A stretch of DNA of 64,000 bases from Clostridia bacterium (GTDB lineage Bacteria; Bacillota; Clostridia; Christensenellales; CAG-138), in contig JAFYJD010000010.1 of assembly GCA_017538255.1 (NCBI GenBank), forward strand, positions 62,001 through 126,000, in the 5' to 3' direction. Below, piece after piece: positions 1 to 64,000 of this stretch (position 1 is its first letter; every line of letters begins with the position of its first letter). The notes below the pieces were generated by a model, which saw only the letters and a program-made list of their open reading frames with translations, was not told the origin of the DNA and ran no database searches. The translations under genes were made by a program, and so were the position numbers.

Positions 1-178
1 TATCGTTGAATGTCGAACGCAAAGGCGGAGCATATGCTGATTTAACTAAGTCAGTATAGCATTTTTCAGTATAGAGTTCAAGTGCTCCGTTCAATATATA
101 TCTGTCAAAACATACATAATGAGGGCAAAGTTTCCGCATTGTCCGCATTGACTGAACTTCGGTCTGAGAAAACCGCAT
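1..178 (-). CDS. Possible partial small protein running off the window edge
   Basis: On the minus strand an ATG at 178 opens a frame that stays open to the window edge (about 59 residues). The translation has three cysteines, including a CPHYVCF stretch, and matches no family I recognise. No convincing Shine-Dalgarno site precedes the ATG. It may be the start of a real gene that ends outside the window, or a chance frame. Confidence 0.22.
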   Translation of the reverse strand, partial: MRFSQTEVQSMRTMRKLCPHYVCFDRYILNGALELYTEKCYTDLVKSAYAPPLRSTFND

Positions 179-214
179 CTCACCGCCGCTTTCGCGCCTC
201 TCGCGGCAAAACCG

Positions 215-243
215 ATGACTTTTGCGCCAGTTCGTGCTATACT
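215..243 (+). promoter_or_regulatory. Weak candidate promoter for the LytTR-DUF3021 pair
   Basis: ATGACT (215-220) and TATACT (238-243) are 17 bases apart and lie 27 bases before the LytTR start codon. The -10 box is good, the -35 box poor. LytTR systems often autoregulate, so an upstream site may compensate for the weak -35. Confidence 0.35.
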
Positions 244-269
244 CATTCTGCCGGCTGAAAGGAGAACTT

Positions 270-713
270 ATGAAGGTTGAAATTAGGATAGATAAGAGCA
301 TTTCAAAAAGCGAAACAAACGCGCTCATCACCTGTCCCGAGGTAACGGAAGCGGTGCTCAAAGCGCAGCGGCTTTTGCTTGGGCTTGGCGAGGGCGAAGC
401 CGTGATAACGGGCACGGAGAACGGGCGAACGGTCATAATCGAGCACTCGGAACTGTACGCGATAAGGAGCGAAAACGGAAAAACCCTGCTCGTTTGCAAG
501 GAACGGAGTTTCGAAAGTCCGAAGCCGCTAAAGGATTTTGAATGCCTGCGCGATTTTATGAGGATTTCAAAATCGTGCATAGTCAATCTTAAAAAGTTAA
601 AACTCGTGGAGCCGCATTACAGCGGACTGATGCTCTTGACGCTCAAAAACGGCTCGAAAGAGTACATTTCAAGAAAATATCTGCCCGATCTTAAAGAATA
701 TCTCGGGCTATGA
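270..713 (+). CDS. LytTR-domain DNA-binding transcriptional regulator
   Basis: A 147-residue protein with no receiver domain. The N-terminal half (about 1-55) is a short alpha/beta region. The C-terminal half (about 60-147) has the LytTR pattern of a strand, the FMRISKSCIVNLKKL helix/strand segment and the closing YISRKYLPDLKEYL. I chose ATG 270 over the upstream in-frame ATG 222 because GAAAGGAG sits 6 bases before it. The gene is followed 18 bases later by a DUF3021 membrane protein. LytTR plus a small membrane inhibitor is the known architecture of LytTR regulatory systems (for example HdrRM and BrsRM of streptococci), in which the membrane partner holds the regulator inactive. By analogy it should bind direct repeats in its own promoter; the signal sensed here is unknown. 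Confidence 0.88.
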   Translation: MKVEIRIDKSISKSETNALITCPEVTEAVLKAQRLLLGLGEGEAVITGTENGRTVIIEHSELYAIRSENGKTLLVCKERSFESPKPLKDFECLRDFMRISKSCIVNLKKLKLVEPHYSGLMLLTLKNGSKEYISRKYLPDLKEYLGL

Positions 714-731
714 TGAAGAAAGGAGACAAAA

Positions 732-1154
732 ATGAAAAAAGCATTATCTGCCGCATGGGGCGGCATAAAGATCGCCAGCACGGTGTTCATCATTTCAAGC
801 TTCTTCGTTGCGCTGTCGGCGGAGGAAGGAACCTTTGCATCAACAAGCGGCATGCTCCGCAACTGCCTCACCATCTTCGCGATAGGCACCGGCTTCGGCA
901 TCCCGTCGTTGATCTATGAAACGAAGCTCTCCATGCCCGTCAAGGTGCTTATCCATATGGGCATCGGCTGCTCAGTGATGGTCGCCGCGGCAATCATTAA
1001 CGGTTGGGCGCGTTTTAGCGGCGAGCACGGCGTTCTGATAGGTCTTGCGGTCATAGCGGGACAGATGGCGGTCGCGTTCATCATTTGGTTCATCCAGTAC
1101 AGAAGGTCTAAGAAACTTGCCGCGCGTATGAACAGAAAACTCGGCGAGCAATGA
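732..1154 (+). CDS. DUF3021 family membrane protein, probable partner/inhibitor of the LytTR regulator
   Basis: 140 residues with four predicted membrane helices (about 8-30, 43-62, 75-95, 103-124) and a basic C-terminal tail, which fits the DUF3021 family in length and topology. A strong GAAAGGAG precedes the ATG, and the 18-base gap to the LytTR gene indicates co-transcription. DUF3021 proteins are almost always encoded beside LytTR regulators and are thought to control them by sequestration at the membrane. No catalytic motif is visible. The next genes are convergent, separated by a hairpin that can terminate both strands. Confidence 0.82.
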   Translation: MKKALSAAWGGIKIASTVFIISSFFVALSAEEGTFASTSGMLRNCLTIFAIGTGFGIPSLIYETKLSMPVKVLIHMGIGCSVMVAAAIINGWARFSGEHGVLIGLAVIAGQMAVAFIIWFIQYRRSKKLAARMNRKLGEQ

Positions 1155-1170
1155 TATAAAGCGTATAATA

Positions 1171-1207
1171 AAAAACGGGAGCCTCCGTCAAGGAAGACCC
1201 CGTTTTT
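1171..1207. terminator. Bidirectional Rho-independent terminator between DUF3021 and holin
   Basis: An A-run/ACGGG arm and a CCCGT/T-run arm form an inverted repeat around an 18-base loop. Either strand ends in a T tract. It lies between convergent genes. Confidence 0.55.
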
Positions 1208-1225
1208 GTATTTAGGATGAAAAAA

Positions 1226-1423
1226 CTATTTGCATTCGGGCAGACCCGCAAGACTCGTGAGTATGGACAAAAGCCCAGCAACGAGTGCGGTCGTCGCCGC
1301 ATTTACAATATCCGTCTTGCCTACTACAGCCGCAGTGCCGATGACGGCGGCAGCCGCCTGAGCGGTCGTGCGAACGGCGCGCACGAGCGCCGCGCGCAGC
1401 CATTGTTTTGTAAAGATGTTCAT
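1226..1423 (-). CDS. Phage holin, r1t family
   Basis: 65 residues. A WLRAALVRAVRTTAQA segment is followed by two hydrophobic stretches and the closing SILTSLAGLPE, the hallmark ending of the phage r1t-type holin family. Holins form membrane lesions that release or activate endolysin at the end of a phage cycle. The start codon overlaps the stop of the endolysin gene by 4 bases (ATGA) and GGAG lies just upstream, so the two are translationally coupled. It is the last gene of the minus-strand cassette that starts with the tail fibre. No frameshift or stop interrupts it. Confidence 0.9.
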   Translation of the reverse strand: MNIFTKQWLRAALVRAVRTTAQAAAAVIGTAAVVGKTDIVNAATTALVAGLLSILTSLAGLPECK

Positions 1424-2304
1424 ACGTTCTCCTGTTCTTCTCTCTTTATGACGGCAAGCGAGTAGCCGCTCTCGGCGGAATCGAAAAACGCAAGCACTTT
1501 TTGGGGCTGTGTATTTGAGTGCTTCGAAATGAGTTTTTCAAACGCCGAAGCGCTGCGCTTGCCCCATTTGCCGTCCTCGGTCAGTTCCTTTCCGTCGGAA
1601 TCCGTATAGCCCGCTCGGTTGAGCGCACGCTGCATATAAAGATACGGTGCGCCCTCAAAAAGCGGAGAACTCAGTTTGAACTCCGCTTCAGGTTTTAACT
1701 CCGCACGATTGGAGGTTTCCGCGCCGTCGTATGAAAAGCGCTTCGTCATAAGACCGCGATGCGACCATGGACGCTCGGAAAACTTGGTGATCACAACGCC
1801 GTAGGCGAGGCCGCGAGCCTCGACAACGAGGGGAGCGCCGTTTGGCATAAAGCCGCAGATCCAGCCGACATGCGTCATCTTGCCAGTTGCGGAGTTTTGG
1901 ATGAACACCGCTTCGCCGATGACATAATCGCGCGCGATTTCGGAAATCGCGCCCTTATCCGAGCACCACGCAAGATAGTTAGCGTTGGCGGTTATATCCG
2001 TTTTTTCGCCGCATTCATAGGTCAGATACGCGTCAAGAAGGCCCTGGCAATCGGTCGCGTAATCGTTTTCTCCGAAATCCTTGACGGCTTTGTCGTAAGC
2101 CGCGCGCGACCAGGACTTGGAGTAGTGGCTGTCCCAGCGCTCCTTGATGCGCTCCTTGGTGGTGCGGGCGCGGATCGTGCCGAAAAGATAATGCCATTTT
2201 TCAACGCCGCATTCCTCGTGCGGGATCGGTATGATCGCGTCCTTGGGCATGGTGGCACTGTCGATGTGGGTGAGAGCCCATTCAATGAATCCTACTACGT
2301 TCAT
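1420..2304 (-). CDS. Endolysin: NlpC/P60-like peptidase with peptidoglycan-binding repeat
   Basis: 294 residues. The N-terminal domain (about 1-190) carries a DCQGLLDAY motif with the probable catalytic cysteine C86 and a THVGWICG motif with the probable catalytic histidine H145, as in papain-like NlpC/P60 cell-wall peptidases. The C-terminal part (about 215-270) resembles peptidoglycan-binding domain 1 (YMQRALNRAGY, GKWGKRS). It probably cuts stem peptides in peptidoglycan. It overlaps the 40-aa upstream gene and the downstream holin by 4 bases each, giving a tight lysis cassette. A paralogue at 51969-52727 shares most of the catalytic domain but has serine in place of C86. No signal peptide is seen, which fits holin-dependent export. 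Confidence 0.85.
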   Translation of the reverse strand: MNVVGFIEWALTHIDSATMPKDAIIPIPHEECGVEKWHYLFGTIRARTTKERIKERWDSHYSKSWSRAAYDKAVKDFGENDYATDCQGLLDAYLTYECGEKTDITANANYLAWCSDKGAISEIARDYVIGEAVFIQNSATGKMTHVGWICGFMPNGAPLVVEARGLAYGVVITKFSERPWSHRGLMTKRFSYDGAETSNRAELKPEAEFKLSSPLFEGAPYLYMQRALNRAGYTDSDGKELTEDGKWGKRSASAFEKLISKHSNTQPQKVLAFFDSAESGYSLAVIKREEQENV

Positions 2305-2423
2305 ACAAGCGTATCCTCCTGCGAAAACTCAAGCAGCTTCGCCACCTTATCGCGAAGTTTACTCGGCACGTCGTCGAGTTTTTTAAGACCTTTTATTATC
2401 AGTTCATAATAGATTTTTGCCAT
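2301..2423 (-). CDS. Small phage protein, CD1375-like (40 aa)
   Basis: A 40-residue frame starting at ATG 2423 with AGGAGA just upstream. The stop overlaps the endolysin start (ATGA). The translation begins MAKIYYELIIKGLKKLDD and continues VPSKLRDKVAKLLE, matching the pattern of tiny clostridial phage proteins annotated as CD1375 family, which lie between tail-fibre and lysis genes. Function unknown. The match rests on remembered family features, but the start, spacing and overlaps strongly support a real gene. Confidence 0.78.
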   Translation of the reverse strand: MAKIYYELIIKGLKKLDDVPSKLRDKVAKLLEFSQEDTLV

Positions 2424-2424
2424 A

Positions 2425-2784
2425 TCATTCTCCTAACATCTCATAGAGTTCGCAAAGTGCGATCTGCGTATCTACAAGTTGCTGCGACAGCAGTTCCTTC
2501 TCTTCTTCAAGCGCGGCGATTCGCTCCTCGGCGCTCAAACGCGACTTGGGCGCTTCATTGCCCCACGCCGAGGCAAGTGCAAACGCACCGTCGAAATCCG
2601 TTTCTATCTCATAAAGGGACAGTTTGCCGCGCATATACGCTTCGTCGGCGCAATAGTAGATATCGCCGATCTCGTCCGTAAAGGACGCCACGTTCTTTCT
2701 TAAATAAATATCCGCTTCGCCCGTCGGCAAAAGCGCGTAGACGACGGGATCGAGCATTTCGGTTGAAATCGTTCTTTTTATCAT
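2425..2784 (-). CDS. XkdW-like tail-fibre-associated protein
   Basis: 119 residues. The N-terminal half (about 1-75) is a compact, acidic alpha/beta region. The C-terminal 40 residues form a coiled coil (EERIAALEEEKELLSQQL). In clostridial and bacilli phages a protein of this size and layout sits directly after the receptor-binding fibre and before small CD1375-like and lysis genes. Here it starts 10 bases after the fibre stop and ends one base before the start of the 40-aa gene, so it is in the same transcript. A role in fibre assembly or as a structural accessory is inferred from position only. Confidence 0.62.
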   Translation of the reverse strand: MIKRTISTEMLDPVVYALLPTGEADIYLRKNVASFTDEIGDIYYCADEAYMRGKLSLYEIETDFDGAFALASAWGNEAPKSRLSAEERIAALEEEKELLSQQLVDTQIALCELYEMLGE

Positions 2785-2794
2785 AGTTTCTCCT

Positions 2795-5359
2795 TTATTC
2801 CGAATAAACGCCGCGGTTGCCGGCGGTGCCCGCCGCGCGGCAGCAGCAGAGCGGCGATGCGCTCTCGCGTCCCCAGTTTGCGATTATGAACGAGATGCCC
2901 GCCGCGTCCGCGGCAGACAGACCGCCGAACATAATGTACTGTCTTACGCCCTTGCCTGAAACGCCGGACGTTTGTTGGAGCGCGGCACAGTAGCCGGTGC
3001 TCGATGTTGCGCCGAGGGACTGCGGGAGGATATAACCTTCAACAGATGCAGCTTCGGGACTGCATTCCTTGATATACTTAAAGCCTGCGCTGCCGGTGGA
3101 TTTTTTGATCGTGCCAACGTCATAGGCATTGACGCCTAAGCTTGTCGCGGCGTCTGCGTTTGCCGCTCTTCGCACGGTGTGAACATCGTACGGATTTGAA
3201 CTGCCGTTATCATAGATAAGAGTGTCCATCGCAGCCTCGTGAGCGCCGAGCATCAACTCTATGCCCTGCAGTTTGAAAGGCTCCCTGCCGCAGAGGTTAT
3301 CGCTCGGGCTGCCGTCGTTTCCGAGCACGGCGTCCGTCGCGCCCGTGCGCCAAGGATGCGTTGTGATACAGGTCTCGCCAAGGGTGGTGTCAAAATCCAC
3401 GTCTGCGTCGATGCTGACGGCGGCAAAGTCGCTGCCCGCAATGTTCACGGTTTCGATCGCGGTTATCGATGCGGACGGGCAGAGCGAGTAGCAGTCTGCG
3501 CTCGCACGATCGTTGCTCGTGCCGACGGAAACGATCGAGCCTACGGATAGGGACGCGCCATCTTCCGCGGTCAGCAGTATGCGGCGCGTGCCCGTTTCGC
3601 TTGCTGCGGCGGTGAACGAGAGGTCGTAGTCGCAGCAGCCGCGCATCACATTGGATGATCCGAGATTGGCGTATTTTATCTCAAGCATCGTTTGCAAAAA
3701 CGCTTGATCGCAGATGCCGGCGCCGCCGTACTGACCGCCTCTGGCACGCCAGAGTGATACCTGTCCGTCGTGGCTGATGCTCTTTCCGCCAAGGGCTGCT
3801 GGTCTGTTTGTTGCGGGGAAAACGCCCGAAATACTCGAAAGTTTGCCGAGAGCGTCAAGCCCTGCCACATATTTTGCGTGGATCACGAATGCGCGAACGC
3901 CGTTGTCGCTTGCGCGCACAGCCTCGGGCAGGGGCAAAAACCCATCGCCGATCCTTTTTGCGGCGTATTCGACGGTCTTTTCGGTATCGCTCACGCTTCG
4001 CCTGACCCAGCCCGTCATCTGCAAAACGCCTACAAGACTGTTCTCAGGCGCGGAGGAAAACTCGCCGTAAACACCCTTTATCGCGTGGATGACGGGCTCG
4101 AGCGTCGTGGGGTCGATCGTATAATTGCAGTCAAAACAGGCAAATAGCGGTATCCCTGCGTAGTCGTCGCGCCCCGCGCTGAGGTTGGTGGACGGAACGC
4201 ATACAAGCGAGGCGTTCGCCTGCGTCTTTGTGCCGACGGGGGTTGGCGAGGTTGCATAGAGGTAAAAGACCGAGGCGTAGACCTTGTTTTCCCACTCGGC
4301 GGCCGCCGTGAAGAAGCGCTCGACAGCCGCGGTAAGCCCGATGTCAGGTACGAGCGTATTCAAAAAAACTTTAAGCGCGCCGGCGGGGCCGAACTCGTTT
4401 ATCAGCGCGAGCACTCGGTAGGCTTCGTCAGCGGCAATAAAGTCCGAAACGACGGTTTCGACAGCCGTCATACGCGCTTGGCGAAGTTCTTCCGCTCCTG
4501 TTCGTTGGGCTTCATTTTCGATGCGGGCAGTTTCGTTCAAAACACGCACGCGCTCATATTCACCGCGGATACGCTCGTTTTGCACGCGCTCGCTCTCGGC
4601 GGAACTGCGGTCTGTTTCATCGCTTATGCGCTGCGCTTCGGCTGAAACGCGTTCGGTCTCGGCGGAAGATCGCGCCGCTTCAGCGGCAAGACGGGCGTGC
4701 TCGGCGGTGTTTCGTGCGTTCTCCGCCTGCATACGCAACAGTTCCGCAGAATTGCGGTTCTGCTCCGCGCTTTGCCTTGAAGCTTCCGCGCTTTGGCGGG
4801 CGTTCTCTGCTCCGATGCGAGATGCTTCCGCCTGTGCGCGGGCAAGTTCCGCCGAATGGCGGCTCTGCTCCGCGCTCTGTCTTGAGGACTCAGCGCTCTG
4901 GCGGGCGTTCTCTGCGCTCACTCGCGCATTTTCCGCGTTCACCCTTGCGTTTTCGGCGCTATGGCGCTGAAGTTCCGCTTCAACTCGCGCCGCTTCTTGG
5001 CGCACGCGCTCGATCTCCGCCGCGTCCAAAGTGTCGAGCTGGTTTTGTCGGTATAGGATGGAATCCAAAACGGGGATGCACACGGTCGAAGTGGTGCGGA
5101 TGCTGCCGGCGTATACGCCGATCTCAACATCACGTGAGCCCGACGGTATCAGCGGCGCCCTGACGGTATCGCCCGTGAACAAATAATCCGCTGTCCAGTC
5201 GTCTATGATGAAGCGCGCCGTTCGGATGGGCGTTTGTTCCCATTCGGCGTCAAAATCAAAGCGTATTCTGTACTCGGAATTGTCCGCAACGAATACCTCG
5301 CCGTATTCAACGCTCGGCACCTTGTTGCGAACAACAACGGTCAAAATGTTATTATTCAT
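2795..5359 (-). CDS. Phage tail fibre / receptor-binding protein with long coiled coil
   Basis: 854 residues from ATG 5359, chosen because AGGAGAGATT precedes it; an upstream in-frame extension to 5536 lacks coding character. Three parts are visible. Residues about 1-110 form a beta-rich domain like the N-terminus of BppU-type baseplate fibres. Residues about 115-300 are a long trimeric-type coiled coil built from repeated SAENAR/SAEQSR-like 7- and 11-mers. Residues about 310-854 are a globular beta-rich head rich in Gly, Ala and Cys, ending in a GG-AAG-W-CCC-R-G-NRG pattern that recalls the C-type-lectin tip of phage receptor-binding proteins. It should recognise the host surface. It heads the minus-strand cassette with lysis genes and has its own promoter. 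Codon use looks like that of neighbouring host genes. Confidence 0.82.
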   Translation of the reverse strand: MNNNILTVVVRNKVPSVEYGEVFVADNSEYRIRFDFDAEWEQTPIRTARFIIDDWTADYLFTGDTVRAPLIPSGSRDVEIGVYAGSIRTTSTVCIPVLDSILYRQNQLDTLDAAEIERVRQEAARVEAELQRHSAENARVNAENARVSAENARQSAESSRQSAEQSRHSAELARAQAEASRIGAENARQSAEASRQSAEQNRNSAELLRMQAENARNTAEHARLAAEAARSSAETERVSAEAQRISDETDRSSAESERVQNERIRGEYERVRVLNETARIENEAQRTGAEELRQARMTAVETVVSDFIAADEAYRVLALINEFGPAGALKVFLNTLVPDIGLTAAVERFFTAAAEWENKVYASVFYLYATSPTPVGTKTQANASLVCVPSTNLSAGRDDYAGIPLFACFDCNYTIDPTTLEPVIHAIKGVYGEFSSAPENSLVGVLQMTGWVRRSVSDTEKTVEYAAKRIGDGFLPLPEAVRASDNGVRAFVIHAKYVAGLDALGKLSSISGVFPATNRPAALGGKSISHDGQVSLWRARGGQYGGAGICDQAFLQTMLEIKYANLGSSNVMRGCCDYDLSFTAAASETGTRRILLTAEDGASLSVGSIVSVGTSNDRASADCYSLCPSASITAIETVNIAGSDFAAVSIDADVDFDTTLGETCITTHPWRTGATDAVLGNDGSPSDNLCGREPFKLQGIELMLGAHEAAMDTLIYDNGSSNPYDVHTVRRAANADAATSLGVNAYDVGTIKKSTGSAGFKYIKECSPEAASVEGYILPQSLGATSSTGYCAALQQTSGVSGKGVRQYIMFGGLSAADAAGISFIIANWGRESASPLCCCRAAGTAGNRGVYSE

Positions 5360-5507
5360 AATCTCTCCTTGTATAATAGAATCGTTTGCCGCATAAAGGC
5401 GGATGCGGCGGGGGAAAGGCCGTATCCGATATGCCGTTGAGGCGTGCGTGCGCTTGGGGGATGCAAAACGTGGGACAGGCAACCGACGGGATCGGTGCCC
5501 TATTACC

Positions 5508-5536
5508 ATTATACTATAAATAGGAGAATAAAACAA
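5508..5536 (-). promoter_or_regulatory. Promoter of the tail-fibre/lysis cassette
   Basis: Read on the minus strand: TTGTTT (5536-5531), 17 bases, then TATAAT (5513-5508). The leader to the fibre start is about 140 bases. A TAAGAGAAT motif (5550-5542) lies just upstream. Confidence 0.68.
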
Positions 5537-5584
5537 GATAGATTCTCTTAATAATAGAAAAATGAAAGAGAAGGAAAAAGTATA

Positions 5585-5613
5585 TTTACGAATCGCACGC
5601 GATATGGTAAAAT
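5585..5613 (+). promoter_or_regulatory. Promoter of the XRE regulator gene
   Basis: TTTACG (5585-5590), 17 bases, TAAAAT (5608-5613), 37 bases before the start codon. It is divergent from the fibre promoter, which starts 49 bases away, so one regulator could control both. Confidence 0.5.
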
Positions 5614-5650
5614 CAAAACAGTGAATAAAACTAAAACTTACGGAGGTCTT

Positions 5651-6124
5651 ATGGCAAACGCAAAGAAAGTAGGAACCTTGATCAAAAAAGCCCGCACAGC
5701 AGCTGGGCTCACACAGGAACAGCTTTCGCGCAAGGTCAAGGGCGCGAACGCGAGCGATATCGGTCGCGCCGAGCGCGGCGAAAAGGAACTAACCACCGAA
5801 CAGCTTAAACAGGTGGCAAAGGCTACGGGCGTTACTCAAAAATCTTTGCTTGACGCCGCAAAGGGAACGTCGTCAAAACCCGCGTCGACAGCCTCAAAAC
5901 CAGCCTCGAACGCGAATACGACCTCTATGAAGGTTACGGCGACCGAGCGCAAACTGGTCGAAGCGTACAGAAAAGCGGATTCGCAGACAAAGAAAAACGC
6001 CCTTAAACTGCTTAAGGGCGGCGGCAACGAGGTGCTCGCGGGCAATCTGCTCTCGGGCGTGCTCAATTCCCTTACGGGCAAACGCTCCGTCGACGAAGAG
6101 GGCGAGGAGTCCGAAGAGGAATGA
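5651..6124 (+). CDS. XRE-family helix-turn-helix regulator with acidic tail
   Basis: 157 residues. Residues about 5-65 form a Cro/C1-type helix-turn-helix (RTAAGLTQEQLSRKV, then SDIGRAERGEK). A Ser/Ala/Pro/Thr-rich linker (about 70-95) is followed by a helical segment and a strongly acidic end (EEGEESEEE). I chose ATG 5651 because GGAGGT lies 4 bases upstream; a GTG at 5621 is in frame but has no site. The gene is divergent from the tail-fibre/lysis cassette, with facing promoters, so it is the best visible candidate for controlling that cassette. It is not a typical phage repressor: no protease or large C-terminal domain is present. The target is inferred, not shown. Confidence 0.8.
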   Translation: MANAKKVGTLIKKARTAAGLTQEQLSRKVKGANASDIGRAERGEKELTTEQLKQVAKATGVTQKSLLDAAKGTSSKPASTASKPASNANTTSMKVTATERKLVEAYRKADSQTKKNALKLLKGGGNEVLAGNLLSGVLNSLTGKRSVDEEGEESEEE

Positions 6125-6126
6125 TA

Positions 6127-6780
6127 CTATTTTGAATATCTGACAGAAACGGCGAGCGAATAGGTGTATTCGTTCGCCTCTTCTTTTGTTTCGGAATAAA
6201 AATGCAGTTTGGACGCAAGCTTTTTATCAAGCGGCTTTCGTCCGATATAGGCGTCTTTTACTGCCTGTTTCAGTTTGGTTATGTCAACGCTGTCGGCGCC
6301 GCCGTCGTAGAGCGACAGTACACCGTCAAGATACGCCTCGACGAGCGCCGTGTCAACGTTCTCCCTGCGGAGGTATTCGTTTCTGATCACAGCGGCGACC
6401 TCGGGCGATATCCATTCCCCGGGCTCGCCGCCGTAAAGGTAGCATAGCGTGAGTTTAGCGTCCACGATCCGTCCGAGTGCGTCCGTATTGAGCAAAAGTT
6501 CGCCGCGCCTTTCGCCGTCATAATAAAAGTTGTATTGGATGTTTCCGCCAACGCGCTCCGCTTCGGAAAACTCACACTCCATTCCTGCGGATAAAAGCGC
6601 GGGGATCAGTTTCCCGAGCGGTATACCGGAGGGTATCTGCGTCGGCGAAGCAACGCCGCTTGCGCTCTTGGAGGTGGACGCGGGCATATCGGCATTTTTA
6701 CCGCGCGCAAAAACGGCAAACAGCGCCGTAAGCAGTACCACCGCCGCGACGGAAACGATTATGCCGTTTCTTTTCTTCAT
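6127..6780 (-). CDS. Membrane-anchored extracytoplasmic protein of unknown function
   Basis: 217 residues from ATG 6780, which has a GGGGG-containing site upstream. MKKRNG followed by a single hydrophobic helix (about 6-26) anchors a Ser/Pro-rich linker and a soluble domain (about 50-217) on the outer face of the membrane. I do not recognise the family; the soluble part has alternating strands and a helical C-terminal half. Its stop lies 2 bases from the end of the XRE gene (convergent). It is read from the same strand as the fibre cassette but is separated from it by the XRE gene. Confidence 0.65.
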   Translation of the reverse strand: MKKRNGIIVSVAAVVLLTALFAVFARGKNADMPASTSKSASGVASPTQIPSGIPLGKLIPALLSAGMECEFSEAERVGGNIQYNFYYDGERRGELLLNTDALGRIVDAKLTLCYLYGGEPGEWISPEVAAVIRNEYLRRENVDTALVEAYLDGVLSLYDGGADSVDITKLKQAVKDAYIGRKPLDKKLASKLHFYSETKEEANEYTYSLAVSVRYSK

Positions 6781-6800
6781 AAGAAAGCCCCCTTTGCGAT

Positions 6801-6836
6801 AAAACAAAAAAACGGACGCACTTTGCCGTGCGTCCG
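6801..6836 (-). terminator. Rho-independent terminator of the aminopeptidase gene
   Basis: CGGACGCAC (6813-6821) and GTGCGTCCG (6828-6836) form a 9-bp stem. On the minus strand it is followed by a run of seven T. It lies 10 bases after the aminopeptidase stop. Confidence 0.85.
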
Positions 6837-6846
6837 AATAATCGCG

Positions 6847-8076
6847 TCAGAACGCGTAATTTCCGTTGCGGAACACCGCGACCTTTTCGCCGTTTGCCTT
6901 TATGCCGTCGATGTTCAAATCGCTCGTTCCAATCATAAAGTCAACGTGGGTGAGAGAATAGTTGAGCCCGCGCTCCTTAAGTTGATCCTTGTCGAGATCG
7001 GCGCCGCCCTCTACGCAGGACGGGTAGGCGTTGCCGAATGCAAGGTGGCAGGAAGCGTTCTCGTCAAACAGCGTGTTGTAGAACAGAACGCCGCTCTTTG
7101 AGATTGGGGAATCGTACGGTACGAGCGCGACCTCTCCGAGATACGAAGCGCCTTCGTCGATGCCGATCTCATTTTTGAGGAACTCCTCGCCCTGTTCGGC
7201 GTGGACTTCGACGATCTTGCCGTCCTTGAATGTCATACTGAAGCCGTCAACGATATTGCCGCCGAGTATAAGGGGTTTTGAGGCAACGACCTTGCCGTTT
7301 ACGCCGTCGAACTTCGGTGCGGTGAAGACCTCTTCGGTGGGGATGTTTGCAACAAACTCGATGCCGCTTTTGCTTATTTCGCTTCCGGCGCCCCAGACGT
7401 GGCCCTCCGGCAGTTCGACAGTAAGGTCGGTGCCGAGGGAGTTGGTATAGTGCAGATACTTGAACGCGTGCTCGTTCAAAATGCGGCATTTTTCGGAAAG
7501 ATCAGCGCAATGCTTCTTCCAGCGCTCGACTGCGCCGCCCTCGTCGGTGATGCGAACGGCATTGTAAATCTCTTCCCAAAGCCTGTCAACCGCCTCCTGC
7601 TCGGAAAGATCGGGGAAGACCTTTTTGGCCCATGATGGAACGGGGATGCTTGCGATGCACCACGGCACAGCGTTTGCCATAAGCATCGCGGAAAACTCCT
7701 TACTCGCTTCACCATACGCCTTGCTTGAACGCTTGAGTCGGCTCGGGTCAACGCCCTTGAGGTTTTCGGGATTCCTGGCGGAGATGGAGAGCCTGCTTGC
7801 GCCGCGCTTGGTCATTTCGAGGTTCTTTTCTACGATCCAGGGATAGACCTCGTCAAATACCGAATCGTCGGCATTGAGCCAGTACTGACGGGAAACGAAA
7901 TCGTCGGTCCAGGTCATAAGCACTTCTTTTGCGCCGACCTCGTAGGCGGCCTTAACGCAGAGCCTTGTAAAGGGCGCGCACTCGATGGGCGAGTTGATAA
8001 CAACATACTGCCCCTTTTGAACGTTCAGACCTATCTCGACAACAAGGTGTGCGTATTCTTCAAGTTTGTTTATCAT
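6847..8076 (-). CDS. M29-family aminopeptidase
   Basis: 409 residues, the usual length for the M29 (AmpS/PepS/AmpT) family of cobalt/zinc aminopeptidases. The N-terminal domain is alpha/beta (about 1-180); the catalytic half carries conserved features, including TEEVFTAP, a GEVALVP segment, ASCHLAFGNAYPSC and LTHVDFMIG, which supply the Glu, His and Asp metal ligands. I chose ATG 8076 because TCGGAGG lies 4 bases before it; an upstream in-frame extension is not supported. It is a cytoplasmic enzyme that removes N-terminal residues from peptides, consistent with an amino-acid fermenter. Monocistronic, with its own terminator. Confidence 0.92.
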   Translation of the reverse strand: MINKLEEYAHLVVEIGLNVQKGQYVVINSPIECAPFTRLCVKAAYEVGAKEVLMTWTDDFVSRQYWLNADDSVFDEVYPWIVEKNLEMTKRGASRLSISARNPENLKGVDPSRLKRSSKAYGEASKEFSAMLMANAVPWCIASIPVPSWAKKVFPDLSEQEAVDRLWEEIYNAVRITDEGGAVERWKKHCADLSEKCRILNEHAFKYLHYTNSLGTDLTVELPEGHVWGAGSEISKSGIEFVANIPTEEVFTAPKFDGVNGKVVASKPLILGGNIVDGFSMTFKDGKIVEVHAEQGEEFLKNEIGIDEGASYLGEVALVPYDSPISKSGVLFYNTLFDENASCHLAFGNAYPSCVEGGADLDKDQLKERGLNYSLTHVDFMIGTSDLNIDGIKANGEKVAVFRNGNYAF

Positions 8077-8189
8077 ATCTGCCTCCGAAAGAGCTCGACT
8101 TATGCGCCAAAGGGCGCTTATCTTAATGAATAATACCACAGTTTTCTGCCGCCCGTCAATCCTTTTTTGTATGTGCGGCAGCGAAAACC

Positions 8190-8218
8190 TTGAACTTTTA
8201 CGGTGCGGATGCTATAAT
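8190..8218 (+). promoter_or_regulatory. Promoter of the YgjP-MBL-DUF3810 operon
   Basis: TTGAAC (8190-8195), 17 bases, TATAAT (8213-8218), 61 bases before the first start codon. Confidence 0.75.
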
Positions 8219-8279
8219 GGTATGGAATTAAAAGATATAGTAATTCCGCAAAAAATACGAACGGCATTGAAGGGACGAT

Positions 8280-8879
8280 ATGGGTTTCAGGCGCGAAGAG
8301 ACCGTAAAAACCGACGGATATGAGTTCAAACTCATCAGAACTCAAAGACGCTCGATCGGCTTTAAAATCGATATGGATAAGAACGAACTGAGCGTATTTG
8401 CGCCGCTTTTTGCCAATAAAAAATCGATATTCGAAGCCATCGGGAGAAAGAAAAAATGGATCGACCGGCATCTTGCCGAGGCCCAAAAGCGCGAAGCGGA
8501 GCCCGTTATCCCGCTGACACGGGAAGAGTTGGCGTTTTTGAAGACCAATGCGAAGGCGTTTTTTGCTGAGCGCGTAAAATACTATGAGCCGATTGTAGGC
8601 GTTCATGCAAACAGGATAACGATACGCGCTCAAAAAAGCAAGTGGGGCAGTTGCTCGACAAAAGGCAACCTCAACTTCAACTGTCTTTTGATGCTTGCGC
8701 CCGAAGCGGTGCGCAACTACATCGTCGTTCACGAACTCTGCCATCTCAAGGTTATGGATCATTCCAAACGCTTCTATGCCGAGGTGGCAAAGGCGTTCCC
8801 TGCATATAAAGAAAAACGGCGCTGGCTCAAAGAAAACGGCGGGCTGCTTATGAAGCGGCTCGCGGCGACGGAGAAATAA
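8280..8879 (+). CDS. YgjP-like zinc metallopeptidase (DUF45, M48-related)
   Basis: 199 residues. Shows the family signature SKWGSCSTKGNLNFN followed by VVHELCHLKVMDHSKRFY, an HExxH zinc site plus the third His ligand. No signal peptide, so probably cytoplasmic. Family members are widespread but their substrates are not established. First gene of an operon with an MBL-fold protein 5 bases downstream. AGGGA precedes the ATG at a good distance. Confidence 0.88.
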   Translation: MGFRREETVKTDGYEFKLIRTQRRSIGFKIDMDKNELSVFAPLFANKKSIFEAIGRKKKWIDRHLAEAQKREAEPVIPLTREELAFLKTNAKAFFAERVKYYEPIVGVHANRITIRAQKSKWGSCSTKGNLNFNCLLMLAPEAVRNYIVVHELCHLKVMDHSKRFYAEVAKAFPAYKEKRRWLKENGGLLMKRLAATEK

Positions 8880-8884
8880 ACGGT

Positions 8885-9847
8885 ATGCCCAAAAAACGGA
8901 CGAAAGACGCATTCGGCGCGTTTGTGCGTGCGCTCGGAGGCATAATAATGCTCATCGCCGTCGCCGCGGCGATAATGTTCGTCGCCTATGATCGCGGCGC
9001 GTTTGAGTCCTGCGGTGCGCGCGAGAGCGAAGAAAGATACTACACGCCGCCGCTTCCGAAAAAGGGCGAACTTTCCGTCTACTGCCTCGATGTTGGGCAG
9101 GGCGACGCATTCCTTCTGGTCTCGCCCGACCAAAGGGCGATGCTGATCGACGCGGGCGACGCGATGTACTCGCGGCGCGTGATCGCGGTGCTTTCCCGCC
9201 TCGGCATAAAGCAGCTTAACACCGTGGTCCTAACGCATCCGCATACCGATCATATCGGTGCTATGGCGGATATCGTAAAGGAGTTCGGCGCAAAAAACTG
9301 CTGTTTGCCGGACGCGCCTTTTGAAAACGCGGCGCTTGCCGCCGCGGAAAGCGCGCTCGAATCGGCAGGCGCAAACAAGCGTTATCTTTGGAGCGGGGAT
9401 AAGTTCTTTCTCGGGAGCGACGTTGAAATAACCGTGCTTTCGCCGGTTCACGGCTGCGAGTACGCTTTGGACGACGCGAACGATTGGTGCCTGATGCTGC
9501 GCGTTGAGTACGGCGAAACGGCGCTGCTGTTTACGGCGGACGCGACGGTGCACGCCCAACTCATCTCTATGTTCCATAACGAAAAGGAACTCTTTGAGGC
9601 GGACGCGGTAAAGGTGCCGCATCACGGCTCGGCTTCGTCAGCGTCGCTCGGCTTCTTTGAAACGGTGGGTGCGGAGTACGCGCTGATATCCTGCGGCGCG
9701 AAAAATCCCTACGGGCATCCGGACGCGAGCACGCTCCTTGCACTCGATTCCGTCGGCGCAAAGGTTTTGAGGACCGACCGGGACGGATTCATAACGCTCT
9801 TTTCAAACGGAAAAAACCTTACCGCGATATGCGAAAAACAGCCGTAA
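8885..9847 (+). CDS. Membrane-anchored MBL-fold hydrolase, ComEC/Rec2 C-terminal type
   Basis: 320 residues. A single N-terminal membrane helix (about 17-37) is followed by a metallo-beta-lactamase domain (about 60-315): DVGQGDAFLL, then LTHPHTDHIGA (HxHxDH), VPHHGS and YGHPDAST. This set matches the C-terminal hydrolase domain of the competence protein ComEC, here without the membrane channel. In ComEC the domain is thought to degrade the non-transported DNA strand. A free-standing version is common in Firmicutes and its substrate is unknown. It is 29 bases upstream of a DUF3810 metalloprotease-like gene in the same operon. Confidence 0.88.
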   Translation: MPKKRTKDAFGAFVRALGGIIMLIAVAAAIMFVAYDRGAFESCGARESEERYYTPPLPKKGELSVYCLDVGQGDAFLLVSPDQRAMLIDAGDAMYSRRVIAVLSRLGIKQLNTVVLTHPHTDHIGAMADIVKEFGAKNCCLPDAPFENAALAAAESALESAGANKRYLWSGDKFFLGSDVEITVLSPVHGCEYALDDANDWCLMLRVEYGETALLFTADATVHAQLISMFHNEKELFEADAVKVPHHGSASSASLGFFETVGAEYALISCGAKNPYGHPDASTLLALDSVGAKVLRTDRDGFITLFSNGKNLTAICEKQP

Positions 9848-9876
9848 GCAAAACGCTTCGGCGATCGGAGAACGAT

Positions 9877-11052
9877 ATGTTAAACAAATCAAACGATCAA
9901 AACACAACTAAAAAAACAAAGACCCAAACGGATAAATACACTTGGATCCACCAACTCAAAAGGCTGCCATGGCTTATTCTGATACCCATCGGACTGCTGC
10001 TCCCAAAACTCGTCAAAAACGCGCCGGAGCGGGTGGAGCGCATCTATTCAAGGGGCATATACCCCGTTATCGCGCGAGTGCTCGGCTTTTTGAGTTCGGT
10101 CATTCCGAACTCGCTCGCGGAACTGATAATCATCTTCCTCGGCGGTTTTATCGTGATCGTGCTCATCGTTCGCCTTTTAAAGATACCATTTGGCAAACTC
10201 GGCCAAAGGCGCAAAAACAGGATACGCTTTTTCAGTTTTCTGATCTCACTCGGCATCTTTGCAGGCATAATGCTCAACCTTTTTTACGGGCTTTGGGCGT
10301 TCAACCACTACCGCGTGCCGCTTAAAACGCTGATGGAACTCGATGCCCGCGCCCGAAGCAAGGAGGAGGTCGCGGCGCTGTATGAGTATGCCGCAAGCCA
10401 AGCCGCGCTATACCGCGAGCAGGTGGAGGAGAACGCCGAGGGAGTGTTCACACTTTCAAACAGGCGCGGATCGCTCGAACAACTCGTCGAACTCTATGCC
10501 GAAGTCGGAAGCGAAAACCCGCTTTTCAAAAACAAAACCTATCCCGCAAAAACCGTCATCCATTCAAAAACGATGTCCAAACTCGATATCGCGGGCATCT
10601 ACATACCCTATACCGCCGAAGCGAACGTGAACGCCGAACAGCCCGATCTGTACTTTGTTTCGGGTGCTGCGCACGAGATGGCGCATTATCTCGGCTTTGC
10701 GAAGGAGGACGAGTGCAACTTCATCGCCTATTATGTTTTGATCGCCTCGGACGATCCCGCGATGCTGTATTCAGCGTATATGTTTGCGCTGTCGTATCTC
10801 AGCGCAACGCTCAATGCGCTCGACTCAAAACTCTACTCGGAACTCTACTATAAGTATTATACCGAGGGTATGAAGCGGGATGCCGCGAACTATCGCACAT
10901 ACTACGAGAAATACGAAAAACATCCCGCCAAAAAGGTGAACGAAAAGGTGAACGACGCCTATCTCAAATACAACGATCAGCCCGCCGGCGTCAGAAGTTA
11001 CGGGCTCGTCGTCGACCTGCTGCTCGCCTATCACGAAAAAACTGGGAAATAA
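9877..11052 (+). CDS. DUF3810 family membrane metallopeptidase-like protein
   Basis: 391 residues from ATG 9877, with CGGAG upstream; an earlier in-frame start at 9829 would overlap the MBL gene and has no site. Three N-terminal membrane helices (roughly 30-50, 75-115, 125-150) precede a soluble domain with AAHEMAHYLGFAKEDECNF, an HExxH zinc-peptidase motif with a downstream glutamate, typical of DUF3810. Substrate unknown. Last gene of a three-gene operon containing two different metal hydrolases and a metalloprotease. Confidence 0.85.
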   Translation: MLNKSNDQNTTKKTKTQTDKYTWIHQLKRLPWLILIPIGLLLPKLVKNAPERVERIYSRGIYPVIARVLGFLSSVIPNSLAELIIIFLGGFIVIVLIVRLLKIPFGKLGQRRKNRIRFFSFLISLGIFAGIMLNLFYGLWAFNHYRVPLKTLMELDARARSKEEVAALYEYAASQAALYREQVEENAEGVFTLSNRRGSLEQLVELYAEVGSENPLFKNKTYPAKTVIHSKTMSKLDIAGIYIPYTAEANVNAEQPDLYFVSGAAHEMAHYLGFAKEDECNFIAYYVLIASDDPAMLYSAYMFALSYLSATLNALDSKLYSELYYKYYTEGMKRDAANYRTYYEKYEKHPAKKVNEKVNDAYLKYNDQPAGVRSYGLVVDLLLAYHEKTGK

Positions 11053-11071
11053 CTTTCCGCGTGTCAATGCC

Positions 11072-11100
11072 TTGCAATATGGCGCGGTTTATGGTAATAT
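11072..11100 (+). promoter_or_regulatory. Promoter of uppP
   Basis: TTGCAA (11072-11077), 17 bases, TAATAT (11095-11100), 45 bases before the uppP start. Confidence 0.6.
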
Positions 11101-11145
11101 AATCAACTGTTATCGCTATCTAAATACTTTGAACAAGGAGCCAAT

Positions 11146-11955
11146 ATGAAAGTTTTTCACGCGATCATACTCGGACTCATCCAGGGTCTAACGGAGTTTT
11201 TGCCCGTTTCGTCAAGCGGTCATCTTTTGCTTGCAAACAAACTTTTCGACCTGACAGAAGGCGGGATGATATTCACCGTTCTGCTGCACCTCGGCACCCT
11301 TGCCGCCGTGCTCGTCGTTTACAGAAAGCGCATCATCGAGATGATAATGCATCCGGTTAAACAAAAGATGTATTGGATCTGGATGATCGTTGCGACCTGC
11401 GTTACGGTCGTGCTCGCGCTCGTGCTGAAAAAACTCGGCGTTATGGACTTTGCCGAAAGCGGCAGACTGCTCGGTTTCTGCTTCCTGTTCACGGCGCTGC
11501 TGCTTGCGCTGACCGATCTTATGCGCAAGCGCATCCCCGGCAGGCTGACCGTGCCCGAGATGAAGTGGTACCACGCCGCGTTCATCGGCTTTATGCAGGG
11601 CATCGCGCCGCTTCCGGGCATCTCCCGCTCCGGCGCAACGATAACCGGCGCCACCGCCTGCCGCCTCAAGAAGGATGAAGCCGCGGAGTTCAGTTTCCTG
11701 CTTTCGATCCCGGCGATCCTAGGCGGTCTTGTGCTCGAGGTGTATGACGCGCTCAAGGGCGGCGAGCCGCTCGCCGTCAACTGGCTCTGCTGCGTGGTCG
11801 GCGTGATCACCGCCGCGGTATCGGGCTATTTTGCCGTCCGCTTTATGATCCGCCTTATTACAAAACGTTCGTTCCTCGGTTTCACGATCTATACCGCCGC
11901 GCTCGGCGTGTTTGTGCTGCTCGATCGGTATGTGTTCCACCTTCTCAAATGGTGA
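11146..11955 (+). CDS. uppP: Undecaprenyl-diphosphatase UppP (BacA family)
   Basis: 269 residues, normal length. It has both family signatures: QGLTEFLPVSSSGHLLL near the N-terminus and PLPGISRSGATI in the centre, plus about eight membrane helices. It dephosphorylates undecaprenyl diphosphate to recycle the lipid carrier for peptidoglycan and teichoic-acid-type polymers, and is often linked to bacitracin tolerance. AAGGAG precedes the ATG. Monocistronic, between its own promoter and terminator. Confidence 0.95.
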   Translation: MKVFHAIILGLIQGLTEFLPVSSSGHLLLANKLFDLTEGGMIFTVLLHLGTLAAVLVVYRKRIIEMIMHPVKQKMYWIWMIVATCVTVVLALVLKKLGVMDFAESGRLLGFCFLFTALLLALTDLMRKRIPGRLTVPEMKWYHAAFIGFMQGIAPLPGISRSGATITGATACRLKKDEAAEFSFLLSIPAILGGLVLEVYDALKGGEPLAVNWLCCVVGVITAAVSGYFAVRFMIRLITKRSFLGFTIYTAALGVFVLLDRYVFHLLKW

Positions 11956-12012
11956 GCGGAAAGCCGCAAAACGGGCGGATACCGCTAAAATAATACCGTA
12001 ATGATGCTTCGT

Positions 12013-12040
12013 GCGGCTCTGAAAAGAGCCGCGTTTTTTT
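12013..12040 (+). terminator. Rho-independent terminator after uppP
   Basis: GCGGCTCT and AGAGCCGC pair around a GAAA tetraloop and are followed by a run of seven T. Confidence 0.9.
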
Positions 12041-12112
12041 GCCGCTTTTTTTGCACCCGAAAATCGCTAACAAAACATAATCAAACGAATTGTGTCATTT
12101 TTGTTAAATCTA

Positions 12113-12140
12113 TTGACAATACCGAACGATATACTATAAA
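12113..12140 (+). promoter_or_regulatory. Promoter of the 286-aa lipoprotein gene
   Basis: TTGACA (12113-12118), 16 bases, TATAAA (12135-12140). The leader to the start codon is about 95 bases. Confidence 0.7.
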
Positions 12141-12239
12141 ATGGAAACGATCCCCAAAACGGCGGTCAAAACAAGACTATGTTAGAGTTATCCCGGCAGA
12201 TTTGCCGCAGCAATAGATAGGAAGAGGAGGATAAATAAT

Positions 12240-13100
12240 ATGAAAGGTTTTATTAGAATCGCAGCATTGCTGCTGTGCGCTATGCTTTTTATGGCAGCCG
12301 CCTGCACGGGCGCGGAAAAACCGATAAGCACGCCCGAGCCGAGCGAAGTTCCGACCGAAGCGCCCTCCGCAAAACCGATCGATCCGCAATGCGTTGAAGC
12401 GGCGTGGAAATATGCCGAAACAGCAAACCGCGAATACGGGTTTTCGCTGCAAAAGGATACCTGCGAAGCGTTTTATGACGAGCTCGGCAAAAAACTCGAA
12501 TATATAGCGTTTACAAACGGTAAGCATGGGTTCGAGGGCGGTCAAGGCCTTAGGGTTTACTTTGATGACTCAACGGGAACGGAGGTATTTTGGGCCTGTT
12601 TGAGCGGAGACCCACAGGTAGACGCGCCGGACGTCTCGTCGCTGAGCGAGGAGGAGAGGCAAAAAATCGATGACACGTGCCTGCTGGGGGAATACGATGT
12701 TACCGTCGAAGAACTTACGGCGGCGGGCTATACGCTCGACGGCACGGATCAGGACTATATCAAGATCGCGGAATACTGCGCAAATCTCAAAGCGACGGAA
12801 CTTTTGGAGATGCCTGAGTGGAGCAAGTTCCGCTGCGACGACGTTAAGGTCGGAGATGTACGCTTCAACGAGATCTATAAGGAAAAGGATTCGAACATAT
12901 ACTGCCGGTTTACATTATATGTGCGTCCGACCTATCCGCAGGCGTTTACCGCATACCTCGCCGGAGAAAATGATATGGGCGGCTTAAAGGCTTACGACGA
13001 TCCGGATCATCCCGGCAGCATCTGTTTTGGCGGTGATGTGGTGATAAAAAAGACCGGCACGGGCTGGCGGTGTAAGATCGCGTATATAAGCGGATATTAA
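12240..13100 (+). CDS. Lipoprotein of unknown function
   Basis: 286 residues. The signal peptide ends in a lipobox-like MAAAC (Cys about 22), followed by a Pro/Glu/Thr/Ser-rich linker typical of Firmicute lipoproteins. The mature domain (about 45-286) has many aromatic and acidic residues and a C-terminal segment reading KKTGTGWRCKIAYISGY, as found at the end of NTF2-like extracellular domains, but I cannot assign a family. GAGGAGG precedes the ATG. Monocistronic. Confidence 0.8.
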   Translation: MKGFIRIAALLLCAMLFMAAACTGAEKPISTPEPSEVPTEAPSAKPIDPQCVEAAWKYAETANREYGFSLQKDTCEAFYDELGKKLEYIAFTNGKHGFEGGQGLRVYFDDSTGTEVFWACLSGDPQVDAPDVSSLSEEERQKIDDTCLLGEYDVTVEELTAAGYTLDGTDQDYIKIAEYCANLKATELLEMPEWSKFRCDDVKVGDVRFNEIYKEKDSNIYCRFTLYVRPTYPQAFTAYLAGENDMGGLKAYDDPDHPGSICFGGDVVIKKTGTGWRCKIAYISGY

Positions 13101-13133
13101 ACGCTCGCCTCGATCATAGATCAACGTCAACGA

Positions 13134-13159
13134 CCGCCCGCGGAACGCTCCGCGGGCGG
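13134..13159 (+). terminator. Hairpin terminator after the lipoprotein gene
   Basis: CCGCCCGCGGA and TCCGCGGGCGG form an 11-bp GC stem around ACGC, followed by GCGCTTGTTTTA, a weak T tract. Confidence 0.7.
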
Positions 13160-13233
13160 CGCTTGTTTTATACCGGCGGGACGTATGCGGATAGGCGCGT
13201 GATAATATATTTGATTTGCGCCCGAAGGAACGC

Positions 13234-13282
13234 TTGACAAAGGCATATAAGCGTACTATAATGCATAAGACACTTAATAGTG
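13234..13282 (+). promoter_or_regulatory. Promoter and candidate operator of the GntR-ABC operon
   Basis: TTGACA (13234-13239), 17 bases, TATAAT (13257-13262) is a near-consensus promoter. Just downstream, CACTTAATAGTG (13271-13282) has dyad ends and overlaps the expected transcription start. It is a plausible autoregulatory site for the GntR protein, but this is inference. Confidence 0.72.
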
Positions 13283-13315
13283 CTATACTGTTTCAAACGA
13301 AGGGAGTGAAAGGCA

Positions 13316-13696
13316 TTGTTTGTCGATAAGCATTCAAGAGTCCCGATCTACGAGCAGGTCATCGCGCAGGTGGAACGCGCGATACTGTCGGGCGAGTTTC
13401 CCGCAAATTCGCAGATACCGTCCGTGCGCACGCTGTCTATGGAACTTTCGGTAAATCCAAACACGCTGCAAAAGGCGTATGCGGAACTCGAAAGGCGAGG
13501 GCTTTGCTACGCCGTGCCCGGCAACGGCAGGTTTGTATCGGAGAATGCGCGAACAAAACTGCGCGAAATGAAGCGCGAACTTGTTGAAAGGGTCGCGCTG
13601 CTCGCCCGCGAACTCAGGTTTTCGGGGGTTGACGAACAAGAGGTGATCGCCGCGGTTAGGGCGGCATACAGCGACGGCGCGGCGGGCGCCGAATAA
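13316..13696 (+). CDS. GntR-family regulator, YtrA subfamily
   Basis: 126 residues. The N-terminal winged helix-turn-helix (about 5-75) has the family landmarks VPIYEQV, SGEFPANSQIPSVRTL and SVNPNTLQKAYAELERRGL. The short helical C-terminal part (about 78-120) is typical of the YtrA subfamily, which controls adjacent ABC transporters. The start is a TTG at 13316 with AGGGAG 9 bases upstream. The ABC ATPase follows 15 bases later. Likely a repressor of its own operon, released by an envelope or antibiotic signal as in relatives. Confidence 0.9.
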   Translation: MFVDKHSRVPIYEQVIAQVERAILSGEFPANSQIPSVRTLSMELSVNPNTLQKAYAELERRGLCYAVPGNGRFVSENARTKLREMKRELVERVALLARELRFSGVDEQEVIAAVRAAYSDGAAGAE

Positions 13697-13711
13697 AAAG
13701 GAGGCAAGTAA

Positions 13712-14611
13712 ATGATTCAAATAACCAATCTGACCAAAACGTTCGGGCAGACAAAAGCGGTCGACGATATGACCTGCACGATACCCGACGGCTGCATATT
13801 CGGTATGGTCGGCGCAAACGGCGCCGGCAAGAGCACGCTTTTGAGGCTCATCGCGGGCGTGTATATGCAGGATTCCGGCACGATCACGATCAACGGCGAA
13901 ACGATCTACGATAACCCGTCCGCAAAGGAAAATATCGTGTTCTCGTCCGACTTGATGCGCACCGTTTCAAGCGGAGCGACGCTGAAGCGTATGGCGGATT
14001 TTTACGCGACCGTGTACAAAAAGTTTTCTTACGAAAAGTTCGAGCATCTCGCGTCGGTTTTCGGGCTCAAACCCAAGATGCGCATCAGGGCGATGAGCAA
14101 GGGTATGACAAAGCAGTCCCAGACGATTCTCGCGCTCTCGTGCAACGCCAAGATGATACTCTTTGACGAGACCTTCGACGGGCTTGACCCCGTTGCGAGG
14201 AACGTTGCAAAAAAACTGCTCTACCGCGAGGTCTGCGATAACGGGACCACGATCCTCGTTACCAGCCACTCGCTCAGGGAACTTGAGGACACCTGCGACC
14301 AGCTCGCAATGGTCTACAAGGGCAAGATCGTGCTCCAGAGCGATGTTGAGGGGCTTAAGACCAAACTCTTCAAGGTACAGCTCGCATTCGCGGATGAGCG
14401 CGACCGTAGCGCATTCGACGGCTTTGACGTGCTTTCGTTCAACAAGGCGGGCAAGGTCATCAACCTTATCCTCAAGGGCGACAGGGACGAGTCCGAAGCA
14501 AGGATCAAGGCAATGGATCCCGTTTTGATGGAAGTGCTCCCGCTTTCGCTCGAGGAAGTGTTCACCTATGAGATGGACACGATGGGCTACAGATTCGAAG
14601 AGATTATGTAG
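13712..14611 (+). CDS. ABC transporter ATP-binding protein
   Basis: 299 residues. Walker A is GANGAGKST, the signature region is AMSKGMTKQSQT, and Walker B is MILFDETFDGLDP, which keeps the catalytic Asp-Glu although the usual Pro-Thr after it is replaced by Thr-Phe. The C-terminal 80 residues are a regulatory extension as in YtrB-type and Ccm/Nat-type ATPases. AAGGAGG precedes the ATG. It energises the permease encoded 10 bases downstream. Confidence 0.93.
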   Translation: MIQITNLTKTFGQTKAVDDMTCTIPDGCIFGMVGANGAGKSTLLRLIAGVYMQDSGTITINGETIYDNPSAKENIVFSSDLMRTVSSGATLKRMADFYATVYKKFSYEKFEHLASVFGLKPKMRIRAMSKGMTKQSQTILALSCNAKMILFDETFDGLDPVARNVAKKLLYREVCDNGTTILVTSHSLRELEDTCDQLAMVYKGKIVLQSDVEGLKTKLFKVQLAFADERDRSAFDGFDVLSFNKAGKVINLILKGDRDESEARIKAMDPVLMEVLPLSLEEVFTYEMDTMGYRFEEIM

Positions 14612-14621
14612 GAGGATGAAA

Positions 14622-16799
14622 ATGGCTACCACAAATAATCACGCACCGCTTTTCAGCGGCAAATACTATAAAGAACTTTTGAAGGAACTCAAAACCATCG
14701 GGATAATCTTTGCGGCTATCCAGGTATTCTTCGGCTTCCTCGGCGCTTTCGGCATCGGCCAGGGCCTGGCGCTGCTCGTGTTCGGCACGACCTCGGGCGG
14801 CAGTTTGAGTTCCAATATTTACAGCATATTCTTCATCGTTGCGGCGTTCAATTTCTATATCGGCCACATCGCAAGAAACAGCTGGGATTTCAGGCTCAGT
14901 TTGCCGATCGCAAAAAAAACGATGATCGTTTCGCATATGGCGGCGGTGCTCACCTACGCAGCGCTCATCTTTGTTGCAAACTATGTAGGCGTTCTTATCG
15001 GCGAGCTTGTAAGGCTCATCCCGGGCGCTGGGGGAGGCTCGGTCCCCGTAGGCTTCGGCGAGCAGGCGGTATCTCTCATCAAAGCCCTGCTTGAAGGCGT
15101 TGCGACCTACAGCGGTCTTATCATCCTCGCGTGCATCATCGGCAGGTTTATGACCCTGCTCATCGCGGCGGGCTCCGCGCTCGTGCTCCCCGACCTCTTT
15201 TCGGGTTTTGTAGCTGCGGTAAGAGAGCGCGGATTAAACACCCTGTCCATCATCCTGCCCGTCGGCATCAGAGGTATGAAGGTGCTCTCCTGGGCGCTGC
15301 TCGTCTTTGGCGCCGTTGCGCTTACGGTCATCGCGGTCGTCGCGTATTCCAAACACCGCGTCGAAACCTCCGGCAAACCCGCAAGAGCCCCGTGGATCCA
15401 TATCCTCATCGGCCTCGCGTTTGCCGCAGCGGCAGGTCTTCTCGCCGCGATCATCGGCGCAGCCTATTACTGGACGCATTACGATGCGGCGCTTGACAAC
15501 AAGGGCGTCATCATCGGTCCCATCATCGCTGTCATCCTCGTAATGATCATCGCGTACTTCGTGTATATGTGGATCTCGATGAAGAGTTTCAAGGGTGCGG
15601 CAAAGAGGCTTATGTTCCTGCCGATCGCGATGCTTGTGATCCTCGCCGCGTTCCCGATCGCCAAGGGCGTCGACAAGAAATGGGAAAAACTCGATTTTTC
15701 CGCCTCCAACATCAAATACGTCCGCGTAACGGACGCCGCGTTCGGCAATGTCAGCGGCATCTACACTATGATCTACGACTTCGGCAGTGTCGCAAAGGGC
15801 GACAGCGGCGTTTACAATATTAAACTCACCGACCCCGCAGTCATCGATATCGCCTCAAAGAGCGCGATCGAGTACAAAGCCTTGGGCGATGGCGACAACA
15901 AATCCGACTTCCTCAGCAATATGATCAGCGGTTATCTGACGGCATCCATCGATATCGCGGAGATCACACTCAATGACGGCAGCAAGTGGGCGCTCCCTAT
16001 GGTATCCAATGAATACACGAGCGGGCTGCGCAACGCCGCGCTGAACAACTCCGAGTTCATCGAGCGCGCAATGAGCATTGACAGGGTAAAGAACGGTCGC
16101 GTTGTCGACCCGGACTGGCTCGGACGCGATTTCTCCAAGGTCCTGATCGGGGAACTCGAAAAACTCACCCCCGAAGAGCGCGCAAGCGTTATGTATGAGT
16201 TCAGCGAAATCGATTTGCACTACGACGGCAGCGTCATCGGCGGGTACACGTCCGTTACCCCCGTGGATCAGGACGTTTACGCCACCGTTTCGCTCGCGTC
16301 GTGGTCGTACGATCACCTCATCAAAGTCCGCCTTAACGACAAACTGCCCGAGAGCAGCAAACTCTATATGCAGAAGTCGGCGGAACGCTTCCATAAAGCT
16401 AACGATTTTGCGGATATGGTAGACCGCCTCAAGAGCGGCAAGTACGATGAAGTGTACGGCGATCTGACCTTCATCGGCGGCGGGCAGACCGAATGGTGCA
16501 ATATCGCTTCCTGCAAGGGCGAGTACAGCGGCGCGCAGGAAAAGATGCAGCAGGACGCGATCAAACGCCTTGGCGAGATCCTGGAAAACAGCCGCGGCTC
16601 CGTTGGAAAGGAGAAGAACATCGTCAGCTTCAACCTCAACGTTTACAGCGTGGACGGCGCTGCAGGCAGAAGGTATTCGTTCAACTTCGGCAGCGGCTTC
16701 TTTGCCCTGAACGATAAGGATTTTGAAGAACTCAAGAGCATTATGTTAAACGCGTTCTCAAATAATTCGTACGACGAAATACAGGAAAACGACGTATAA
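14622..16799 (+). CDS. ABC-2-type permease with large C-terminal extracytoplasmic domain
   Basis: 725 residues from ATG 14622, with AGGAGG at a proper distance; ATG 14616 is in frame but too close to that site. About ten membrane helices fill residues 20-395 (six typical ABC-2 helices, then two to four more around 230-375). The last 330 residues (about 395-725) are hydrophilic and should lie outside or on the membrane face; they contain many alternating strands and match nothing I know. It pairs with the upstream ATPase under the GntR regulator. Such YtrA-controlled exporters usually respond to cell-wall-active peptides; the substrate here is not predictable. Confidence 0.85.
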   Translation: MATTNNHAPLFSGKYYKELLKELKTIGIIFAAIQVFFGFLGAFGIGQGLALLVFGTTSGGSLSSNIYSIFFIVAAFNFYIGHIARNSWDFRLSLPIAKKTMIVSHMAAVLTYAALIFVANYVGVLIGELVRLIPGAGGGSVPVGFGEQAVSLIKALLEGVATYSGLIILACIIGRFMTLLIAAGSALVLPDLFSGFVAAVRERGLNTLSIILPVGIRGMKVLSWALLVFGAVALTVIAVVAYSKHRVETSGKPARAPWIHILIGLAFAAAAGLLAAIIGAAYYWTHYDAALDNKGVIIGPIIAVILVMIIAYFVYMWISMKSFKGAAKRLMFLPIAMLVILAAFPIAKGVDKKWEKLDFSASNIKYVRVTDAAFGNVSGIYTMIYDFGSVAKGDSGVYNIKLTDPAVIDIASKSAIEYKALGDGDNKSDFLSNMISGYLTASIDIAEITLNDGSKWALPMVSNEYTSGLRNAALNNSEFIERAMSIDRVKNGRVVDPDWLGRDFSKVLIGELEKLTPEERASVMYEFSEIDLHYDGSVIGGYTSVTPVDQDVYATVSLASWSYDHLIKVRLNDKLPESSKLYMQKSAERFHKANDFADMVDRLKSGKYDEVYGDLTFIGGGQTEWCNIASCKGEYSGAQEKMQQDAIKRLGEILENSRGSVGKEKNIVSFNLNVYSVDGAAGRRYSFNFGSGFFALNDKDFEELKSIMLNAFSNNSYDEIQENDV

Positions 16800-16823
16800 C
16801 GCCAAACACCGGATCGACCGAAA

Positions 16824-16850
16824 GCAGACCCCGCGGGGTCTGCTTTTTTT
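16824..16850 (+). terminator. Rho-independent terminator of the GntR-ABC operon
   Basis: GCAGACCCC and GGGGTCTGC pair around GC, followed by seven T. Confidence 0.92.
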
Positions 16851-16922
16851 GTGCATTTGGCACGACGGGGCGAAAAAGCGCATAAGGTGTACAAACCCCA
16901 AATAAAGGAGGATATGTGAAAT

Positions 16923-17174
16923 ATGAACTATACTTTTCCTGCCGCTAGGGTGTCCTGCTCCTGCGGCTTCGGCGAGGACGAGTTCCTCAAGGACGCGGCA
17001 ACGGTGCCCGCGGGCGACGTCGGAAGCGGGCTCGGCGCCTGCGGTTATGAAAGGGGCTTTTCGCGCCTGCCCGATACCGACATCAAGCCGCAGACATACC
17101 GCGAGGGGCTCTGTCCCGACGCGGCGCTGACCTTCGGCACGATGTTTCCGGAACTTGTGAGCGTGTATAAGTGA
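16923..17174 (+). CDS. cotJA: Spore coat associated protein CotJA
   Basis: 83 residues, Cys- and Pro-containing, ending LTFGTMFPELVSVYK, where the GT-FPEL-Y pattern is the typical CotJA ending. AAAGGAGG lies upstream. In spore formers CotJA is encoded directly before CotJB and CotJC, as here, and helps place CotJC in the spore coat. Presumably expressed in the mother cell under a sporulation sigma factor; no clear vegetative promoter is seen. Confidence 0.85.
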   Translation: MNYTFPAARVSCSCGFGEDEFLKDAATVPAGDVGSGLGACGYERGFSRLPDTDIKPQTYREGLCPDAALTFGTMFPELVSVYK

Positions 17175-17184
17175 GGTGTTTAGC

Positions 17185-17430
17185 GTGAATATGTCCAAGG
17201 AAGAACTTTTGACAAGGATCAGCGAGATACAGTTCGTTTGCGTTGAACTGAATCTCTATATCGACACCCATCCCGACGATACCGCCGCGCTCGATGATTA
17301 CTATGCGTATTCCGTGATGCTCGAGGATCTGATAAAGAAGTACGAAGCCCTGTACGGCCCGCTTATGGGCTTTGGGCATTCGCCGACGCGCGAGGGCAGT
17401 TGGGTATGCTCCTGCTGGCCGTTTGAATAA
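17185..17430 (+). CDS. cotJB: Spore coat protein CotJB
   Basis: About 81 residues. Contains ELNLYIDTHPDD, ALDDYYAY and the C-terminal W-C-WPFE ending of CotJB. GTG 17185 is the likely start, 6 bases after GAGGTG; an ATG at 17191 is an alternative. It begins 10 bases after cotJA and ends 13 bases before cotJC. Confidence 0.88.
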   Translation: MNMSKEELLTRISEIQFVCVELNLYIDTHPDDTAALDDYYAYSVMLEDLIKKYEALYGPLMGFGHSPTREGSWVCSCWPFE

Positions 17431-17443
17431 GGAGGTAAAGAAT

Positions 17444-18031
17444 ATGTGGATCTATCAAAAGAAACTTCAGTTCCCTGTGAACATCAAAAACCCCGACCTC
17501 AAAATGGCAAAGATGCTTATGGCGCAGTACGGCGGGCCCGACAGCGAACTTGCGGCGGGCTGCCGCTATCTGACGCAGCGCTTTTCGATGCCCGATGACC
17601 GCATCCGCGCAACGCTGAACGATATCGGCACCGAGGAGATCGCGCATTGGGAGATGATCGGTGTTATGATAATGCAGTCGATGCGCGGCGCTTCGCTTAC
17701 GGAACTCGAAAACGCGGGACTGCTCGGCTATTATACGCTGCATAACCATGGCGTGTTTCCGTCGGACCCGAACGGCGTGCCGTTCACAACGAGTTATATC
17801 CAGTGCACGGGCGACCCGATAACGGACATCACCTTCGATCTTGCCGCCGAGCAGGGCGCGAGGGCGACCTATGAGCATCTTATGAACCTGACGGACAACG
17901 AGGAATACATCGCGCCCCTGCGCTTTTTGCGCGCGAGGGAAGTGGTGCACTATCAGCGCTTCGGCGAGTGCCTGAACATCCTCAAAGAACTCTACCCGAA
18001 CGGCGACCAGAACAGAACGAGCCGCTATTAA
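17444..18031 (+). CDS. cotJC: Spore coat manganese-catalase-like protein CotJC
   Basis: 195 residues, full length. A ferritin-like four-helix protein of the manganese catalase family: the GTEEIAHWEMI and REVVHYQRFGE segments carry the Glu/His ligands of the di-metal site. Probably protects the spore from peroxide. GGAGG precedes the ATG. Last gene of the cotJ operon and strong evidence that the host forms endospores. Confidence 0.95.
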   Translation: MWIYQKKLQFPVNIKNPDLKMAKMLMAQYGGPDSELAAGCRYLTQRFSMPDDRIRATLNDIGTEEIAHWEMIGVMIMQSMRGASLTELENAGLLGYYTLHNHGVFPSDPNGVPFTTSYIQCTGDPITDITFDLAAEQGARATYEHLMNLTDNEEYIAPLRFLRAREVVHYQRFGECLNILKELYPNGDQNRTSRY

Positions 18032-18051
18032 GATCGGCGCGCAGCATAAAT

Positions 18052-18111
18052 CGGCGCGGAGGATCAGCCGCCTCCCGCCATAGGCAAACTATGCTTCGGG
18101 CGGGCGCGCCG
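18052..18111 (+). other. Large hairpin 3-prime of cotJC
   Basis: CGGCGCG (18052-18058) pairs with CGCGCCG (18105-18111), enclosing CCCGCC/GGCGGG and a CATAG-GCAAA-CTATG inner hairpin. No T-run follows, so it is more likely an mRNA-stabilising structure than a terminator. Confidence 0.45.
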
Positions 18112-18130
18112 AAATATTAAACAATAAAAA

Positions 18131-18176
18131 AAGTTCTGTGCATATCGTTGATGCACAGAACTTTTTTTGCTATAAT
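18131..18176 (+). terminator. Terminator of the cotJ operon overlapping a promoter for the next gene
   Basis: AAGTTCTGTGCAT and ATGCACAGAACTT form a 13-bp stem around ATCGTTG, flanked by an A-run and a T-run (bidirectional). Inside it, TTGATG (18148-18153) lies 17 bases before TATAAT (18171-18176), a probable promoter for the following lipoprotein genes. Confidence 0.8.
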
Positions 18177-18313
18177 AATATTGATACGATGCCCCCTAAT
18201 GCCGATCACGGTTTATCAACCGTTTTGGCGTCCGTTGCTTTATATTGATGTAATGGCGAGGCTTTTACAAGAAATCATCTGCACAATCATCATAAAAAAC
18301 TATGGAGAAAACT

Positions 18314-19060
18314 ATGAAAAAACTTTTTGCAGTTTCTATTATAGGTCTTGCCGCCGTGCTTACGCTCGGCGCCTGCAAACCGACCGTTCAGCCCGTACCC
18401 GATGGGCTTACTTATGAGCAGATCTTGAACTTGCCGAAGGTGTGCCCTACCGACGACTATCGCATAATATACGGCAGTTTTCTTGAACAATGGAATGATG
18501 TCAAAGGTTGGATCAATGATCTGGCTGTTGTTAAATGCGAGGTTCTCTCTGTCGATCATTATTATTGGTATGATACGGATGACGAGCATATGGCGGGGCA
18601 CACCATGGCGGAGGTTCGCGTGAATGAGGTCGTGGATGACTATAACACGGCGCAGATCAAGCCCGGACAAATATTGCAGATAAGGCAAAATAACTATATC
18701 GACTTTGAAACGGATGAGGATACATTTGCTTTCTTTTCCGAAAAGCTCGGTAAATCCATAAGCAATATCGAAGAACTACGTGCGGCAGGAGGCGGGGAAT
18801 TCAAACTTGTTCCCGTGGAAGGGGTCGATTACATTTACCATATGCCCTATAATGAGTATCCGCTCAAAGTGGGCGAAAGCTATACTATGTATTTATCCGC
18901 TAGGTATGCTGAAGACGGCAGCGTAAAGTATTATCGTCCAGGCAATATAAAGCCGCTGAATGCAAAAACTTCCGTTACCGAGTTTGCAAAGGAGCATGGG
19001 TTCGTATACTATGACGACATCCTCAAAATTGCAGAGGAGATCGCCGCTATGTTCAAATAA
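18314..19060 (+). CDS. Lipoprotein of unknown function, paralogue A
   Basis: 248 residues from ATG 18314 with GGAG upstream. The signal peptide ends in LTLGAC, a good lipobox. The mature part has a YNTAQIKPGQ segment, YIDFETDEDTFAFFSEKLG, and a C-terminal YPLKVGESYTMYLSARY; these three blocks recur in the next gene, so the two are tandem duplicates. The alternating strand pattern suggests a beta-barrel-like or OB-type extracellular domain. Function unknown. Confidence 0.8.
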   Translation: MKKLFAVSIIGLAAVLTLGACKPTVQPVPDGLTYEQILNLPKVCPTDDYRIIYGSFLEQWNDVKGWINDLAVVKCEVLSVDHYYWYDTDDEHMAGHTMAEVRVNEVVDDYNTAQIKPGQILQIRQNNYIDFETDEDTFAFFSEKLGKSISNIEELRAAGGGEFKLVPVEGVDYIYHMPYNEYPLKVGESYTMYLSARYAEDGSVKYYRPGNIKPLNAKTSVTEFAKEHGFVYYDDILKIAEEIAAMFK

Positions 19061-19101
19061 GGCGGCAAATGCAGGCGGATAAACGCGGCAAGGCGAACGG
19101 C

Positions 19102-19135
19102 AACTTTCCCCGCCCCGTTTGGGGCGGGGAAAGTT
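19102..19135 (+). terminator. Strong hairpin between the two paralogous lipoprotein genes
   Basis: AACTTTCCCCGCCCC and GGGGCGGGGAAAGTT form a 15-bp stem around GTTT. Only a short T stretch follows, so termination may be partial. Confidence 0.6.
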
Positions 19136-19175
19136 TCAAAAACAAATGGGAATGATCCCCAAGGAGGAAAACCAT

Positions 19176-19964
19176 ATGAAAAAACTTTTCGCAATTTCTA
19201 TCGTAACTCTTGCCGCCGTTCTTACGCTCGGCGCATACGCATGCAAAAAAGCGCCCGAGCAGGGGACCCTTACCGCGGAGGAGATTCTGCAGCTTCCGAA
19301 ATCATACGAAATGGGTGAGCAATGGTTTTTTCCAAAGGATTTTTCGGAAGTTTGGAACTATCACAACGGCTATAACCCGGTAGCCGTTGTTAAGGGTACG
19401 GCGATCTCCGTAAAATACTATCTTGGCTTCGATGATAATTACGACGACTGTTCTTTGGTTGAGTTTCAAATTGATGAGGTTGTTGACGAATACAACACCG
19501 CGGCATTAAAGCCCGGGGATGTGATTACCGTTATTCCCGGCACCTACATTATATTTAAGCCCAATAACGGAAATACTTCTGATGCGCACATTGAGTTTTT
19601 CTCCGAAAAGACAGGGCTCGATTTACATGACCCAGAGGCATTCAAGGCTGCGCGTGCCGCATATCTCGCAAACAGCAGCGAAGACACGGCAAGTCATAAG
19701 TTTGAGTTGATCCCGAAAAAAGGGGTCGAGTATGAGATGGTTCTGGCTACAGAATATATGTATCCACTGCAGAGTGGCGAAAGCTACACTATGTTTGTAC
19801 CGTTGGCAGACCCGCGGTTCGCTTTCGGACAGGAGTGCTATTTTTCGCAATATATTTTCCCGCTCAACGAAGAGTTGAGCTATGAAAAACTCAATGAGAA
19901 ATACGGCTTTAGGATCGAGACCTTCGGATCGATCAATGAAGAGATAGCGGAGATGTTCAAATAA
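19176..19964 (+). CDS. Lipoprotein of unknown function, paralogue B
   Basis: 262 residues from ATG 19176 with AAGGAGG upstream. The signal peptide is nearly identical to that of the upstream paralogue, but the cysteine is preceded by GAYA rather than LGA, so the lipobox is imperfect. It shares the YNTAALKPGDVI, EFFSEKTG and YPLQSGESYTM blocks with paralogue A and differs mainly in the central loop. The pair probably arose by tandem duplication and then diverged. Confidence 0.8.
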   Translation: MKKLFAISIVTLAAVLTLGAYACKKAPEQGTLTAEEILQLPKSYEMGEQWFFPKDFSEVWNYHNGYNPVAVVKGTAISVKYYLGFDDNYDDCSLVEFQIDEVVDEYNTAALKPGDVITVIPGTYIIFKPNNGNTSDAHIEFFSEKTGLDLHDPEAFKAARAAYLANSSEDTASHKFELIPKKGVEYEMVLATEYMYPLQSGESYTMFVPLADPRFAFGQECYFSQYIFPLNEELSYEKLNEKYGFRIETFGSINEEIAEMFK

Positions 19965-20010
19965 GGCGGCAGTTTTGGCCGAATAATTGCAGCGCGGAAC
20001 ATAAAAACAT

Positions 20011-20044
20011 AAAAGGACGCGGCGGGTATCCGCTGCGTCCTTTT
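20011..20044. terminator. Bidirectional terminator between lipoprotein B and the sortase gene
   Basis: AAAAGGACGC and GCGTCCTTTT pair, enclosing a GCGG/CCGC helix. A- and T-runs on both sides fit termination of both convergent genes. Confidence 0.85.
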
Positions 20045-20055
20045 CGCTGTTGGTA

Positions 20056-22056
20056 TCAGTGCCCGTCCACCTGCCGCAGGAAGAAGTAGATCCTGCCGCC
20101 CTTTTCGCTTTCGGAGTGCAGGTCGGCGCAGGTAACGACGGTTATGAAGCGATCACTCGTGTCAACATCCACGGTATAGTTGAGTTCCGTGCGCACCGTC
20201 TGGTATTTGATCCAGGAGCGTATCGCGGTCTCGGACATAGTATCCATCGTGTAGTTGTAGTTGCAGTTGAAGTACAGCGATGAGGCGTTAGCCGACGCGG
20301 GCTTTTCCTCGTACATACTGAACACCTCGTAAAGATGCGTTTCGCCGTAGAGATTGATCGTCCAAAGCCTGTTGGAATAGGTGGAGTAATTCTTGGCGTA
20401 CTTATCTTGTATGGTATGCAGATCGTGGAGCATCGTACCCGATTTTCGGAGATTATGCCCCGTGATGACGCTGTTTTTGGACGGATGATCGTAGTATAGA
20501 TAGATGGAGCCGTTGGAACTCGATGCGCCCGTCCAACTGTGGTAGTGATAGTAAAAATCCTTGCCGTACATGATCGGCGCGTCGATGTTCGTGTTTTTGA
20601 GGCGAATATAGCCGCAAACGTCCTTGTTTTTGCGCTCCGCGTCCGCGACCTCGCCCGAGTAGGCGAAACTCTTCAGATACTGGTCGATGACGGTATAGCC
20701 CTTTATATGGTAATCAAGCTGCTCCGCGTCGGCATTGTCTATCGCATTGGGGTTTTTCGCGTCGCGTATGATATTTGCGGCCTGCTTCTGCGCGTCGGAA
20801 AGGCTTGCCTTGCCCGCGATGAAGTTGACAAGCAGCGTATGGTCGGCGCGGGTGATCTCGCCGTCCATATCTATGTCCCCAAGCACGATCGCCGTGCCGG
20901 AAACTCCGTTTGGCGCGGTGTATTCCTGTCCCGTCTTAATGCCGGAAGCGGGCGCTATGCCGTACACGCAGCCTTCGCTTGAATAGGGTCTGAGCCGCCA
21001 CGAGGAAACATCGTTTTGCAGATATGCGTTATCCCCGCAGCCGAACACGGAGCCGCTTTCAAACAATATGAGCGCGTGTCCGCCGCGGCAGGAAAAATGG
21101 GCGCAGTCCGCGACGGAGGCGATCTTTACGCCGCCGACGCTTTCAACGCAGCCCGAGAGCAGCGCGCCCGATTCGATCGCGTTTACGACATACTCGCAGT
21201 CGGTATGAAGCGCGCCCGCGCCGTCGATATAGGCGGTGCAGTTTTCACCCGCGAACGCGCACGCGGCTGCGCAGCCTTCAAACGGGTCGTTCGCGCGGCT
21301 CGAGTGCAGTTTAAGCGCTTTGGAAACGATCACGGCGTGAGTTGACGACGCGCTTGCCGCAACGACGCCGCCCGAAGTGTCTATGTCGATAGTGGGCGCA
21401 TATATGACGGAGTTTTCGCCGAATACGAACACATCCTCATCGTTCGCAGCGATGCAGACGGCGCCCGAATACGATCTGCCGTCCGTTCCGACGACCTTGC
21501 CGCCGTCAAGCAGGGCATAGACCGCGTCGCTTGTGCAGCAGATCTCTTTTGCGCCGCTCCACGCCGAGGCGGTCTTATTGAGGGCGGGGGAGCCCGCAAT
21601 ATGCACCTTGCCGGATGAATCGACGGCGGCGGTGAGTTTTTCGGACGCATCGAGCCTTGTTATATCGCGCCAGGAATAGCACTCCGCGCGAAGGTTTGTT
21701 TTGCCGGTATAGGAAACAAGCCCGGTTGTTGATACGCCGTAAGAGATGTTCTTAGCGCTTGCGACCATACCGAAAACGGACAGCAGTCCCGTCGGCGCGG
21801 GCGACGAGGGATCCTGCGTGATAACAGGGTCTTCATCCGCCGTGCCGATAGGCGAGGGCAGAGAGGGAACCTCGCAATAGGTCGGCTCGATCCCGCCGGA
21901 AACATCGGGGGCAGGGGTGGAGTGCGCGTCCTTCGTGCCCGCCGCACCGCAGTTTTTGATAAGAATCAAGACGATAACGGCCGCAGCGATGAACAGGGAG
22001 GCAAGCGCTCCGTAAAAGACGGCCTTATTCTTTTTGATGAACTCATTAAGTTTCAT
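20056..22056 (-). CDS. Class B sortase fused to RCC1-like and dockerin-like domains
   Basis: 666 residues. An N-terminal membrane anchor (about 14-34) and Pro/Ser-rich linker are followed by an RCC1-like region (about 95-375) with repeated units such as WRDITRLDASEKLTAAVDSSGKVHIAG. A dockerin-type stretch (about 393-452) has one full calcium loop, DIDMDGEITRAD, and a second degenerate half. The C-terminal class B sortase (about 453-666) has the catalytic His in VITGHNL (H534), Cys in TVVTC (C643) and Arg in GGRIYFF (R655). Sortases anchor surface proteins to the wall or pilus. Joining one to a dockerin and an RCC1-like propeller is unusual. It overlaps the upstream QueG-like gene by 4 bases. 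A candidate substrate with a VPPTG signal lies at 57579. Confidence 0.85.
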   Translation of the reverse strand: MKLNEFIKKNKAVFYGALASLFIAAAVIVLILIKNCGAAGTKDAHSTPAPDVSGGIEPTYCEVPSLPSPIGTADEDPVITQDPSSPAPTGLLSVFGMVASAKNISYGVSTTGLVSYTGKTNLRAECYSWRDITRLDASEKLTAAVDSSGKVHIAGSPALNKTASAWSGAKEICCTSDAVYALLDGGKVVGTDGRSYSGAVCIAANDEDVFVFGENSVIYAPTIDIDTSGGVVAASASSTHAVIVSKALKLHSSRANDPFEGCAAACAFAGENCTAYIDGAGALHTDCEYVVNAIESGALLSGCVESVGGVKIASVADCAHFSCRGGHALILFESGSVFGCGDNAYLQNDVSSWRLRPYSSEGCVYGIAPASGIKTGQEYTAPNGVSGTAIVLGDIDMDGEITRADHTLLVNFIAGKASLSDAQKQAANIIRDAKNPNAIDNADAEQLDYHIKGYTVIDQYLKSFAYSGEVADAERKNKDVCGYIRLKNTNIDAPIMYGKDFYYHYHSWTGASSSNGSIYLYYDHPSKNSVITGHNLRKSGTMLHDLHTIQDKYAKNYSTYSNRLWTINLYGETHLYEVFSMYEEKPASANASSLYFNCNYNYTMDTMSETAIRSWIKYQTVRTELNYTVDVDTSDRFITVVTCADLHSESEKGGRIYFFLRQVDGH

Positions 22057-22940
22057 AGCGTTTTGTACCTTTCATTCGCGTAGCGCACAGCGTCGCGCAC
22101 CGCGTCAAATGGGGAATCGCTTTGAGCGAGTATCTCTTTACAGTATTCGCCGTCCCTCGCCGCGAACGCGATGGCTTCGGCGGTCAGTTTGCCGCCGCTC
22201 GTCATATTCTTTCCAACGAGCGAACGCGCCTGTTTCGTGTCGCCGAGTATCAATCTCCGCGTATCAAACGCCTGCTTTACATCGTTCGCAGGCTCGCTTT
22301 TTTCGAGATGGGAGTTTGCGCGGCAGCAGTACTGGCAGACCTCACAGCCGATATAGGTCGTCTGCGCGTCGCGAATGCGGTCGGGATGCGCCGCTGTTTC
22401 CATAAAGGCGCGAAAACATTTTTCGTAATCAACGCCTTTTTCGCCTATCGCACCGGCGGGGCAGGCCTTTATGCACGCGCCGCAGTTTCGGCAGGGCACG
22501 GCGGGGCTTTCGGAGTATTCAAGCGGCGTAAGATCGCTGACGGCAAGGCATTCGAGCACGATGCGCGTTCCGAACGGCTCGATCGATATAAACCCCGTGC
22601 GAAGCGCAGCACCGACGCGGGCGCGGTTTAGCGCGGTACGGACGGGTATCTCCGCCTTTTCGACGGTTAGCCCAGCGTCCCTAAGACGATCGATGAGTGC
22701 CTTGCGCGCGTGGTAGGCGCGGTTGGATGCAAGATAATACGCTGGTATGCGCTCGCTTGCGGTGAACGGCGCGTAGGGGAACACGAGCGCGGCGACGCAG
22801 GACGCGAACGGAAAATCGAGCGCGGCATCGGCAACGAGCCGATGCGGGTTGCTTCCGAGGTCGTATCTGTCAAGCGGCAAAAAATACACCTTCTCGAATC
22901 CGTATTCGCGCGCAAGCGCCAAAAACTCCGCATGCGTCAT
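22053..22940 (-). CDS. QueG-like 4Fe-4S protein (epoxyqueuosine-reductase family)
   Basis: 295 residues. Two ferredoxin-type clusters are clear: CRNCGACIKACP (about 149-160) and CEVCQYCCRAN (about 199-209), in the arrangement of QueG and related corrinoid-dependent proteins. The N-terminal part resembles the DUF1730 domain. It is shorter than typical QueG and lacks the C-terminal HEAT-like region, so it may be a QueG relative rather than the tRNA-modifying enzyme. It lies 9 bases after gltX in the same direction and overlaps the sortase gene by 4 bases. Confidence 0.8.
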   Translation of the reverse strand: MTHAEFLALAREYGFEKVYFLPLDRYDLGSNPHRLVADAALDFPFASCVAALVFPYAPFTASERIPAYYLASNRAYHARKALIDRLRDAGLTVEKAEIPVRTALNRARVGAALRTGFISIEPFGTRIVLECLAVSDLTPLEYSESPAVPCRNCGACIKACPAGAIGEKGVDYEKCFRAFMETAAHPDRIRDAQTTYIGCEVCQYCCRANSHLEKSEPANDVKQAFDTRRLILGDTKQARSLVGKNMTSGGKLTAEAIAFAARDGEYCKEILAQSDSPFDAVRDAVRYANERYKTL

Positions 22941-22949
22941 AGTCTTTAC

Positions 22950-24401
22950 TTAAGCGTTGCTCAGTTTTTCAAGACCCTTTTCAAGCCGTTTGAGCGCCTC
23001 TTCGCGACCGAGCAGCGCCGCTATCTCGATCGCACCGCCGGGCGTAACGGCTCTGCCGCTCATCGCGATGCGAACGGGCCAAAGCAGGGTGCCGTTCTTC
23101 AACTCGTGCTCTGCGGCATAGTTCATCAAAAAGTCGTGCAGTCCGGTCTCGCTCCATTCGGGAAACGCCTTAAGTTTCGGGATAACGTCGCCGAGGATAG
23201 CGCGGCAGATCTCCGGGTTTGTTTTGGATTTTTTGTTCGTAAACAGTTCGATATCGTAGTTTTCGTCAAACGCGGCAAGGAAGTCCACGTTCGCTCCGAT
23301 ATCCGAAAACACCTCGGTGCGCGGCTGAAGGATGCGGCAGAGGATGTCCCTGTCCATACCCGCAACGCCCGCTTTTTCGAGGTAGGGCATAGCATAGCCG
23401 ATATACGCCTCGGGCGAAAGTTTGCGGATGTACTCGGCGTTCATCCAGCGGAGTTTGGCACTATCGAAGATGGCGGGGGATTTTGAAAGCCCCTCGAGCG
23501 AGAACGCCTCCTTGAGTTCGTCAAGCGTAAAGAACTCGCGGTCGTTTCCGGGGCTCCAGCCGACGAGCGCAAGATAATTTATGACCGCCTCGGGCAGGAA
23601 GCCGGAGTTCATAAGGTCCTCAAAGGTCGCGTCGCCGTCGCGCTTACTGAGTTTATGCGTGGCGTCGCGCATTATAGTCGTAAGATGCACGTAAACTGGC
23701 TTTTCCCAGCCGTAAGCCTCGTAGATGAGGTTGTATTTGGGCGTGGACGAAAGGTATTCCATGCCGCGAAGCACATGGGTTATGCCCATCGTGTGATCGT
23801 CGATGACGTTTGCAAAATTGTAGGTCGGCATACCGTCCGCCTTTATGAGGATCATATCGTCGAGTTCGGCGCAGTCCACCTCGATATGCCCGAATATCGC
23901 GTCGTCAAAATCCGCTTTGCCGCTCTCCGGCACGTTGAGGCGGATAACATAACTTTCGCCCGAGGCGAGGCGCTTTTGCACCTCTTCTTCGGACAGTGAA
24001 GCGCAGTGCTTGTCGTATTTATACGTACCGCCTGCTGATTCGACCTCGGCGCGCTTTTGGTCCAGTTCTTCCTTTGTGCAGAAGCAGTAATACGCCCTGC
24101 CGAGTTCAACGAGTTTTTTGGCGTAGGGCAGATACATATCCTTGCGCTCGGACTGGATATAGGGGCCGTAATCGCCGCCGACGTCGGGTCCTTCGTCCCA
24201 GTTGAGCCCCGCGGCGCGGAGCGTTTGATATGCGGTCTCGATCGCGCCTTCAACATAGCGCGCCTGATCGGTATCCTCGATGCGGAGCATAAAAACGCCG
24301 TCGTTCTTCTTTGCCCAGAGCCAGGCATAGAGCGCGGTGCGAAGGTTGCCGACGTGCATAAACCCGGTGGGCGAGGGTGCAAAGCGTGTGCGTACTGTCA
24401 T
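22950..24401 (-). CDS. gltX: Glutamyl-tRNA synthetase
   Basis: 483 residues, normal length for a class I GluRS. RFAPSPTGFMHVGN is the HIGH region and HKLSKRDGD the KMSKS region. The C-terminal anticodon-binding alpha-helical part is complete. It charges tRNA-Glu (and probably tRNA-Gln for later amidation) in the cytoplasm. It has its own promoter and is followed by the QueG-like and sortase genes. Confidence 0.97.
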   Translation of the reverse strand: MTVRTRFAPSPTGFMHVGNLRTALYAWLWAKKNDGVFMLRIEDTDQARYVEGAIETAYQTLRAAGLNWDEGPDVGGDYGPYIQSERKDMYLPYAKKLVELGRAYYCFCTKEELDQKRAEVESAGGTYKYDKHCASLSEEEVQKRLASGESYVIRLNVPESGKADFDDAIFGHIEVDCAELDDMILIKADGMPTYNFANVIDDHTMGITHVLRGMEYLSSTPKYNLIYEAYGWEKPVYVHLTTIMRDATHKLSKRDGDATFEDLMNSGFLPEAVINYLALVGWSPGNDREFFTLDELKEAFSLEGLSKSPAIFDSAKLRWMNAEYIRKLSPEAYIGYAMPYLEKAGVAGMDRDILCRILQPRTEVFSDIGANVDFLAAFDENYDIELFTNKKSKTNPEICRAILGDVIPKLKAFPEWSETGLHDFLMNYAAEHELKNGTLLWPVRIAMSGRAVTPGGAIEIAALLGREEALKRLEKGLEKLSNA

Positions 24402-24462
24402 ATTCGGTCTCCTTTTGGGATGTTTTGCGTGTGTTTATGAAAGAACATTCTTCTAAAATATT

Positions 24463-24535
24463 ATTCTATCACATTTTTCGGCGCTTGTCATCAAATAAGT
24501 TGCGATTGACCTTAAAGCCACCCGTTTGGTATAAT
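24463..24535. promoter_or_regulatory. Divergent promoters of gltX and the PPOX-like gene
   Basis: Minus strand: ATGACA (24491-24486), 17 bases, TAGAAT (24468-24463) for gltX. Plus strand: TTGACC (24506-24511), 18 bases, TATAAT (24530-24535) for the PPOX-like gene. Confidence 0.7.
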
Positions 24536-24578
24536 AAAACAAAAACGCCGCTCGGCGTGAAAGGAGTTTTTCAGCATT

Positions 24579-24971
24579 ATGGAAGAAGTATTTGCATTTT
24601 TGAAGGACTGCGGAGTCTACTATCTCGCAACAGTCGAGGGCGATCGACCGCGCGTGCGTCCGTTCGGCACGGTGGATATTTTTGAAGACAGGCTCTATAT
24701 CCAGATGGGCAAGGTCAAGAACGTTTCAAAGCAGATCGAACTCAATTCCAATGTGGAGATCTGCGCGTTCAAGGACGGACGCTGGATAAGGCTCTCAGGC
24801 GAACTCGTTCGCGACGAGCGTTTGGAAGCCAAAAAGCATATGCTCGACGCGTACCCGCACCTGCGCGGTATGTACGACGAAAACGACGATAATACAGAGG
24901 TGCTGTACTTTAAAAACGCCAAGGCCGTGTTCGCCGCGTTCGGCGCGGAGCCCAAAACCGTGGAGTTTTGA
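24579..24971 (+). CDS. Pyridoxamine 5-phosphate oxidase-like flavin-binding protein
   Basis: 130 residues, a single split-barrel FMN-binding domain: YYLATVEGDRPRVRPFG, then FEDRLYIQMGKVKNVSKQI and KDGRWIRLSGEL. Members of this short group bind flavin (FMN or F420) and act as oxidoreductases on unknown substrates; true PdxH enzymes are longer. AAAGGAG is upstream. Monocistronic, between its own promoter and a shared terminator. Confidence 0.88.
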   Translation: MEEVFAFLKDCGVYYLATVEGDRPRVRPFGTVDIFEDRLYIQMGKVKNVSKQIELNSNVEICAFKDGRWIRLSGELVRDERLEAKKHMLDAYPHLRGMYDENDDNTEVLYFKNAKAVFAAFGAEPKTVEF

Positions 24972-24987
24972 TCTGTTTTAAGTTAGT

Positions 24988-25022
24988 AAAAGCGGGAAAT
25001 ACATAGAGTATTTCCCGCTTTT
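24988..25022. terminator. Bidirectional terminator between PPOX-like and LRR lipoprotein genes
   Basis: AAAAGCGGGAAATAC and GTATTTCCCGCTTTT pair around ATAGA, with A- and T-runs usable on both strands. Confidence 0.9.
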
Positions 25023-25053
25023 GATTTGTGCGTTTTCTGCCTTATTAAAGGGC

Positions 25054-26907
25054 TCAGGTCTTTTTGCTTCCGGAGAAGCCGATGCTGCACTCGGGCAGTT
25101 TTTCGCGCAGTTTATCTACTTTTTGGACGGTCAAAGGGTTGCCGCTGAGTTCGAGGCGTTTGAGGTTTTTAAGTTCGCCAAGCACAGAAACATCGCGGAT
25201 CTCGTTGTTCCTGAAATCGAGTTCGACAAGGTTTTTAAACCCCGCGAGCGGCGCGCAGGAGGTTATGCCGTTGCCGTCCAGCTGCAGCGTTTCGAGCAAA
25301 ACAAGCCCCTCAAGCGGCGCGATATCCGTCAGGCCGCAATCACGCAGAACGAGCGTGCGCAGCTTTGTAAGCCCGGCGAGGGGCGAAACATCGCCGATAT
25401 TGCAGTACGAGAGGCACAACTCTTCAAGTTCGGTCAGCCCCGCAAGGAACGAAATGTCGTCGAAACCGGCATCATAGATGTCCAGTTTAGTCAGGTTTTT
25501 CAGCCCCGCGAGCGCTTCGGGAGTCTTGCCCTTGCCGCTCGAATAAAGGGCTTTGAGCGAGGACAGGCTTCCGATTATGCCGTAATCCACATTTTCGACA
25601 AAGTAGATATCAAGCATCTCAAGAGAACTGTTTCCCCGAATCGCGGACATATCCACCTCAGCAGCTTGATTCGATGACGGGCGGATGATGAGCTCTTTGA
25701 GGGCGTTGTGATCCTCAAGCCCCTTCAATGACTTTATGGGAAGAATGTCAAGATTCAGGTATTTGAGTTCTTTCAGCGGCGCAAGCGGACTGATATCGCT
25801 TATCTCGTTGTAGGAGATATCGAGTTCCTCAAGCCCGGTAAGCGCGCTGATGCCGCTGATATCGGCGATCGCGTTCATAGAAACATTCAGTTTTTTGAGC
25901 GTGGGAATGTCGATGGGATCGGAGAGTTCATAGATCGAGCAGTATGTAGCGCTGAGTTCCTCAAGCGCCTCCATTCCGGAAAGACGGGAAAGATCAAGTG
26001 CACTCTCATCATAGTTGCCTTGAAAGTACGAAAACTCGAGCACGCGGAGTTTTTTGAGTTTGAGCAGGTTTTCATACAACTCCGGATGATCGCTTTCATA
26101 GTTCAAAGTCAAGTTGTTAAAATGCAGTTCCGTAAGTTCGCTCATCGCACCGATACCTTCGAAGAACTGCGCGCGGTTTGCGGGCTGAGCATAGTTGACG
26201 GTGAGCGACCTAAGCCCGCTCAATTCCTTGAGCGTCGAAAAATCCCGTATTGATTGCACTGTTATATTGAGCACGGTCAGATTCTTGAGCGAAGCGATCG
26301 GCGCAAGGTTGGTGATCTGAACATACTGCATACTCAGTTCCGTAAGTTCCGTAAGCGCGGCAAGGGGCATAGTGTCTTTGGCGCCGTTGCTCCAGTTAAG
26401 ATTGAGTTTTTTAAGCGACGTACAGGTGCGGATCCATTCGATGTCGTTGAATCCGCAGGCGGAAGCATCAAGTTCAACAAGTTTTGTAAGCTTGCCTAAC
26501 GCCTCTGCCCCTTCAAAAGTGCCGTTGCCGTAGAGATTTAGTTTTTCAAGCCCGGTAAACAGCGCTATATCGCTTATATCATCGAGTTGGCGTGAGGAGA
26601 GGTCGAGTTCCTTGACAGCGGCTATCTCGTCCGGATCGGGCATATGGCCGAAGATATCCTCGATCGCCGCGGCAAAAGTTTTATCTTTAATAGCGTATTC
26701 TTCACTCGGGGGCTCCGTATGAGAGGACGGAGCGGTTTGCGCGTTTAAACTTTGATCGGCGGATGCCGACACGGGCGGCAGATCGGACGGGGACGCTTCG
26801 CCCGAAGGTTTTTCGGTGCAGGAAACAAAAATCCCGAGCGCGAGCAGCAGCGCCGTAAGCGCGCAAATAACGGATACAGGCTTTGGAGTTCTTATCGTTT
26901 TGTTCAA
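25054..26907 (-). CDS. Leucine-rich-repeat lipoprotein (internalin-like)
   Basis: 617 residues. The start is a TTG at 26907 with AGGGG upstream. The signal peptide ends in LGIFVSC, a lipobox-like site, then a Ser/Pro linker. From about residue 90 to the end there are roughly twenty LRRs of the 22-residue type (consensus L-x-x-L-x-x-L-D-I-S-x-N-x-I-x-D-I-S-x-L). The architecture matches extracellular, lipid-anchored internalin-like adhesion or recognition proteins. Probably monocistronic. Ligand unknown. Confidence 0.9.
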   Translation of the reverse strand: MNKTIRTPKPVSVICALTALLLALGIFVSCTEKPSGEASPSDLPPVSASADQSLNAQTAPSSHTEPPSEEYAIKDKTFAAAIEDIFGHMPDPDEIAAVKELDLSSRQLDDISDIALFTGLEKLNLYGNGTFEGAEALGKLTKLVELDASACGFNDIEWIRTCTSLKKLNLNWSNGAKDTMPLAALTELTELSMQYVQITNLAPIASLKNLTVLNITVQSIRDFSTLKELSGLRSLTVNYAQPANRAQFFEGIGAMSELTELHFNNLTLNYESDHPELYENLLKLKKLRVLEFSYFQGNYDESALDLSRLSGMEALEELSATYCSIYELSDPIDIPTLKKLNVSMNAIADISGISALTGLEELDISYNEISDISPLAPLKELKYLNLDILPIKSLKGLEDHNALKELIIRPSSNQAAEVDMSAIRGNSSLEMLDIYFVENVDYGIIGSLSSLKALYSSGKGKTPEALAGLKNLTKLDIYDAGFDDISFLAGLTELEELCLSYCNIGDVSPLAGLTKLRTLVLRDCGLTDIAPLEGLVLLETLQLDGNGITSCAPLAGFKNLVELDFRNNEIRDVSVLGELKNLKRLELSGNPLTVQKVDKLREKLPECSIGFSGSKKT

Positions 26908-26997
26908 AGTGATCGCCCCTTTCGTACACTCTCTATCAATTAGTCAACCGAGGGGGTGGGCTTTCCTTAATCAAACAACAATATATTTATCGATGCA

Positions 26998-27906
26998 TCA
27001 TTTACCGGTCCGCTCGCGCGAAAAGCGCTGAACGCCGTATATGCCGAGGAGTATCATAAGGCAGAACAGAAGGCCTGTCCACGAAAACGGCTCGCCGAGC
27101 AGCACCGCTCCCGCGAATACCGAAACGGCGGTCGTGAGGTTTGCAAACACCGTCGCCTGCGCCACGGAAAGATGCGTGATCGCGTACGAAACGAGAAAAT
27201 AACTGATGACGGAACAGCAACAGCCGAGGAATATCACCGAAAGCGTGTACGAAAGCGTTTTGAACGGCTGCAGATATGCGCGCACGTCGCCCTTGACACC
27301 GATCGCGGCAAGCAGGGTAAACACGAACGCGCCGATAGTGAGCATCATATAGGTGCGCTCAAACGGCGTGTATTCCTTGGAGATGCCCCTGCCGAGCAGG
27401 GTATATGCCGCCGCCGACACCACGGCGAGCAGCAGCGCGAGCACGCCGATGATATCGAGCCTGCCGGATGAGCGGCTCATAAGTCCGATACCGATGACGC
27501 CACAGACGGAAAGTGCGCTGAAAACGAGTTGGAGCGCGGTGGGCTTTTCCTTTAAAAGCGGCGCCGCAGCAAGCGTCGATACGATCGGTATCATCGCTAT
27601 CATAACGCCCGAAAAGATCGTGCTCGAATGCAGTATGCCGTACTGCTCTCCGAAAAAATACAGCACGGGCTCCGCAAGCCCCAAAAGGATCAACAGATAA
27701 AACCGTTTGCCGAAAAGTCTGACCTTGATCGAGCGTATCAGCATAACGGCGCTCATTACGAGAAACGCGAGCAGGAAGCGGTGGCTCAAAAGCACGAACA
27801 CGTCCGCGGTATCGAGCGCCGTGCGCGACGCGATGAAACTGAAACCCCAAAATGTGTGGCTGACGATCGCCGCCGCAAGCGTTTTTGTTGCAAGTTTTTT
27901 GTCCAT
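26998..27906 (-). CDS. EamA/DMT-family transporter
   Basis: About 302 residues from ATG 27906; a TTG at 27924 is an alternative, and neither has a clear Shine-Dalgarno site. Ten membrane helices in two EamA repeats, with the charged SRTALD and KEKPTALQL landmarks of drug/metabolite transporters. Probably exports or imports a small metabolite or amino acid. It follows the lysine-fermentation operon after a terminator, so an end-product or amino-acid role is possible but unproven. Confidence 0.88.
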   Translation of the reverse strand: MDKKLATKTLAAAIVSHTFWGFSFIASRTALDTADVFVLLSHRFLLAFLVMSAVMLIRSIKVRLFGKRFYLLILLGLAEPVLYFFGEQYGILHSSTIFSGVMIAMIPIVSTLAAAPLLKEKPTALQLVFSALSVCGVIGIGLMSRSSGRLDIIGVLALLLAVVSAAAYTLLGRGISKEYTPFERTYMMLTIGAFVFTLLAAIGVKGDVRAYLQPFKTLSYTLSVIFLGCCCSVISYFLVSYAITHLSVAQATVFANLTTAVSVFAGAVLLGEPFSWTGLLFCLMILLGIYGVQRFSRERTGK

Positions 27907-27927
27907 AAAAATCGGTGTATTCAAAAG

Positions 27928-27954
27928 GGATGACGCCGAGGTTCGGCGTCATCC
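27928..27954 (-). terminator. Terminator of the lysine-fermentation operon
   Basis: GGATGACGCCGA and TCGGCGTCATCC form a 12-bp stem with a 3-base loop, followed on the minus strand by a short CCTTTTG tract. It lies 15 bases after kamE. Confidence 0.75.
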
Positions 27955-27969
27955 GACAGAAACGAAGCA

Positions 27970-28758
27970 TTATTTCATTCCGCGCTTGACCATCTCGGTA
28001 ACGGCGAAGGTCGCAACGTCGTCCGCGTATGTTCCCGCGCCGAAGCCCGCATCAAAACCGAGTTCCTTTGCGAGTTCGTGCGTGATGCGCGGGCCGCCGC
28101 AGCATACGATGAAGCGATCCCTGAGCCCTTCGGCTTCGAGCAGTTCGATCATCTCGGTCAGGTTCTGGATGTGGATATCCTTCTGCGTAACGGTCTGGGA
28201 GATGAGCAGTACGTCTGCGTTCACATCGAGCGCTTTTTTGAGGAACTCCTCGTTGGGTATTTGCGCGCCGAGGTTGATCGCCTCGACCATATCGTATCTT
28301 TCAAGCCCGTAATGCCCCGCAAAACCCTTGCGGTTCATGATCGCGTCGATGCCTACGGTGTGCGCGTCCGTGCCCGTCGAAGCGCCGATCATAATTATCT
28401 TGCGGCCGAAGTGTTCGCTGATATAGTCATTGGTCTCTTCCATGCTCATCGTCTCTTCTTCGACGGTCTGTACGTGGATGTTCTCATAGTCCACGCTGTG
28501 GGCAACGGAGCCATATACCACGTAGAACGTGAACTCCTTGTCAAGCGGCTTTGCGATCGCGACGTTCGGATCGTCAACGCCCATCTTGCGCACGAGTTGG
28601 CGCGCGGCTTCCATACCGCGGGCGTCGTTCTTGATGGGCAGGGTGAAACTGAACTGCACCTTGCCGTCGTTCATCGTATCGCCGTACGCTTTGAGGCGGG
28701 TCAGGTCGAGTGTGGTGTCAAAATCTGCTTTGTGTGTGTTATAAAGTCCGCCGCTCAT
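27970..28758 (-). CDS. kamE: Lysine 5,6-aminomutase beta subunit
   Basis: 262 residues. The C-terminal B12-binding domain has the base-off motif DAHTVG (DxHxxG), with GLERYDMVEAINLG and the closing CGGPRITHELAKELGFDAGFGAG. With the alpha subunit it uses adenosylcobalamin and PLP to move the amino group of beta-lysine (and D-lysine) to the 5- position, giving 3,5-diaminohexanoate. The start overlaps the kamD stop by 4 bases. Last gene of the operon. Confidence 0.95.
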   Translation of the reverse strand: MSGGLYNTHKADFDTTLDLTRLKAYGDTMNDGKVQFSFTLPIKNDARGMEAARQLVRKMGVDDPNVAIAKPLDKEFTFYVVYGSVAHSVDYENIHVQTVEEETMSMEETNDYISEHFGRKIIMIGASTGTDAHTVGIDAIMNRKGFAGHYGLERYDMVEAINLGAQIPNEEFLKKALDVNADVLLISQTVTQKDIHIQNLTEMIELLEAEGLRDRFIVCCGGPRITHELAKELGFDAGFGAGTYADDVATFAVTEMVKRGMK

Positions 28759-30332
28759 TCAGACTCACCGCCTTTCGCAACCGCTTCGTTATACATAAGT
28801 TCTACAAATGGATTGAAGTAAATATCCGCTTTGGAAACAACGCCCGCAAGGCCCTTGCCGCCGTCGCGCGGGCGCTTGATGTCGGCAAATACGCCCTTTT
28901 CAAGCGTTGCGAACAGACCCATATTCTCTATCTCGCCGAGAAGGTCGGTCGCCTTTTGAAGCACCGTGTTCGCCCTTGTTTCCATAATGCCGCCCTTTTT
29001 GTAGGAAAGTTCGCTTCCAAGGTCGTGCATTGTGTTGAAGATGTACTGCGCGTTCTCGATCGAAAGCGCACGGTCGCTCATAAACGGGGTGTGGATCGCC
29101 TCGGTCATCATACCGAGCAGATGCAGTTTTTGCCCCGTCAGTATCGTTACCATATTGAACAGCGCGTCCTGCACGTGCCCGCGGAAGATGTTGCCAGTCA
29201 TAAACTTGGTCGGGGGCATATACTTGAGCGGCGCTTTGGGGAAGATTTCCCTTGCCATTTGCGCCTGTGCGAGTTCGTAGAGGAAGCCGTTTTCCACCTC
29301 GGGATCGATCTCAAACGCGTGTCCGAGACCCTGCTGCTCCTCGGGAAGGCCAGCCATTATCGCGAACTGTTCGTTCAAAAACTGCGAAGCGAGCACCGTA
29401 TGCGCCTCTTCGACCGCGTCCGCGGTGGTGAGGTAGTTGTCCTCACCTGTGTTGATTATAACGCCCGCAAAGGAGTTTATAACGCGGGAGAAGAACTGAT
29501 CCACGATCGTGCGCTGCATATTGATATCGCGGAACAGTATGCCGTAGAGCGCGTCGTTGAGCATAACGTCGAGCCTTTCGAGCGCGCCCATCGCCGCGAT
29601 CTCGGGCATACAAAGCCCCGAGCAGTAGTTGCAAAGACGGATATAGCGGTGCTGTTCCTCACCGACCTCGTCCAGCGCGGCGCGCATCAGGCGGAAGTTC
29701 TCCTGCGTGGCGTATGTGCCGCCGAAGCCCTCGGTCGTCGCGCCGTAGGGCACGTAGTCAAGAAGGCTCTGACCCGTCGTGCGGATAACGGCGATGATGT
29801 CTGCGCCCTGCTTCGCGCCCGCCTTTGCCTGAATGATATCCTCGTAGATATTGCCCGTAGCAACGATGATATAGAGATAGGGTCCTTTTTTGTCGCCGAA
29901 TTCGCTTAAATATTCGTTGCGTGTTTTGACGTTGCCGCGGATGCGCTCGACCGTGGCTTCGGCAACGGGCATAATCGCCGCGCGTATCTCCTCGATCGAA
30001 TGCGGAGCGACCTTGGCAAGATCCAGTTCGCCCCTGTCCACGGCCTCGGCTATCTCCTGAGGCGTCATACCGGTTTCCGCGATGGCGTTGCCGATATAGT
30101 AGGCGGCGCCGCCGCTGAGTATGCCCTTGTCGAAAAGATGATCGACAACGACATTCGGAAGCGGAACGTCCATATTGTTCACGCCGTCGATCAAAAGCAG
30201 GCGGCAGACCGCGCGCTCAACGGTAACGGTGGTGTGCAGATCGATAAAACTCTGTGTATCCACCGCGATGCGCTTTGCGGATGCGCGCGCCTTGTCAACA
30301 AGCGCTCTGTTGAGGTTGAGTTTACTTTCCAT
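28755..30332 (-). CDS. kamD: Lysine 5,6-aminomutase alpha subunit
   Basis: 525 residues from ATG 30332, preceded by GAGGAG; an in-frame ATG 15 bases upstream lacks proper spacing. Full-length PLP/B12 partner subunit (MESKLNLNRALVDKAR at the start). It forms the aminomutase with KamE, encoded with a 4-base overlap. Placed after kamA, as in other lysine fermenters of the Clostridia. Confidence 0.95.
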   Translation of the reverse strand: MESKLNLNRALVDKARASAKRIAVDTQSFIDLHTTVTVERAVCRLLLIDGVNNMDVPLPNVVVDHLFDKGILSGGAAYYIGNAIAETGMTPQEIAEAVDRGELDLAKVAPHSIEEIRAAIMPVAEATVERIRGNVKTRNEYLSEFGDKKGPYLYIIVATGNIYEDIIQAKAGAKQGADIIAVIRTTGQSLLDYVPYGATTEGFGGTYATQENFRLMRAALDEVGEEQHRYIRLCNYCSGLCMPEIAAMGALERLDVMLNDALYGILFRDINMQRTIVDQFFSRVINSFAGVIINTGEDNYLTTADAVEEAHTVLASQFLNEQFAIMAGLPEEQQGLGHAFEIDPEVENGFLYELAQAQMAREIFPKAPLKYMPPTKFMTGNIFRGHVQDALFNMVTILTGQKLHLLGMMTEAIHTPFMSDRALSIENAQYIFNTMHDLGSELSYKKGGIMETRANTVLQKATDLLGEIENMGLFATLEKGVFADIKRPRDGGKGLAGVVSKADIYFNPFVELMYNEAVAKGGESE

Positions 30333-30373
30333 TGGTTCTCCTCTCATTTAACGCCGAAACAAAGCGGCGCTTT

Positions 30374-30411
30374 AAAAAAAGATGAGTTCGGGCGGTTTTC
30401 AGCCGCCCGAA
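30374..30411 (-). terminator. Attenuator-like hairpin between kamA and kamD
   Basis: TTCGGGCGG (30387-30395) and CCGCCCGAA (30403-30411) pair; on the minus strand a run of seven T follows after six bases. Possibly a partial terminator lowering kamDE relative to kamA, or an mRNA processing signal. Confidence 0.5.
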
Positions 30412-30415
30412 ACGA

Positions 30416-31681
30416 TCAGTGATGTCCCCTCTTAAGCCGCTCGAGATCGGAAGGCTCGAGCGAGATCTTGTCGTCCATACGTCCCTGTTCGAGCCCCGCG
30501 ACGCCGACGAAGTTCGGCTGTTCGCCGCGCGCTTTGCGGCATACCTCGCAATGGCAGGTGCCGTCGTAGTGCTCGGGCTCGGTGTAGGTGGTTATGACGC
30601 CCTCGAAGTTGCGCAGGATCGTCTTTCTCGGGGTCTGGCTGATGACGTAGTTCGGCATAACGGGGGTCTTGCCGCCGCCGCCGGGCGCGTCAACAACAAA
30701 GGTCGGGATGCAGTAGCCGCTCGTATGTCCGCGAAGACCCTCGATGATCTCGATGCCCTTGCTGACGGGTGTGCGGAAATGCGAAAGACCCATAGAAAGG
30801 TCGCATACATAGATGTAGTACGGACGAACGCGGATCTTGACAAGTTCGTGCACGAGTTTTTTCATAACGTGCACACAGTCGTTCACGCCCGCGAGCAGAA
30901 CGCTCTGGTTACCGAGGGGGATGCCCGCGTTTGCGAGCATCTCGCAGGCGCGCTTTGATTCCTCAGTGATCTCATTCGGATGGTTGAAATGCGTGTTCAG
31001 CCAAATGGGATGATACTTTTTGAGCATCTCGCAAAGTTCGGGCGTGATCCTCTGCGGCATAACGACAGGGGTGCGGCTGCCGATGCGGACGATCTCCACA
31101 TGAGGGATCTTGCGAAGTTCGGAGATGATGTATTCGAGTTTTTTATCGCTTTGCATAAGCGCGTCGCCGCCAGAAAGAAGCACGTCGCGCACCTCGGGAT
31201 GATTGCGAACGTAGTCAAGGCAGCCCTCGATCTGCTTATCGGGAACGGCGGTGTCGTGCTGACCAGCAAACCTGCGGCGGGTGCAATGGCGGCAGTACAT
31301 ACTGCATTGATCGGTAATCAAAAACAGTACGCGGTCGGGATAGCGATGAGTAAGACCGGGCACGGGGGAGTCGGTATCCTCGTGCAGGGGGTCGAGCTGA
31401 TCCTCGGGCGCCTGAAAGAGTTCGGACGCGGATGGGATGCACTGACGGCGAACGGGATCGAAGGGGTCGTTCGGGTCGATCAGCGAGAGATAATAGGGGG
31501 TGATTGCCATACGGAGCGTGCCGAGGCATTCCTTGACGCCCTCCTCTTCCTCGGGGGTGAGGGTTATATATTTTTTTAGGTCTTCAATCGTTTCTATGCG
31601 ATTTTGCACCTGCCAATGCCAATCGTTCCAAAGTTCATCGGGTACATCAGCAAAAAGACCGTACTGTCTGCTTTTATTCAT
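30416..31681 (-). CDS. kamA: L-lysine 2,3-aminomutase (radical SAM)
   Basis: 421 residues from ATG 31681 with GGGAG upstream; a longer frame to 31849 runs through the hairpin region and is not supported. The radical SAM motif is CSMYCRHCTRRR. The PLP-binding domain and a C-terminal CHCEVC zinc-type motif are present. It converts L-lysine to L-beta-lysine, the first step of lysine fermentation. The motif set and operon context separate it from EpmB-type relatives. Confidence 0.97.
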   Translation of the reverse strand: MNKSRQYGLFADVPDELWNDWHWQVQNRIETIEDLKKYITLTPEEEEGVKECLGTLRMAITPYYLSLIDPNDPFDPVRRQCIPSASELFQAPEDQLDPLHEDTDSPVPGLTHRYPDRVLFLITDQCSMYCRHCTRRRFAGQHDTAVPDKQIEGCLDYVRNHPEVRDVLLSGGDALMQSDKKLEYIISELRKIPHVEIVRIGSRTPVVMPQRITPELCEMLKKYHPIWLNTHFNHPNEITEESKRACEMLANAGIPLGNQSVLLAGVNDCVHVMKKLVHELVKIRVRPYYIYVCDLSMGLSHFRTPVSKGIEIIEGLRGHTSGYCIPTFVVDAPGGGGKTPVMPNYVISQTPRKTILRNFEGVITTYTEPEHYDGTCHCEVCRKARGEQPNFVGVAGLEQGRMDDKISLEPSDLERLKRGHH

Positions 31682-31753
31682 AATTGTTTCTCCCATCGAT
31701 TTAGTTTTGGACGGCGTACTGCGCCGGGTGTGCCGCAAACCGCGGCGGGAATG

Positions 31754-31789
31754 ATAAGGGGCAGCCGCCGCAAGACGGCTGCCCCTTAT
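31754..31789 (-). other. Intra-operon hairpin between kdd and kamA
   Basis: ATAAGGGGCAGCCG and CGGCTGCCCCTTAT form a perfect 14-bp stem around an 8-base loop in the kdd-kamA gap. No T-run follows, so an mRNA stability or processing role is more likely than termination. Confidence 0.6.
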
Positions 31790-31793
31790 GTTA

Positions 31794-32834
31794 TCAGCAG
31801 TATTTCTCGTCAAAGAGTTTGCGCAGTTTCTCGTTCTCGCGAAGAACATTGAGGGTGATCTCCGCGTGATCCTTGGTGTAGCCGTTGCCGACGATCATCG
31901 TAACGTCCTTGCCGATGCCCTCGGCGCCGAGCGCTGCCTTGGTGAAACTGGTCGCCATGGAGAAGAAGTAAACGATACCGTCGTCGCGAACGGGGAGGAT
32001 CGCGCTCATCTCGCAGCTTTCGATGTTTACGCAGCTGATGGAGATATCGTATTCCTTGCCGCCGTTGGCTTCGAGCGCCGCTTCGAGAACCGCGATGGGC
32101 TCGGTCGCGCTGGCGACGATGACCTTGTTGTAAACGCCGAGTTCCATAAGCGCGGGTACCTGAGCGGGGTTGCGGACAAGACCGACGACGTTGCCGTTCG
32201 GGCCGACCTTTTTCATAGCTTCATAGCCGCAAAGAACGCCGCTCTTGCCGTTTGCGCCGAGGATCAGTACGCTGTCGCCTTCCTTGGGGAGTTTGCGTGC
32301 CTGAGCGGGTGCGCCGGCAACGTCGAGCGCCGCAAGCGCGAGGGGCTCGCTCATATCATCGGGCAGTTTGGCGTAGATGCCGCTCTCAAAGAGCACTGCC
32401 TGGCCTACGATGTCGACGCGGTCGATATCCTTGTGGATCGCAAGGATCTTTTCGATCTTGAGGGGGGTGAGGGAGAGCGATACGAGCGAAGCGATCTTGT
32501 CGCCGACCTTGAGGTCGCGATCCTTGAGGTCCTCGCCGATGTAGGCGACCTTGCCGATGAACATACCGCCGGAGCCGGTTACGGGGTTCTGCTGCTTGCC
32601 GCGCTCCGCGACGATGCCCATAATCATCTCGCCGATCTTCGTTTCGTCGCCGCCGCAGGCCTCTTCGATCTGGGTGAAGGACGCGGAGTCGATGTTGAGA
32701 GAGATAACATCGCAGATGATCTCGTTGGAATAGCGCTTGGTCATATCGTTGTCGATCTTCCACGCCGCCTGGGTGAGAACGCCCTTGGGTTCGATAACTC
32801 TGTGAGTGCCGTACTTGTTGCCTTTGATTGCCAT
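31794..32834 (-). CDS. kdd: L-erythro-3,5-diaminohexanoate dehydrogenase
   Basis: 346 residues. It matches Kdd in length and in the nucleotide-binding segment SVLILGANGKSGVLCGYEA, with a preceding catalytic domain rich in Gly. It oxidatively deaminates 3,5-diaminohexanoate to 3-keto-5-aminohexanoate with NAD. GAGGAAA precedes the ATG. Third gene of the operon, 40 bases after kce. Confidence 0.95.
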   Translation of the reverse strand: MAIKGNKYGTHRVIEPKGVLTQAAWKIDNDMTKRYSNEIICDVISLNIDSASFTQIEEACGGDETKIGEMIMGIVAERGKQQNPVTGSGGMFIGKVAYIGEDLKDRDLKVGDKIASLVSLSLTPLKIEKILAIHKDIDRVDIVGQAVLFESGIYAKLPDDMSEPLALAALDVAGAPAQARKLPKEGDSVLILGANGKSGVLCGYEAMKKVGPNGNVVGLVRNPAQVPALMELGVYNKVIVASATEPIAVLEAALEANGGKEYDISISCVNIESCEMSAILPVRDDGIVYFFSMATSFTKAALGAEGIGKDVTMIVGNGYTKDHAEITLNVLRENEKLRKLFDEKYC

Positions 32835-32874
32835 TTGTGTTTCCTCCTGAATTTTATATTATTTTTTGAATGCG

Positions 32875-33702
32875 TTATTTTCTGGGCGCGAGGCCGAGGA
32901 TCGCGCGCGCTTCGTCGGGAGAAGCGATCTCCCTGCCGAGTTCGCGGGAGAGGCGAACGACCTTTTCAACGAGTTGGCCGTTTGAGAGCGCCTTTACGCC
33001 GCGGGAGAGATATATATTGTCCTCAAAGCCGACGCGAACGTTGCCGCCCATTACGATGGCGGGCGCGGCGAGCGTGAAGGCGGCTCTGCCGACGCCGGTC
33101 GCCGTCCAGGTCGCGTTCTTCGGAATGGCGTTGACCATCCAGACAAGGTTCTGCACGGTGGCGGGGGTGCAGCCCTTTACGCCGAGAACAAAGTTGAACT
33201 GCATCGGGTCGCCGGGCACTTCGCCTTTTTTCGCCATATCGAGGATCGTATCGATATGACCCATCTCAAAGCATTCGTACTCGGGCTTGATGCCGTTTTC
33301 GATCATACGCTTGCCGAAGGTGCGCATCATCGGCATCGTGTTGTCGAATATCTCGTCGCCGAAATTGCAGGTGCCGCAGTCGAGCGTCGCCATCTCGGGG
33401 AAGAGTTCGGTGGGCTGGAGCCTCTCCTCTGGGCTCATACCGGTCGCGCCGCCCGTCGAGGGGATCATAATGACGTCGGGCAGTTCGTTTCTTATAGCGT
33501 CCATAACAACGCGGAAGCGCTCGCGGCTCTGGGTCGGTGTGCCGTCGTCCTCGCGCACGTGGACATGGATTATAGCGGCGCCCGCGTCGTAGGCGCTGCG
33601 CGCCTCGTTGACCATCTCGCTGACGGTGTAGGGCACGGCGCTGTTATGTTCTTTTGTTACTTCCGCGCCGCAGATAGCCGCGGTGATGATGAGTTTTTCC
33701 AT
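32875..33702 (-). CDS. kce: 3-keto-5-aminohexanoate cleavage enzyme
   Basis: 275 residues, BKACE family TIM barrel. Signature segments are AGAAIIHVHVREDDG (zinc-binding HVH), STGGATGMSPEER and FGDEIFDNTMPMM. It condenses 3-keto-5-aminohexanoate with acetyl-CoA to give acetoacetate and 3-aminobutyryl-CoA. GGAGG precedes the ATG. Confidence 0.96.
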   Translation of the reverse strand: MEKLIITAAICGAEVTKEHNSAVPYTVSEMVNEARSAYDAGAAIIHVHVREDDGTPTQSRERFRVVMDAIRNELPDVIMIPSTGGATGMSPEERLQPTELFPEMATLDCGTCNFGDEIFDNTMPMMRTFGKRMIENGIKPEYECFEMGHIDTILDMAKKGEVPGDPMQFNFVLGVKGCTPATVQNLVWMVNAIPKNATWTATGVGRAAFTLAAPAIVMGGNVRVGFEDNIYLSRGVKALSNGQLVEKVVRLSRELGREIASPDEARAILGLAPRK

Positions 33703-33730
33703 TTATATTTCCTCCTGCAGAGAAGACGGG

Positions 33731-34168
33731 TCAATTCTTCAAGATCTCGGCCGCGCCGCCTTTTGCATCGGCGGATACGGTCTTGCGCTGTTTATCCTTG
33801 GGCACGACGCAGGTGCCGGTCGCACGGCAGACAACGATGGGCTCGTCAAGAAAATCGCACGCGGAGTCGTTTATGTCGGTGCGCGGGATGATGACCTTGC
33901 GCGCCTCAAAACTCATCTTGCGGGAAGAGTTGCCGATCGCGGTGATCTCGCCGTAGGCCTCGATGTAGTCGCCGGCGTAGACGGGCGCGATGAACTCTAC
34001 CATATCGTACGCTTTGAACAGACCTTCGTCGCCGTCGCACTTTATAAGAAGTTCGGTCGCAACGTCGCCAAACAGCGCGAGCATATGTGCGCCGTCAACA
34101 AGGTTGCCGCCGTAGTGCGCGTCCTGCGAACTCATCCTAAGCCGGATGGTTGATGTGATCTTTTCCAT
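33731..34168 (-). CDS. kal: 3-aminobutyryl-CoA ammonia-lyase
   Basis: 145 residues from ATG 34168, preceded by AAGGAGG. A hot-dog-fold protein ([19 protein letters not shown]) matching Kal in size and position. It removes ammonia from 3-aminobutyryl-CoA to give crotonyl-CoA, which feeds butyrate formation. First gene of the operon; its leader contains the lysine riboswitch. Confidence 0.93.
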
Positions 34169-34222
34169 TTTGATATCCTCCTTATACTGTAAAACCGTAT
34201 ATTTGTATCGCTTTAAGGAAAC

Positions 34223-34242
34223 AAAAAACGCGCCAATGCGCG
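34223..34242 (-). terminator. Terminator in the expression platform of the lysine riboswitch
   Basis: On the minus strand CGCGC-ATTG-GCGCG is followed by six T, 55 bases before the kal start. Its 5-prime arm is shared with an alternative 7-bp hairpin (GTGCGGA with TCCGCGC) that starts at the end of the aptamer P1 stem. Confidence 0.75.
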
Positions 34243-34257
34243 GACGAAAAATCCGCA

Positions 34258-34439
34258 CAAATAGCGCAACATCCCGTATTGGGCAAAAGCCCTTAAAGAT
34301 GACAGTCGCAGAGCGCTGAGCCCTGCGCCCAAGCACGGTTAAAGCGGCATTCGGCCGTGCTTTCGGCGGGAAAAGCATTCTTCTCCGCGGGTACCGCCCC
34401 GTATAGCGGAGACTACCTCTGATCCCGCTCCTCTATTTG
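34258..34439 (-). ncRNA. Lysine riboswitch (L box) in the kal-kce-kdd-kamA-kamDE leader
   Basis: The 182-nt minus-strand leader aligns by eye with known L-box aptamers. CAAATAG (34439-34433) pairs with CTATTTG (34264-34258) as P1. Next come AGGAGCGGGATC with GGTAG (P2 region), then GCCGAAAGCACGG pairing with CCGTGCTTGGGCGC (P3; compare GCCGAAG and CTTGGCTG of the Thermotoga riboswitch). A P4 hairpin GCAGGGC/GCTCTGC leads into the invariant ACTGTCATC, and P5 closes before P1. Length and order fit the family. It senses L-lysine. Because the downstream genes degrade lysine, an ON-type response is expected, opposite to biosynthetic L boxes. Confidence 0.86.
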
Positions 34440-34444
34440 GATAT

Positions 34445-34474
34445 AGTTTATCATCCCAAAAGCCATTTTGTCAA
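34445..34474 (-). promoter_or_regulatory. Promoter of the lysine-fermentation operon
   Basis: Minus strand: TTGACA (34474-34469), 18 bases, TAAACT (34450-34445). Transcription would start at the 5-prime edge of the riboswitch. Confidence 0.75.
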
Positions 34475-34693
34475 TAGGCTTTTCAACAAAAACGCAAAAG
34501 TCGCCAATACTGTTCGCTCTGTTTTCGGCAAATTGCGATAAGCCCCCGAGCGAAACGGTGCAAACTGCATTTTATCTGAAAAAGACCCCACGAACGTGCG
34601 CTCGCGGAATAAACGGTTGGCTTTTCGTTGCGCGGGAGGAAAACACAAAGCCGAGGCGATGATGAACAATATGGGCATTGCAAGTCTTTTCAC
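34451..34693 (-). CDS. Doubtful 80-aa secreted-type ORF, perhaps a gene remnant
   Basis: GTG 34693 has AAGGAG at ideal spacing and begins with a signal-peptide-like KRLAMPILFIIASALCF, but the rest of the 80 residues has no recognisable fold and runs into the promoter of the kal operon. It lies 62 bases after the substrate-binding protein gene on the same strand, where a permease gene would be expected. It could be a short real gene or the start of a decayed one. Apart from this ORF and the kal promoter, I see nothing else in 34475-34755. Confidence 0.35.
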   Translation of the reverse strand: MKRLAMPILFIIASALCFPPAQRKANRLFRERTFVGSFSDKMQFAPFRSGAYRNLPKTERTVLATFAFLLKSLLTKWLLG

Positions 34694-34755
34694 GTGCGTA
34701 CTCCTTGTATTGTCATCACCGCGTCGGGGCAAAGCGCTGCATAATAAGGAAAACC

Positions 34756-36396
34756 TCATTCAAACAGCAGATACCAGTTCTTGATATTGCGAACGATGTT
34801 CGGCTCACGAATCAGCGAAACGCCCTTGAGTTCGGCGGTGCATACGAGGCTGTTCAGACGGAAATACAGCACCATAAACGGCAGCCGCTCGATGAAACGC
34901 TCCTGCAGGGCATAGAACGCTTCGCGCGCGCTTTCCTCGTCGCCCGCATCGGCGATCGCGGCAAGCACGTCGGCAAAGTCGCTCTCTGGTATGCCGCCGT
35001 AGTTGTTTGCGCCGTGCTGGGAGAGGTAGGGCTTTAGGTCGTTTGAACAGTTTAGGTTGAAGCCCACGAGCGCGATATCCCAGTTCATAGAGCGCAGGGC
35101 TGTCATAAACTCGCTGTCGTCCTCGCTGTATCCGTGCGGCGCGGAGATGATTTCGACGGTTATGCCGACCTCCGAAAGTTGTGCGGCTATCGCATTTGCG
35201 GCATCGATGCGAGAAGTGTTCTCGTTCGTTCCGCTGACGAGCAGGGTGAGTTCAAAGGGTGAGTCGTCAAGACGGAACAGTCCGTCGTCCCCGCGGGATA
35301 GCCCCGCTTCCTCAAAGAGTTTTACGCTCAATGTCGGGTTGTAGTCTATCTGTGTGCCGGCGGGGTTATACAGCCACGAATCGGGCGGCACGGGCACGTC
35401 GGCGGAGCGCGCCTTGTGCATATAGACGTTGGTAATTATCCTGTTTCTGTTTATCGCGTGGGCAAGGCCGAGGCGGAACGCGGTTTTTGTCAAAATGCTT
35501 CGGCGGTGGTTGAAAAGCATCGTTTCCATTCCCTGCGTCATATAATTATAGACCTCGGTAACGCCGCTTTCACGGTATTTGCCTGCAGCGAGCACCGCCG
35601 TCGGCACAAAATCAAGCTGACCCGCGTCGTAGGAAAAGAGTGCGGTCTCGTTGCTGTCCCTTGAAAAGAATTCTACTGTGGAGATATAGGGCGTGCGATC
35701 CCAATGCGCGTCGAAAGCCTCTAATTTTATGCGTTCGTCGTTGTAGCGCGCGGCGCGGTAGGGTCCCGTACCGTCAAAGGGAGAGGATGCCTTTATAATG
35801 GGAAAGTTCAGCGCGTACAGATCGAATATACCGTTGCCGTTTACCGTAACGGAGAGAGTCGATTCGTCTATCTTGGTGATCGACGATATCTTGGCAAGGC
35901 TCGTTGAATAATAACTTTCAGCACCGAGTTCGTTCAGCCTACGCCAAGTATAGATAACATCGTCCGCGCCGAAAGTCTCGCCCGAGTGAAAACTCACATT
36001 CTCGCGAAGCGACACCGTCCAGCGCGTCGGGTCTGCGTGATTGCGGCTCCATTTAACGGCAAGGCAGGGCACGAGCGCGTTCGTTTCGTCAAGCGTGATG
36101 AGCGGCTCATAAACGAGCGAATACAGCGTCAGCGCTTCCTCGGTCTTGACGACGAGCGGGCAGTAGTCGGGATTGCCGACGCTGAGGTTTTCGGGCATGA
36201 CCATCCTCAGGCTGCCGCCAGGAACGGGCTTTTTCTCGGGCAGGGGCGTTTCCTGTGAAACGGGGGAGGGCGGCGTAGGCGCAATGTTCGCGTGTTTGCA
36301 CGAGAGAGCAAAAAACAATGCCGCTGCGGTCGTAGCCAGCGCGAGGAAGAGGCTTAAAAAGCGCTTTGTTCTATTTGCTGTATTTGTATTTTTCAT
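34756..36396 (-). CDS. Oligopeptide/solute-binding lipoprotein, SBP family 5
   Basis: 546 residues. The signal peptide ends in LFFALSC (lipobox), then a Pro-rich linker. The mature protein has family-5 landmarks: VYEPLITLDETNALVPCLA, WTVSLRENVSFHSGETFGADDV, and LGLAHAINRNRIIT. It should capture peptides or related solutes outside the cell for an ABC importer. No permease or ATPase gene is adjacent, so it is an orphan. The start overlaps the lytic transglycosylase gene by 26 bases and has a poor ribosome site, implying translational coupling. Confidence 0.92.
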   Translation of the reverse strand: MKNTNTANRTKRFLSLFLALATTAAALFFALSCKHANIAPTPPSPVSQETPLPEKKPVPGGSLRMVMPENLSVGNPDYCPLVVKTEEALTLYSLVYEPLITLDETNALVPCLAVKWSRNHADPTRWTVSLRENVSFHSGETFGADDVIYTWRRLNELGAESYYSTSLAKISSITKIDESTLSVTVNGNGIFDLYALNFPIIKASSPFDGTGPYRAARYNDERIKLEAFDAHWDRTPYISTVEFFSRDSNETALFSYDAGQLDFVPTAVLAAGKYRESGVTEVYNYMTQGMETMLFNHRRSILTKTAFRLGLAHAINRNRIITNVYMHKARSADVPVPPDSWLYNPAGTQIDYNPTLSVKLFEEAGLSRGDDGLFRLDDSPFELTLLVSGTNENTSRIDAANAIAAQLSEVGITVEIISAPHGYSEDDSEFMTALRSMNWDIALVGFNLNCSNDLKPYLSQHGANNYGGIPESDFADVLAAIADAGDEESAREAFYALQERFIERLPFMVLYFRLNSLVCTAELKGVSLIREPNIVRNIKNWYLLFE

Positions 36397-36940
36397 AGGC
36401 TTTCAAGGTTTTTTTTACATAGTCTGCGGTTTCGGGAAACGGTATATCAAGTTCCTTTCCGTCAAAGTATTCGTCAGATGCGAGCCAGGAATCCACGTTG
36501 CCAAATCCTGCGTTATAGGCGGCGAGCGCGTACTCAAGGTTGCCGCCGTAGTAGTCGATCAGGTATTTCAAAAGCCAGCAGCCGTTGTCGATGTTATACT
36601 CGGGGTCGAACAGCATCTCGCGGTCGTAATCCATCCCGCGCCGCCACGCGATCCACTCGGCGGTCGACGGCATAAGCTGCATCAGCCCCACAGCGCCCGT
36701 GCGCGATATCGCGTCAGAAGTAAAATGGCTCTCGGTGCGGATGACGGCGTAGACGAGGTTTTCGTCAAGTCCGTGGTCAATACAAGCTTTTTCCACGTAT
36801 TCCGTGTATTTCTTTTGATACCCAAAGCGTGGGGAAGCCTTTATGACGATTGATGCGACGGCGGCAAAAAGTATCAGCGCGGCCATCAGCCAAACAAACG
36901 GAAAGCGGCTTTTTTCGGGTTTTTTCTTACTGTTCTTCAT
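36371..36940 (-). CDS. Membrane-anchored lytic transglycosylase (SLT domain)
   Basis: 189 residues. An N-terminal membrane helix (about 14-34) is followed by an SLT domain: the catalytic Glu in AVIRTESHF, then GAVGLMQLMPSTAEW and YALAAYNAGFGNVD. It cuts peptidoglycan glycan strands outside the membrane. It overlaps coaE by 14 bases upstream and the SBP gene by 26 bases downstream, as part of a satD-satE-polA-coaE-SLT-SBP run. Confidence 0.93.
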   Translation of the reverse strand: MKNSKKKPEKSRFPFVWLMAALILFAAVASIVIKASPRFGYQKKYTEYVEKACIDHGLDENLVYAVIRTESHFTSDAISRTGAVGLMQLMPSTAEWIAWRRGMDYDREMLFDPEYNIDNGCWLLKYLIDYYGGNLEYALAAYNAGFGNVDSWLASDEYFDGKELDIPFPETADYVKKTLKAYEKYKYSK

Positions 36941-37565
36941 CGCTTAATGAATAGTCGTTGTCGGGTGAGGGGAGGTTTGTAACACCGAGTGCAGAGAGTG
37001 CCGCGTCGACGCTCCGCTCGAGGTCATAAAGCGTGCCGTCGTTCATAATCACGGCGCAGGCACGCGCGATCTTTTCCTCTTGCGGCATCTGCTTTTCGAT
37101 GCGGAGTTTCGCTTTTTCGCGCGGCAGCCCGTCGCGGAGCATTATGCGAAGATAGCGCACTTCGTCGCTTGCCGCGACGACGATAACACGGTCGCAGTAC
37201 GCGTCAAAACCCGTTTCAAAAAGAAGCGGCACATCGCAGAAAACGGGCACGGGGGAAAGCGATTCGGCTTCCTTTGCAAGCAGTATCAGCCTCTTGATTA
37301 TTGCGGGATGCGTTATGGCGTTGAGTTTAGCCGTGTTTTCGCGGCTCGAAAACGCCGCGTCCGCAAGCGCCGCGCGGTCGATATCGCCGTTTGGGGCAAA
37401 AACGCCGCCGCCGAATGCGTCATTGAGCGCGGACTTGACCAGTTCGTCTTCTGTGATCTCGCGCGAAACTCTGTCCGCGTCGATAACGGTAAAGCCGCGT
37501 TCAATGAGCATATTTGAAACGGTGGATTTGCCAGCCGCCATACTGCCCGTCAGCCCGATTATCAT
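36927..37565 (-). CDS. coaE: Dephospho-CoA kinase
   Basis: 212 residues. P-loop GLTGSMAAGKST at the N-terminus, then VIDADRVSREI and FCDVPLLFE. It phosphorylates dephospho-CoA, the last step of CoA synthesis. The polA-coaE order is common in Firmicutes. GGAGGAGAA precedes the ATG. Confidence 0.96.
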   Translation of the reverse strand: MIIGLTGSMAAGKSTVSNMLIERGFTVIDADRVSREITEDELVKSALNDAFGGGVFAPNGDIDRAALADAAFSSRENTAKLNAITHPAIIKRLILLAKEAESLSPVPVFCDVPLLFETGFDAYCDRVIVVAASDEVRYLRIMLRDGLPREKAKLRIEKQMPQEEKIARACAVIMNDGTLYDLERSVDAALSALGVTNLPSPDNDYSLSDEEQ

Positions 37566-37637
37566 AAAGCGTTCTCCTCCAAAAAGCAGGTAGTAAACGG
37601 TATTTGTTTAGCACATGGAATATGCGCCGCGTTTTAA

Positions 37638-40241
37638 CTATTTAGTATCGAACCAACTGTGCCCGCTCTCAACATCCGCAACGAGCGGAACGGCGAGTTT
37701 TATCACGTTCACCATAGCGTCGTGAAGAAGCGTTTTCACGCGCTCGACCTCGTTCGTCGGCGTGTCGATAATGAGTTCATCGTGGATCTGGAGCACGAGT
37801 TTTGCCTTGAATCCGCCCGAAACGAGCCCGTTATGCACACGCACCATAGCCGCCTTGATGATGTCCGCGGCGGTGCCCTGTATCGGCATATTCATCGCAA
37901 CGCGCTCGCCGAACGAACGGGTGTTGAAATTGCTCGAAGCAAGTTCGGTAAGCATCCTTCTGCGTCCGAAAAGGGTCTCGGCATAGCCCTTGAACTTGCC
38001 CGCCTCCACGGAGGAACGCATATAGTCCCGAACGCCGGTACAGCGCTCGAGGTATCTGTCGATATAACTCGCGGCGCGCTTTTGCGGTATGCCGAGTTGT
38101 TCGGCAAGCCCGAACGCGCTTATGCCGTACACGATGCCGAAGTTGACTGCCTTGGCGCTTGAGCGCATCTCGCGGGTGACCTCGCCGCGATCCACCCCAA
38201 ATATCTCCGCAGCGGTGCGCGCGTGGATATCCTCGCCCGCATTGAAGGCGGAGATGAATGTATCGTCCCCGCTGATATGCGCGAGCACACGCAGTTCGAT
38301 CTGCGAATAATCCGCGCCGACAAGCAGGTTGCCGGGGCTTGCGACGAATGCGCGGCGTATCTGCCGTCCGAGTTCCGTCCTGACGGGTATGTTTTGAAGA
38401 TTCGGCTCGGTCGATGAGATCCTGCCAGTCGCGGTAACGGCTTGATTGAACGTCGTATGTATTCTGCCGTCCGCGCCGATCTTTTCAAGCATCGCGTCGA
38501 TGAATGTGGAGCGGAGTTTGGTCAAAAAGCGGTATTCCGTCACGAGCGGAACGATGGGGTGCAGGGGCTTCAGAGCCTCGAGCACGTCGCTGTCGGTAGA
38601 ATAGCCGGTTTTGGTCTTCTTCTTCGGGGGCAGTCCGAGTTTTTCAAAAAGAATGCTTCCGAGTTGCCTCGGCGAAAGGATGTTAAACTCCTCGCCCGCA
38701 AGAGCGTAGATGTCGGCGGACAGTTTTTCTATGCGCTCGGTCATCTCGCCGCCGAGCGAAACAAGCACTTCGCGATCCGTCATAAAGCCCGTTCTTTCCA
38801 TATCAAACAGCGTTGAAACGAGCGGCATCTCGATATCGCGGAACAGGGAAAGCATCCCGTTAGAGCCGAGTTTTTCAAGCATCTCCGCGCGAAGGCGCAT
38901 AAGCGCTGCGGGCACGGGGGCGCGGTTAAGACCGCTTTCACTTATCAAAACGGAGAGTTCCTTTGAGGGGTGGAGCGCGTTGAGCAGATAGTCCGCTATC
39001 ATCGCGTCAAACTCGACCCCGACAAGTTCCGCGCCGTAGCCCGAAGTAAGATGCATAAGCCTTTTCGCGTCAAAAACGACCTTTTTTATCGCTTGGTTCT
39101 CAAGGACGGGTTTCAGCGCCGCGATGACCTCGTCGGGCATCAAGCCCGGCTCGAGCAGGTTGCCGCCGAGCGTAAGCGCATAGACCTTCGCGCCGTCCGA
39201 GGGATATTCCCCGTCAAAGCCCGCAAAACGCACCGCGTCTTCGGTTATATCGAACGCGAAATAGCGGCAGTTTGCAGTATCACGTACCGCCGCAGCGAGC
39301 GCGTCGGTGTCCGAGAGCGTTTGTTCGTCGCAGATGACCGACCGAGCCTTTTCGTTGGAAACGGGTATGGGCGCGGGCGCGCTGCCCGAGAGTTCGTCGA
39401 TACGTTTATACACGCTACGAAGTTCGAGCGCGGATAGCGTCGGGAGCGCTTTTTTCATAGATTCGGGCGAAAAACGGCAGTCCTCGGTGCTTATCCCGAC
39501 GGGCGCGTCAACGTCGATCGTGCCGAGTTTGCGGCTCATAAGCGCCGCAGACCTGCCCTCCGTCAGTTTTTCCTTAAGGGCGCCCTTTTCGTTTTCGGCA
39601 TTGTCGAGTACAGCGTCGAGCGTGCCGTATTTTTCAAGCAGTTTGAGCGCGGTCTTTTCACCGACGCCTCGAACGCCCGGCAGATTGTCGGAACTGTCGC
39701 CCATAAGTCCTTTGAGGTCGACCATCCTTGCGGGCTCGAGCCCGTATTCCGCTTTCAGCGTTGCCTCGTCGTATTCAACGGTCTCGGTGATGCCTTTTTT
39801 GGTCATAAGGATATGCACCCTGTCCGTGATGAGCTGAAGCGCGTCGCGGTCGCCCGTTACGAGCAGAGCGTCCATACCTTCGCGCATCGCCATCCGAGAA
39901 AGCGTGCCGAGGATATCGTCCGCTTCATAGCGTTCGCACTCGATCACGCGGATGCCCATCTCGATAAGTATCTCGCGAAGCATCGTGAACTGCGCGCGAA
40001 GTTCGGGCGGCGTTTCGCGCCTGCCAGCCTTGTATTCGGAATATTTTTCGTGGCGGAAGGTCTTTATTGGCATGTCGAACGCCACAACGAGATAGTCGGG
40101 CTTTTTTTCGATGAGTTTTATCAGCATCGAAAGAAAACCGTGCAGCGCGCCCGTGGGCGTGCCGTTCCTTGAAGTCATATTCGGCAGAGCGTAGAACGCC
40201 CTGTGCATAAGCGAGTTGCCGTCGATCGCGATAAGTTTCAT
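37638..40241 (-). CDS. polA: DNA polymerase I
   Basis: 867 residues. The 5-3 exonuclease domain (about 1-290) keeps its acidic cluster (IDGNSLMHRAFYALP, ALLVTGDRDALQLI). The proofreading domain (about 310-470) looks inactive: the expected DxE is replaced in FAFDITEDAVRF, as in Bacillus-type PolA. The polymerase domain has motif A DYSQIELRVLAH, motif B RSSAKAVNFGIVYG and motif C LQIHDELI. It fills gaps in repair and Okazaki fragment processing. Confidence 0.97.
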   Translation of the reverse strand: MKLIAIDGNSLMHRAFYALPNMTSRNGTPTGALHGFLSMLIKLIEKKPDYLVVAFDMPIKTFRHEKYSEYKAGRRETPPELRAQFTMLREILIEMGIRVIECERYEADDILGTLSRMAMREGMDALLVTGDRDALQLITDRVHILMTKKGITETVEYDEATLKAEYGLEPARMVDLKGLMGDSSDNLPGVRGVGEKTALKLLEKYGTLDAVLDNAENEKGALKEKLTEGRSAALMSRKLGTIDVDAPVGISTEDCRFSPESMKKALPTLSALELRSVYKRIDELSGSAPAPIPVSNEKARSVICDEQTLSDTDALAAAVRDTANCRYFAFDITEDAVRFAGFDGEYPSDGAKVYALTLGGNLLEPGLMPDEVIAALKPVLENQAIKKVVFDAKRLMHLTSGYGAELVGVEFDAMIADYLLNALHPSKELSVLISESGLNRAPVPAALMRLRAEMLEKLGSNGMLSLFRDIEMPLVSTLFDMERTGFMTDREVLVSLGGEMTERIEKLSADIYALAGEEFNILSPRQLGSILFEKLGLPPKKKTKTGYSTDSDVLEALKPLHPIVPLVTEYRFLTKLRSTFIDAMLEKIGADGRIHTTFNQAVTATGRISSTEPNLQNIPVRTELGRQIRRAFVASPGNLLVGADYSQIELRVLAHISGDDTFISAFNAGEDIHARTAAEIFGVDRGEVTREMRSSAKAVNFGIVYGISAFGLAEQLGIPQKRAASYIDRYLERCTGVRDYMRSSVEAGKFKGYAETLFGRRRMLTELASSNFNTRSFGERVAMNMPIQGTAADIIKAAMVRVHNGLVSGGFKAKLVLQIHDELIIDTPTNEVERVKTLLHDAMVNVIKLAVPLVADVESGHSWFDTK

Positions 40242-40262
40242 TTTATGCCTCTTTTTTTGTTG

Positions 40263-41018
40263 TTATAGTGTGCCGAACACCCTGAAAAGGGCGTATGAGT
40301 ACAAACACAGCGCGGCGCTCGTAAGCGTGCCGAGCAGATAGTATTCCGCAAAGGCGCGGTCGTCCAGTTCCTTGAATCGCGCAAGCGATTTTGCGCTGAA
40401 AACAACGGCTATCGCCGCGTACTGACCGAGCATCAGAAGCGCCGCCATAATGCACCTTTCAAGCGTGCCGATGCTTCTGCCGCGAGTCAGATCGCGAGGC
40501 TTTGCGCCGGCGCTGTTAAAAGGGGCGAGCACGCGCTCGATAAACAGGTTCGCGGGCTTTGCAGACATCAGTATCAGCGTTGCGGCGGCGAGTATGTAAA
40601 ACCCGTCAAACCCCGTCAGCGCGCGGATATCGTTCAAGATAAGACCGTGAACGAACGCCCTGTCCGCGTTGTTCGCCGCGATCGCAGCGCCGATCAAGAT
40701 GAAAAACGTGTGTGCCGCCTGATCGAGCGCAAACATCGTCGCGTCGGTATTCGCACCGCAAAAACGTCGTTTCAGCCGCCGCTCTATGCGAGGCTTGTCG
40801 AGGTCTATCGCCGCGTGCGTTACAGCGCACAGAGATATTGACGCAAGGTAGCAAGGCGAGCGATAGATGACAAGCGTTGAAAACAGCGCCAGCGCGTAGA
40901 CGAGCGAGTGGATCAAAGCGCCGCTCCCGTTCGCTTTTTTCTTTTCGGAAAGCGCTTCAGTCTGCAAAAAGAAATCGCCGACGGTGTGAGCAAAGTATAA
41001 AAGCGTGAACTCCCTCAT
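40263..41018 (-). CDS. DUF3307 membrane protein (SatE-like)
   Basis: 251 residues with about six membrane helices. The N-terminal LLYFAHTVGDFFLQTEALSEKK with a downstream conserved His/Asp region (HAAIDLDKP) is the DUF3307 signature. It overlaps the satD-like gene by 4 bases; the SatD-DUF3307 pair recurs in many bacteria (sat operon of Streptococcus mutans, linked to acid tolerance). Biochemical role unknown. Confidence 0.85.
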   Translation of the reverse strand: MREFTLLYFAHTVGDFFLQTEALSEKKKANGSGALIHSLVYALALFSTLVIYRSPCYLASISLCAVTHAAIDLDKPRIERRLKRRFCGANTDATMFALDQAAHTFFILIGAAIAANNADRAFVHGLILNDIRALTGFDGFYILAAATLILMSAKPANLFIERVLAPFNSAGAKPRDLTRGRSIGTLERCIMAALLMLGQYAAIAVVFSAKSLARFKELDDRAFAEYYLLGTLTSAALCLYSYALFRVFGTL

Positions 41019-41713
41019 AGCGCCGCTCCCGTTTGGGTCGCCGCCGACGGGGGATCGAGCACCGCTTTTATGAGCGTCTCCGCAGCATACAGACCCGCCG
41101 CGTACTCGGCAGCGTTCGCCGAGCAGAGGCGCACGCTCATAGTGCCTTGCGTTATGCCAAGACAGAGGGCAAGTTCAGTCTGCGTGGAAGCCCTGCCCGA
41201 CGCGCGGTCGAACAGGTATAGCGCCGCGGCTTCGTTCTGTTTGGCGGTGCGCCTGTTGAACAGTGCACAGATGAGGCCGAAAACCGAGTTTATCGGCGTG
41301 TCGAGGGCGGGTTCGCAGACAAAGCGAAGCGCGGAGCCGCCGCGGTTTTCGGTTCGTATGCGCTCGATGCCGCTTCGTGCCCTGTGGAACGCGCTTCCGT
41401 CCGCGCCGAGCGCGGCGTATCGGTCGATCTCGGTAGATATACCGCCGAGCCCGATCGCGATACGCACGCGAACGGGGTACAGCGCGGACATTATCCTTTC
41501 GGCGATGACGGCGGGGTGGGCATCCTGGTTTGCGAACAGAAGTCCCTGAAACTCGTCGCCAAGCGTTATCAGAAAATCGGCGGCAATGACCGGGCAAAAA
41601 TCGCGGTTGATCTCGGCGAGCACACGTTTGAGCCGCTTTTGCAGTTCGCCCCGTTCCGCCACGCGCCTTGATGCAACTATGTCGCCGATGATCGCGTAAT
41701 ACAGGCGCTCCAT
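41015..41713 (-). CDS. SatD family protein
   Basis: 232 residues. YYAIIGDIVASRRVAERGELQKRL, then LGDEFQGLL and RVRIAIGLGGI match the SatD family, with a nucleotide-cyclase-like core and a C-terminal helix-turn-helix-like part (TELALCLGITQGTMSVRL). The latter suggests DNA or regulatory binding. First gene of an operon running into DUF3307, polA and coaE. GGAGG lies upstream and the promoter is good. Confidence 0.85.
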   Translation of the reverse strand: MERLYYAIIGDIVASRRVAERGELQKRLKRVLAEINRDFCPVIAADFLITLGDEFQGLLFANQDAHPAVIAERIMSALYPVRVRIAIGLGGISTEIDRYAALGADGSAFHRARSGIERIRTENRGGSALRFVCEPALDTPINSVFGLICALFNRRTAKQNEAAALYLFDRASGRASTQTELALCLGITQGTMSVRLCSANAAEYAAGLYAAETLIKAVLDPPSAATQTGAAL

Positions 41714-41763
41714 ATCAGTGCGCCTCCGAGTCGTATAAGCGCGGCGTATAATACTTCAGTATG

Positions 41764-41792
41764 ATTATACCACATATTGGCGCATCTAACAA
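41764..41792 (-). promoter_or_regulatory. Promoter of the satD-satE-polA operon
   Basis: Minus strand: TTGTTA (41792-41787), 17 bases, TATAAT (41769-41764), 50 bases before satD. Confidence 0.7.
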
Positions 41793-41870
41793 CGCACGCG
41801 CCGCCGCTTGAATAAAAAAAGTATCGAACATATAGTATTATCCTTTCTTGCCGGTTTTGTTCTTACAGAA

Positions 41871-41897
41871 CGGGCTCCCGACATTCTCGGGAGCCCG
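41871..41897 (-). terminator. Terminator after the terL-portal transcript
   Basis: CGGGCTCCCGA and TCGGGAGCCCG form an 11-bp stem around CATTC, 11 bases after the portal stop. The T tract is weak. Confidence 0.7.
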
Positions 41898-41908
41898 GGA
41901 CGCTATTT

Positions 41909-43537
41909 TTAAGAGGTGGCCTGAGCTCCCGCTTCGCCGAGCGCGAGCTGCATTTCAAGCCGCTTTTCCTTCATCAGTTGAACGGCCCTGTCCTTGCCGT
42001 CGAACATCAACAGTTCAAGCCCGACGTCGGGCAGTACCATACCCGACTGAACCAGGCGGAATACGGTCTCGTTGTTGTTTATGACGGAGAACGCGTTCTC
42101 CTTCACGACCTTGACCGTTACACGGAACTCCGAGGGCAGGTCTTTGAGAGAGGATAGCGCCTTTTCGACCGAAGTGAGTTTTACGATATCCTCGCCGATG
42201 CCGCCGAGCGCGCAGAGCGTCTTTTTGCAGCGAGAAGACAGCGTGTATTCGCGCTCGACCTCGATCTCCTGGCATACGGCTTTGCGGAATGAGGCGTGGA
42301 TGCACCTTGCCGCCATACGCGAGCGTTTATTCGCAGCCTCCTGCAGCGCGGCGATCGCCGTGCCGCTCGTTACGCCGGCGTGCGTCATGCCGCGCGCAAA
42401 CTCGTTTGCGCCCGATTCCTCCTTGATGGAGTTGCGCATATCGGCGATATAACTGAGCATATACGCGGGCAGGGGAGCGGTCGCAAACCACGAGATGCCG
42501 TTCAGACTGTCGCCCTGATGCACTTCCTTCGACCAGTCGCGAAGGTCGGCGGGATCGAAGCCGCTCGCGCCCGTGATCAATAGTTTATTGTGGCTTGCAA
42601 GCAGGGCGTTTTTCATAACGATCTGATCGAGTTTGTCGGAATTGCGCTGCGCGGTCTCGAACATATCGACTATGCCGTAGCCGAGGCAGCTGCCCTTGCG
42701 CTCAAAGAGTTTTGTTATAACAAACGGATATTCGCCGTGCGCAAAATACCCCTCGGGTCGAGCGTCGCGGCTGTCTTCGAGCATCATTCCGCCCGCAACG
42801 AGAGACATATGCACGGCGTATTTGTCGCGCTTTTTGTCGTACTCCCTGCGCCAGCATTCGATCAGAAGTATGCTATTGTCATAGCGCGGGGCGATAGCTT
42901 CGCCGTCGGGCATTTCAAGCAAAAACCCGTCCTCCTTGAGTTCTTCAGCAGCGTCCGGATAATGCTGGGTGAACCAGTCGCGCGTGTGGTGGGTGAACTT
43001 GAATACGGCGCGTCCGTCCTGAAGGTCGGCGGCAAGAGGGTCGAACAGCACGGTGCGGTTGTCCACATAGTTTATGAACGCGCCGCCGAGCCCGCCGTTC
43101 GCGTCCTGATCGAAGCCCGTTTCAAAAACGCCGTAGCCGCCCACGAGCAGATCGTGGGTCATTTTGAGATACTCCTCGTCAAAGCCGCATCTCAGATGAT
43201 TTTCGTGCAGGATATGCGTAAACATATCCGCAAGCGCGTCGTATTCCGGCGCGTCGGAGCCGACTATCGCTTCGGGCAGATAATCAACAAGGTCCGCGCG
43301 CACATTCTCGATCGTGCTTTGTAGCACGGGCGTAACGGGGCGCGGCTCCGCCTTTTCGTTTGGCGGCACGTCGTACCAGTGGTCGCCGCGGTACAGCCGT
43401 TCGCATTTTTCAAGCCTTGCGCGCTCGCCTCGGTACGCGTCGTAAAACTCGCTGAACAGCGCGTAGATCCGCTCCGTTTCGGCGGCCTTCTTTGCGCTCG
43501 ATAACGGCTTGGGTGTGTTGGTTGTATTTATAATCAT
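41909..43537 (-). CDS. Phage portal protein, short-tailed-phage (P22-like) type
   Basis: 542 residues from ATG 43537 with AAAGGATC upstream. The N-terminal helical region (RLYRGDHWYDVPP, PVLQSTIENVRADLVDYLPEA), central wing and the ANEFARGMTHAGVTSGTAIAALQ segment are typical of podovirus and related clostridial-phage portals. The dodecameric portal is the DNA entry/exit channel and binds the terminase. It is encoded 42 bases after terL in one transcript. No frameshifts. Codon use resembles that of the flanking polA and isc genes. Confidence 0.88.
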   Translation of the reverse strand: MIINTTNTPKPLSSAKKAAETERIYALFSEFYDAYRGERARLEKCERLYRGDHWYDVPPNEKAEPRPVTPVLQSTIENVRADLVDYLPEAIVGSDAPEYDALADMFTHILHENHLRCGFDEEYLKMTHDLLVGGYGVFETGFDQDANGGLGGAFINYVDNRTVLFDPLAADLQDGRAVFKFTHHTRDWFTQHYPDAAEELKEDGFLLEMPDGEAIAPRYDNSILLIECWRREYDKKRDKYAVHMSLVAGGMMLEDSRDARPEGYFAHGEYPFVITKLFERKGSCLGYGIVDMFETAQRNSDKLDQIVMKNALLASHNKLLITGASGFDPADLRDWSKEVHQGDSLNGISWFATAPLPAYMLSYIADMRNSIKEESGANEFARGMTHAGVTSGTAIAALQEAANKRSRMAARCIHASFRKAVCQEIEVEREYTLSSRCKKTLCALGGIGEDIVKLTSVEKALSSLKDLPSEFRVTVKVVKENAFSVINNNETVFRLVQSGMVLPDVGLELLMFDGKDRAVQLMKEKRLEMQLALGEAGAQATS

Positions 43538-43579
43538 TTGTGATCCTTTCTTTAATTCCATGCGCTTTGCCTTCGGTCG

Positions 43580-44929
43580 TCAGCGCGAATACCAGTTCGA
43601 GTCCGTTTCGGGAAGGCTCAGCGGGTCGTATGCCGAGCGCTTTTTGATCACCGGCTCGCTTTTGCCGCGCGGGCGGCTCATCAGCGCGTAGCGGAGCGCC
43701 TCGGGCGCGTGGTCGTCCCCGTCCGCCGCGTCTTCGCGGTTGATACTGTCGTATTCAAGCAGCGGCAGTTGGCGGATGAGGTTGACGCAGTTTTTAAAGC
43801 ATTGCCATTTGCCCGCCGAGTTCGGGTCGGAGGGGTCCGACGCAAGGTATTCGCGAACGCGGTTCCAGCCCGCAACGCGCGAATTGTCCGCGGGTATGAG
43901 ATTGAGCCCGCAGAGCGCGAACATCTCCTGTATCGATTCGCCTTCGATGCCGCCGCTTGCAGCAAGCATAGCGCCGCGTTTTTGCCACATATCGGGCGAA
44001 GCGACGGTGTAGGCGATATCCTCGCCGCGGCTTAACTCAAGCACCTTCTTTGCGACTTCATCGGCGCGCATTCGCCTTACATAGAGTTCGCGGTAGGTGT
44101 ATACGCGCCCTTCGCCGTCCACGGCGTGCCAAAGCACGCAGCAGGGATCGTTGTAGCCCCAGTCCATAGAGCGAAAACGCCGCCAATGCCGCGGCAGTTC
44201 AAAGGGCGCGACGGTATGCTTCTCGCGTGAAAATTCGCGAAAATACTGCCCCGCGTGCACATCCCAGTCGCCATCAAGATGCGCTCGCCGCAGATCCTCC
44301 GGCAGGCTCATAAGCTGGCGTACATATCCCGGGTCGCCTTCAAGAAGCACCTTGTTGTCGTAGATGCGCGCGGGTATGAACGTATAGTCCTCGGCGCGCT
44401 CGCCTTCAAGGTACTGCCTGTCGATGAACAGGCGCTTGACCCAGGCGTGCCCGACGTTTCCGGGGTTGCAGGTGTAGTACATCCGAGGCGAAAAATCGCG
44501 CCGCGTGGTGCGGTTGCAGGTGGTCAAAAAACGCATCTGCTCCTCGGTAAAATGCGTTGCTTCCTCAAGCCCGATGACGGCGTATTCCTGCCCCTGATAC
44601 TGATAGACGTCCTGCTGGCTGTCGCAGTAGCCGAGTTTTATCCTCGACCCGTTCGGAAAGCGGAACACGCGCTCGGTGGTGTTGTATGAAACGGCGCCGT
44701 AGAGTTCGCGCTGAAGCGGCACGATATGGTTTTCGCGCAGTTCGTTCAGCGTTCGGCGAAGAAGCAGCAGATCAAGCCCCGGGTATTTGAGCGCAAGAAG
44801 CACGAACTTTCTGCGCATCGCCCAACTCTTGCCGCCGCCACGAGCGCCGCCGTATGCGGTATGCCTTGAACGCGAAAGAAAGAACTCGCGCTGGCGCGGG
44901 TTGGCCTCGCCGTACAGTACAAGTTTCAT
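43580..44929 (-). CDS. Phage terminase large subunit, all catalytic motifs present
   Basis: 449 residues. ATPase domain: Walker A GGARGGGKSW (27-36), Walker B and catalytic Glu in AVIGLEEATHF (Glu 122/123), coupling motif TCNPGN (153-158). RNase H-like nuclease: D256 in SMDWGYNDP, D313 in SPDMW, and Asp 405/406 in DGDDHAPEALRYAL. All motor and nuclease residues expected of TerL are kept. It cuts concatemeric DNA and pumps it into the prohead. AGGAG precedes the ATG. The gene has its own promoter about 230 bases upstream, shared back-to-back with a small-terminase-like gene. Confidence 0.95.
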   Translation of the reverse strand: MKLVLYGEANPRQREFFLSRSRHTAYGGARGGGKSWAMRRKFVLLALKYPGLDLLLLRRTLNELRENHIVPLQRELYGAVSYNTTERVFRFPNGSRIKLGYCDSQQDVYQYQGQEYAVIGLEEATHFTEEQMRFLTTCNRTTRRDFSPRMYYTCNPGNVGHAWVKRLFIDRQYLEGERAEDYTFIPARIYDNKVLLEGDPGYVRQLMSLPEDLRRAHLDGDWDVHAGQYFREFSREKHTVAPFELPRHWRRFRSMDWGYNDPCCVLWHAVDGEGRVYTYRELYVRRMRADEVAKKVLELSRGEDIAYTVASPDMWQKRGAMLAASGGIEGESIQEMFALCGLNLIPADNSRVAGWNRVREYLASDPSDPNSAGKWQCFKNCVNLIRQLPLLEYDSINREDAADGDDHAPEALRYALMSRPRGKSEPVIKKRSAYDPLSLPETDSNWYSR

Positions 44930-45159
44930 ACTGCTCCTTTTGATCCTGTTTTTATTCTGTTTTGATGGTTCGCCTCAAAAACGCCGCAGACGGCATCATA
45001 AATGCGAGCGGATATGCCTTTGTTGCCCGCCAAGACGCGCCGCCATATTCCGTGGGTGGGGAACACGGCGGGCAAAAAGCGCGTATGCGGCGTTTTCGGA
45101 AGCGATGCGTTGGCTTATATTAAGTTGAGAAGCGGCGGTATTTCGCCGCTCTAATATTA

Positions 45160-45188
45160 TTGTATCATTCAATAAAGCCGAAAGACAA
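45160..45188 (-). promoter_or_regulatory. Promoter of the terL-portal transcript
   Basis: Minus strand: TTGTCT (45188-45183), 17 bases, TACAAT (45165-45160). An AGCGGCG/CGCCGCT hairpin (45132-45151) lies at the start of a leader of about 225 bases. Otherwise 44930-45159 holds no gene. Confidence 0.62.
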
Positions 45189-45290
45189 TCGAAAAACCGC
45201 GTCTATCGATACAAAAAAACGCACATACAGCGTATTGACATAAACCCTCAAGAGTGCTATCGCGCCCGCGCGGAACATCGCCGACGCACT

Positions 45291-45319
45291 TTTACCGCGG
45301 CATTTCGGCGTGGTATAAT
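45291..45319 (+). promoter_or_regulatory. Promoter of the small-terminase-like gene
   Basis: TTTACC (45291-45296), 17 bases, TATAAT (45314-45319), 33 bases before the start codon. Confidence 0.6.
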
Positions 45320-45351
45320 AATAAATGGGGAAAGGTCGGGAAAGGAGAACT

Positions 45352-45588
45352 ATGCAAAAGGAAAACACGGGCACGAGGCCAAGGTCTGCGGAATCAAAAC
45401 GCATAAAAATGCGCCGTCTCGCGCTCGATTCGATAATCGAAATGGTCAAGGATACCGAACTCAAACCGTCGGACAGATTGAGCGCGATAAAGGTGCTTCT
45501 CGACATAACGGAGAAACAGCAGCAGGAGCCCGAGGACGCCGCGCTGACGGTCGTCTTCGAAAATCTGCCGGAGGGCTTTGCGGATTAG
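45352..45588 (+). CDS. Small basic/helical protein, candidate terminase small subunit
   Basis: 78 residues from ATG 45352; AAAGGAG lies 4 bases upstream, so the earlier ATG 45325 is not used. The protein is basic at the N-terminus, then has the segment LKPSDRLSAIKVLLDITEKQQQ and an acidic hydrophobic end (ALTVVFENLPEG). Small terminases of clostridial phages often carry a comparable P-x-DRLKALELLxKH segment and a VVF tail, but are longer with an N-terminal helix-turn-helix that is missing here. It diverges from terL. The call rests on that pattern and on position. Confidence 0.5.
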   Translation: MQKENTGTRPRSAESKRIKMRRLALDSIIEMVKDTELKPSDRLSAIKVLLDITEKQQQEPEDAALTVVFENLPEGFAD

Positions 45589-45608
45589 CAGGCCGTAAAA
45601 TCAATAAG

Positions 45609-45651
45609 AACAACAAAAAGCGGACTTGGATAAAGTCCGCTTTTTGTTGTT
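45609..45651. terminator. Strong bidirectional terminator
   Basis: AACAACAAAAAGCGGACTT pairs perfectly with its complement around GGATA, with A- and T-runs on both sides. It separates the plus-strand small-terminase-like gene from the minus-strand isc operon. Confidence 0.93.
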
Positions 45652-45674
45652 GCGGTGATTGCGATAAACTAATA

Positions 45675-46664
45675 TCAAAAACTCAAAATGTTTTTGTTGA
45701 GAAGCGCGATGGGACGATAACTCATCTTGGAGCGGTACAGCCCCTCGTCCTCCGCGTCGTCCTGCCGGTTGATGTATTTGAGCGCGGGGGAGCGCATATA
45801 AAGCGCAAACTCCATAGCCAGCATCTGATACGCGCCGTGGACGGTGTGATCCGCTTTTTCAACGTGCACGTGAAGCGTATCGCCGAGCGCCTCGCCCATC
45901 GTGAAGCCGACCGCGCGCTCTCCGGCGTACAGTATGCCGCCGCTGAGTTTGAGCGTCTCAAAGCAGTCGAGCAGTTCCTCGGTGCGCTTGAGGTCCTCGT
46001 CGGACATCGCGTTGCCCTTGGAAAGATCCGTGTGATGCTCCCGCAGAAACGCTTGCGCCGCGTCGCGGTTTTCGCACGTCAGCGGCTCGAAACGGTATTC
46101 GGGATTCTCGCGCCTGAAGCGGTTTATATGGTTGCGCTGGGCGTGGAGCGCTTTGCCGGCATAGCCGAGAAAGTTCTCGTACGGGTACAGAAAATCGGGG
46201 CGGTCGACGCTGCTGTCGACCTCGGCCTTTTTGCCGATGGCGCATTCTATCCGCTCGACGGCTTCGTCGGGCACGGTGCACATCTTAAACATCGCCCCAC
46301 GGCTCCTCGCGTCGGATTGAATCGCCTTGATCGCCGCGGCAAAGTCGCCGTTTCCGACGGGGCAGGTGTAGTAGCGCGCGTTGGTCGAAAGCACTCCGTT
46401 CGTGTCGGGATCGCCCGCTATGCATACGAGCATACCCGCAACTATCGCGGCGCGCATACGGTAGAAATCGCGCCACATATAAAGGCATCCGGGCGTAAGG
46501 TCGCAAAGCCGCATATCGGCGCTTGCAATCACGGCGCGGTTATCCGCGATGAACTGCTTGGTTATCGGCTGAAAGTCGATGATGCAATCGTTCTTGTTGA
46601 GTTCTGTAATATTGCTGTTCGCGCAGGGCGATGCTTTGCAGCATACGCAATTGGTACACGGCAT
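45675..46664 (-). CDS. DUF2156 family acyltransferase-like protein with Cys-rich N-terminus
   Basis: 329 residues. Two GNAT-like halves; YENFLGYAGKALHAQRNHINRFRRENPEYRF and the closing RQDDAEDEGLYRSKMSYRP are DUF2156 features, the domain of phosphatidylglycerol lysyltransferases without their membrane part. The first 27 residues hold six cysteines (C3, C6, C8, C9, C14, C27), a possible metal or cluster site. Last gene of the iscR-iscS-iscU transcript, 6 bases after iscU. Substrate unknown. Confidence 0.82.
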   Translation of the reverse strand: MPCTNCVCCKASPCANSNITELNKNDCIIDFQPITKQFIADNRAVIASADMRLCDLTPGCLYMWRDFYRMRAAIVAGMLVCIAGDPDTNGVLSTNARYYTCPVGNGDFAAAIKAIQSDARSRGAMFKMCTVPDEAVERIECAIGKKAEVDSSVDRPDFLYPYENFLGYAGKALHAQRNHINRFRRENPEYRFEPLTCENRDAAQAFLREHHTDLSKGNAMSDEDLKRTEELLDCFETLKLSGGILYAGERAVGFTMGEALGDTLHVHVEKADHTVHGAYQMLAMEFALYMRSPALKYINRQDDAEDEGLYRSKMSYRPIALLNKNILSF

Positions 46665-46670
46665 ATAGAC

Positions 46671-47117
46671 TCATTCCTCGGCTTCGCCGTGTTCGTGTTC
46701 GTGGTCGTGTCCGCAGGAAACGCAGTTGCACTCCTCGTCGGTGCGACCCTCTTTGCGGGCGTGATAGTTGTCTATCGCCGCCTTGACAGCCTCTTCGGCG
46801 AGCACGCTGCAATGCAGTTTTGCGGGCGGCAGACCCTCGAGCGCCTCAACAACGGCGGAGTTGGTGAGTTTGAGCGCTTCGTCGACGCTCTTGCCCTTGA
46901 TGAGTTCGGTTGCCATACTGCTGGTCGCAACGGCCGCGCCGCATCCGAAGGTCTTGAAGCCGACGTCTTCGATTATGCCGTCGTCGTTGATCTTAAGAAA
47001 CATCTGCATAATATCGCCGCATTTGGCGTTGCCGACCATACCGACGCCGTTTGCGCCCTCAACTTCGCCCATATTGCGCGGGTTTTGGAAATGATCCATT
47101 ACTTTTTCGGTATACAT
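46671..47117 (-). CDS. iscU: Iron-sulfur cluster scaffold IscU/NifU N-terminal type
   Basis: 148 residues from ATG 47117 with AAGGAGA upstream. The three scaffold cysteines are in NAKCGD, KTFGCGAA and KLHCSVLAEEA. The C-terminus carries an extra CNCVSCGHDHEHEHGE tail, rich in Cys and His, possibly for metal handling. It receives sulfur from IscS and assembles 2Fe-2S/4Fe-4S clusters, needed here for KamA, QueG-like and other Fe-S proteins. Confidence 0.95.
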   Translation of the reverse strand: MYTEKVMDHFQNPRNMGEVEGANGVGMVGNAKCGDIMQMFLKINDDGIIEDVGFKTFGCGAAVATSSMATELIKGKSVDEALKLTNSAVVEALEGLPPAKLHCSVLAEEAVKAAIDNYHARKEGRTDEECNCVSCGHDHEHEHGEAEE

Positions 47118-47160
47118 AGCGTTTATCTCCTTAAACAGTTTATTCGTTGAGTATTGTGTG

Positions 47161-48321
47161 TCAGCCCTTGTAGAGGGGGGACATTTTGCGTAGCTTTTCG
47201 ACGACTTTGGGCAGGGTCTCGAGCACATAGTCGACGTCCTCGTCCGTGGTGTCGTCGCCGAGGGTAAGCCTCAGCGAGCCGTGCGCGATCTCGTGCGGTA
47301 TGCCCATTGCGAGCAGCACGTGCGAGGGGTCGAGCGAGCCGCTCGTGCAGGCGGAGCCGCTGGATGCCGCGATGCCGTTGAGGTCGAGCATAAGAAGGAT
47401 CGATTCGCCCTCGATGTATTTGATCGAGTAGTTCACGTTGCCGGGCAGACGCTCGAACCTGTGTCCGTTGAGTTTGACCTCGGGTATCGCGGACGCGATG
47501 CCGTCTATGAGCCTGTCGCGCAGGCGGGTCATACGCTCGCCCGTTTCTTCGATCTTGGCGCAGGCGAGTTCGATCGCCTTGCCGAGCCCGACTATGCCCG
47601 CGACGTTCTCCGTGCCCGCCCGCTTGTTCCTCTCCTGCGCGCCGCCTGTCAAAAGCGCGGGAACGACGATGCCCTTTTTTACGTAGAGCGCGCCAACGCC
47701 CTTGGGTCCGTGGAACTTATGCGCCGACAGCGACAGAAGGTCGATGTTCATCTCATTTACGTCGATCGCGATATGCCCGACGGCCTGTACCGCGTCCGTG
47801 TGGAAGAAAACGCCCTTTTCGCGGCAGACCGCGCCGATGCGCTTTATCGGCATGATCGTGCCGACCTCGTTGTTTGCAAACATAACGGAAACGAGGATCG
47901 TGTCGGGGCGTATCGCCTCGGCGACCTGCTCCGCGCTGACCCTGCCGTATTCGTCAACGGGCAGATAGGTAACTTCATAGCCCATCTTTTCAAGGCGCTG
48001 CGCGGTGTAGAGCACGGCGTGATGCTCAACGGCGGTGGTTATGATATGCCGCCCCTTGGTTTTGTAGCGTTCGGCGATGCCGAGAAGCACCATATTGTCC
48101 GATTCCGTGCCGCATCCCGTGAAGATTATCTCTTTATCATCGGCGCCGAGCGCGAGCGCGACCTGATGCCTCGCGTTCTCGACGGCGGTATGCGCCCGCT
48201 GGCCGAAGGTGTGCAGGCTCGACGGGTTGCCGTAGATGTCGGTGAGGTAGGGCATCATCGCTTCGAGCACTTCTTTATTGAGGGCGGTCGTTGCCGCATT
48301 ATCCATATAGACGCGTTTCAT
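47161..48321 (-). CDS. iscS: Cysteine desulfurase IscS/NifS
   Basis: 386 residues from ATG 48321. PLP-lysine motif [14 protein letters not shown] and active-site loop SGSACTSGS are intact; TGCGTESDN is also typical. It converts cysteine to alanine and passes persulfide sulfur to IscU. One base after the iscR stop, so transcribed together. Confidence 0.96.
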
Positions 48322-48322
48322 A

Positions 48323-48760
48323 TCAGTCGAGTTTCCTTTCTTTTTGCTGGATATAGTCGTTTGCCATATCGCGTATGGTGGTGGAGCCGAGCACATCGTC
48401 GATGCCCCGTTGAAGCTTGAGCCAGAGCGGACGCGCGGCGCAGGAGCAGACGTTGCCGCACTCCGTGCCGCAGGTATCGACGCATTCGACGAGCGCGGTG
48501 CTTCCTTCGAGCGCCTTGAGCACTTCGCCGACGGTTATCTCCTCGGGGGGACGCGCCAGCGTGTAGCCGCCCTGCGCGCCGCGGCTCGCATTGACAAGCC
48601 CGCCTTTTTTGAGAAGCGCGATAAGTTGCTCAAGGTACGCGTTGCTGATGCCCTGACGCTCAGAAAGCTGCGCTATCGACAGGCGCGTATCGGAATCGTA
48701 TTCGCTGGCAAGATCCACAATAGCCTTTAAGCCGTATCGCCCCTTCGTGCTGAGTTTCAT
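48323..48760 (-). CDS. iscR: Rrf2-family regulator, IscR-like
   Basis: 145 residues. An Rrf2 winged helix ([50 protein letters not shown]) is followed by a Cys cluster [17 protein letters not shown], which can bind a 2Fe-2S cluster. It should sense Fe-S status and repress the operon. A perfect inverted repeat covers its own promoter. GGAGGGG precedes the ATG. Confidence 0.95.
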
Positions 48761-48790
48761 TTTTCGCCCCTCCTTTCTCGGTTCGATTAA

Positions 48791-48846
48791 ATCATAGCAC
48801 ATAACTCGGAATTAGTCAATAATTCCGAGTAAAAAACTCGGATTAT
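48791..48846 (-). promoter_or_regulatory. Promoter and Rrf2-type operator of the isc operon
   Basis: Minus strand: TTGACT (48819-48814), 17 bases, TATGAT (48796-48791). A perfect palindrome ACTCGGAATTA-GTCAA-TAATTCCGAGT (48804-48830) covers the -35 box and spacer. A further half-site ACTCGGATTAT lies at 48836-48846. This fits repression by the encoded IscR-like protein. Confidence 0.88.
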
Positions 48847-48940
48847 ATTTTTGCTTTTGGCGGCACTCCCCATACGTGCCTGAAAAAACGAGAAATAATC
48901 TCTCAATAAGAGAATATAATTTATTGTTGACTCCTGATAG

Positions 48941-48969
48941 TTGATTTTTAACGAAAACTATGTTATACT
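48941..48969 (+). promoter_or_regulatory. Promoter of the scaffold-capsid cluster
   Basis: TTGATT (48941-48946), 17 bases, TATACT (48964-48969). The leader to the scaffold-like start is about 190 bases. A CTCTC-AATA-AGAGA dyad and a TAAGAGAAT motif (48907-48915) lie upstream. Otherwise 48847-49167 holds no gene. Confidence 0.65.
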
Positions 48970-49167
48970 GAAAATTGATGGGGATTGCGTTGGCGACCGC
49001 TCTTTCCGTCAAACCGATGATTCGGGCGCGGTTTAACCGCCGCGCGGCGGGTCTTATTATGCGTACATCCGACAGAGGGAGCGACCGATACGGGCGCTTC
49101 TTTTTTTCGGAAAACCCCGCCGAAAACGGCGGGAAACAGGGTAAAAAAAGAAAGGAATGGCAGACAA

Positions 49168-49575
49168 GTGAAAAAAACAGTCAATGAAAAAAGCATCGCG
49201 GAACTTCTGGACGGGCTGGACGAAGCCAAGGCGTCGTTTGAGGACGACACGGGATCCGGCGATGAGACCGAGGCGCTTGCGCGTCTTGGCGAAGCGTTTA
49301 TCAAAAGGCTCGATCTTCCGAAGGGGATGAGTGCCGCTGAAGCGGCGGAAACGATAATCTCGATGTGGGATGAAGCGGACGCGAGAGGAGAAAAGTATCC
49401 GAGCGCGGACGAAAATACCGCATATGAAAGCACCGCAAGGCTTCCCAAAACGCTCCGCGGAGGGCTGAACGAACTGCCCGAGGCGGATTATGAAAGTATG
49501 ACGAGCGAGCAGTTCCGCCGCCTCAAAAAGCAGCTCAAGCGTGCGGATATGGACGGACGCAGGATCCGCCTGTAA
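49168..49575 (+). CDS. Candidate capsid scaffolding protein
   Basis: 135 residues. The start is a GTG at 49168 with AAAGGA upstream at a long spacing. Highly charged and mostly helical: an acidic first two thirds (LLDGLDEAKASFEDD) and a basic C-terminal helix (FRRLKKQLKRADMDGRR). A short acidic protein with a basic end directly before the capsid gene is the usual place and shape of a scaffold. It could also be another head-associated protein; sequence alone does not decide. Confidence 0.55.
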   Translation: MKKTVNEKSIAELLDGLDEAKASFEDDTGSGDETEALARLGEAFIKRLDLPKGMSAAEAAETIISMWDEADARGEKYPSADENTAYESTARLPKTLRGGLNELPEADYESMTSEQFRRLKKQLKRADMDGRRIRL

Positions 49576-49606
49576 ACAAAAAACACAAAAAAAGAAAGGA
49601 ATCAAT

Positions 49607-50815
49607 ATGAGCGATAATACCTATATCAACACCACCGCATCGGACGCGGTCAAGTTCCCGTCCAAGTACTATTCAAGACAGCTTCTCGAAAGCGCGAAGA
49701 CGCGCCTTGTATTTCAGGAATTCGGACAGAAGCGCTCCATACCGCGCAATAACGGCAAGTATGTAAACTTCCGCCGCTGGAATCTTTTTGACCCGAAGGC
49801 GGCGGTAAGCGGCCTTGTTGAGGGCGTAACCCCGGCGGGACAGACCCTGTCGCAGACCGAGGTCGAGGCGGAGGTCAAGCAGTACGGCGCCTATGTTGAG
49901 GTGAGCGACCTGCTCGATCTCACCGCGTATGACGCCGTAATCAACGATTCCGCCGAACTGCTCGGCGAACAGCTCGGCACCGTTGTCGAATGGGTTACCC
50001 GCGATGCGGTCAGTTCGGGCAGCAACGTTCAGTATGCGGGTGGCAAGAGCGCAAGGCGCGAGTTGACCGTGTCGGACAAGCTGACCACGGACGAGATAAG
50101 AAAGGCCGTGCGCACCCTCAAAAAGAACAAGGCACGCCCCTTTGCCGAGAACGGCAGGCAGCCGCATTTCGTATGCATCTGCTCGCCCGAGGCGACCTAT
50201 GATCTGCAGAACGATGAGATGTGGAAAAACGTTTCCGCGTACTCCAACGCCGAAGCCGTTTACAGCGGCGAGATCGGCAGGCTCTACGGCGTGGTATTCG
50301 TTGAAAGCACCGAGGCGAAGGTATTCTCCCAGAGCGTCAGCAACAGCGTAAGCGCGGATACCGAACTCTCCGCATCGTTCGTTCTCAAAAACGAGCCCAC
50401 CGAAGAAGAGGAAGCGTACCTCTCCGTGCCCGGCAACACCGTCGTCATCGGAGATGCGACCTATACTCTTGCCGACAGCAATCCCTACGATCCCGAAACG
50501 AGAACGGTACATCTTTCCGGCGAGGTCAGCCTCAGCGCGGACGATACCGTCAGAAGCGACGACGCGGGTGCGATCCCAGAAGGCGAGGAGCGTGAACTCG
50601 ACGTTCACGCGACGGTCGTATTCGGCAGGGACGCGTACGGCGTTGTGGATATCGAGGGTAAGGGCGGCGTACAACTCATCGTCAAGCCCCACGGTTCCAG
50701 CGGTACCGCCGATCCTCTCGATCAGCGTGCGACCGTAGGCGCAAAGGTAACGGCATACACGGCAAGCGTGCTCAACGATCTCTGGCTCGTTCGCATCGAG
50801 CACACCGTTTCCTGA
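49607..50815 (+). CDS. Major capsid protein, N4-gp56 family
   Basis: 402 residues from ATG 49607 with AAAGGA upstream. The N-terminal 150 residues show the family pattern clearly: KYYSRQLLESAKTRLVFQEFG, FRRWNLFDPKAAVSGLVEGVTP, VKQYGAYVEVSDLLDLTAYD, ELLGEQLGTVVEWVTRD, SGSNVQYAGG. This is the HK97-fold capsid family named after phage N4 gp56. A region at about 255-330, rich in acidic residues, looks like an inserted surface domain. It forms the icosahedral shell. The frame is intact. It sits between the isc operon and an EamA gene rather than beside terminase and portal. Confidence 0.92.
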   Translation: MSDNTYINTTASDAVKFPSKYYSRQLLESAKTRLVFQEFGQKRSIPRNNGKYVNFRRWNLFDPKAAVSGLVEGVTPAGQTLSQTEVEAEVKQYGAYVEVSDLLDLTAYDAVINDSAELLGEQLGTVVEWVTRDAVSSGSNVQYAGGKSARRELTVSDKLTTDEIRKAVRTLKKNKARPFAENGRQPHFVCICSPEATYDLQNDEMWKNVSAYSNAEAVYSGEIGRLYGVVFVESTEAKVFSQSVSNSVSADTELSASFVLKNEPTEEEEAYLSVPGNTVVIGDATYTLADSNPYDPETRTVHLSGEVSLSADDTVRSDDAGAIPEGEERELDVHATVVFGRDAYGVVDIEGKGGVQLIVKPHGSSGTADPLDQRATVGAKVTAYTASVLNDLWLVRIEHTVS

Positions 50816-50858
50816 CGGATCGGGAAGACTCCGAACCGATGACGAAAGGACGGCGGAT

Positions 50859-51854
50859 ATGGCAAAAAATCTATTCTCGATAGGCAGAACCATTAAAAAA
50901 CGCAATTTAATGTCGGCGCCGGGCGCGCCGATTGCCGCCGAACAGATGGGCGGGCGCGCGTCCTCTTCTCAGCCGTTTGCCGCTTCCGCGGCGGGAACGC
51001 AGTCCAAAACGGGCTATTCTCAGCCCAAGCCCGAAACCGTGCCGAAAGCCGCTGCGAGCGGCAGTACCCAACAAGTCGGCGGTTTTGACGACTACTACAA
51101 CAGGCTCGTTTCAACGCTGAGAAATTACGGCGTTTCGATGACGCTCCCGTCGCTCGATGAGATACGCGCCCAACTGACGGCGTTTCTTCGTCCGTCCGTT
51201 GACTCGGCGATAGAGGACCGCAAGAGTCGCGGCGAGACCGTGATGGCGGAACTCGACGCGGATGCGTACTCGCGCGGTATGGGCGGATCGAGTTATCTTT
51301 CGAGTATGAAATCGAGGGAGCAGAGCGGCATAAGCCGCGATATCGCTTCGATGGAATCCAACTACTCGTCGACGATAGCGCAGTACCTGTACAACGCCTC
51401 GAACGAACTTCAAAGCATTCAGGCAAAGTTTGCTCAGATGGCGCTTGAAAACGCTTACGAGCAGAGGCGGCTGAAACAGCAGCAGGCGCACGACGAAAAG
51501 ATGAAACTGTTGGCGCTTCTGGGCAAGGGCGGCTCGAACGCGGGAAGGGGGGCTTCGCACGGCTCAACGGGTGGCGCATCAAATCAAGCGGGCGGTGCAG
51601 ACGGGCGCGGCTTTACCGACAAGGAGTATCTTGACAATTACACCGGCTATTCCGTGTTCGTCGGCTCCCTGTCCGAGAGCGACCGCAACAACCTGTTTAA
51701 CGGCAAGAGCGCCTACTGGGCGGAACTGCGCGAGGAGATGATGATGAATCTCACCCCTGCGCTGTATCAAAAACTCATCTCGGCTTACGCACCGAAAACC
51801 GGCGGCGGCAAGGGTCCGGGCGCAGCGCCGAGGAGTGTGAATATGTTTAACTGA
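50859..51854 (+). CDS. Putative internal/ejection or tail-associated particle protein
   Basis: 331 residues, not recognised. A Ser/Ala/Gly/Gln-rich N-terminus (1-75) is followed by helical segments (about 75-220), including a region with regularly spaced Ser and Tyr (YLSSMKSREQSGISRDIASM) and a long amphipathic helix with Lys/Gln. Gly-rich linkers flank a final helical domain. It lies 43 bases after the capsid gene and has GAAAGGA upstream, so it is part of the head operon. Composition and place suit an ejection or internal protein, but this is inference. Confidence 0.5.
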   Translation: MAKNLFSIGRTIKKRNLMSAPGAPIAAEQMGGRASSSQPFAASAAGTQSKTGYSQPKPETVPKAAASGSTQQVGGFDDYYNRLVSTLRNYGVSMTLPSLDEIRAQLTAFLRPSVDSAIEDRKSRGETVMAELDADAYSRGMGGSSYLSSMKSREQSGISRDIASMESNYSSTIAQYLYNASNELQSIQAKFAQMALENAYEQRRLKQQQAHDEKMKLLALLGKGGSNAGRGASHGSTGGASNQAGGADGRGFTDKEYLDNYTGYSVFVGSLSESDRNNLFNGKSAYWAELREEMMMNLTPALYQKLISAYAPKTGGGKGPGAAPRSVNMFN

Positions 51855-51874
51855 TCGTAAGTTTTTGGCTGAAC

Positions 51875-51895
51875 GGGGAGACCGAGCGTCTCCCC
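51875..51895 (+). other. Hairpin between the 331-aa gene and the lysin-like gene
   Basis: GGGGAGAC and GTCTCCCC pair around CGAGC. No T-run, so weak as a terminator. Confidence 0.5.
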
Positions 51896-51968
51896 ATACG
51901 CGGAGAAAACGATCGAAACGAAACGAAGTTTACTTGATTATTATGTATTTTGAAATGAGAGGATTATT

Positions 51969-52727
51969 ATGAAAAACGCGATTGATTTTGTTCGTTTTGC
52001 GCTTTCTCACGCCAAGCGCGAAACGGTGCCCTCGGGCGCGAAACTGCCGCTTGATGCGGACGAATGCGGTACGGAACCGTGGGAGTATCTGCCCGGTACG
52101 AGCGGAGAAACGGCAACGGACGAACTGCTTGAAAGCAAGTTTGCCGATTTTTACAGGCATCTCGGCTGGCAGAGGGAACGCTACGACCGCCTGACGGAGA
52201 ACTTCGTGCGCCAAAAGGTGCGCCTTAGCGACAGCCAGGGGCTTATGAACGCATATACGGGGATGGAAGCGACGCCAAACTACTGCTACAGCGCATGGTG
52301 CACCGACAAGGGCGCCATATCCGAGATCAAACGCCCGTTTGCGCTCGGCGAGGCAGTCTTCTTTATGGATGCGGACGGCAGGGCGATACATACCGGATTT
52401 ATCTGCGGAACCCTCGGCGGCGAGCCGCTCGTCGTGGAAGCGCGAGGGCTGGCGTTCGGGGTATGCGTAACAAAACTTTCCGAGCGTCCGTGGACACATC
52501 GCGGACTCATCACAAAGCGCCTCATCTATGAGGAGAACTGCTATGACGAGCAGATTGTAATAAAACGTCAAAAGCCGTTCGTGCGCGGCGAGGGCGTTAT
52601 TTACCTGCAGCGTGCGCTCAACTCGCTCGGCTATTACTGCGGAAGCGCGGACGGCGTGGCGGGGGAACATACGCTATATGCGCTCAAAGAGTTTTTGACG
52701 GCGCACGCAACAAAGGCGGGGCTTTAA
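51969..52727 (+). CDS. Endolysin paralogue lacking the catalytic cysteine
   Basis: 252 residues. It parallels the endolysin at 1420-2304 through the whole catalytic domain (AWC-DKGAISEI, VVEARGLA-GV, SERPW-HRGL-TKR) and keeps a C-terminal peptidoglycan-binding segment (IYLQRALNSLGYYCGSADGVAG). The expected nucleophile is replaced: DCQGLLDAY in the first copy reads DSQGLMNAY here (S89), while the His in AIHTGFICG (H141) remains. It is probably a cell-wall-binding, non-hydrolysing or much weaker relative, for instance a virion-associated protein. It belongs to the capsid operon. Its stop codon overlaps the stop of the convergent EamA gene in a TTAA palindrome. Confidence 0.82.
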   Translation: MKNAIDFVRFALSHAKRETVPSGAKLPLDADECGTEPWEYLPGTSGETATDELLESKFADFYRHLGWQRERYDRLTENFVRQKVRLSDSQGLMNAYTGMEATPNYCYSAWCTDKGAISEIKRPFALGEAVFFMDADGRAIHTGFICGTLGGEPLVVEARGLAFGVCVTKLSERPWTHRGLITKRLIYEENCYDEQIVIKRQKPFVRGEGVIYLQRALNSLGYYCGSADGVAGEHTLYALKEFLTAHATKAGL

Positions 52728-53707
52728 GAACTGCCCTTTGCGCGCTTCGGTGCGCGGCGCAGCGCAAGTATGCCGATGAGTGCGCCCGTCAAAACGAGTA
52801 CGGTGCCGATGAGTTTATAAGCCGTCATCGTTTCGCCGAAGATAAGCATACTCGTCAAAAGCACGAACACGGGTTCAAGCGTGTTTATCGCCGCTGCGGG
52901 CGCCGCGCCGAGGATGCGTATGCCCGCGAGCAGCAGCCTCAAAGCGACGATATAGCCAAGCGCCGCTTCAAGTACGATCAGCGCCCACATCACGGCGTCG
53001 GTAGGGACCGATATGCGCTTTGTCGCAACGGCGACGACGAACGCGATAAGCGCCGCCGAGCCAGTTATGTAGAAGTTGGAAACGGCGCTGTCGAGTTTAT
53101 TATAGCTCGAATGCTTGCCGGCAAGAAAATACACGGCATAGGCGATGCCGGAAGCGAGCGCCAAAATTACGCCGCGCAGTTCCACCGAGCCCGAAAACCT
53201 GTTCGACGAGATCAGCGCGATGCCCGCTATCGCAAGAATGAGCGAGGCAAACAGCGCGCCGCTCGGCTTATCGTGAAAGAATACAAGCCCCGCGAGCAGC
53301 ACGAAAACGGGGTAGGTGAAGTTGATTACGATCGTCATCCCCGCGGGTATGTAAAGATACGCGTAGGTGATAAGAAGCAGCGTCGAACACAGCGCGGCGC
53401 CGCCGAGCAGCGACAGCGAAAAGAACTGTTTGGCGCTGACGGTGAGTTTTTTCCTGCCGGCGATACCGCCGAAGAGCGACATAACGCACGCCGCGAACAT
53501 AACGAACACGACCAGCGTTTCATTCGTAACGGCGCGCGCGGGGGATTCGCTCAGGGCGGAAGCAAACGCGCCTTTTCCGAAAAAGCGCGTGCACGCGGCT
53601 GAGGGAAAACCGCCTTTGAGCGCGGCGTTTGAGAGTATCGGCGTAAAGCCGTAGCACGCAGAGGCGAGTATAACGTACAGCGCGCCCAAAAAACCGTTCT
53701 TTTTCAT
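52724..53707 (-). CDS. EamA/DMT-family transporter
   Basis: 327 residues, ten membrane helices in two EamA repeats (SACYGFTPILSNAALKGG, LIFGETMTAYKLIGTVLVLTGA). A small-metabolite exporter or importer of unknown substrate. It is an ordinary host gene wedged between two phage-type clusters. Its TAA stop shares the palindrome TTAA with the stop of the convergent lysin-like gene, leaving no room for a terminator. A paralogue-type transporter lies at 26998. Confidence 0.9.
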   Translation of the reverse strand: MKKNGFLGALYVILASACYGFTPILSNAALKGGFPSAACTRFFGKGAFASALSESPARAVTNETLVVFVMFAACVMSLFGGIAGRKKLTVSAKQFFSLSLLGGAALCSTLLLITYAYLYIPAGMTIVINFTYPVFVLLAGLVFFHDKPSGALFASLILAIAGIALISSNRFSGSVELRGVILALASGIAYAVYFLAGKHSSYNKLDSAVSNFYITGSAALIAFVVAVATKRISVPTDAVMWALIVLEAALGYIVALRLLLAGIRILGAAPAAAINTLEPVFVLLTSMLIFGETMTAYKLIGTVLVLTGALIGILALRRAPKRAKGSS

Positions 53708-53743
53708 AGAGCGACGGGATCGTCCTTTCTTTTCGTTTGATCC

Positions 53744-53772
53744 ATTCTACACCAAACGGAAAAAGTTTTCAA
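53744..53772 (-). promoter_or_regulatory. Promoter of the EamA gene
   Basis: Minus strand: TTGAAA (53772-53767), 17 bases, TAGAAT (53749-53744). No clear plus-strand promoter is seen for the following phage cluster. Confidence 0.6.
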
Positions 53773-53835
53773 TAAACGCGCGTTTGTTTGGGGAAAAACG
53801 CAAAACGGAACAACACACAGACCAAGGAGATAAAT

Positions 53836-54045
53836 ATGAAAACGGAAACCATTGTTATCGAAAAAAACGGAACGAACGCGCCGTGGGAAGGCTGCGTGAA
53901 CTCCGTAAATTACAGGATCGAGCGCGGCGTTGCGGTCGAGGTGCCCTGCGAGGTCGCAAGGCTCATAAGGCAGAGCGCCGCCGCAAAGAAGGCGAGCAGT
54001 TCGCTCATAACGCAGTTCACCTTCGGCCTCGGCAAAAAACTTTGA
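53836..54045 (+). CDS. Small phage head-associated protein (69 aa)
   Basis: 69 residues from ATG 53836 with AAGGAGATAA upstream. The segment VNYRIERGVAVEVPCEVARLI matches the pattern of small proteins next to capsid genes in many Firmicute phages (a VNG-x-x-x-x-I-P-RG-V-x-V-x-V-P type signature). Function in the family not established. First gene of the connector cluster. Confidence 0.68.
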   Translation: MKTETIVIEKNGTNAPWEGCVNSVNYRIERGVAVEVPCEVARLIRQSAAAKKASSSLITQFTFGLGKKL

Positions 54046-54069
54046 TACCCGCAAAAAAGGAGGAAACGA

Positions 54070-54612
54070 ATGACACTGAACGATATTCTTGTCGCTTCGC
54101 TCGCGCAGCTCGACAGAGGGCACGACGCGCAGACGGTCGAGATCTACAGATCAAGGCTGATAAGATACATAAACGACGCGCAGAGCGATCTTGCGGACAC
54201 GGTCGCGCTGACGCGGCGCGATACTGTCGTGCCGGCGTCGGGCGTTGTAAGGTTCGAGGATCTTCCGCGCGTCTGCCGCCGCGTGGAAAAGGTCGAACAG
54301 CTCGGCAAAAGCGTGCCCTTCCGTGCGGGCGACGAGCCGAACACTCTGTTTCTGCCGTATGACGCGCCCGCTTCGATCACTTACCGATGCGAGCCTCGCC
54401 CCCTTAAAAATGCGGACGATGTAAGCGAACTCAACGAGAGCCTGCATCCGCTTCTTATAAACTACGCCGTCGGAAGGGAACGGATGGGCGGCGATGTTTC
54501 GACGCAATCGGGCGGCAACATCTATCTTTCGATGTACAGCGCGGCGAAACAGCGGCTCAAGGGCTATCTTAACGCGGACGATTCGTTCCGCATCGTAAAC
54601 AAATACTCCTGA
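54070..54612 (+). CDS. Head-tail adaptor protein, short-tailed-phage type
   Basis: 180 residues. N-terminal helices (YRSRLIRYINDAQSDLADTVAL), a central beta part with a DLPRVCRRVEKVEQLGK segment, and a C-terminal helical part (LHPLLINYAVGRERM, YLSMYSAAKQRLKGYL). Size and layout match adaptor proteins that bind below the portal in podoviruses (P22 gp4 / SU10-type adaptor). AAGGAGG precedes the ATG. The nozzle-like gene follows 8 bases later, the expected order of a short tail. Confidence 0.7.
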   Translation: MTLNDILVASLAQLDRGHDAQTVEIYRSRLIRYINDAQSDLADTVALTRRDTVVPASGVVRFEDLPRVCRRVEKVEQLGKSVPFRAGDEPNTLFLPYDAPASITYRCEPRPLKNADDVSELNESLHPLLINYAVGRERMGGDVSTQSGGNIYLSMYSAAKQRLKGYLNADDSFRIVNKYS

Positions 54613-54620
54613 GGTGGATT

Positions 54621-56024
54621 ATGGCGCTTAAAACGTATGAGATACCGTATTTTGTGGGGCTGAATCAGGCGAGCGACGAAAACAGGCTCGACGCGGTCTA
54701 TTCGCCCGACGCGGTCAATATGTCCACGGACGGCGGCGCGCTCAAGGTCGCCGCAGGGTTTGAAAAATACATCGGGAGCAAACTCCCGGGCAACGCAAAG
54801 ATCGACCTGTTGACCTGTATGCGAACGCCGGACGGGGATATTCCCGTTGCGATATCGGGAGGCAGACTCTATATCCAGCAGCAGGACGGCTGGACGCTCA
54901 AATACACCTATCCAAGCGCCGGCAAAGCCAAATACGACGCGGCGCTCGTAAAGATAGACACGAGCGATTATCTCGTTATCGCGGATGGCAGGGGGCAGAT
55001 GATAAAACTCGGCGACGAGGCAACCCCGTTCGGAAGTGCGGCGGGCTGTTCGGATATTCCCGTTTCGTATCTGACCGTGTACCGCGGCAGACTCTTTTCC
55101 GCGGGCGACGCGCAGAACCCAAACAGGCTCTACTATTCCGTGCTTCCGGGCGGCGGCAGGACGGTCGAGGATTGGGGCTATGTTGAGGCATCGCCCTCGG
55201 TCGAAGGAGGCTTTGTCGAGGTAGGAGCCTCATCGGGCGACGCGATAGTTGCGATAAAGGCGCTGTCGAATCAACTGCTCATCTTTAAAAAACACGGGCT
55301 TTACAGACTTATCGGAGACCGTCCGTCAAACTTCACGATCGAGCATATAGACGCCAACGTGCCCAAAACGCACTCGGGCGCGATCGCGCTCTACGGCGAT
55401 ACGCTGTATTTCGTAACACAGGACGGGTTATACTACTATAACGGCGTAACGGCGCGCCCCTGTCCGGATATGCGCTGTATAAGAAGGTATATGAGCGAGG
55501 CGGATATCGACGGATGCCGCGCCGTAACCGTGCGCGATAAGCTTTATTTTACGTACAGGCGCGGCGGCGAGGACGAGATGATGGTATACGACCTCACCGA
55601 GCGCAAGTATATGCGCCGAAACGGCTTCGAGATAGACTGCATCGCGGATATGGACGGACGGCTGCTTTTGATAAACAGAACGCGTCGACTCTACGAGTTT
55701 GAAAAGGGCGACACCTACGACGGCAACCCGATAGAGGCGTATTGGTGCACGCCGCTGACCGATCTTGGCGACAAGGCGTCGATAAAGGCGCTCAAAATGC
55801 TCTTTATGCGCGCAAGGGGCGACGGCATAACCATAGAAACGGAACTTGACGGCATAAAAAACACTACAAGGGTGCGCCTTGACGAAGTTTCGAGGGTTAA
55901 GGAAGTGCCTCTTTTCAACGAGGGGCGCGTTATGCGCATCAAACTGTCGAATCTAAGAGGCGGCTTCTTCGCGCTTGAGGGCGGCGTCGAAACGGAACTC
56001 GGCATAAGGCGCAGGACGGAATGA
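54621..56024 (+). CDS. Short-tail nozzle / packaged-DNA-stabilisation-like protein
   Basis: 467 residues, almost all beta, with repeated blade-like units (MRTPDGDIPVAISGGRLYIQ, LTVYRGRLFSAGDAQNPNRLYYS, HSGAIALYGDTLYFVTQDGLYYYNG, KYMRRNGFEIDCIADMDGRL), as in propeller-type nozzle proteins of short-tailed phages (P22 gp10 and relatives, about 470 residues). It should plug the portal-adaptor channel and carry the tail tip. The length and gene order after the adaptor support this. The stop overlaps a possible ATG of the next gene. Confidence 0.72.
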   Translation: MALKTYEIPYFVGLNQASDENRLDAVYSPDAVNMSTDGGALKVAAGFEKYIGSKLPGNAKIDLLTCMRTPDGDIPVAISGGRLYIQQQDGWTLKYTYPSAGKAKYDAALVKIDTSDYLVIADGRGQMIKLGDEATPFGSAAGCSDIPVSYLTVYRGRLFSAGDAQNPNRLYYSVLPGGGRTVEDWGYVEASPSVEGGFVEVGASSGDAIVAIKALSNQLLIFKKHGLYRLIGDRPSNFTIEHIDANVPKTHSGAIALYGDTLYFVTQDGLYYYNGVTARPCPDMRCIRRYMSEADIDGCRAVTVRDKLYFTYRRGGEDEMMVYDLTERKYMRRNGFEIDCIADMDGRLLLINRTRRLYEFEKGDTYDGNPIEAYWCTPLTDLGDKASIKALKMLFMRARGDGITIETELDGIKNTTRVRLDEVSRVKEVPLFNEGRVMRIKLSNLRGGFFALEGGVETELGIRRRTE

Positions 56025-56038
56025 CGGGGGTGAAGAAA

Positions 56039-56239
56039 ATGGATATGCGATCGCTGTACTATGTTATGCTCCCGTCCGAAAGGCTCGAGAACGAGGACGC
56101 ACAGCGCCGCGACGAGGACATCAAGGCAAACGAGAACTGCCTCAACCAGAACTTTTCGCTCCTTGCGGAAAAGATATATGAGTTCGAGGCGCGTCTTGCG
56201 GCGCTCGAAGCCGCACTTTCGTCAAGCGCGGGGCAGTGA
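56039..56239 (+). CDS. Small coiled-coil phage protein
   Basis: 66 residues from ATG 56039 with GGGGGTGA upstream (an ATG at 56021 overlapping the nozzle stop is an alternative). The sequence ends in a helix, NFSLLAEKIYEFEARLAALEAAL, typical of small proteins at the end of clostridial phage tail clusters. Function unknown. Last gene of the connector cluster; no terminator is seen after it. Confidence 0.62.
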   Translation: MDMRSLYYVMLPSERLENEDAQRRDEDIKANENCLNQNFSLLAEKIYEFEARLAALEAALSSSAGQ

Positions 56240-56324
56240 GCGTAAAGCCGAGGATCATGCGGCGCACAGATATATCAATACGAAGACGAGGGACCGGGAT
56301 CATCGATGATTTTCGGCACGCTCC

Positions 56325-56353
56325 TTGATTTTTGTATAATATTGTGCTATAAT
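56325..56353 (+). promoter_or_regulatory. Promoter of the aquaporin gene
   Basis: TTGATT (56325-56330), 17 bases, TATAAT (56348-56353), 48 bases before the start codon. Confidence 0.7.
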
Positions 56354-56401
56354 TTGCGAAAGTAGGCGGAAAACGCCGAAGAACATACGGAGGTAATACA
56401 A

Positions 56402-57115
56402 ATGAACTCTCTCAAAAAGTACATTGCCGAGTTTATCGGCACCGCCGTGCTCGTATTTATGGGCTGCGGCACCGCAATGCTCGTGGGCTGTAAAGCCGAT
56501 AACGGATGCGGCTACATCCTCACCGCGCTCGCGTTCGGTCTTACAATCGTTGCTATGGCTTACTGCATCGGCAACATCTCGGGCTGCCACATCAACCCCG
56601 CGGTCTCCCTCGGCGTGCTTATGAGCGGCGGAATGAAGTTCGGCGAGTTTATCGCCTACGTCATCTCCCAATGCATCGGCGCTTTTGCAGGCGCGGGCGC
56701 TCTCTCGCTCATCTTCCACCTCGGCACGGTAAAAGATATGACAGGCAAGATCGGTATGGGTACAAACGGCCTCGCAGGCGTTAACGGCAATATCTGGGCG
56801 GGTCTTATTGTTGAAGTCATCCTCACCTTCATCTTCGTTATCACTATCCTCGGCGTTACCTCCAAGAAGCAGGCGCACGGAAGTTTCGGCGGCCTTATCA
56901 TCGGCCTCACGCTGACCTTTGTCCACATCTTCGGCATCGGTCTCACCGGCACCTCCGTCAACCCCGCCCGCAGCTTCGGTCCCGCTCTCGTTGCGCTCAT
57001 CAGGGGCAACAGCGCGCCCATCGGCAACCTTTGGATATTCATCGTTGCGCCCCTTGTCGGCGCTGCGCTCGCGGCGCTTGTTTACAAGTTCCTCGAAAAG
57101 GAGAACGCAAAATAA
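56402..57115 (+). CDS. Aquaporin / MIP-family channel
   Basis: 237 residues, six membrane helices and two half-helices with the NPA boxes GCHINPAVSLG and GTSVNPARSFGPA. The aquaporin-type His after helix 5 region is not certain, so it may pass water, glycerol or other small neutral molecules (AqpZ-like by the NPAR-SFGPA segment). CGGAGGTAA precedes the ATG. Monocistronic. Confidence 0.93.
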   Translation: MNSLKKYIAEFIGTAVLVFMGCGTAMLVGCKADNGCGYILTALAFGLTIVAMAYCIGNISGCHINPAVSLGVLMSGGMKFGEFIAYVISQCIGAFAGAGALSLIFHLGTVKDMTGKIGMGTNGLAGVNGNIWAGLIVEVILTFIFVITILGVTSKKQAHGSFGGLIIGLTLTFVHIFGIGLTGTSVNPARSFGPALVALIRGNSAPIGNLWIFIVAPLVGAALAALVYKFLEKENAK

Positions 57116-57130
57116 TTTATACTGCACCCA

Positions 57131-57156
57131 AACGGGCCGTTCGCGGTCCGTTTTTT
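57131..57156 (+). terminator. Terminator after the aquaporin gene
   Basis: AACGGGCC pairs with GGTCCGTT (one G-T pair), followed by T-rich sequence. Confidence 0.8.
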
Positions 57157-57204
57157 ATTGCCAAACAACTTGCTGTTGACAAAATACGGTATAAATAGTA
57201 AAAT

Positions 57205-57341
57205 ACGGTTGAAAACAAAAAATGCGGCGGTTGAGGAGTGCCGCGAACACTCCTCAACCTGCATATGTGATATGCCACATACACAACGGGGTCTTTCCCC
57301 GCACACGCAGATTTTATTATAAGGGAAACACCGCTTTTTTT
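57205..57341 (+). ncRNA. Candidate structured RNA with own promoter and terminator
   Basis: TTGACA (57176-57181), 17 bases, TAAAAT (57199-57204) is a good promoter with no gene behind it. The transcript would contain a 12-bp hairpin GGTTGAGGAGTG/CACTCCTCAACC (57229-57259), a small ATGTG/CACAT hairpin, a CGGGG/CCCCG hairpin, and GCGG near the start pairing with CCGC just before a run of seven T (57335-57341). GCGGC and GCCGC near the first hairpin offer an alternative fold. I cannot assign a family; a small regulatory RNA or an attenuated leader are both possible. Confidence 0.42.
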
Positions 57342-57451
57342 CAAGAGCGTTTCTTCCGAAAATAACGGCTTTCCCGAATGTGTGCATGGTTTATGCCGAT
57401 TTCCTCGGCAAAAACCGCGGCTGTGTATGATAGGTACATGGTCGTTTTTTG

Positions 57452-57503
57452 TTTTCCGGAAGCGAGCGTGGGACGGCGAAACCGTCCCCGCGTCAGCCGG
57501 AAA
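57452..57503 (+). other. Hairpin in the leader of the LRR surface protein gene
   Basis: TTTTCCGG pairs with CCGGAAAG, enclosing GTGGGACGG-CGAAA-CCGTCCC. It lies 75 bases before the start codon and may be a leader structure. The rest of 57342-57578 shows nothing else I can support. Confidence 0.4.
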
Positions 57504-57578
57504 GCCCGCGTTCGGGAAAGTTTTTTGCGTCCTTTTTGATTCAAAAAGGCAAAAATATATTTTTATGGAGGAAACAGT

Positions 57579-58964
57579 ATGAAAAAGTTTTTGACCCTAA
57601 TGCTTGCCGTCGTTTTGGCTACGGCGCTTGCGCTCCCCGCCTTTGCGGCAAAGCCGGATACCCGTGCCGCCGTGCCCGAGGGCTATAACGAGCACGATTA
57701 TAACAAATTGGTCGCGTTCCTTGAGCAGACCGACGACGCCGACGTAAAGAACGGCGAAAAACTGAGCGAAAACTATGACCCCGCCGACCCGAAGACTTGG
57801 GGAGAGGGTTGTTTCGAGTGGATAGACGTTGACGGGAAGTTGAGCGTAGAGATGATCGAAATTGGCGAGCATGGGCTTTCCGGCAAGCTTGACGTATCCG
57901 GCTGCACCGCGCTTGAGCGTCTTGACTGCTACGAAAACAGACTGACCGAACTGAACGTATCGGGCTGCACCGCGCTTGAGTTTCTTGACTGCTACGAAAA
58001 CAGACTGACCGAACTGAACGTATCGGGCTGCACCGCGCTTGAGTTTCTTGACTGCGCCTACAACAGCCTGACCGAACTGGACGTATCCGGCTTCACCGCG
58101 CTTGAGTTTCTTGACTGCGCCTACAACAGCCTGAACGAACTGGACGTATCCGGCTTCACCGCGCTTGAGTTTCTTGACTGCGCCTACAACAGCCTGAACG
58201 AACTGGACGTATCCGGCTTCACCGCGCTTGAGACTCTTTTCTGCTCCAACAACAGCCTGACCGAACTGGACGTATCCGGCTTCACCGCGCTTAGGACTCT
58301 TTCCTGCCACGACAACAGCCTGACCGAACTGGATGCATCCGGCTGTACCGCGCTTATCTTTCTTTACTGCTACTCCAACAGCCTGACCGAACTGGACGTA
58401 TCCGGCTGCACCGCGCTTGAGGCTCTTGAATGCGACTTCAACAGTCTGACCGATCTGGACGTATCGAACAACACAGCGCTTGAGTATCTTAGCTGCATGA
58501 ACAACTGTCTTAAGGAACTGGATCTTTCCAACAACCCCAGGTTGCCCGGCGAATCGATCAAGGCCGAGGGCAGCGGTTACATCGGGTGTGGGTATTGGGA
58601 TCTTGATGGAATGTTTATAGCAACCGCCAATGCCGCAGAGGGCGCGACCTTCCTCGGCTGGTACAATGAAGCGGGCGAGGAACTTTCGACCGAAACGGAG
58701 TTTCCGTTTACCGATGACGGCGAAAAGAAAGTCATAGCGAAGTTCTCCGAATCCGCCGTCGAGCCCGATCCCACCGAAGCGCCCGTCGAGCCCACCGAAG
58801 TACCCGTAGAGCCGACCGAAGCGCCCGTAGAGCCCCAGCCCACCGGCAATCCCGGTGAGCCCACTCCCGTGCCGCCCACCGGCGCGATCAGCGTTATCGG
58901 CATCGGTGTCGCCGCCCTTATCGCGGGCGCAGGCGTCTTCGCCGCAAGGAAGAAGAACGACTAA
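57579..58964 (+). CDS. Leucine-rich-repeat surface protein with VPPTG sorting signal
   Basis: 461 residues. A signal peptide (about 1-22) leads to a short globular part. About ten LRRs of 21 residues follow (consensus LTELDVSGCTALEFLDCAYNS; about 104-313). A small beta domain, a Pro/Glu/Thr stalk built from PTEAPVE repeats, and a C-terminal VPPTG, hydrophobic helix and RKKND complete it. The ending is an LPXTG-like wall-sorting signal, so it is probably anchored by a sortase such as that at 20056. GGAGG precedes the ATG. The near-identical DNA repeats allow length variation. Confidence 0.9.
   Translation: MKKFLTLMLAVVLATALALPAFAAKPDTRAAVPEGYNEHDYNKLVAFLEQTDDADVKNGEKLSENYDPADPKTWGEGCFEWIDVDGKLSVEMIEIGEHGLSGKLDVSGCTALERLDCYENRLTELNVSGCTALEFLDCYENRLTELNVSGCTALEFLDCAYNSLTELDVSGFTALEFLDCAYNSLNELDVSGFTALEFLDCAYNSLNELDVSGFTALETLFCSNNSLTELDVSGFTALRTLSCHDNSLTELDASGCTALIFLYCYSNSLTELDVSGCTALEALECDFNSLTDLDVSNNTALEYLSCMNNCLKELDLSNNPRLPGESIKAEGSGYIGCGYWDLDGMFIATANAAEGATFLGWYNEAGEELSTETEFPFTDDGEKKVIAKFSESAVEPDPTEAPVEPTEVPVEPTEAPVEPQPTGNPGEPTPVPPTGAISVIGIGVAALIAGAGVFAARKKND
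57889..58515 (+). repeat. Tandem 63-bp repeat array coding for LRR units
   Basis: About ten head-to-tail 63-bp units. Several central ones are nearly identical at DNA level, differing mainly in the codons for the variable LRR positions (Y/S/F-N-x). The unit is a multiple of three, so gain or loss of units keeps the frame. Confidence 0.9.
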
Positions 58965-59009
58965 ACCTCAAAACATGCGTTAACAGCATCATAAGGATCG
59001 ATAGGCACG

Positions 59010-59030
59010 AACGCCCCGTTGCGGGGCGTT
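59010..59030 (+). terminator. Terminator after the LRR surface protein gene
   Basis: AACGCCCC and GGGGCGTT pair around GTTGC, followed by a short T stretch. Confidence 0.75.
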
Positions 59031-59218
59031 TTGTGCTTTATGCCGCCGCGCCCCAAACCCGCGCGCTCAATGTTGCTGCGGCATATCCGCCGCGTCGGTC
59101 GCAGCCCAAATATATCTTTTTTTCGCTTGACTTCCGCCGGGGAATATGCAAGAATGATAGTAGCCCGAGCGGCTGCCGTTTCGGGCAAGTTATTATAATT
59201 AAAATACGGAGGTCCACA

Positions 59219-60646
59219 ATGCTTTTTAACAACATCGAACAGGCCAAAAAGTTCATCAAAGAGAACGAGATCAAGATGGTCGATTTTAAGATGGTAGATA
59301 TCGACGGCAGATGGCGCCACATCACTATCCCCGCGGAGCGCTTCAACGAAGAAACGATGCAGTACGGCATCGGCTTTGACGGCTCAAACTACGGCTTTGC
59401 GCCCGTTGAAAACAGCGATATGGTCTTTATTCCCGACCTTGCGACGGCGGCGGTCGATCCTTTCGCGGAAACTCCGACCCTTACGATGAGCGGCGACGCG
59501 ATGATCATCGCCCGTCCCGAAAACAAGCCCTTTGACCAGTATCCGAGAAACGTCGTAAAGCGTGCGGTCGAGTTTATGCGCGAGAGCGGCATTGCGGACG
59601 AGATGATTATCGGGCCCGAGTTCGAGTTCAATGTGTTCGACGACGTTCGTTTCAAAACCACCCCGCACCGCCTTACCCTTGAGATCGATACAGATGAAGC
59701 CGAGTGGAACACCGATCAGTGCGGCGACGGCTTCCAGAACAGGCATCACGGCGGCTATCATATCGAACTTCCGCAGGACAGGTATTACGATCTTCGCAGC
59801 AGGATCTGCCTGCTTATGGAGGAGTGGGGCGTTAAGGTCAAGTACCACCATCACGAGGTCGGCGGTCCCGGTCAGGTCGAGATCGAGGTCGAACTCGGCG
59901 ACATCGTAAGTATGGCGGACAATACCATGGTCACCAAGCACCTCATCCACAACGTCGCGTTCCAGGAAGGCTGCACCGCGACCTTTATGCCCAAGCCCAT
60001 TTACGGCGAAGCGGGCAACGGCATGCACGTGCATATGCTTCTCAAAAAGGACGGCAAGCCCCTGTTCTATGACGAGAACGGCTATGCCCAACTCTCCAAA
60101 CTCGCCCACAACTTTATGGGCGGTCTTTTGAAGCACGCCAAATCACTCTGCGGCATAACCAATCCCTCGACCAACAGCTTCAAACGTCTCGTTCCGGGCT
60201 TTGAGGCGCCCGTGACGATCGGCTACGCTATGGCGAACCGTTCCGCGGTCATCCGCATCCCCGCTTACGCAAAATCGCCCGCGTCCAAGCGCTTTGAACT
60301 TCGCAACCCCGACGCGACCTGCAACCCCTACTACGCATACGCGGCGATCCTTATGGCGGGTATCGACGGCGTCATAAACGAGATCGATCCTTCCACCTGC
60401 GGCTGGGGACCCTACGACTTCAACCTCTTCGATCTTCCCGAGGAGGAGAAAAAGAAGATCGACAGTCTGCCCGCCACCCTCGAGGAAGCGCTCGACGCGC
60501 TCGAAGCGGATCACGAGTACCTCACCCGCGGCGGCGTTTTCCCCGAGAGGCTCATCAAGATATGGATCGACCGCAAGCGCAGGGAGGCGGCACGCATCAA
60601 CAGGATACCGCATCCCGCCGAGTTCGAGCAGTACTACGATCTGTAA
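59219..60646 (+). CDS. glnA: Glutamine synthetase type I
   Basis: 475 residues from ATG 59219 with CGGAGGT upstream; longer in-frame extensions to 59033 are not coding-like. Beta-grasp domain (FKMVDIDGRWRHIT), IIGPEFEFNVF, the H-G-Y-H-x-E metal site (RHHGGYHIE), GEAGNGMHVHMLL, and NRSAVIRIP are all present. It makes glutamine from glutamate and ammonia, and so assimilates nitrogen released by lysine fermentation. A weak promoter-like TTGACT lies at 59127-59132, and a GCCCGA/TCGGGC hairpin (about 59162-59186) is in the leader. Confidence 0.96.
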   Translation: MLFNNIEQAKKFIKENEIKMVDFKMVDIDGRWRHITIPAERFNEETMQYGIGFDGSNYGFAPVENSDMVFIPDLATAAVDPFAETPTLTMSGDAMIIARPENKPFDQYPRNVVKRAVEFMRESGIADEMIIGPEFEFNVFDDVRFKTTPHRLTLEIDTDEAEWNTDQCGDGFQNRHHGGYHIELPQDRYYDLRSRICLLMEEWGVKVKYHHHEVGGPGQVEIEVELGDIVSMADNTMVTKHLIHNVAFQEGCTATFMPKPIYGEAGNGMHVHMLLKKDGKPLFYDENGYAQLSKLAHNFMGGLLKHAKSLCGITNPSTNSFKRLVPGFEAPVTIGYAMANRSAVIRIPAYAKSPASKRFELRNPDATCNPYYAYAAILMAGIDGVINEIDPSTCGWGPYDFNLFDLPEEEKKKIDSLPATLEEALDALEADHEYLTRGGVFPERLIKIWIDRKRREAARINRIPHPAEFEQYYDL

Positions 60647-60659
60647 TCAACATCTTTTC

Positions 60660-60692
60660 GACCGCAAGGCAGCCCCTTGCGGTCTCTTTTTT
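60660..60692 (+). terminator. Terminator of glnA
   Basis: ACCGCAAGG and CCTTGCGGT pair around CAGCC, followed by CTCTTTTTT. Confidence 0.9.
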
Positions 60693-60726
60693 ATAAGCGC
60701 AATTCTGTAAATGCTTTTCGCGGGAC

Positions 60727-60754
60727 TTGACATTTTTTGAAAAAATGATATTAT
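60727..60754 (+). promoter_or_regulatory. Promoter of the YidC-fusion gene
   Basis: TTGACA (60727-60732), 16 bases, TATTAT (60749-60754). The leader is about 80 bases. Confidence 0.65.
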
Positions 60755-60841
60755 TTTATGGGCTCTTGTGCGCTTTCGGGCGATAATAAATGCTTTTCGC
60801 GGCAAAGCGCGGCCCCAATGAATCGCTTAAAGGACGGTAAT

Positions 60842-63610
60842 ATGTCTTTCGGATCAATAATTTCGACCCTTGTGCTCGGCCCGCTCGAACTTTTGTTTGA
60901 GTTCATTTACTCAAACGCATACCAGCTCACGGGCAATGTGGGACTTTCGATAATCGCTTTGAGCCTCGCTATGAACTTCCTCGTGCTGCCGCTGTATAAA
61001 CGTGCGGACGCGATGCAGGAGGAGGAACGCGCGCTCAACCTCAAAATGAAGCCCGGCGTCGACCATATCAAAAAGACCTTCAAGGGCGATGAGCGCTTTA
61101 TGATGCTCCAGACCTATAACAGGCAGAACAACTACAAGCCCTACCACGCGCTCAAGGGCTCGCTTTCGCTTCTGCTTGAGATACCTTTTTTCATCGCGGC
61201 ATACAGATTTCTTTCCGACCTGCCGCTGCTTGAGGGCGCAAAGTTCGGTCCGATACAAAACCTCGGCGCGCCCGACGCGCTTTTGAGCATCGGCTCGCTC
61301 ACTGTAAACGTACTGCCCGTAATTATGACGCTGATAAACATAATCTCGGGCGCGATCTATACAAAGGGTATGCCCCTAAAGAGCAAGATCCAACTCTACG
61401 GTATGGCGCTCATCTTTCTTGCGCTGTTATACACCTCGCCGTCGGGTCTTGTTTTTTACTGGACGCTCAACAACATCTTCTCGCTTCTCAAAAACATCTT
61501 TCTTATCAAACTCAAAAATCCAAAGCGCGTGCTGTACTGCATATTCGCCGCTGCGGGCGCGGGGTTTTTCGTTTGGTGCTTGGTTGACCCGGAGTACACC
61601 GTGATCGGCAAGATAGTCGCCGCGCTCGTCTTTGTCGCGCTCTCCATACCGCTCGTCATCAACCTCGTTTTCAAAGGCAAAAAACTCGTCAGGATCGCCG
61701 AAGCCACAAGGACGGACAAAATCGTTTTCTATACGTCTGCGGTGTTTTTGACGTTGTTCACGGGCTTATTGATACCGTCGGCGGTCATAAACGCTTCGCC
61801 GCTTGAGTTCGTAAGCACGCTGACGCAGCGTTCGCCGCTCGTGTTCGTTTTGAGCGCGCTGCTGCTTGCCGCAGGCACGTTCCTGATCTGGTTTACGGTC
61901 TTTTTCAAACTCGCAAGCCCCCGGGGCAAGCGTGTGTTCGCTTACGCGATGTTCGCGCTCGCGCTTATCGCCGTCATAAACTATATGTTCTTCGGCAAGG
62001 GCTACGGCACTATGTCGCCCGAACTCGAATACGACGGCTCGCTCTCATGTTCGATACCGGAATACGTCATCAACACGCTCCTTGTGTTCGGCGCGATAAG
62101 CGCGGCGGTGCTGATTGTCAAAAAACTCGGCACGGTGGCGCGTACCGTCGCCCTGGCCGCGTGTCTTGCCGTCGGCATTATGTCCGCTATAAACGTGTTC
62201 TCGATAAACTCCGACGTCAAAAAGATAAGGGAGGGCACCTTCGCGGCATCATCCAAAGAAGAGATAACGCTCCCGCTTCAAAAGGACGGGCAGAACGTCG
62301 TAGTGATAATGCTCGACCGTGCGATAAGCGGCTTCGTGCCGTATCTTATCGAAGAAAAACCCGAACTCAAAACGATGTTTTCCGGCTTCACCTATTATCC
62401 GAACACCATCTCATACGGCGCGTTCACCAATATCGGAACGCCCCCGCTGTACGGCGGCTATGAATACATCCCCGAAAAGATAAACGCGCGCACGGACGCC
62501 ACGCTTGAACAAAAGCAGAACGAGGCTCTAAAGGTTATGCCCGTCACGTTCTTGAACGGCGGCTACGATGTTACCGTATGCGACCCGTCGTATGCGGGCT
62601 ATTCGTGGATACCCGACCTCACCGTGTTCGACGAACACCCCGAGATCAAAACCTATATCACCAACGGCAAAAAGACCGTAGACTGGTATAAAAATCACAA
62701 CTATCACGACGCGAATCTCGTCGATTCGTCGCTGATGCGCAATTTCTTCTGCTACAGCGTGTTCCGCTCGCTGCCGATCACCCTGCACCCGATAGCCTAC
62801 AACAGCGGTCAGTACAATGAGATGAAGACCTGGTTCTACCGCATCCAGACGGCGGACGGCCCGTCAAAGGCAAAGGGGCTTTCTAGGATATTTATGGACA
62901 GTTATGCCGTACTTGAGGACTTGCCCAATATGACGGAGTTCACAAGCGGCAAAAAGGGCGCGTTCATTATGATGAGCAACGACACTACGCACGAGCCCGC
63001 GCTGCTTTCCGAGCCCGACTATATCCCGGCGATCGAGATCGACAACACCAAGTACGATAAGCGCAATACCGTGCGTATGACGGCGGACGGCGGCAAACTG
63101 CGCCTGAATACCGAAAAACTGATGTCGCATTATCACGTAAATATGGCGGCGCTTCTCAAACTCGGCGAATGGTTCGACTACCTGCGCGAAAACGGCGTTT
63201 ACGACAATACGAGGATAATCATCGTTTCGGATCACGGGCGCAACCTCGGGCTTTTCGATATGGAGATAGGCGATAAGACCCATGAGGATCTGATGTGGTA
63301 TAACGCGTTGCTGCTCGTCAAGGATTTCAACAGCACGGGGGTCAAAACGGACTATACCTTTATGACCAACGCCGATACGCCGACGCTCGCGTTCGAGGGC
63401 CTGTTTGAGTCGCCGACAAACCCGACAACGGGCAAGACGATCGACGCATCTCAAAAGGACGAGCCCGAACAGCACATCGCGTATTCGTCGCTTTGGGACA
63501 TTAAAAAATACCACGGCAACAAATTCGAGGGCATCGAATGGCTTGCCGTCGAAAACGATTATTTCAACAAGGACGGCTGGCGCGTCATCGGCGGCGAACT
63601 CGAGCCCTGA
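60842..63610 (+). CDS. YidC/Oxa1 domain fused to an alkaline-phosphatase-superfamily transferase/hydrolase
   Basis: 922 residues from ATG 60842 with AAAGGACGG upstream. Residues 1-230 are a YidC/Oxa1-like domain (GPLELLFEFIYSNAYQLTGN, LSIIALSLAMNFLVLPLYKRAD, GLVFYWTLNNIFSLLKNIFL). About five further helices follow (230-480). The C-terminal 440 residues have the sulfatase/phosphoglycerol-transferase layout: a metal Asp in NVVVIMLDRAISG, a likely Thr nucleophile in NIGTPPLYGG, and IIIVSDHGRNLG. The second part resembles lipoteichoic acid synthase-type enzymes. A CDP-glycerol transferase-like gene follows 31 bases later, so the fusion probably makes or modifies a glycerol-phosphate-type envelope polymer. 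The YidC part may be a scaffold rather than an insertase. Confidence 0.85.
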   Translation: MSFGSIISTLVLGPLELLFEFIYSNAYQLTGNVGLSIIALSLAMNFLVLPLYKRADAMQEEERALNLKMKPGVDHIKKTFKGDERFMMLQTYNRQNNYKPYHALKGSLSLLLEIPFFIAAYRFLSDLPLLEGAKFGPIQNLGAPDALLSIGSLTVNVLPVIMTLINIISGAIYTKGMPLKSKIQLYGMALIFLALLYTSPSGLVFYWTLNNIFSLLKNIFLIKLKNPKRVLYCIFAAAGAGFFVWCLVDPEYTVIGKIVAALVFVALSIPLVINLVFKGKKLVRIAEATRTDKIVFYTSAVFLTLFTGLLIPSAVINASPLEFVSTLTQRSPLVFVLSALLLAAGTFLIWFTVFFKLASPRGKRVFAYAMFALALIAVINYMFFGKGYGTMSPELEYDGSLSCSIPEYVINTLLVFGAISAAVLIVKKLGTVARTVALAACLAVGIMSAINVFSINSDVKKIREGTFAASSKEEITLPLQKDGQNVVVIMLDRAISGFVPYLIEEKPELKTMFSGFTYYPNTISYGAFTNIGTPPLYGGYEYIPEKINARTDATLEQKQNEALKVMPVTFLNGGYDVTVCDPSYAGYSWIPDLTVFDEHPEIKTYITNGKKTVDWYKNHNYHDANLVDSSLMRNFFCYSVFRSLPITLHPIAYNSGQYNEMKTWFYRIQTADGPSKAKGLSRIFMDSYAVLEDLPNMTEFTSGKKGAFIMMSNDTTHEPALLSEPDYIPAIEIDNTKYDKRNTVRMTADGGKLRLNTEKLMSHYHVNMAALLKLGEWFDYLRENGVYDNTRIIIVSDHGRNLGLFDMEIGDKTHEDLMWYNALLLVKDFNSTGVKTDYTFMTNADTPTLAFEGLFESPTNPTTGKTIDASQKDEPEQHIAYSSLWDIKKYHGNKFEGIEWLAVENDYFNKDGWRVIGGELEP

Positions 63611-63641
63611 CGCGGCGTCCGACCTTAAAAGAGGGATATAA

Positions 63642-64000
63642 ATGTTTCTTTACATCGACCCCGGCACGGGCAGTATGCTCTTTACGATCCTGATCGGCGT
63701 TTTGGGCGCGGGCATCTATCTGCTAAGGAATGTGTTTTCCAAAATAAAGTTCATCTTCACGGGCGGCAAGCGCGCTTCGGGCGACGACGGTCGCGCCGAT
63801 TTTGCCGTATTCACGGACAGCAAACGCTACTGGAATGTTTTCAAACCCATTATGGACGAGATGGAGCGCCGCGGACAGAAGGTGCTGTATCTAACCGCCT
63901 CGCCCGACGACGCCGCACTCAACGAGAACTACGAACACATAACCGCAAAGTTCGCGGGGGAGGGCAACAAGGCGTTCGCACGTATGAATATGCTCAAAGC
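63642..64000 (+). CDS. CDP-glycerol glycerophosphotransferase family protein, 5-prime part
   Basis: The first 119 residues are in the window; the gene runs off the end. It starts at ATG 63642 with GAGGGATA upstream. An N-terminal membrane segment (YIDPGTGSMLFTILIGVLG) is followed by FAVFTDSKRYWNVFKPIMDEMERRGQ and VLYLTASPDD, matching the start of TagB/TagF-like transferases that add glycerol phosphate from CDP-glycerol. In an operon with the YidC-fusion gene. Confidence 0.8.
   Translation, partial: MFLYIDPGTGSMLFTILIGVLGAGIYLLRNVFSKIKFIFTGGKRASGDDGRADFAVFTDSKRYWNVFKPIMDEMERRGQKVLYLTASPDDAALNENYEHITAKFAGEGNKAFARMNMLK

What the first reader, a model, noticed from the sequence alone, without database searches (positions are those of the whole stretch)
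41909..45588. Intact packaging motor isolated from its capsid genes, with divergent promoters
TerL keeps Walker A, Walker B, the coupling motif and all four nuclease Asp positions, and the portal is full length. Decaying prophages usually lose these first. The pair has its own promoter with a leader of about 225 bases, and back-to-back with it a small-terminase-like gene with a separate promoter. The small protein lacks the usual DNA-binding helix-turn-helix, which would favour sequence-independent packaging, as in GTAs.
Basis: partly seen in the sequence, partly recalled or inferred. Interest (0 to 1): 0.7.

Follow-up and report, generated by a model that had tools for sequence, protein, structure and literature searches.

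The report
Scattered podovirus-type gene transfer agent
A gut bacterium related to Christensenella carries the complete parts list of a small virus-like DNA-packaging particle, scattered in at least three pieces among its own household genes and inherited like those genes, which makes it very probably a gene transfer agent (a tame phage that carries bacterial DNA between cells) rather than a dying prophage.

Summary
The packaging pair is real and intact, but it is not isolated from its capsid genes. Scaffold, N4-gp56-family major capsid protein, adaptor and tail genes lie 4-11 kb away, separated by host iscR/nifS/nifU and EamA genes. A tail fibre-lysin-holin unit lies 38 kb away. The 78-aa protein is very probably the oligomerisation half of a P22-type small terminase that has lost its helix-turn-helix. 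Relatives form a truncation series.

TerL, portal and capsid distances follow host DNA polymerase I across 16-18 genomes (r 0.90-0.96, Mantel p 0.0002). Every well-supported host split recurs in the particle-gene tree. dN/dS is 0.05-0.20. Codon composition is host-like, and no integrase lies within 100 kb. In 10 of 10 congeners the motif GCCAACGC sits by the promoters of both separate units and at no other intergenic place read (20 seen, 1.5 expected).

Best explanation: an ancient, vertically inherited podovirus-type gene transfer agent (GTA). The nearest described case is FpGTA of Faecalibacterium (2026). That paper also reported GTA-like packaging in Christensenellaceae without naming genes. 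Not shown here: particles, packaged DNA, DNA delivery, or sequence homology to FpGTA.

The parts
1226..1423 (-). holin, 65 aa (unit C)
   Evidence: Pfam Phage_r1t_holin 1.5e-11, phrog_443 1.4e-12; conserved with lysin and fibre in 4 congeners
1420..2304 (-). endolysin-like protein, 294 aa (unit C)
   Evidence: paralogue of 51969-52727 (43% identity); weak phrog endolysin hit
2301..2423 (-). 40-aa protein conserved in unit C
   Evidence: conserved in 4 congeners
2425..2784 (-). 119-aa protein conserved in unit C
   Evidence: conserved in 4 congeners
2795..5359 (-). tail fibre-like protein, 854 aa (unit C)
   Evidence: phrog_17147 4.8e-90 plus several tail-fibre families; 49-53% identity in six congeners
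41909..43561 (-). portal protein (unit A); start could be 43537
   Evidence: PF16510 P22_portal 8.8e-20, phrog_156 6e-41
43580..44929 (-). large terminase TerL (unit A)
   Evidence: PF04466/PF03237, phrog_979 1.4e-54; catalytic residues invariant; dN/dS 0.05-0.13
45106..45114 (-). shared regulatory site GCCAACGCA in the TerL leader
   Evidence: one of only two exact copies in the window; conserved in 10/10 congeners
45159..45188 (-). TerL-portal promoter
   Evidence: scan hit; extended -10 conserved in 11/11 genomes
45291..45319 (+). promoter of the 78-aa gene
   Evidence: scan hit; ATTATACCAT conserved on the opposite strand
45352..45588 (+). 78-aa small-terminase-like protein without helix-turn-helix
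   Evidence: dN/dS 0.12-0.14 in most close pairs
48941..48969 (+). promoter of unit B
   Evidence: scan hit; -35 and -10 conserved in congeners
48986..48994 (-). shared regulatory site (TGCGTTGGC on the + strand)
49168..49575 (+). scaffold-like acidic protein, 135 aa (unit B)
   Evidence: position directly before MCP; homologues in congeners and in phages
49607..50815 (+). major capsid protein, N4-gp56 family (unit B)
   Evidence: TIGR04387 3.5e-75; phrog_1357 7e-68
50859..51854 (+). 331-aa protein always linked to the module (unit B)
   Evidence: conserved in all architectures; no family
51969..52727 (+). lysin-like protein with PG_binding_1 domain (unit B)
   Evidence: PF01471 3.5e-6; conserved
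53836..54045 (+). 69-aa protein, part of the MCP-adaptor block
   Evidence: conserved in order in compact clusters and phages
54070..54612 (+). head-tail adaptor, SU10/gp4-like
   Evidence: PF24175 SU10_adaptor 5.8e-6
54621..56024 (+). gp10-like tail/nozzle protein, 467 aa
   Evidence: phrog_511 9.5e-16, phrog_3287 8e-13
56021..56239 (+). 72-aa protein at the end of the block
   Evidence: conserved after gp10 in all forms

Best explanation
This is a podovirus-type gene transfer agent of a Christensenellaceae-like lineage. Parts: P22/SU10-type portal, N4-gp56 capsid, scaffold-like protein, adaptor, gp10-like tail piece, fibre, lysin and holin, with a headful-type terminase. (Shown) The genes sit in three or more chromosomal units, are vertically inherited, under purifying selection, and lack integration or replication genes nearby. 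(Shown for two units) Unit A (TerL-portal) and unit B (scaffold-MCP) carry the same short site next to their promoters. (Inferred) A trans-acting regulator fires the units together in a few cells; capsids assemble on the portal; TerL with the helix-turn-helix-less TerS cuts and pumps in unspecific host DNA until the head is full; holin and lysin release the particles; the fibre binds neighbouring cells, which take up the DNA.
For: TerL catalytic residues invariant. Structural and lysis genes present in the own genome. Three-unit arrangement conserved in congeners. At least one structural gene in 22 of 25 family genomes. Host congruence: Mantel r 0.88-0.96, p 0.0002; 10 of 14 splits shared and all host splits with support of 86 or more recovered. 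dN/dS TerL 0.05-0.13, portal 0.10-0.14, MCP 0.09-0.20. Host-like GC. Split/rearranged TerLs form one clade with no viral contig inside. TerS truncation series. Shared site at both units in 10/10 congeners, 20 of 20 intergenic hits, 1.5 expected; in the sister genus both copies read GTCAACGC. Temperate-phage relatives carry integrase, ERF, SSB and a large virion protein; that protein is absent from 24 of 25 genomes searched, the other having only a marginal partial match. GTA-like packaging seen in Christensenellaceae (PMC12946183).
Against: No particle, packaged DNA or transfer has been observed for this species. The 78-aa/TerS link is weak by sequence (hhalign E 1.3e-4 over 23 columns, probability 54%). 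Units C and gp4-gp10 lack the shared site. A small phage clade nests between the two chromosomal clades, so one domestication event is not shown (AU p 0.11). Three of 25 family genomes lack both TerL and MCP, so the element is dispensable. The data come from MAGs.
Confidence: 0.75

Rival explanations
1. PBSX-like domesticated particle: it packs host DNA but serves as a killing particle (bacteriocin) against relatives, without delivering usable DNA.
For: Fibre, lysin and holin are kept; the fibre is the fastest-diverging large gene (49-53% identity in congeners, against 76-81% for TerL), as expected of a target-recognition part. The large virion protein of the phage relatives, possibly needed for ejection, is missing. 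TerL has a distant hit to PBSX-family terminase.
Against: TerS and TerL under purifying selection and the loss of the TerS DNA-binding domain fit random DNA packaging for transfer; a killing particle needs no accurate packaging.
Confidence: 0.15
2. Slowly decaying prophage broken up by rearrangement.
For: Scattered genes, no integrase nearby, G003/G015/G024 lack TerL and MCP, one portal interrupted in G023 (L043), one TerL with an internal stop in G021.
Against: dN/dS 0.05-0.20, intact frames in nearly all genomes, promoters and operator site conserved for the whole genus, congruence with the host tree.
Confidence: 0.04
3. Ordinary temperate phage or satellite repeatedly acquired by related hosts.
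For: Temperate phages with the same gene order exist in rumen viromes (L171, L187).
Against: Host-tree congruence, same chromosomal sites, no viral contig inside the split clade, no integrase within 100 kb.
Confidence: 0.03
4. Non-transfer use of the capsid, for example DNA export or storage at lysis.
For: None specific; not excluded.
Against: A fibre and holin-lysin set point to release and cell recognition.
Confidence: 0.03

Closest known systems
FpGTA of Faecalibacterium (Borodovich et al. 2026, PMC12946183)
   Same: Podovirus-type GTA in a gut clostridium; TerS without a DNA-binding domain; TerL, portal, scaffold, capsid; a separate unit with fibre, holin and endolysin; no replication genes. 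The accession numbers of its portal (RCH50851) and capsid (RCH50849) fit the order TerL-portal-scaffold-capsid seen in our compact relatives (inference).
   Different: FpGTA is one 10-ORF operon plus one 5.5 kb operon. Here TerL-portal, scaffold-capsid, adaptor-gp10 and fibre-lysis are separated by host genes, the TerS is a divergent stand-alone gene, and a shared promoter site links two units.
RcGTA of Rhodobacter capsulatus
   Same: Vertically inherited, dispersed units, GTA-type TerS lacking the N-terminal DNA-binding domain (PMC6854486).
   Different: RcGTA has a siphovirus-like tail and an unrelated capsid (general knowledge); different phylum, independent origin.
Pagevirus podophages (Bacillus phage Pascal, Page) and rumen temperate phages L171, L187
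   Same: TerS-TerL-portal-scaffold-MCP order; MCP about 33-36% identical in Pagevirus and 57-60% in the rumen phages.
   Different: Complete phages; the rumen ones have an integrase and a large virion protein, L171 also ERF and SSB.
PBSX of Bacillus subtilis
   Same: Domesticated, packs random host DNA, in a Gram-positive (as described in PMC12946183).
   Different: Contractile tail and killing activity, single cluster (general knowledge).

Membership tests
Gene transfer agent | Phage-derived structural and packaging genes, intact and maintained by selection | tested here: met
Gene transfer agent | Vertical inheritance with the host chromosome | tested here: met
Gene transfer agent | No autonomous replication or integration genes with the element | tested here: met
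   nearest integrase about 110 kb or more from any unit on C12, others on other contigs; none among the genes of the units
Gene transfer agent | TerS without the sequence-specific DNA-binding domain (GTA-type) | tested here: inconclusive
   no HTH in the model and C-terminal homology to TerS, but weak statistics
Gene transfer agent | Particles contain random host DNA | not testable with these tools
   needs culture or virome long reads
Gene transfer agent | DNA delivered to recipient cells | not testable with these tools
   needs a transfer assay
FpGTA lineage | Sequence homology of TerL/MCP to FpGTA | not tested
   FpGTA sequences not in the collections under a name; genome-contig scan already used
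FpGTA lineage | Podovirus-type head genes plus a separate fibre-lysis unit | tested here: met
P22 gp3-type small terminase (PF16677) | Profile match of the 78-aa protein itself | tested here: not met
   78-aa family gives only weak phrog_641 'terminase small subunit' hits in 7/18 members; the compact-cluster TerS matches PF16677 in 20/20
Temperate prophage | Integrase/repressor module linked to the structural genes | tested here: not met
   present in phage relatives

The most novel reading that the evidence does not exclude
The lineage carries an old, order-level GTA whose domestication can be read step by step in living genomes: compact 10-gene cluster with a full or decaying TerS, then a rearranged cluster, then units scattered among iron-sulphur and other host genes with TerS cut down to its oligomerisation half. 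The scattered units are still fired together by a co-evolving regulator that recognises GCCAACGC. It would account for the unexplained GTA-like packaging seen in Christensenellaceae.
Probability: 0.55. Interest if true: 0.82.

Novelty: new variant of a known kind. Interest (0 to 1): 0.74.

Why it matters
Only one podovirus-type GTA has been described, in 2026, and that study saw GTA-like packaging in Christensenellaceae without finding genes. This work names the candidate genes, shows strong vertical inheritance across many genera, and supplies a testable regulatory site and a natural truncation series of the small terminase. That turns 'how does a phage packaging motor lose its sequence specificity' and 'how common is GTA transfer in gut and rumen clostridia' into direct experiments. 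At least one such locus is filed as a virus in IMG/VR and others look likely to be, so virome counts may be affected too.

Tried and rejected
Isolated packaging motor: rejected, the MCP is on the same contig 4.7 kb from the TerL start. Decaying prophage: rejected by dN/dS and host congruence. The first polA comparison gave a false low correlation (r 0.32) because antisense ORFs were picked; redone with tblastn frames. Single origin of all chromosomal clusters: neither shown nor excluded (AU p 0.11). Shared site at units C and gp4-gp10: looked for, not found. Long unit-B site elsewhere in the own genome: only the one copy. Large phage virion protein elsewhere in the own genome: absent. The XRE-type HTH gene at 5651 beside the fibre gene as the regulator: not kept beside the fibre in congeners. 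Naming the unnamed class-level genomes to find Faecalibacterium: not possible. Structure of a TerL-TerS pair: no complex prediction offered.
Full report
WHAT IS THERE. TerL (43580-44929, -) and portal (41909-43561, -) are intact: Pfam Terminase_3/6N and P22_portal, phrog_979 and phrog_156. Walker A, Walker B, C-motif and the nuclease aspartates are invariant in 20 relatives. The capsid genes are not missing. Beyond LPG synthase, nifU, nifS and iscR lies a + strand unit: scaffold-like protein, N4-gp56-family major capsid protein (TIGR04387 3.5e-75; phrog_1357 7e-68), a 331-aa protein and a lysin-like PG-binding protein. After an opposite-strand EamA gene follow a 69-aa protein, an SU10-type adaptor (PF24175), a gp10-like protein (phrog_511/3287) and a 72-aa protein. 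At 1226-5359 sits a third unit: tail fibre (phrog_17147 4.8e-90), two small proteins, endolysin-like protein and holin (Phage_r1t_holin 1.5e-11). All lie on one contig of a 1.76 Mb genome. GC and third-position GC of nearly all these genes are host-like.

CONSERVATION. TerL is found at 76-81% identity in 9 of 10 congeners and at 49-74% in most other genera of the family. At least one of TerL and MCP is present in 22 of 25 family genomes. In the genus the layout is conserved: TerL-portal, divergent 78-aa gene, LPG/nifU/nifS/iscR, scaffold-MCP-331-lysin, EamA, 69-adaptor-gp10. The fibre-lysis unit is conserved in four congeners besides the window, three of them with the same LytTR/DUF3021 neighbours.

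ARCHITECTURES. About 30 related genomes have a compact minimal cluster, TerS-TerL-portal-(scaffold)-MCP-69-adaptor-gp10-58-331, about 8.5 kb. In those read in detail it is bounded by host genes with no integrase or replication genes. A second form has scaffold-MCP-331-fibre-lysin-(about 2 kb)-TerL-portal. The window's genus and several others have the split form. In two near outgroups (G004, G020) the fibre and lysin are still inside unit B, so the third unit arose by later dispersal.

VERTICAL INHERITANCE. Against DNA polymerase I, pairwise distances correlate at r 0.935 for TerL (18 genomes), 0.956 portal (16), 0.904 MCP (17) and 0.875 gp10 (10), Mantel p 0.0002 each. IQ-TREE trees of polA and of TerL+portal+MCP for 17 genomes share 10 of 14 splits. 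The four host splits not recovered all have support of 66 or less. dN/dS among close pairs is 0.05-0.13 (TerL), 0.10-0.14 (portal), 0.09-0.20 (MCP), and 0.12-0.14 for most pairs of the 78-aa gene. In a 139-row TerL tree the split and rearranged forms are one clade without any viral contig inside. In a concatenated tree a small phage clade lies between this clade and the compact clade; a single chromosomal clade is not rejected (AU p 0.11).

THE 78-AA PROTEIN. Compact clusters encode a 123-145-aa P22-gp3-type TerS (PF16677 in 20/20 members). Its model has a helix-turn-helix, a long helix, a second helix and a tail, and its five best PDB matches are chains of P22 gp3 (3p9a, probability 1.00). 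Some copies are called at only 80-82 aa (L048, L125, L144). The 59-107-aa family of the split genomes starts directly with the two helices and ends in the same kind of tail (ltVvfEnlpegfad). AlphaFold gives a confident two-helix hairpin without helix-turn-helix. Its PDB matches include PaP3, E217 (33 residues, 0.7 A, 45% identity, probability 0.84) and NV1 small terminases among the top seven, although E-values are 1.9-5.4. Profile comparison supports only the tail (E 1.3e-4), and 7 of 18 members weakly hit phrog_641 'terminase small subunit'. I read it as TerS stripped to its oligomerisation and TerL-contact half, the state described for RcGTA gp1 (PMC6854486). This remains an inference. A different Clostridia family has 61-103-aa proteins of similar make directly upstream of TerL, which supports it.

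REGULATION. Both promoters between TerL and the 78-aa gene are conserved. The unit B promoter is conserved as well. The 8-mer GCCAACGC lies just downstream of the TerL and unit B promoters. In ten congeners it is present at both units (20 of 20 sites) and at no other of 68 kb of intergenic sequence read (expected 1.5). In the sister genus G020 both copies read GTCAACGC, and the rearranged-type relatives have the same variant before scaffold. Two physically separate units therefore appear to answer to one co-evolving regulator, which is not identified. Units C and adaptor-gp10 lack the site.

PHAGE ANCESTOR. Rumen virome contigs L171 and L187 are temperate podophages with integrase and the same head block; L171 also has ERF and SSB. 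They carry a large virion protein of at least 787 aa after the 331-aa homologue. It was not found in 24 of 25 genomes searched; G015 has a marginal partial match. The nearest integrase in the own genome is about 110 kb or more from any unit.

MECHANISM. Shown: intact motor, complete head and lysis gene set, selection, vertical descent, shared promoter site. Inferred: unspecific headful packaging of host DNA, lysis-mediated release, uptake by relatives. Evidence from outside: Borodovich et al. 2026 (PMC12946183) found a podovirus-type GTA in Faecalibacterium (10-ORF operon including a TerS without a DNA-binding domain, a second fibre-lysis operon, 40-nm heads, 8.4-8.9 kb DNA). They also reported GTA-like packaging in Christensenellaceae without describing genes for it. 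The element here fits that description. Whether it shares ancestry with FpGTA was not tested.

LIMITS. MAG data, no expression or particle data, unnamed class-level genomes, weak statistics for the 78-aa assignment, gene calls by a home-made codon-usage finder.

Noticed in passing
L311-L318 (family f32, mostly genus g49): A second, apparently vertically kept scattered phage-gene set: fibre-like and portal genes, a 61-103-aa HTH-less TerS-like protein directly before TerL, and in several loci a RuvX-like resolvase gene after it. It may be another GTA in a different Clostridia family.
   Followed up: partly
L174 (IMGVR_UViG_2799112622_000001) and L138 (ONMC01000031.1): The same stretch is filed once as a virus in IMG/VR and once as a bacterial chromosome. 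Chromosomal GTA-like clusters are being counted as viruses.
   Followed up: no
L334 (MT837590.1), L333 (MT836592.1): Unannotated human faecal 'Bacteriophage sp.' contigs. L334 has an 84-aa HTH-less TerS-like ORF before TerL and portal; it could be a GTA cluster of a gut clostridium.
   Followed up: partly
L043:10327-11882 (G023) and L021/L050 (G021): Portal interrupted into two ORFs in G023; TerL with one internal TAA in G021. Single-genome decay or assembly error.
   Followed up: no
L171:18937-21297, L187:18877-21240, L046:2-2683: Large virion protein (787-894 aa or more) of the phage relatives, absent from the GTA-bearing genomes searched. It may be an ejection protein lost in domestication.
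   Followed up: partly
L080:9385-10320 and window 1420-2304, 51969-52727, L077:9663-10520: The lysin domain of the element has several paralogues per genome and also occurs in a siphovirus-like prophage with a tape-measure-like gene (G010:C9).
   Followed up: partly
window 18314-19060, 19176-19964 and L069:9754-11357: Family of similar small lipoprotein-like genes repeated on both sides of the fibre-lysis unit.
   Followed up: no
window 270-1154: LytTR regulator and DUF3021 pair beside the holin, conserved at the same place in three congeners (L073-L075).
   Followed up: no
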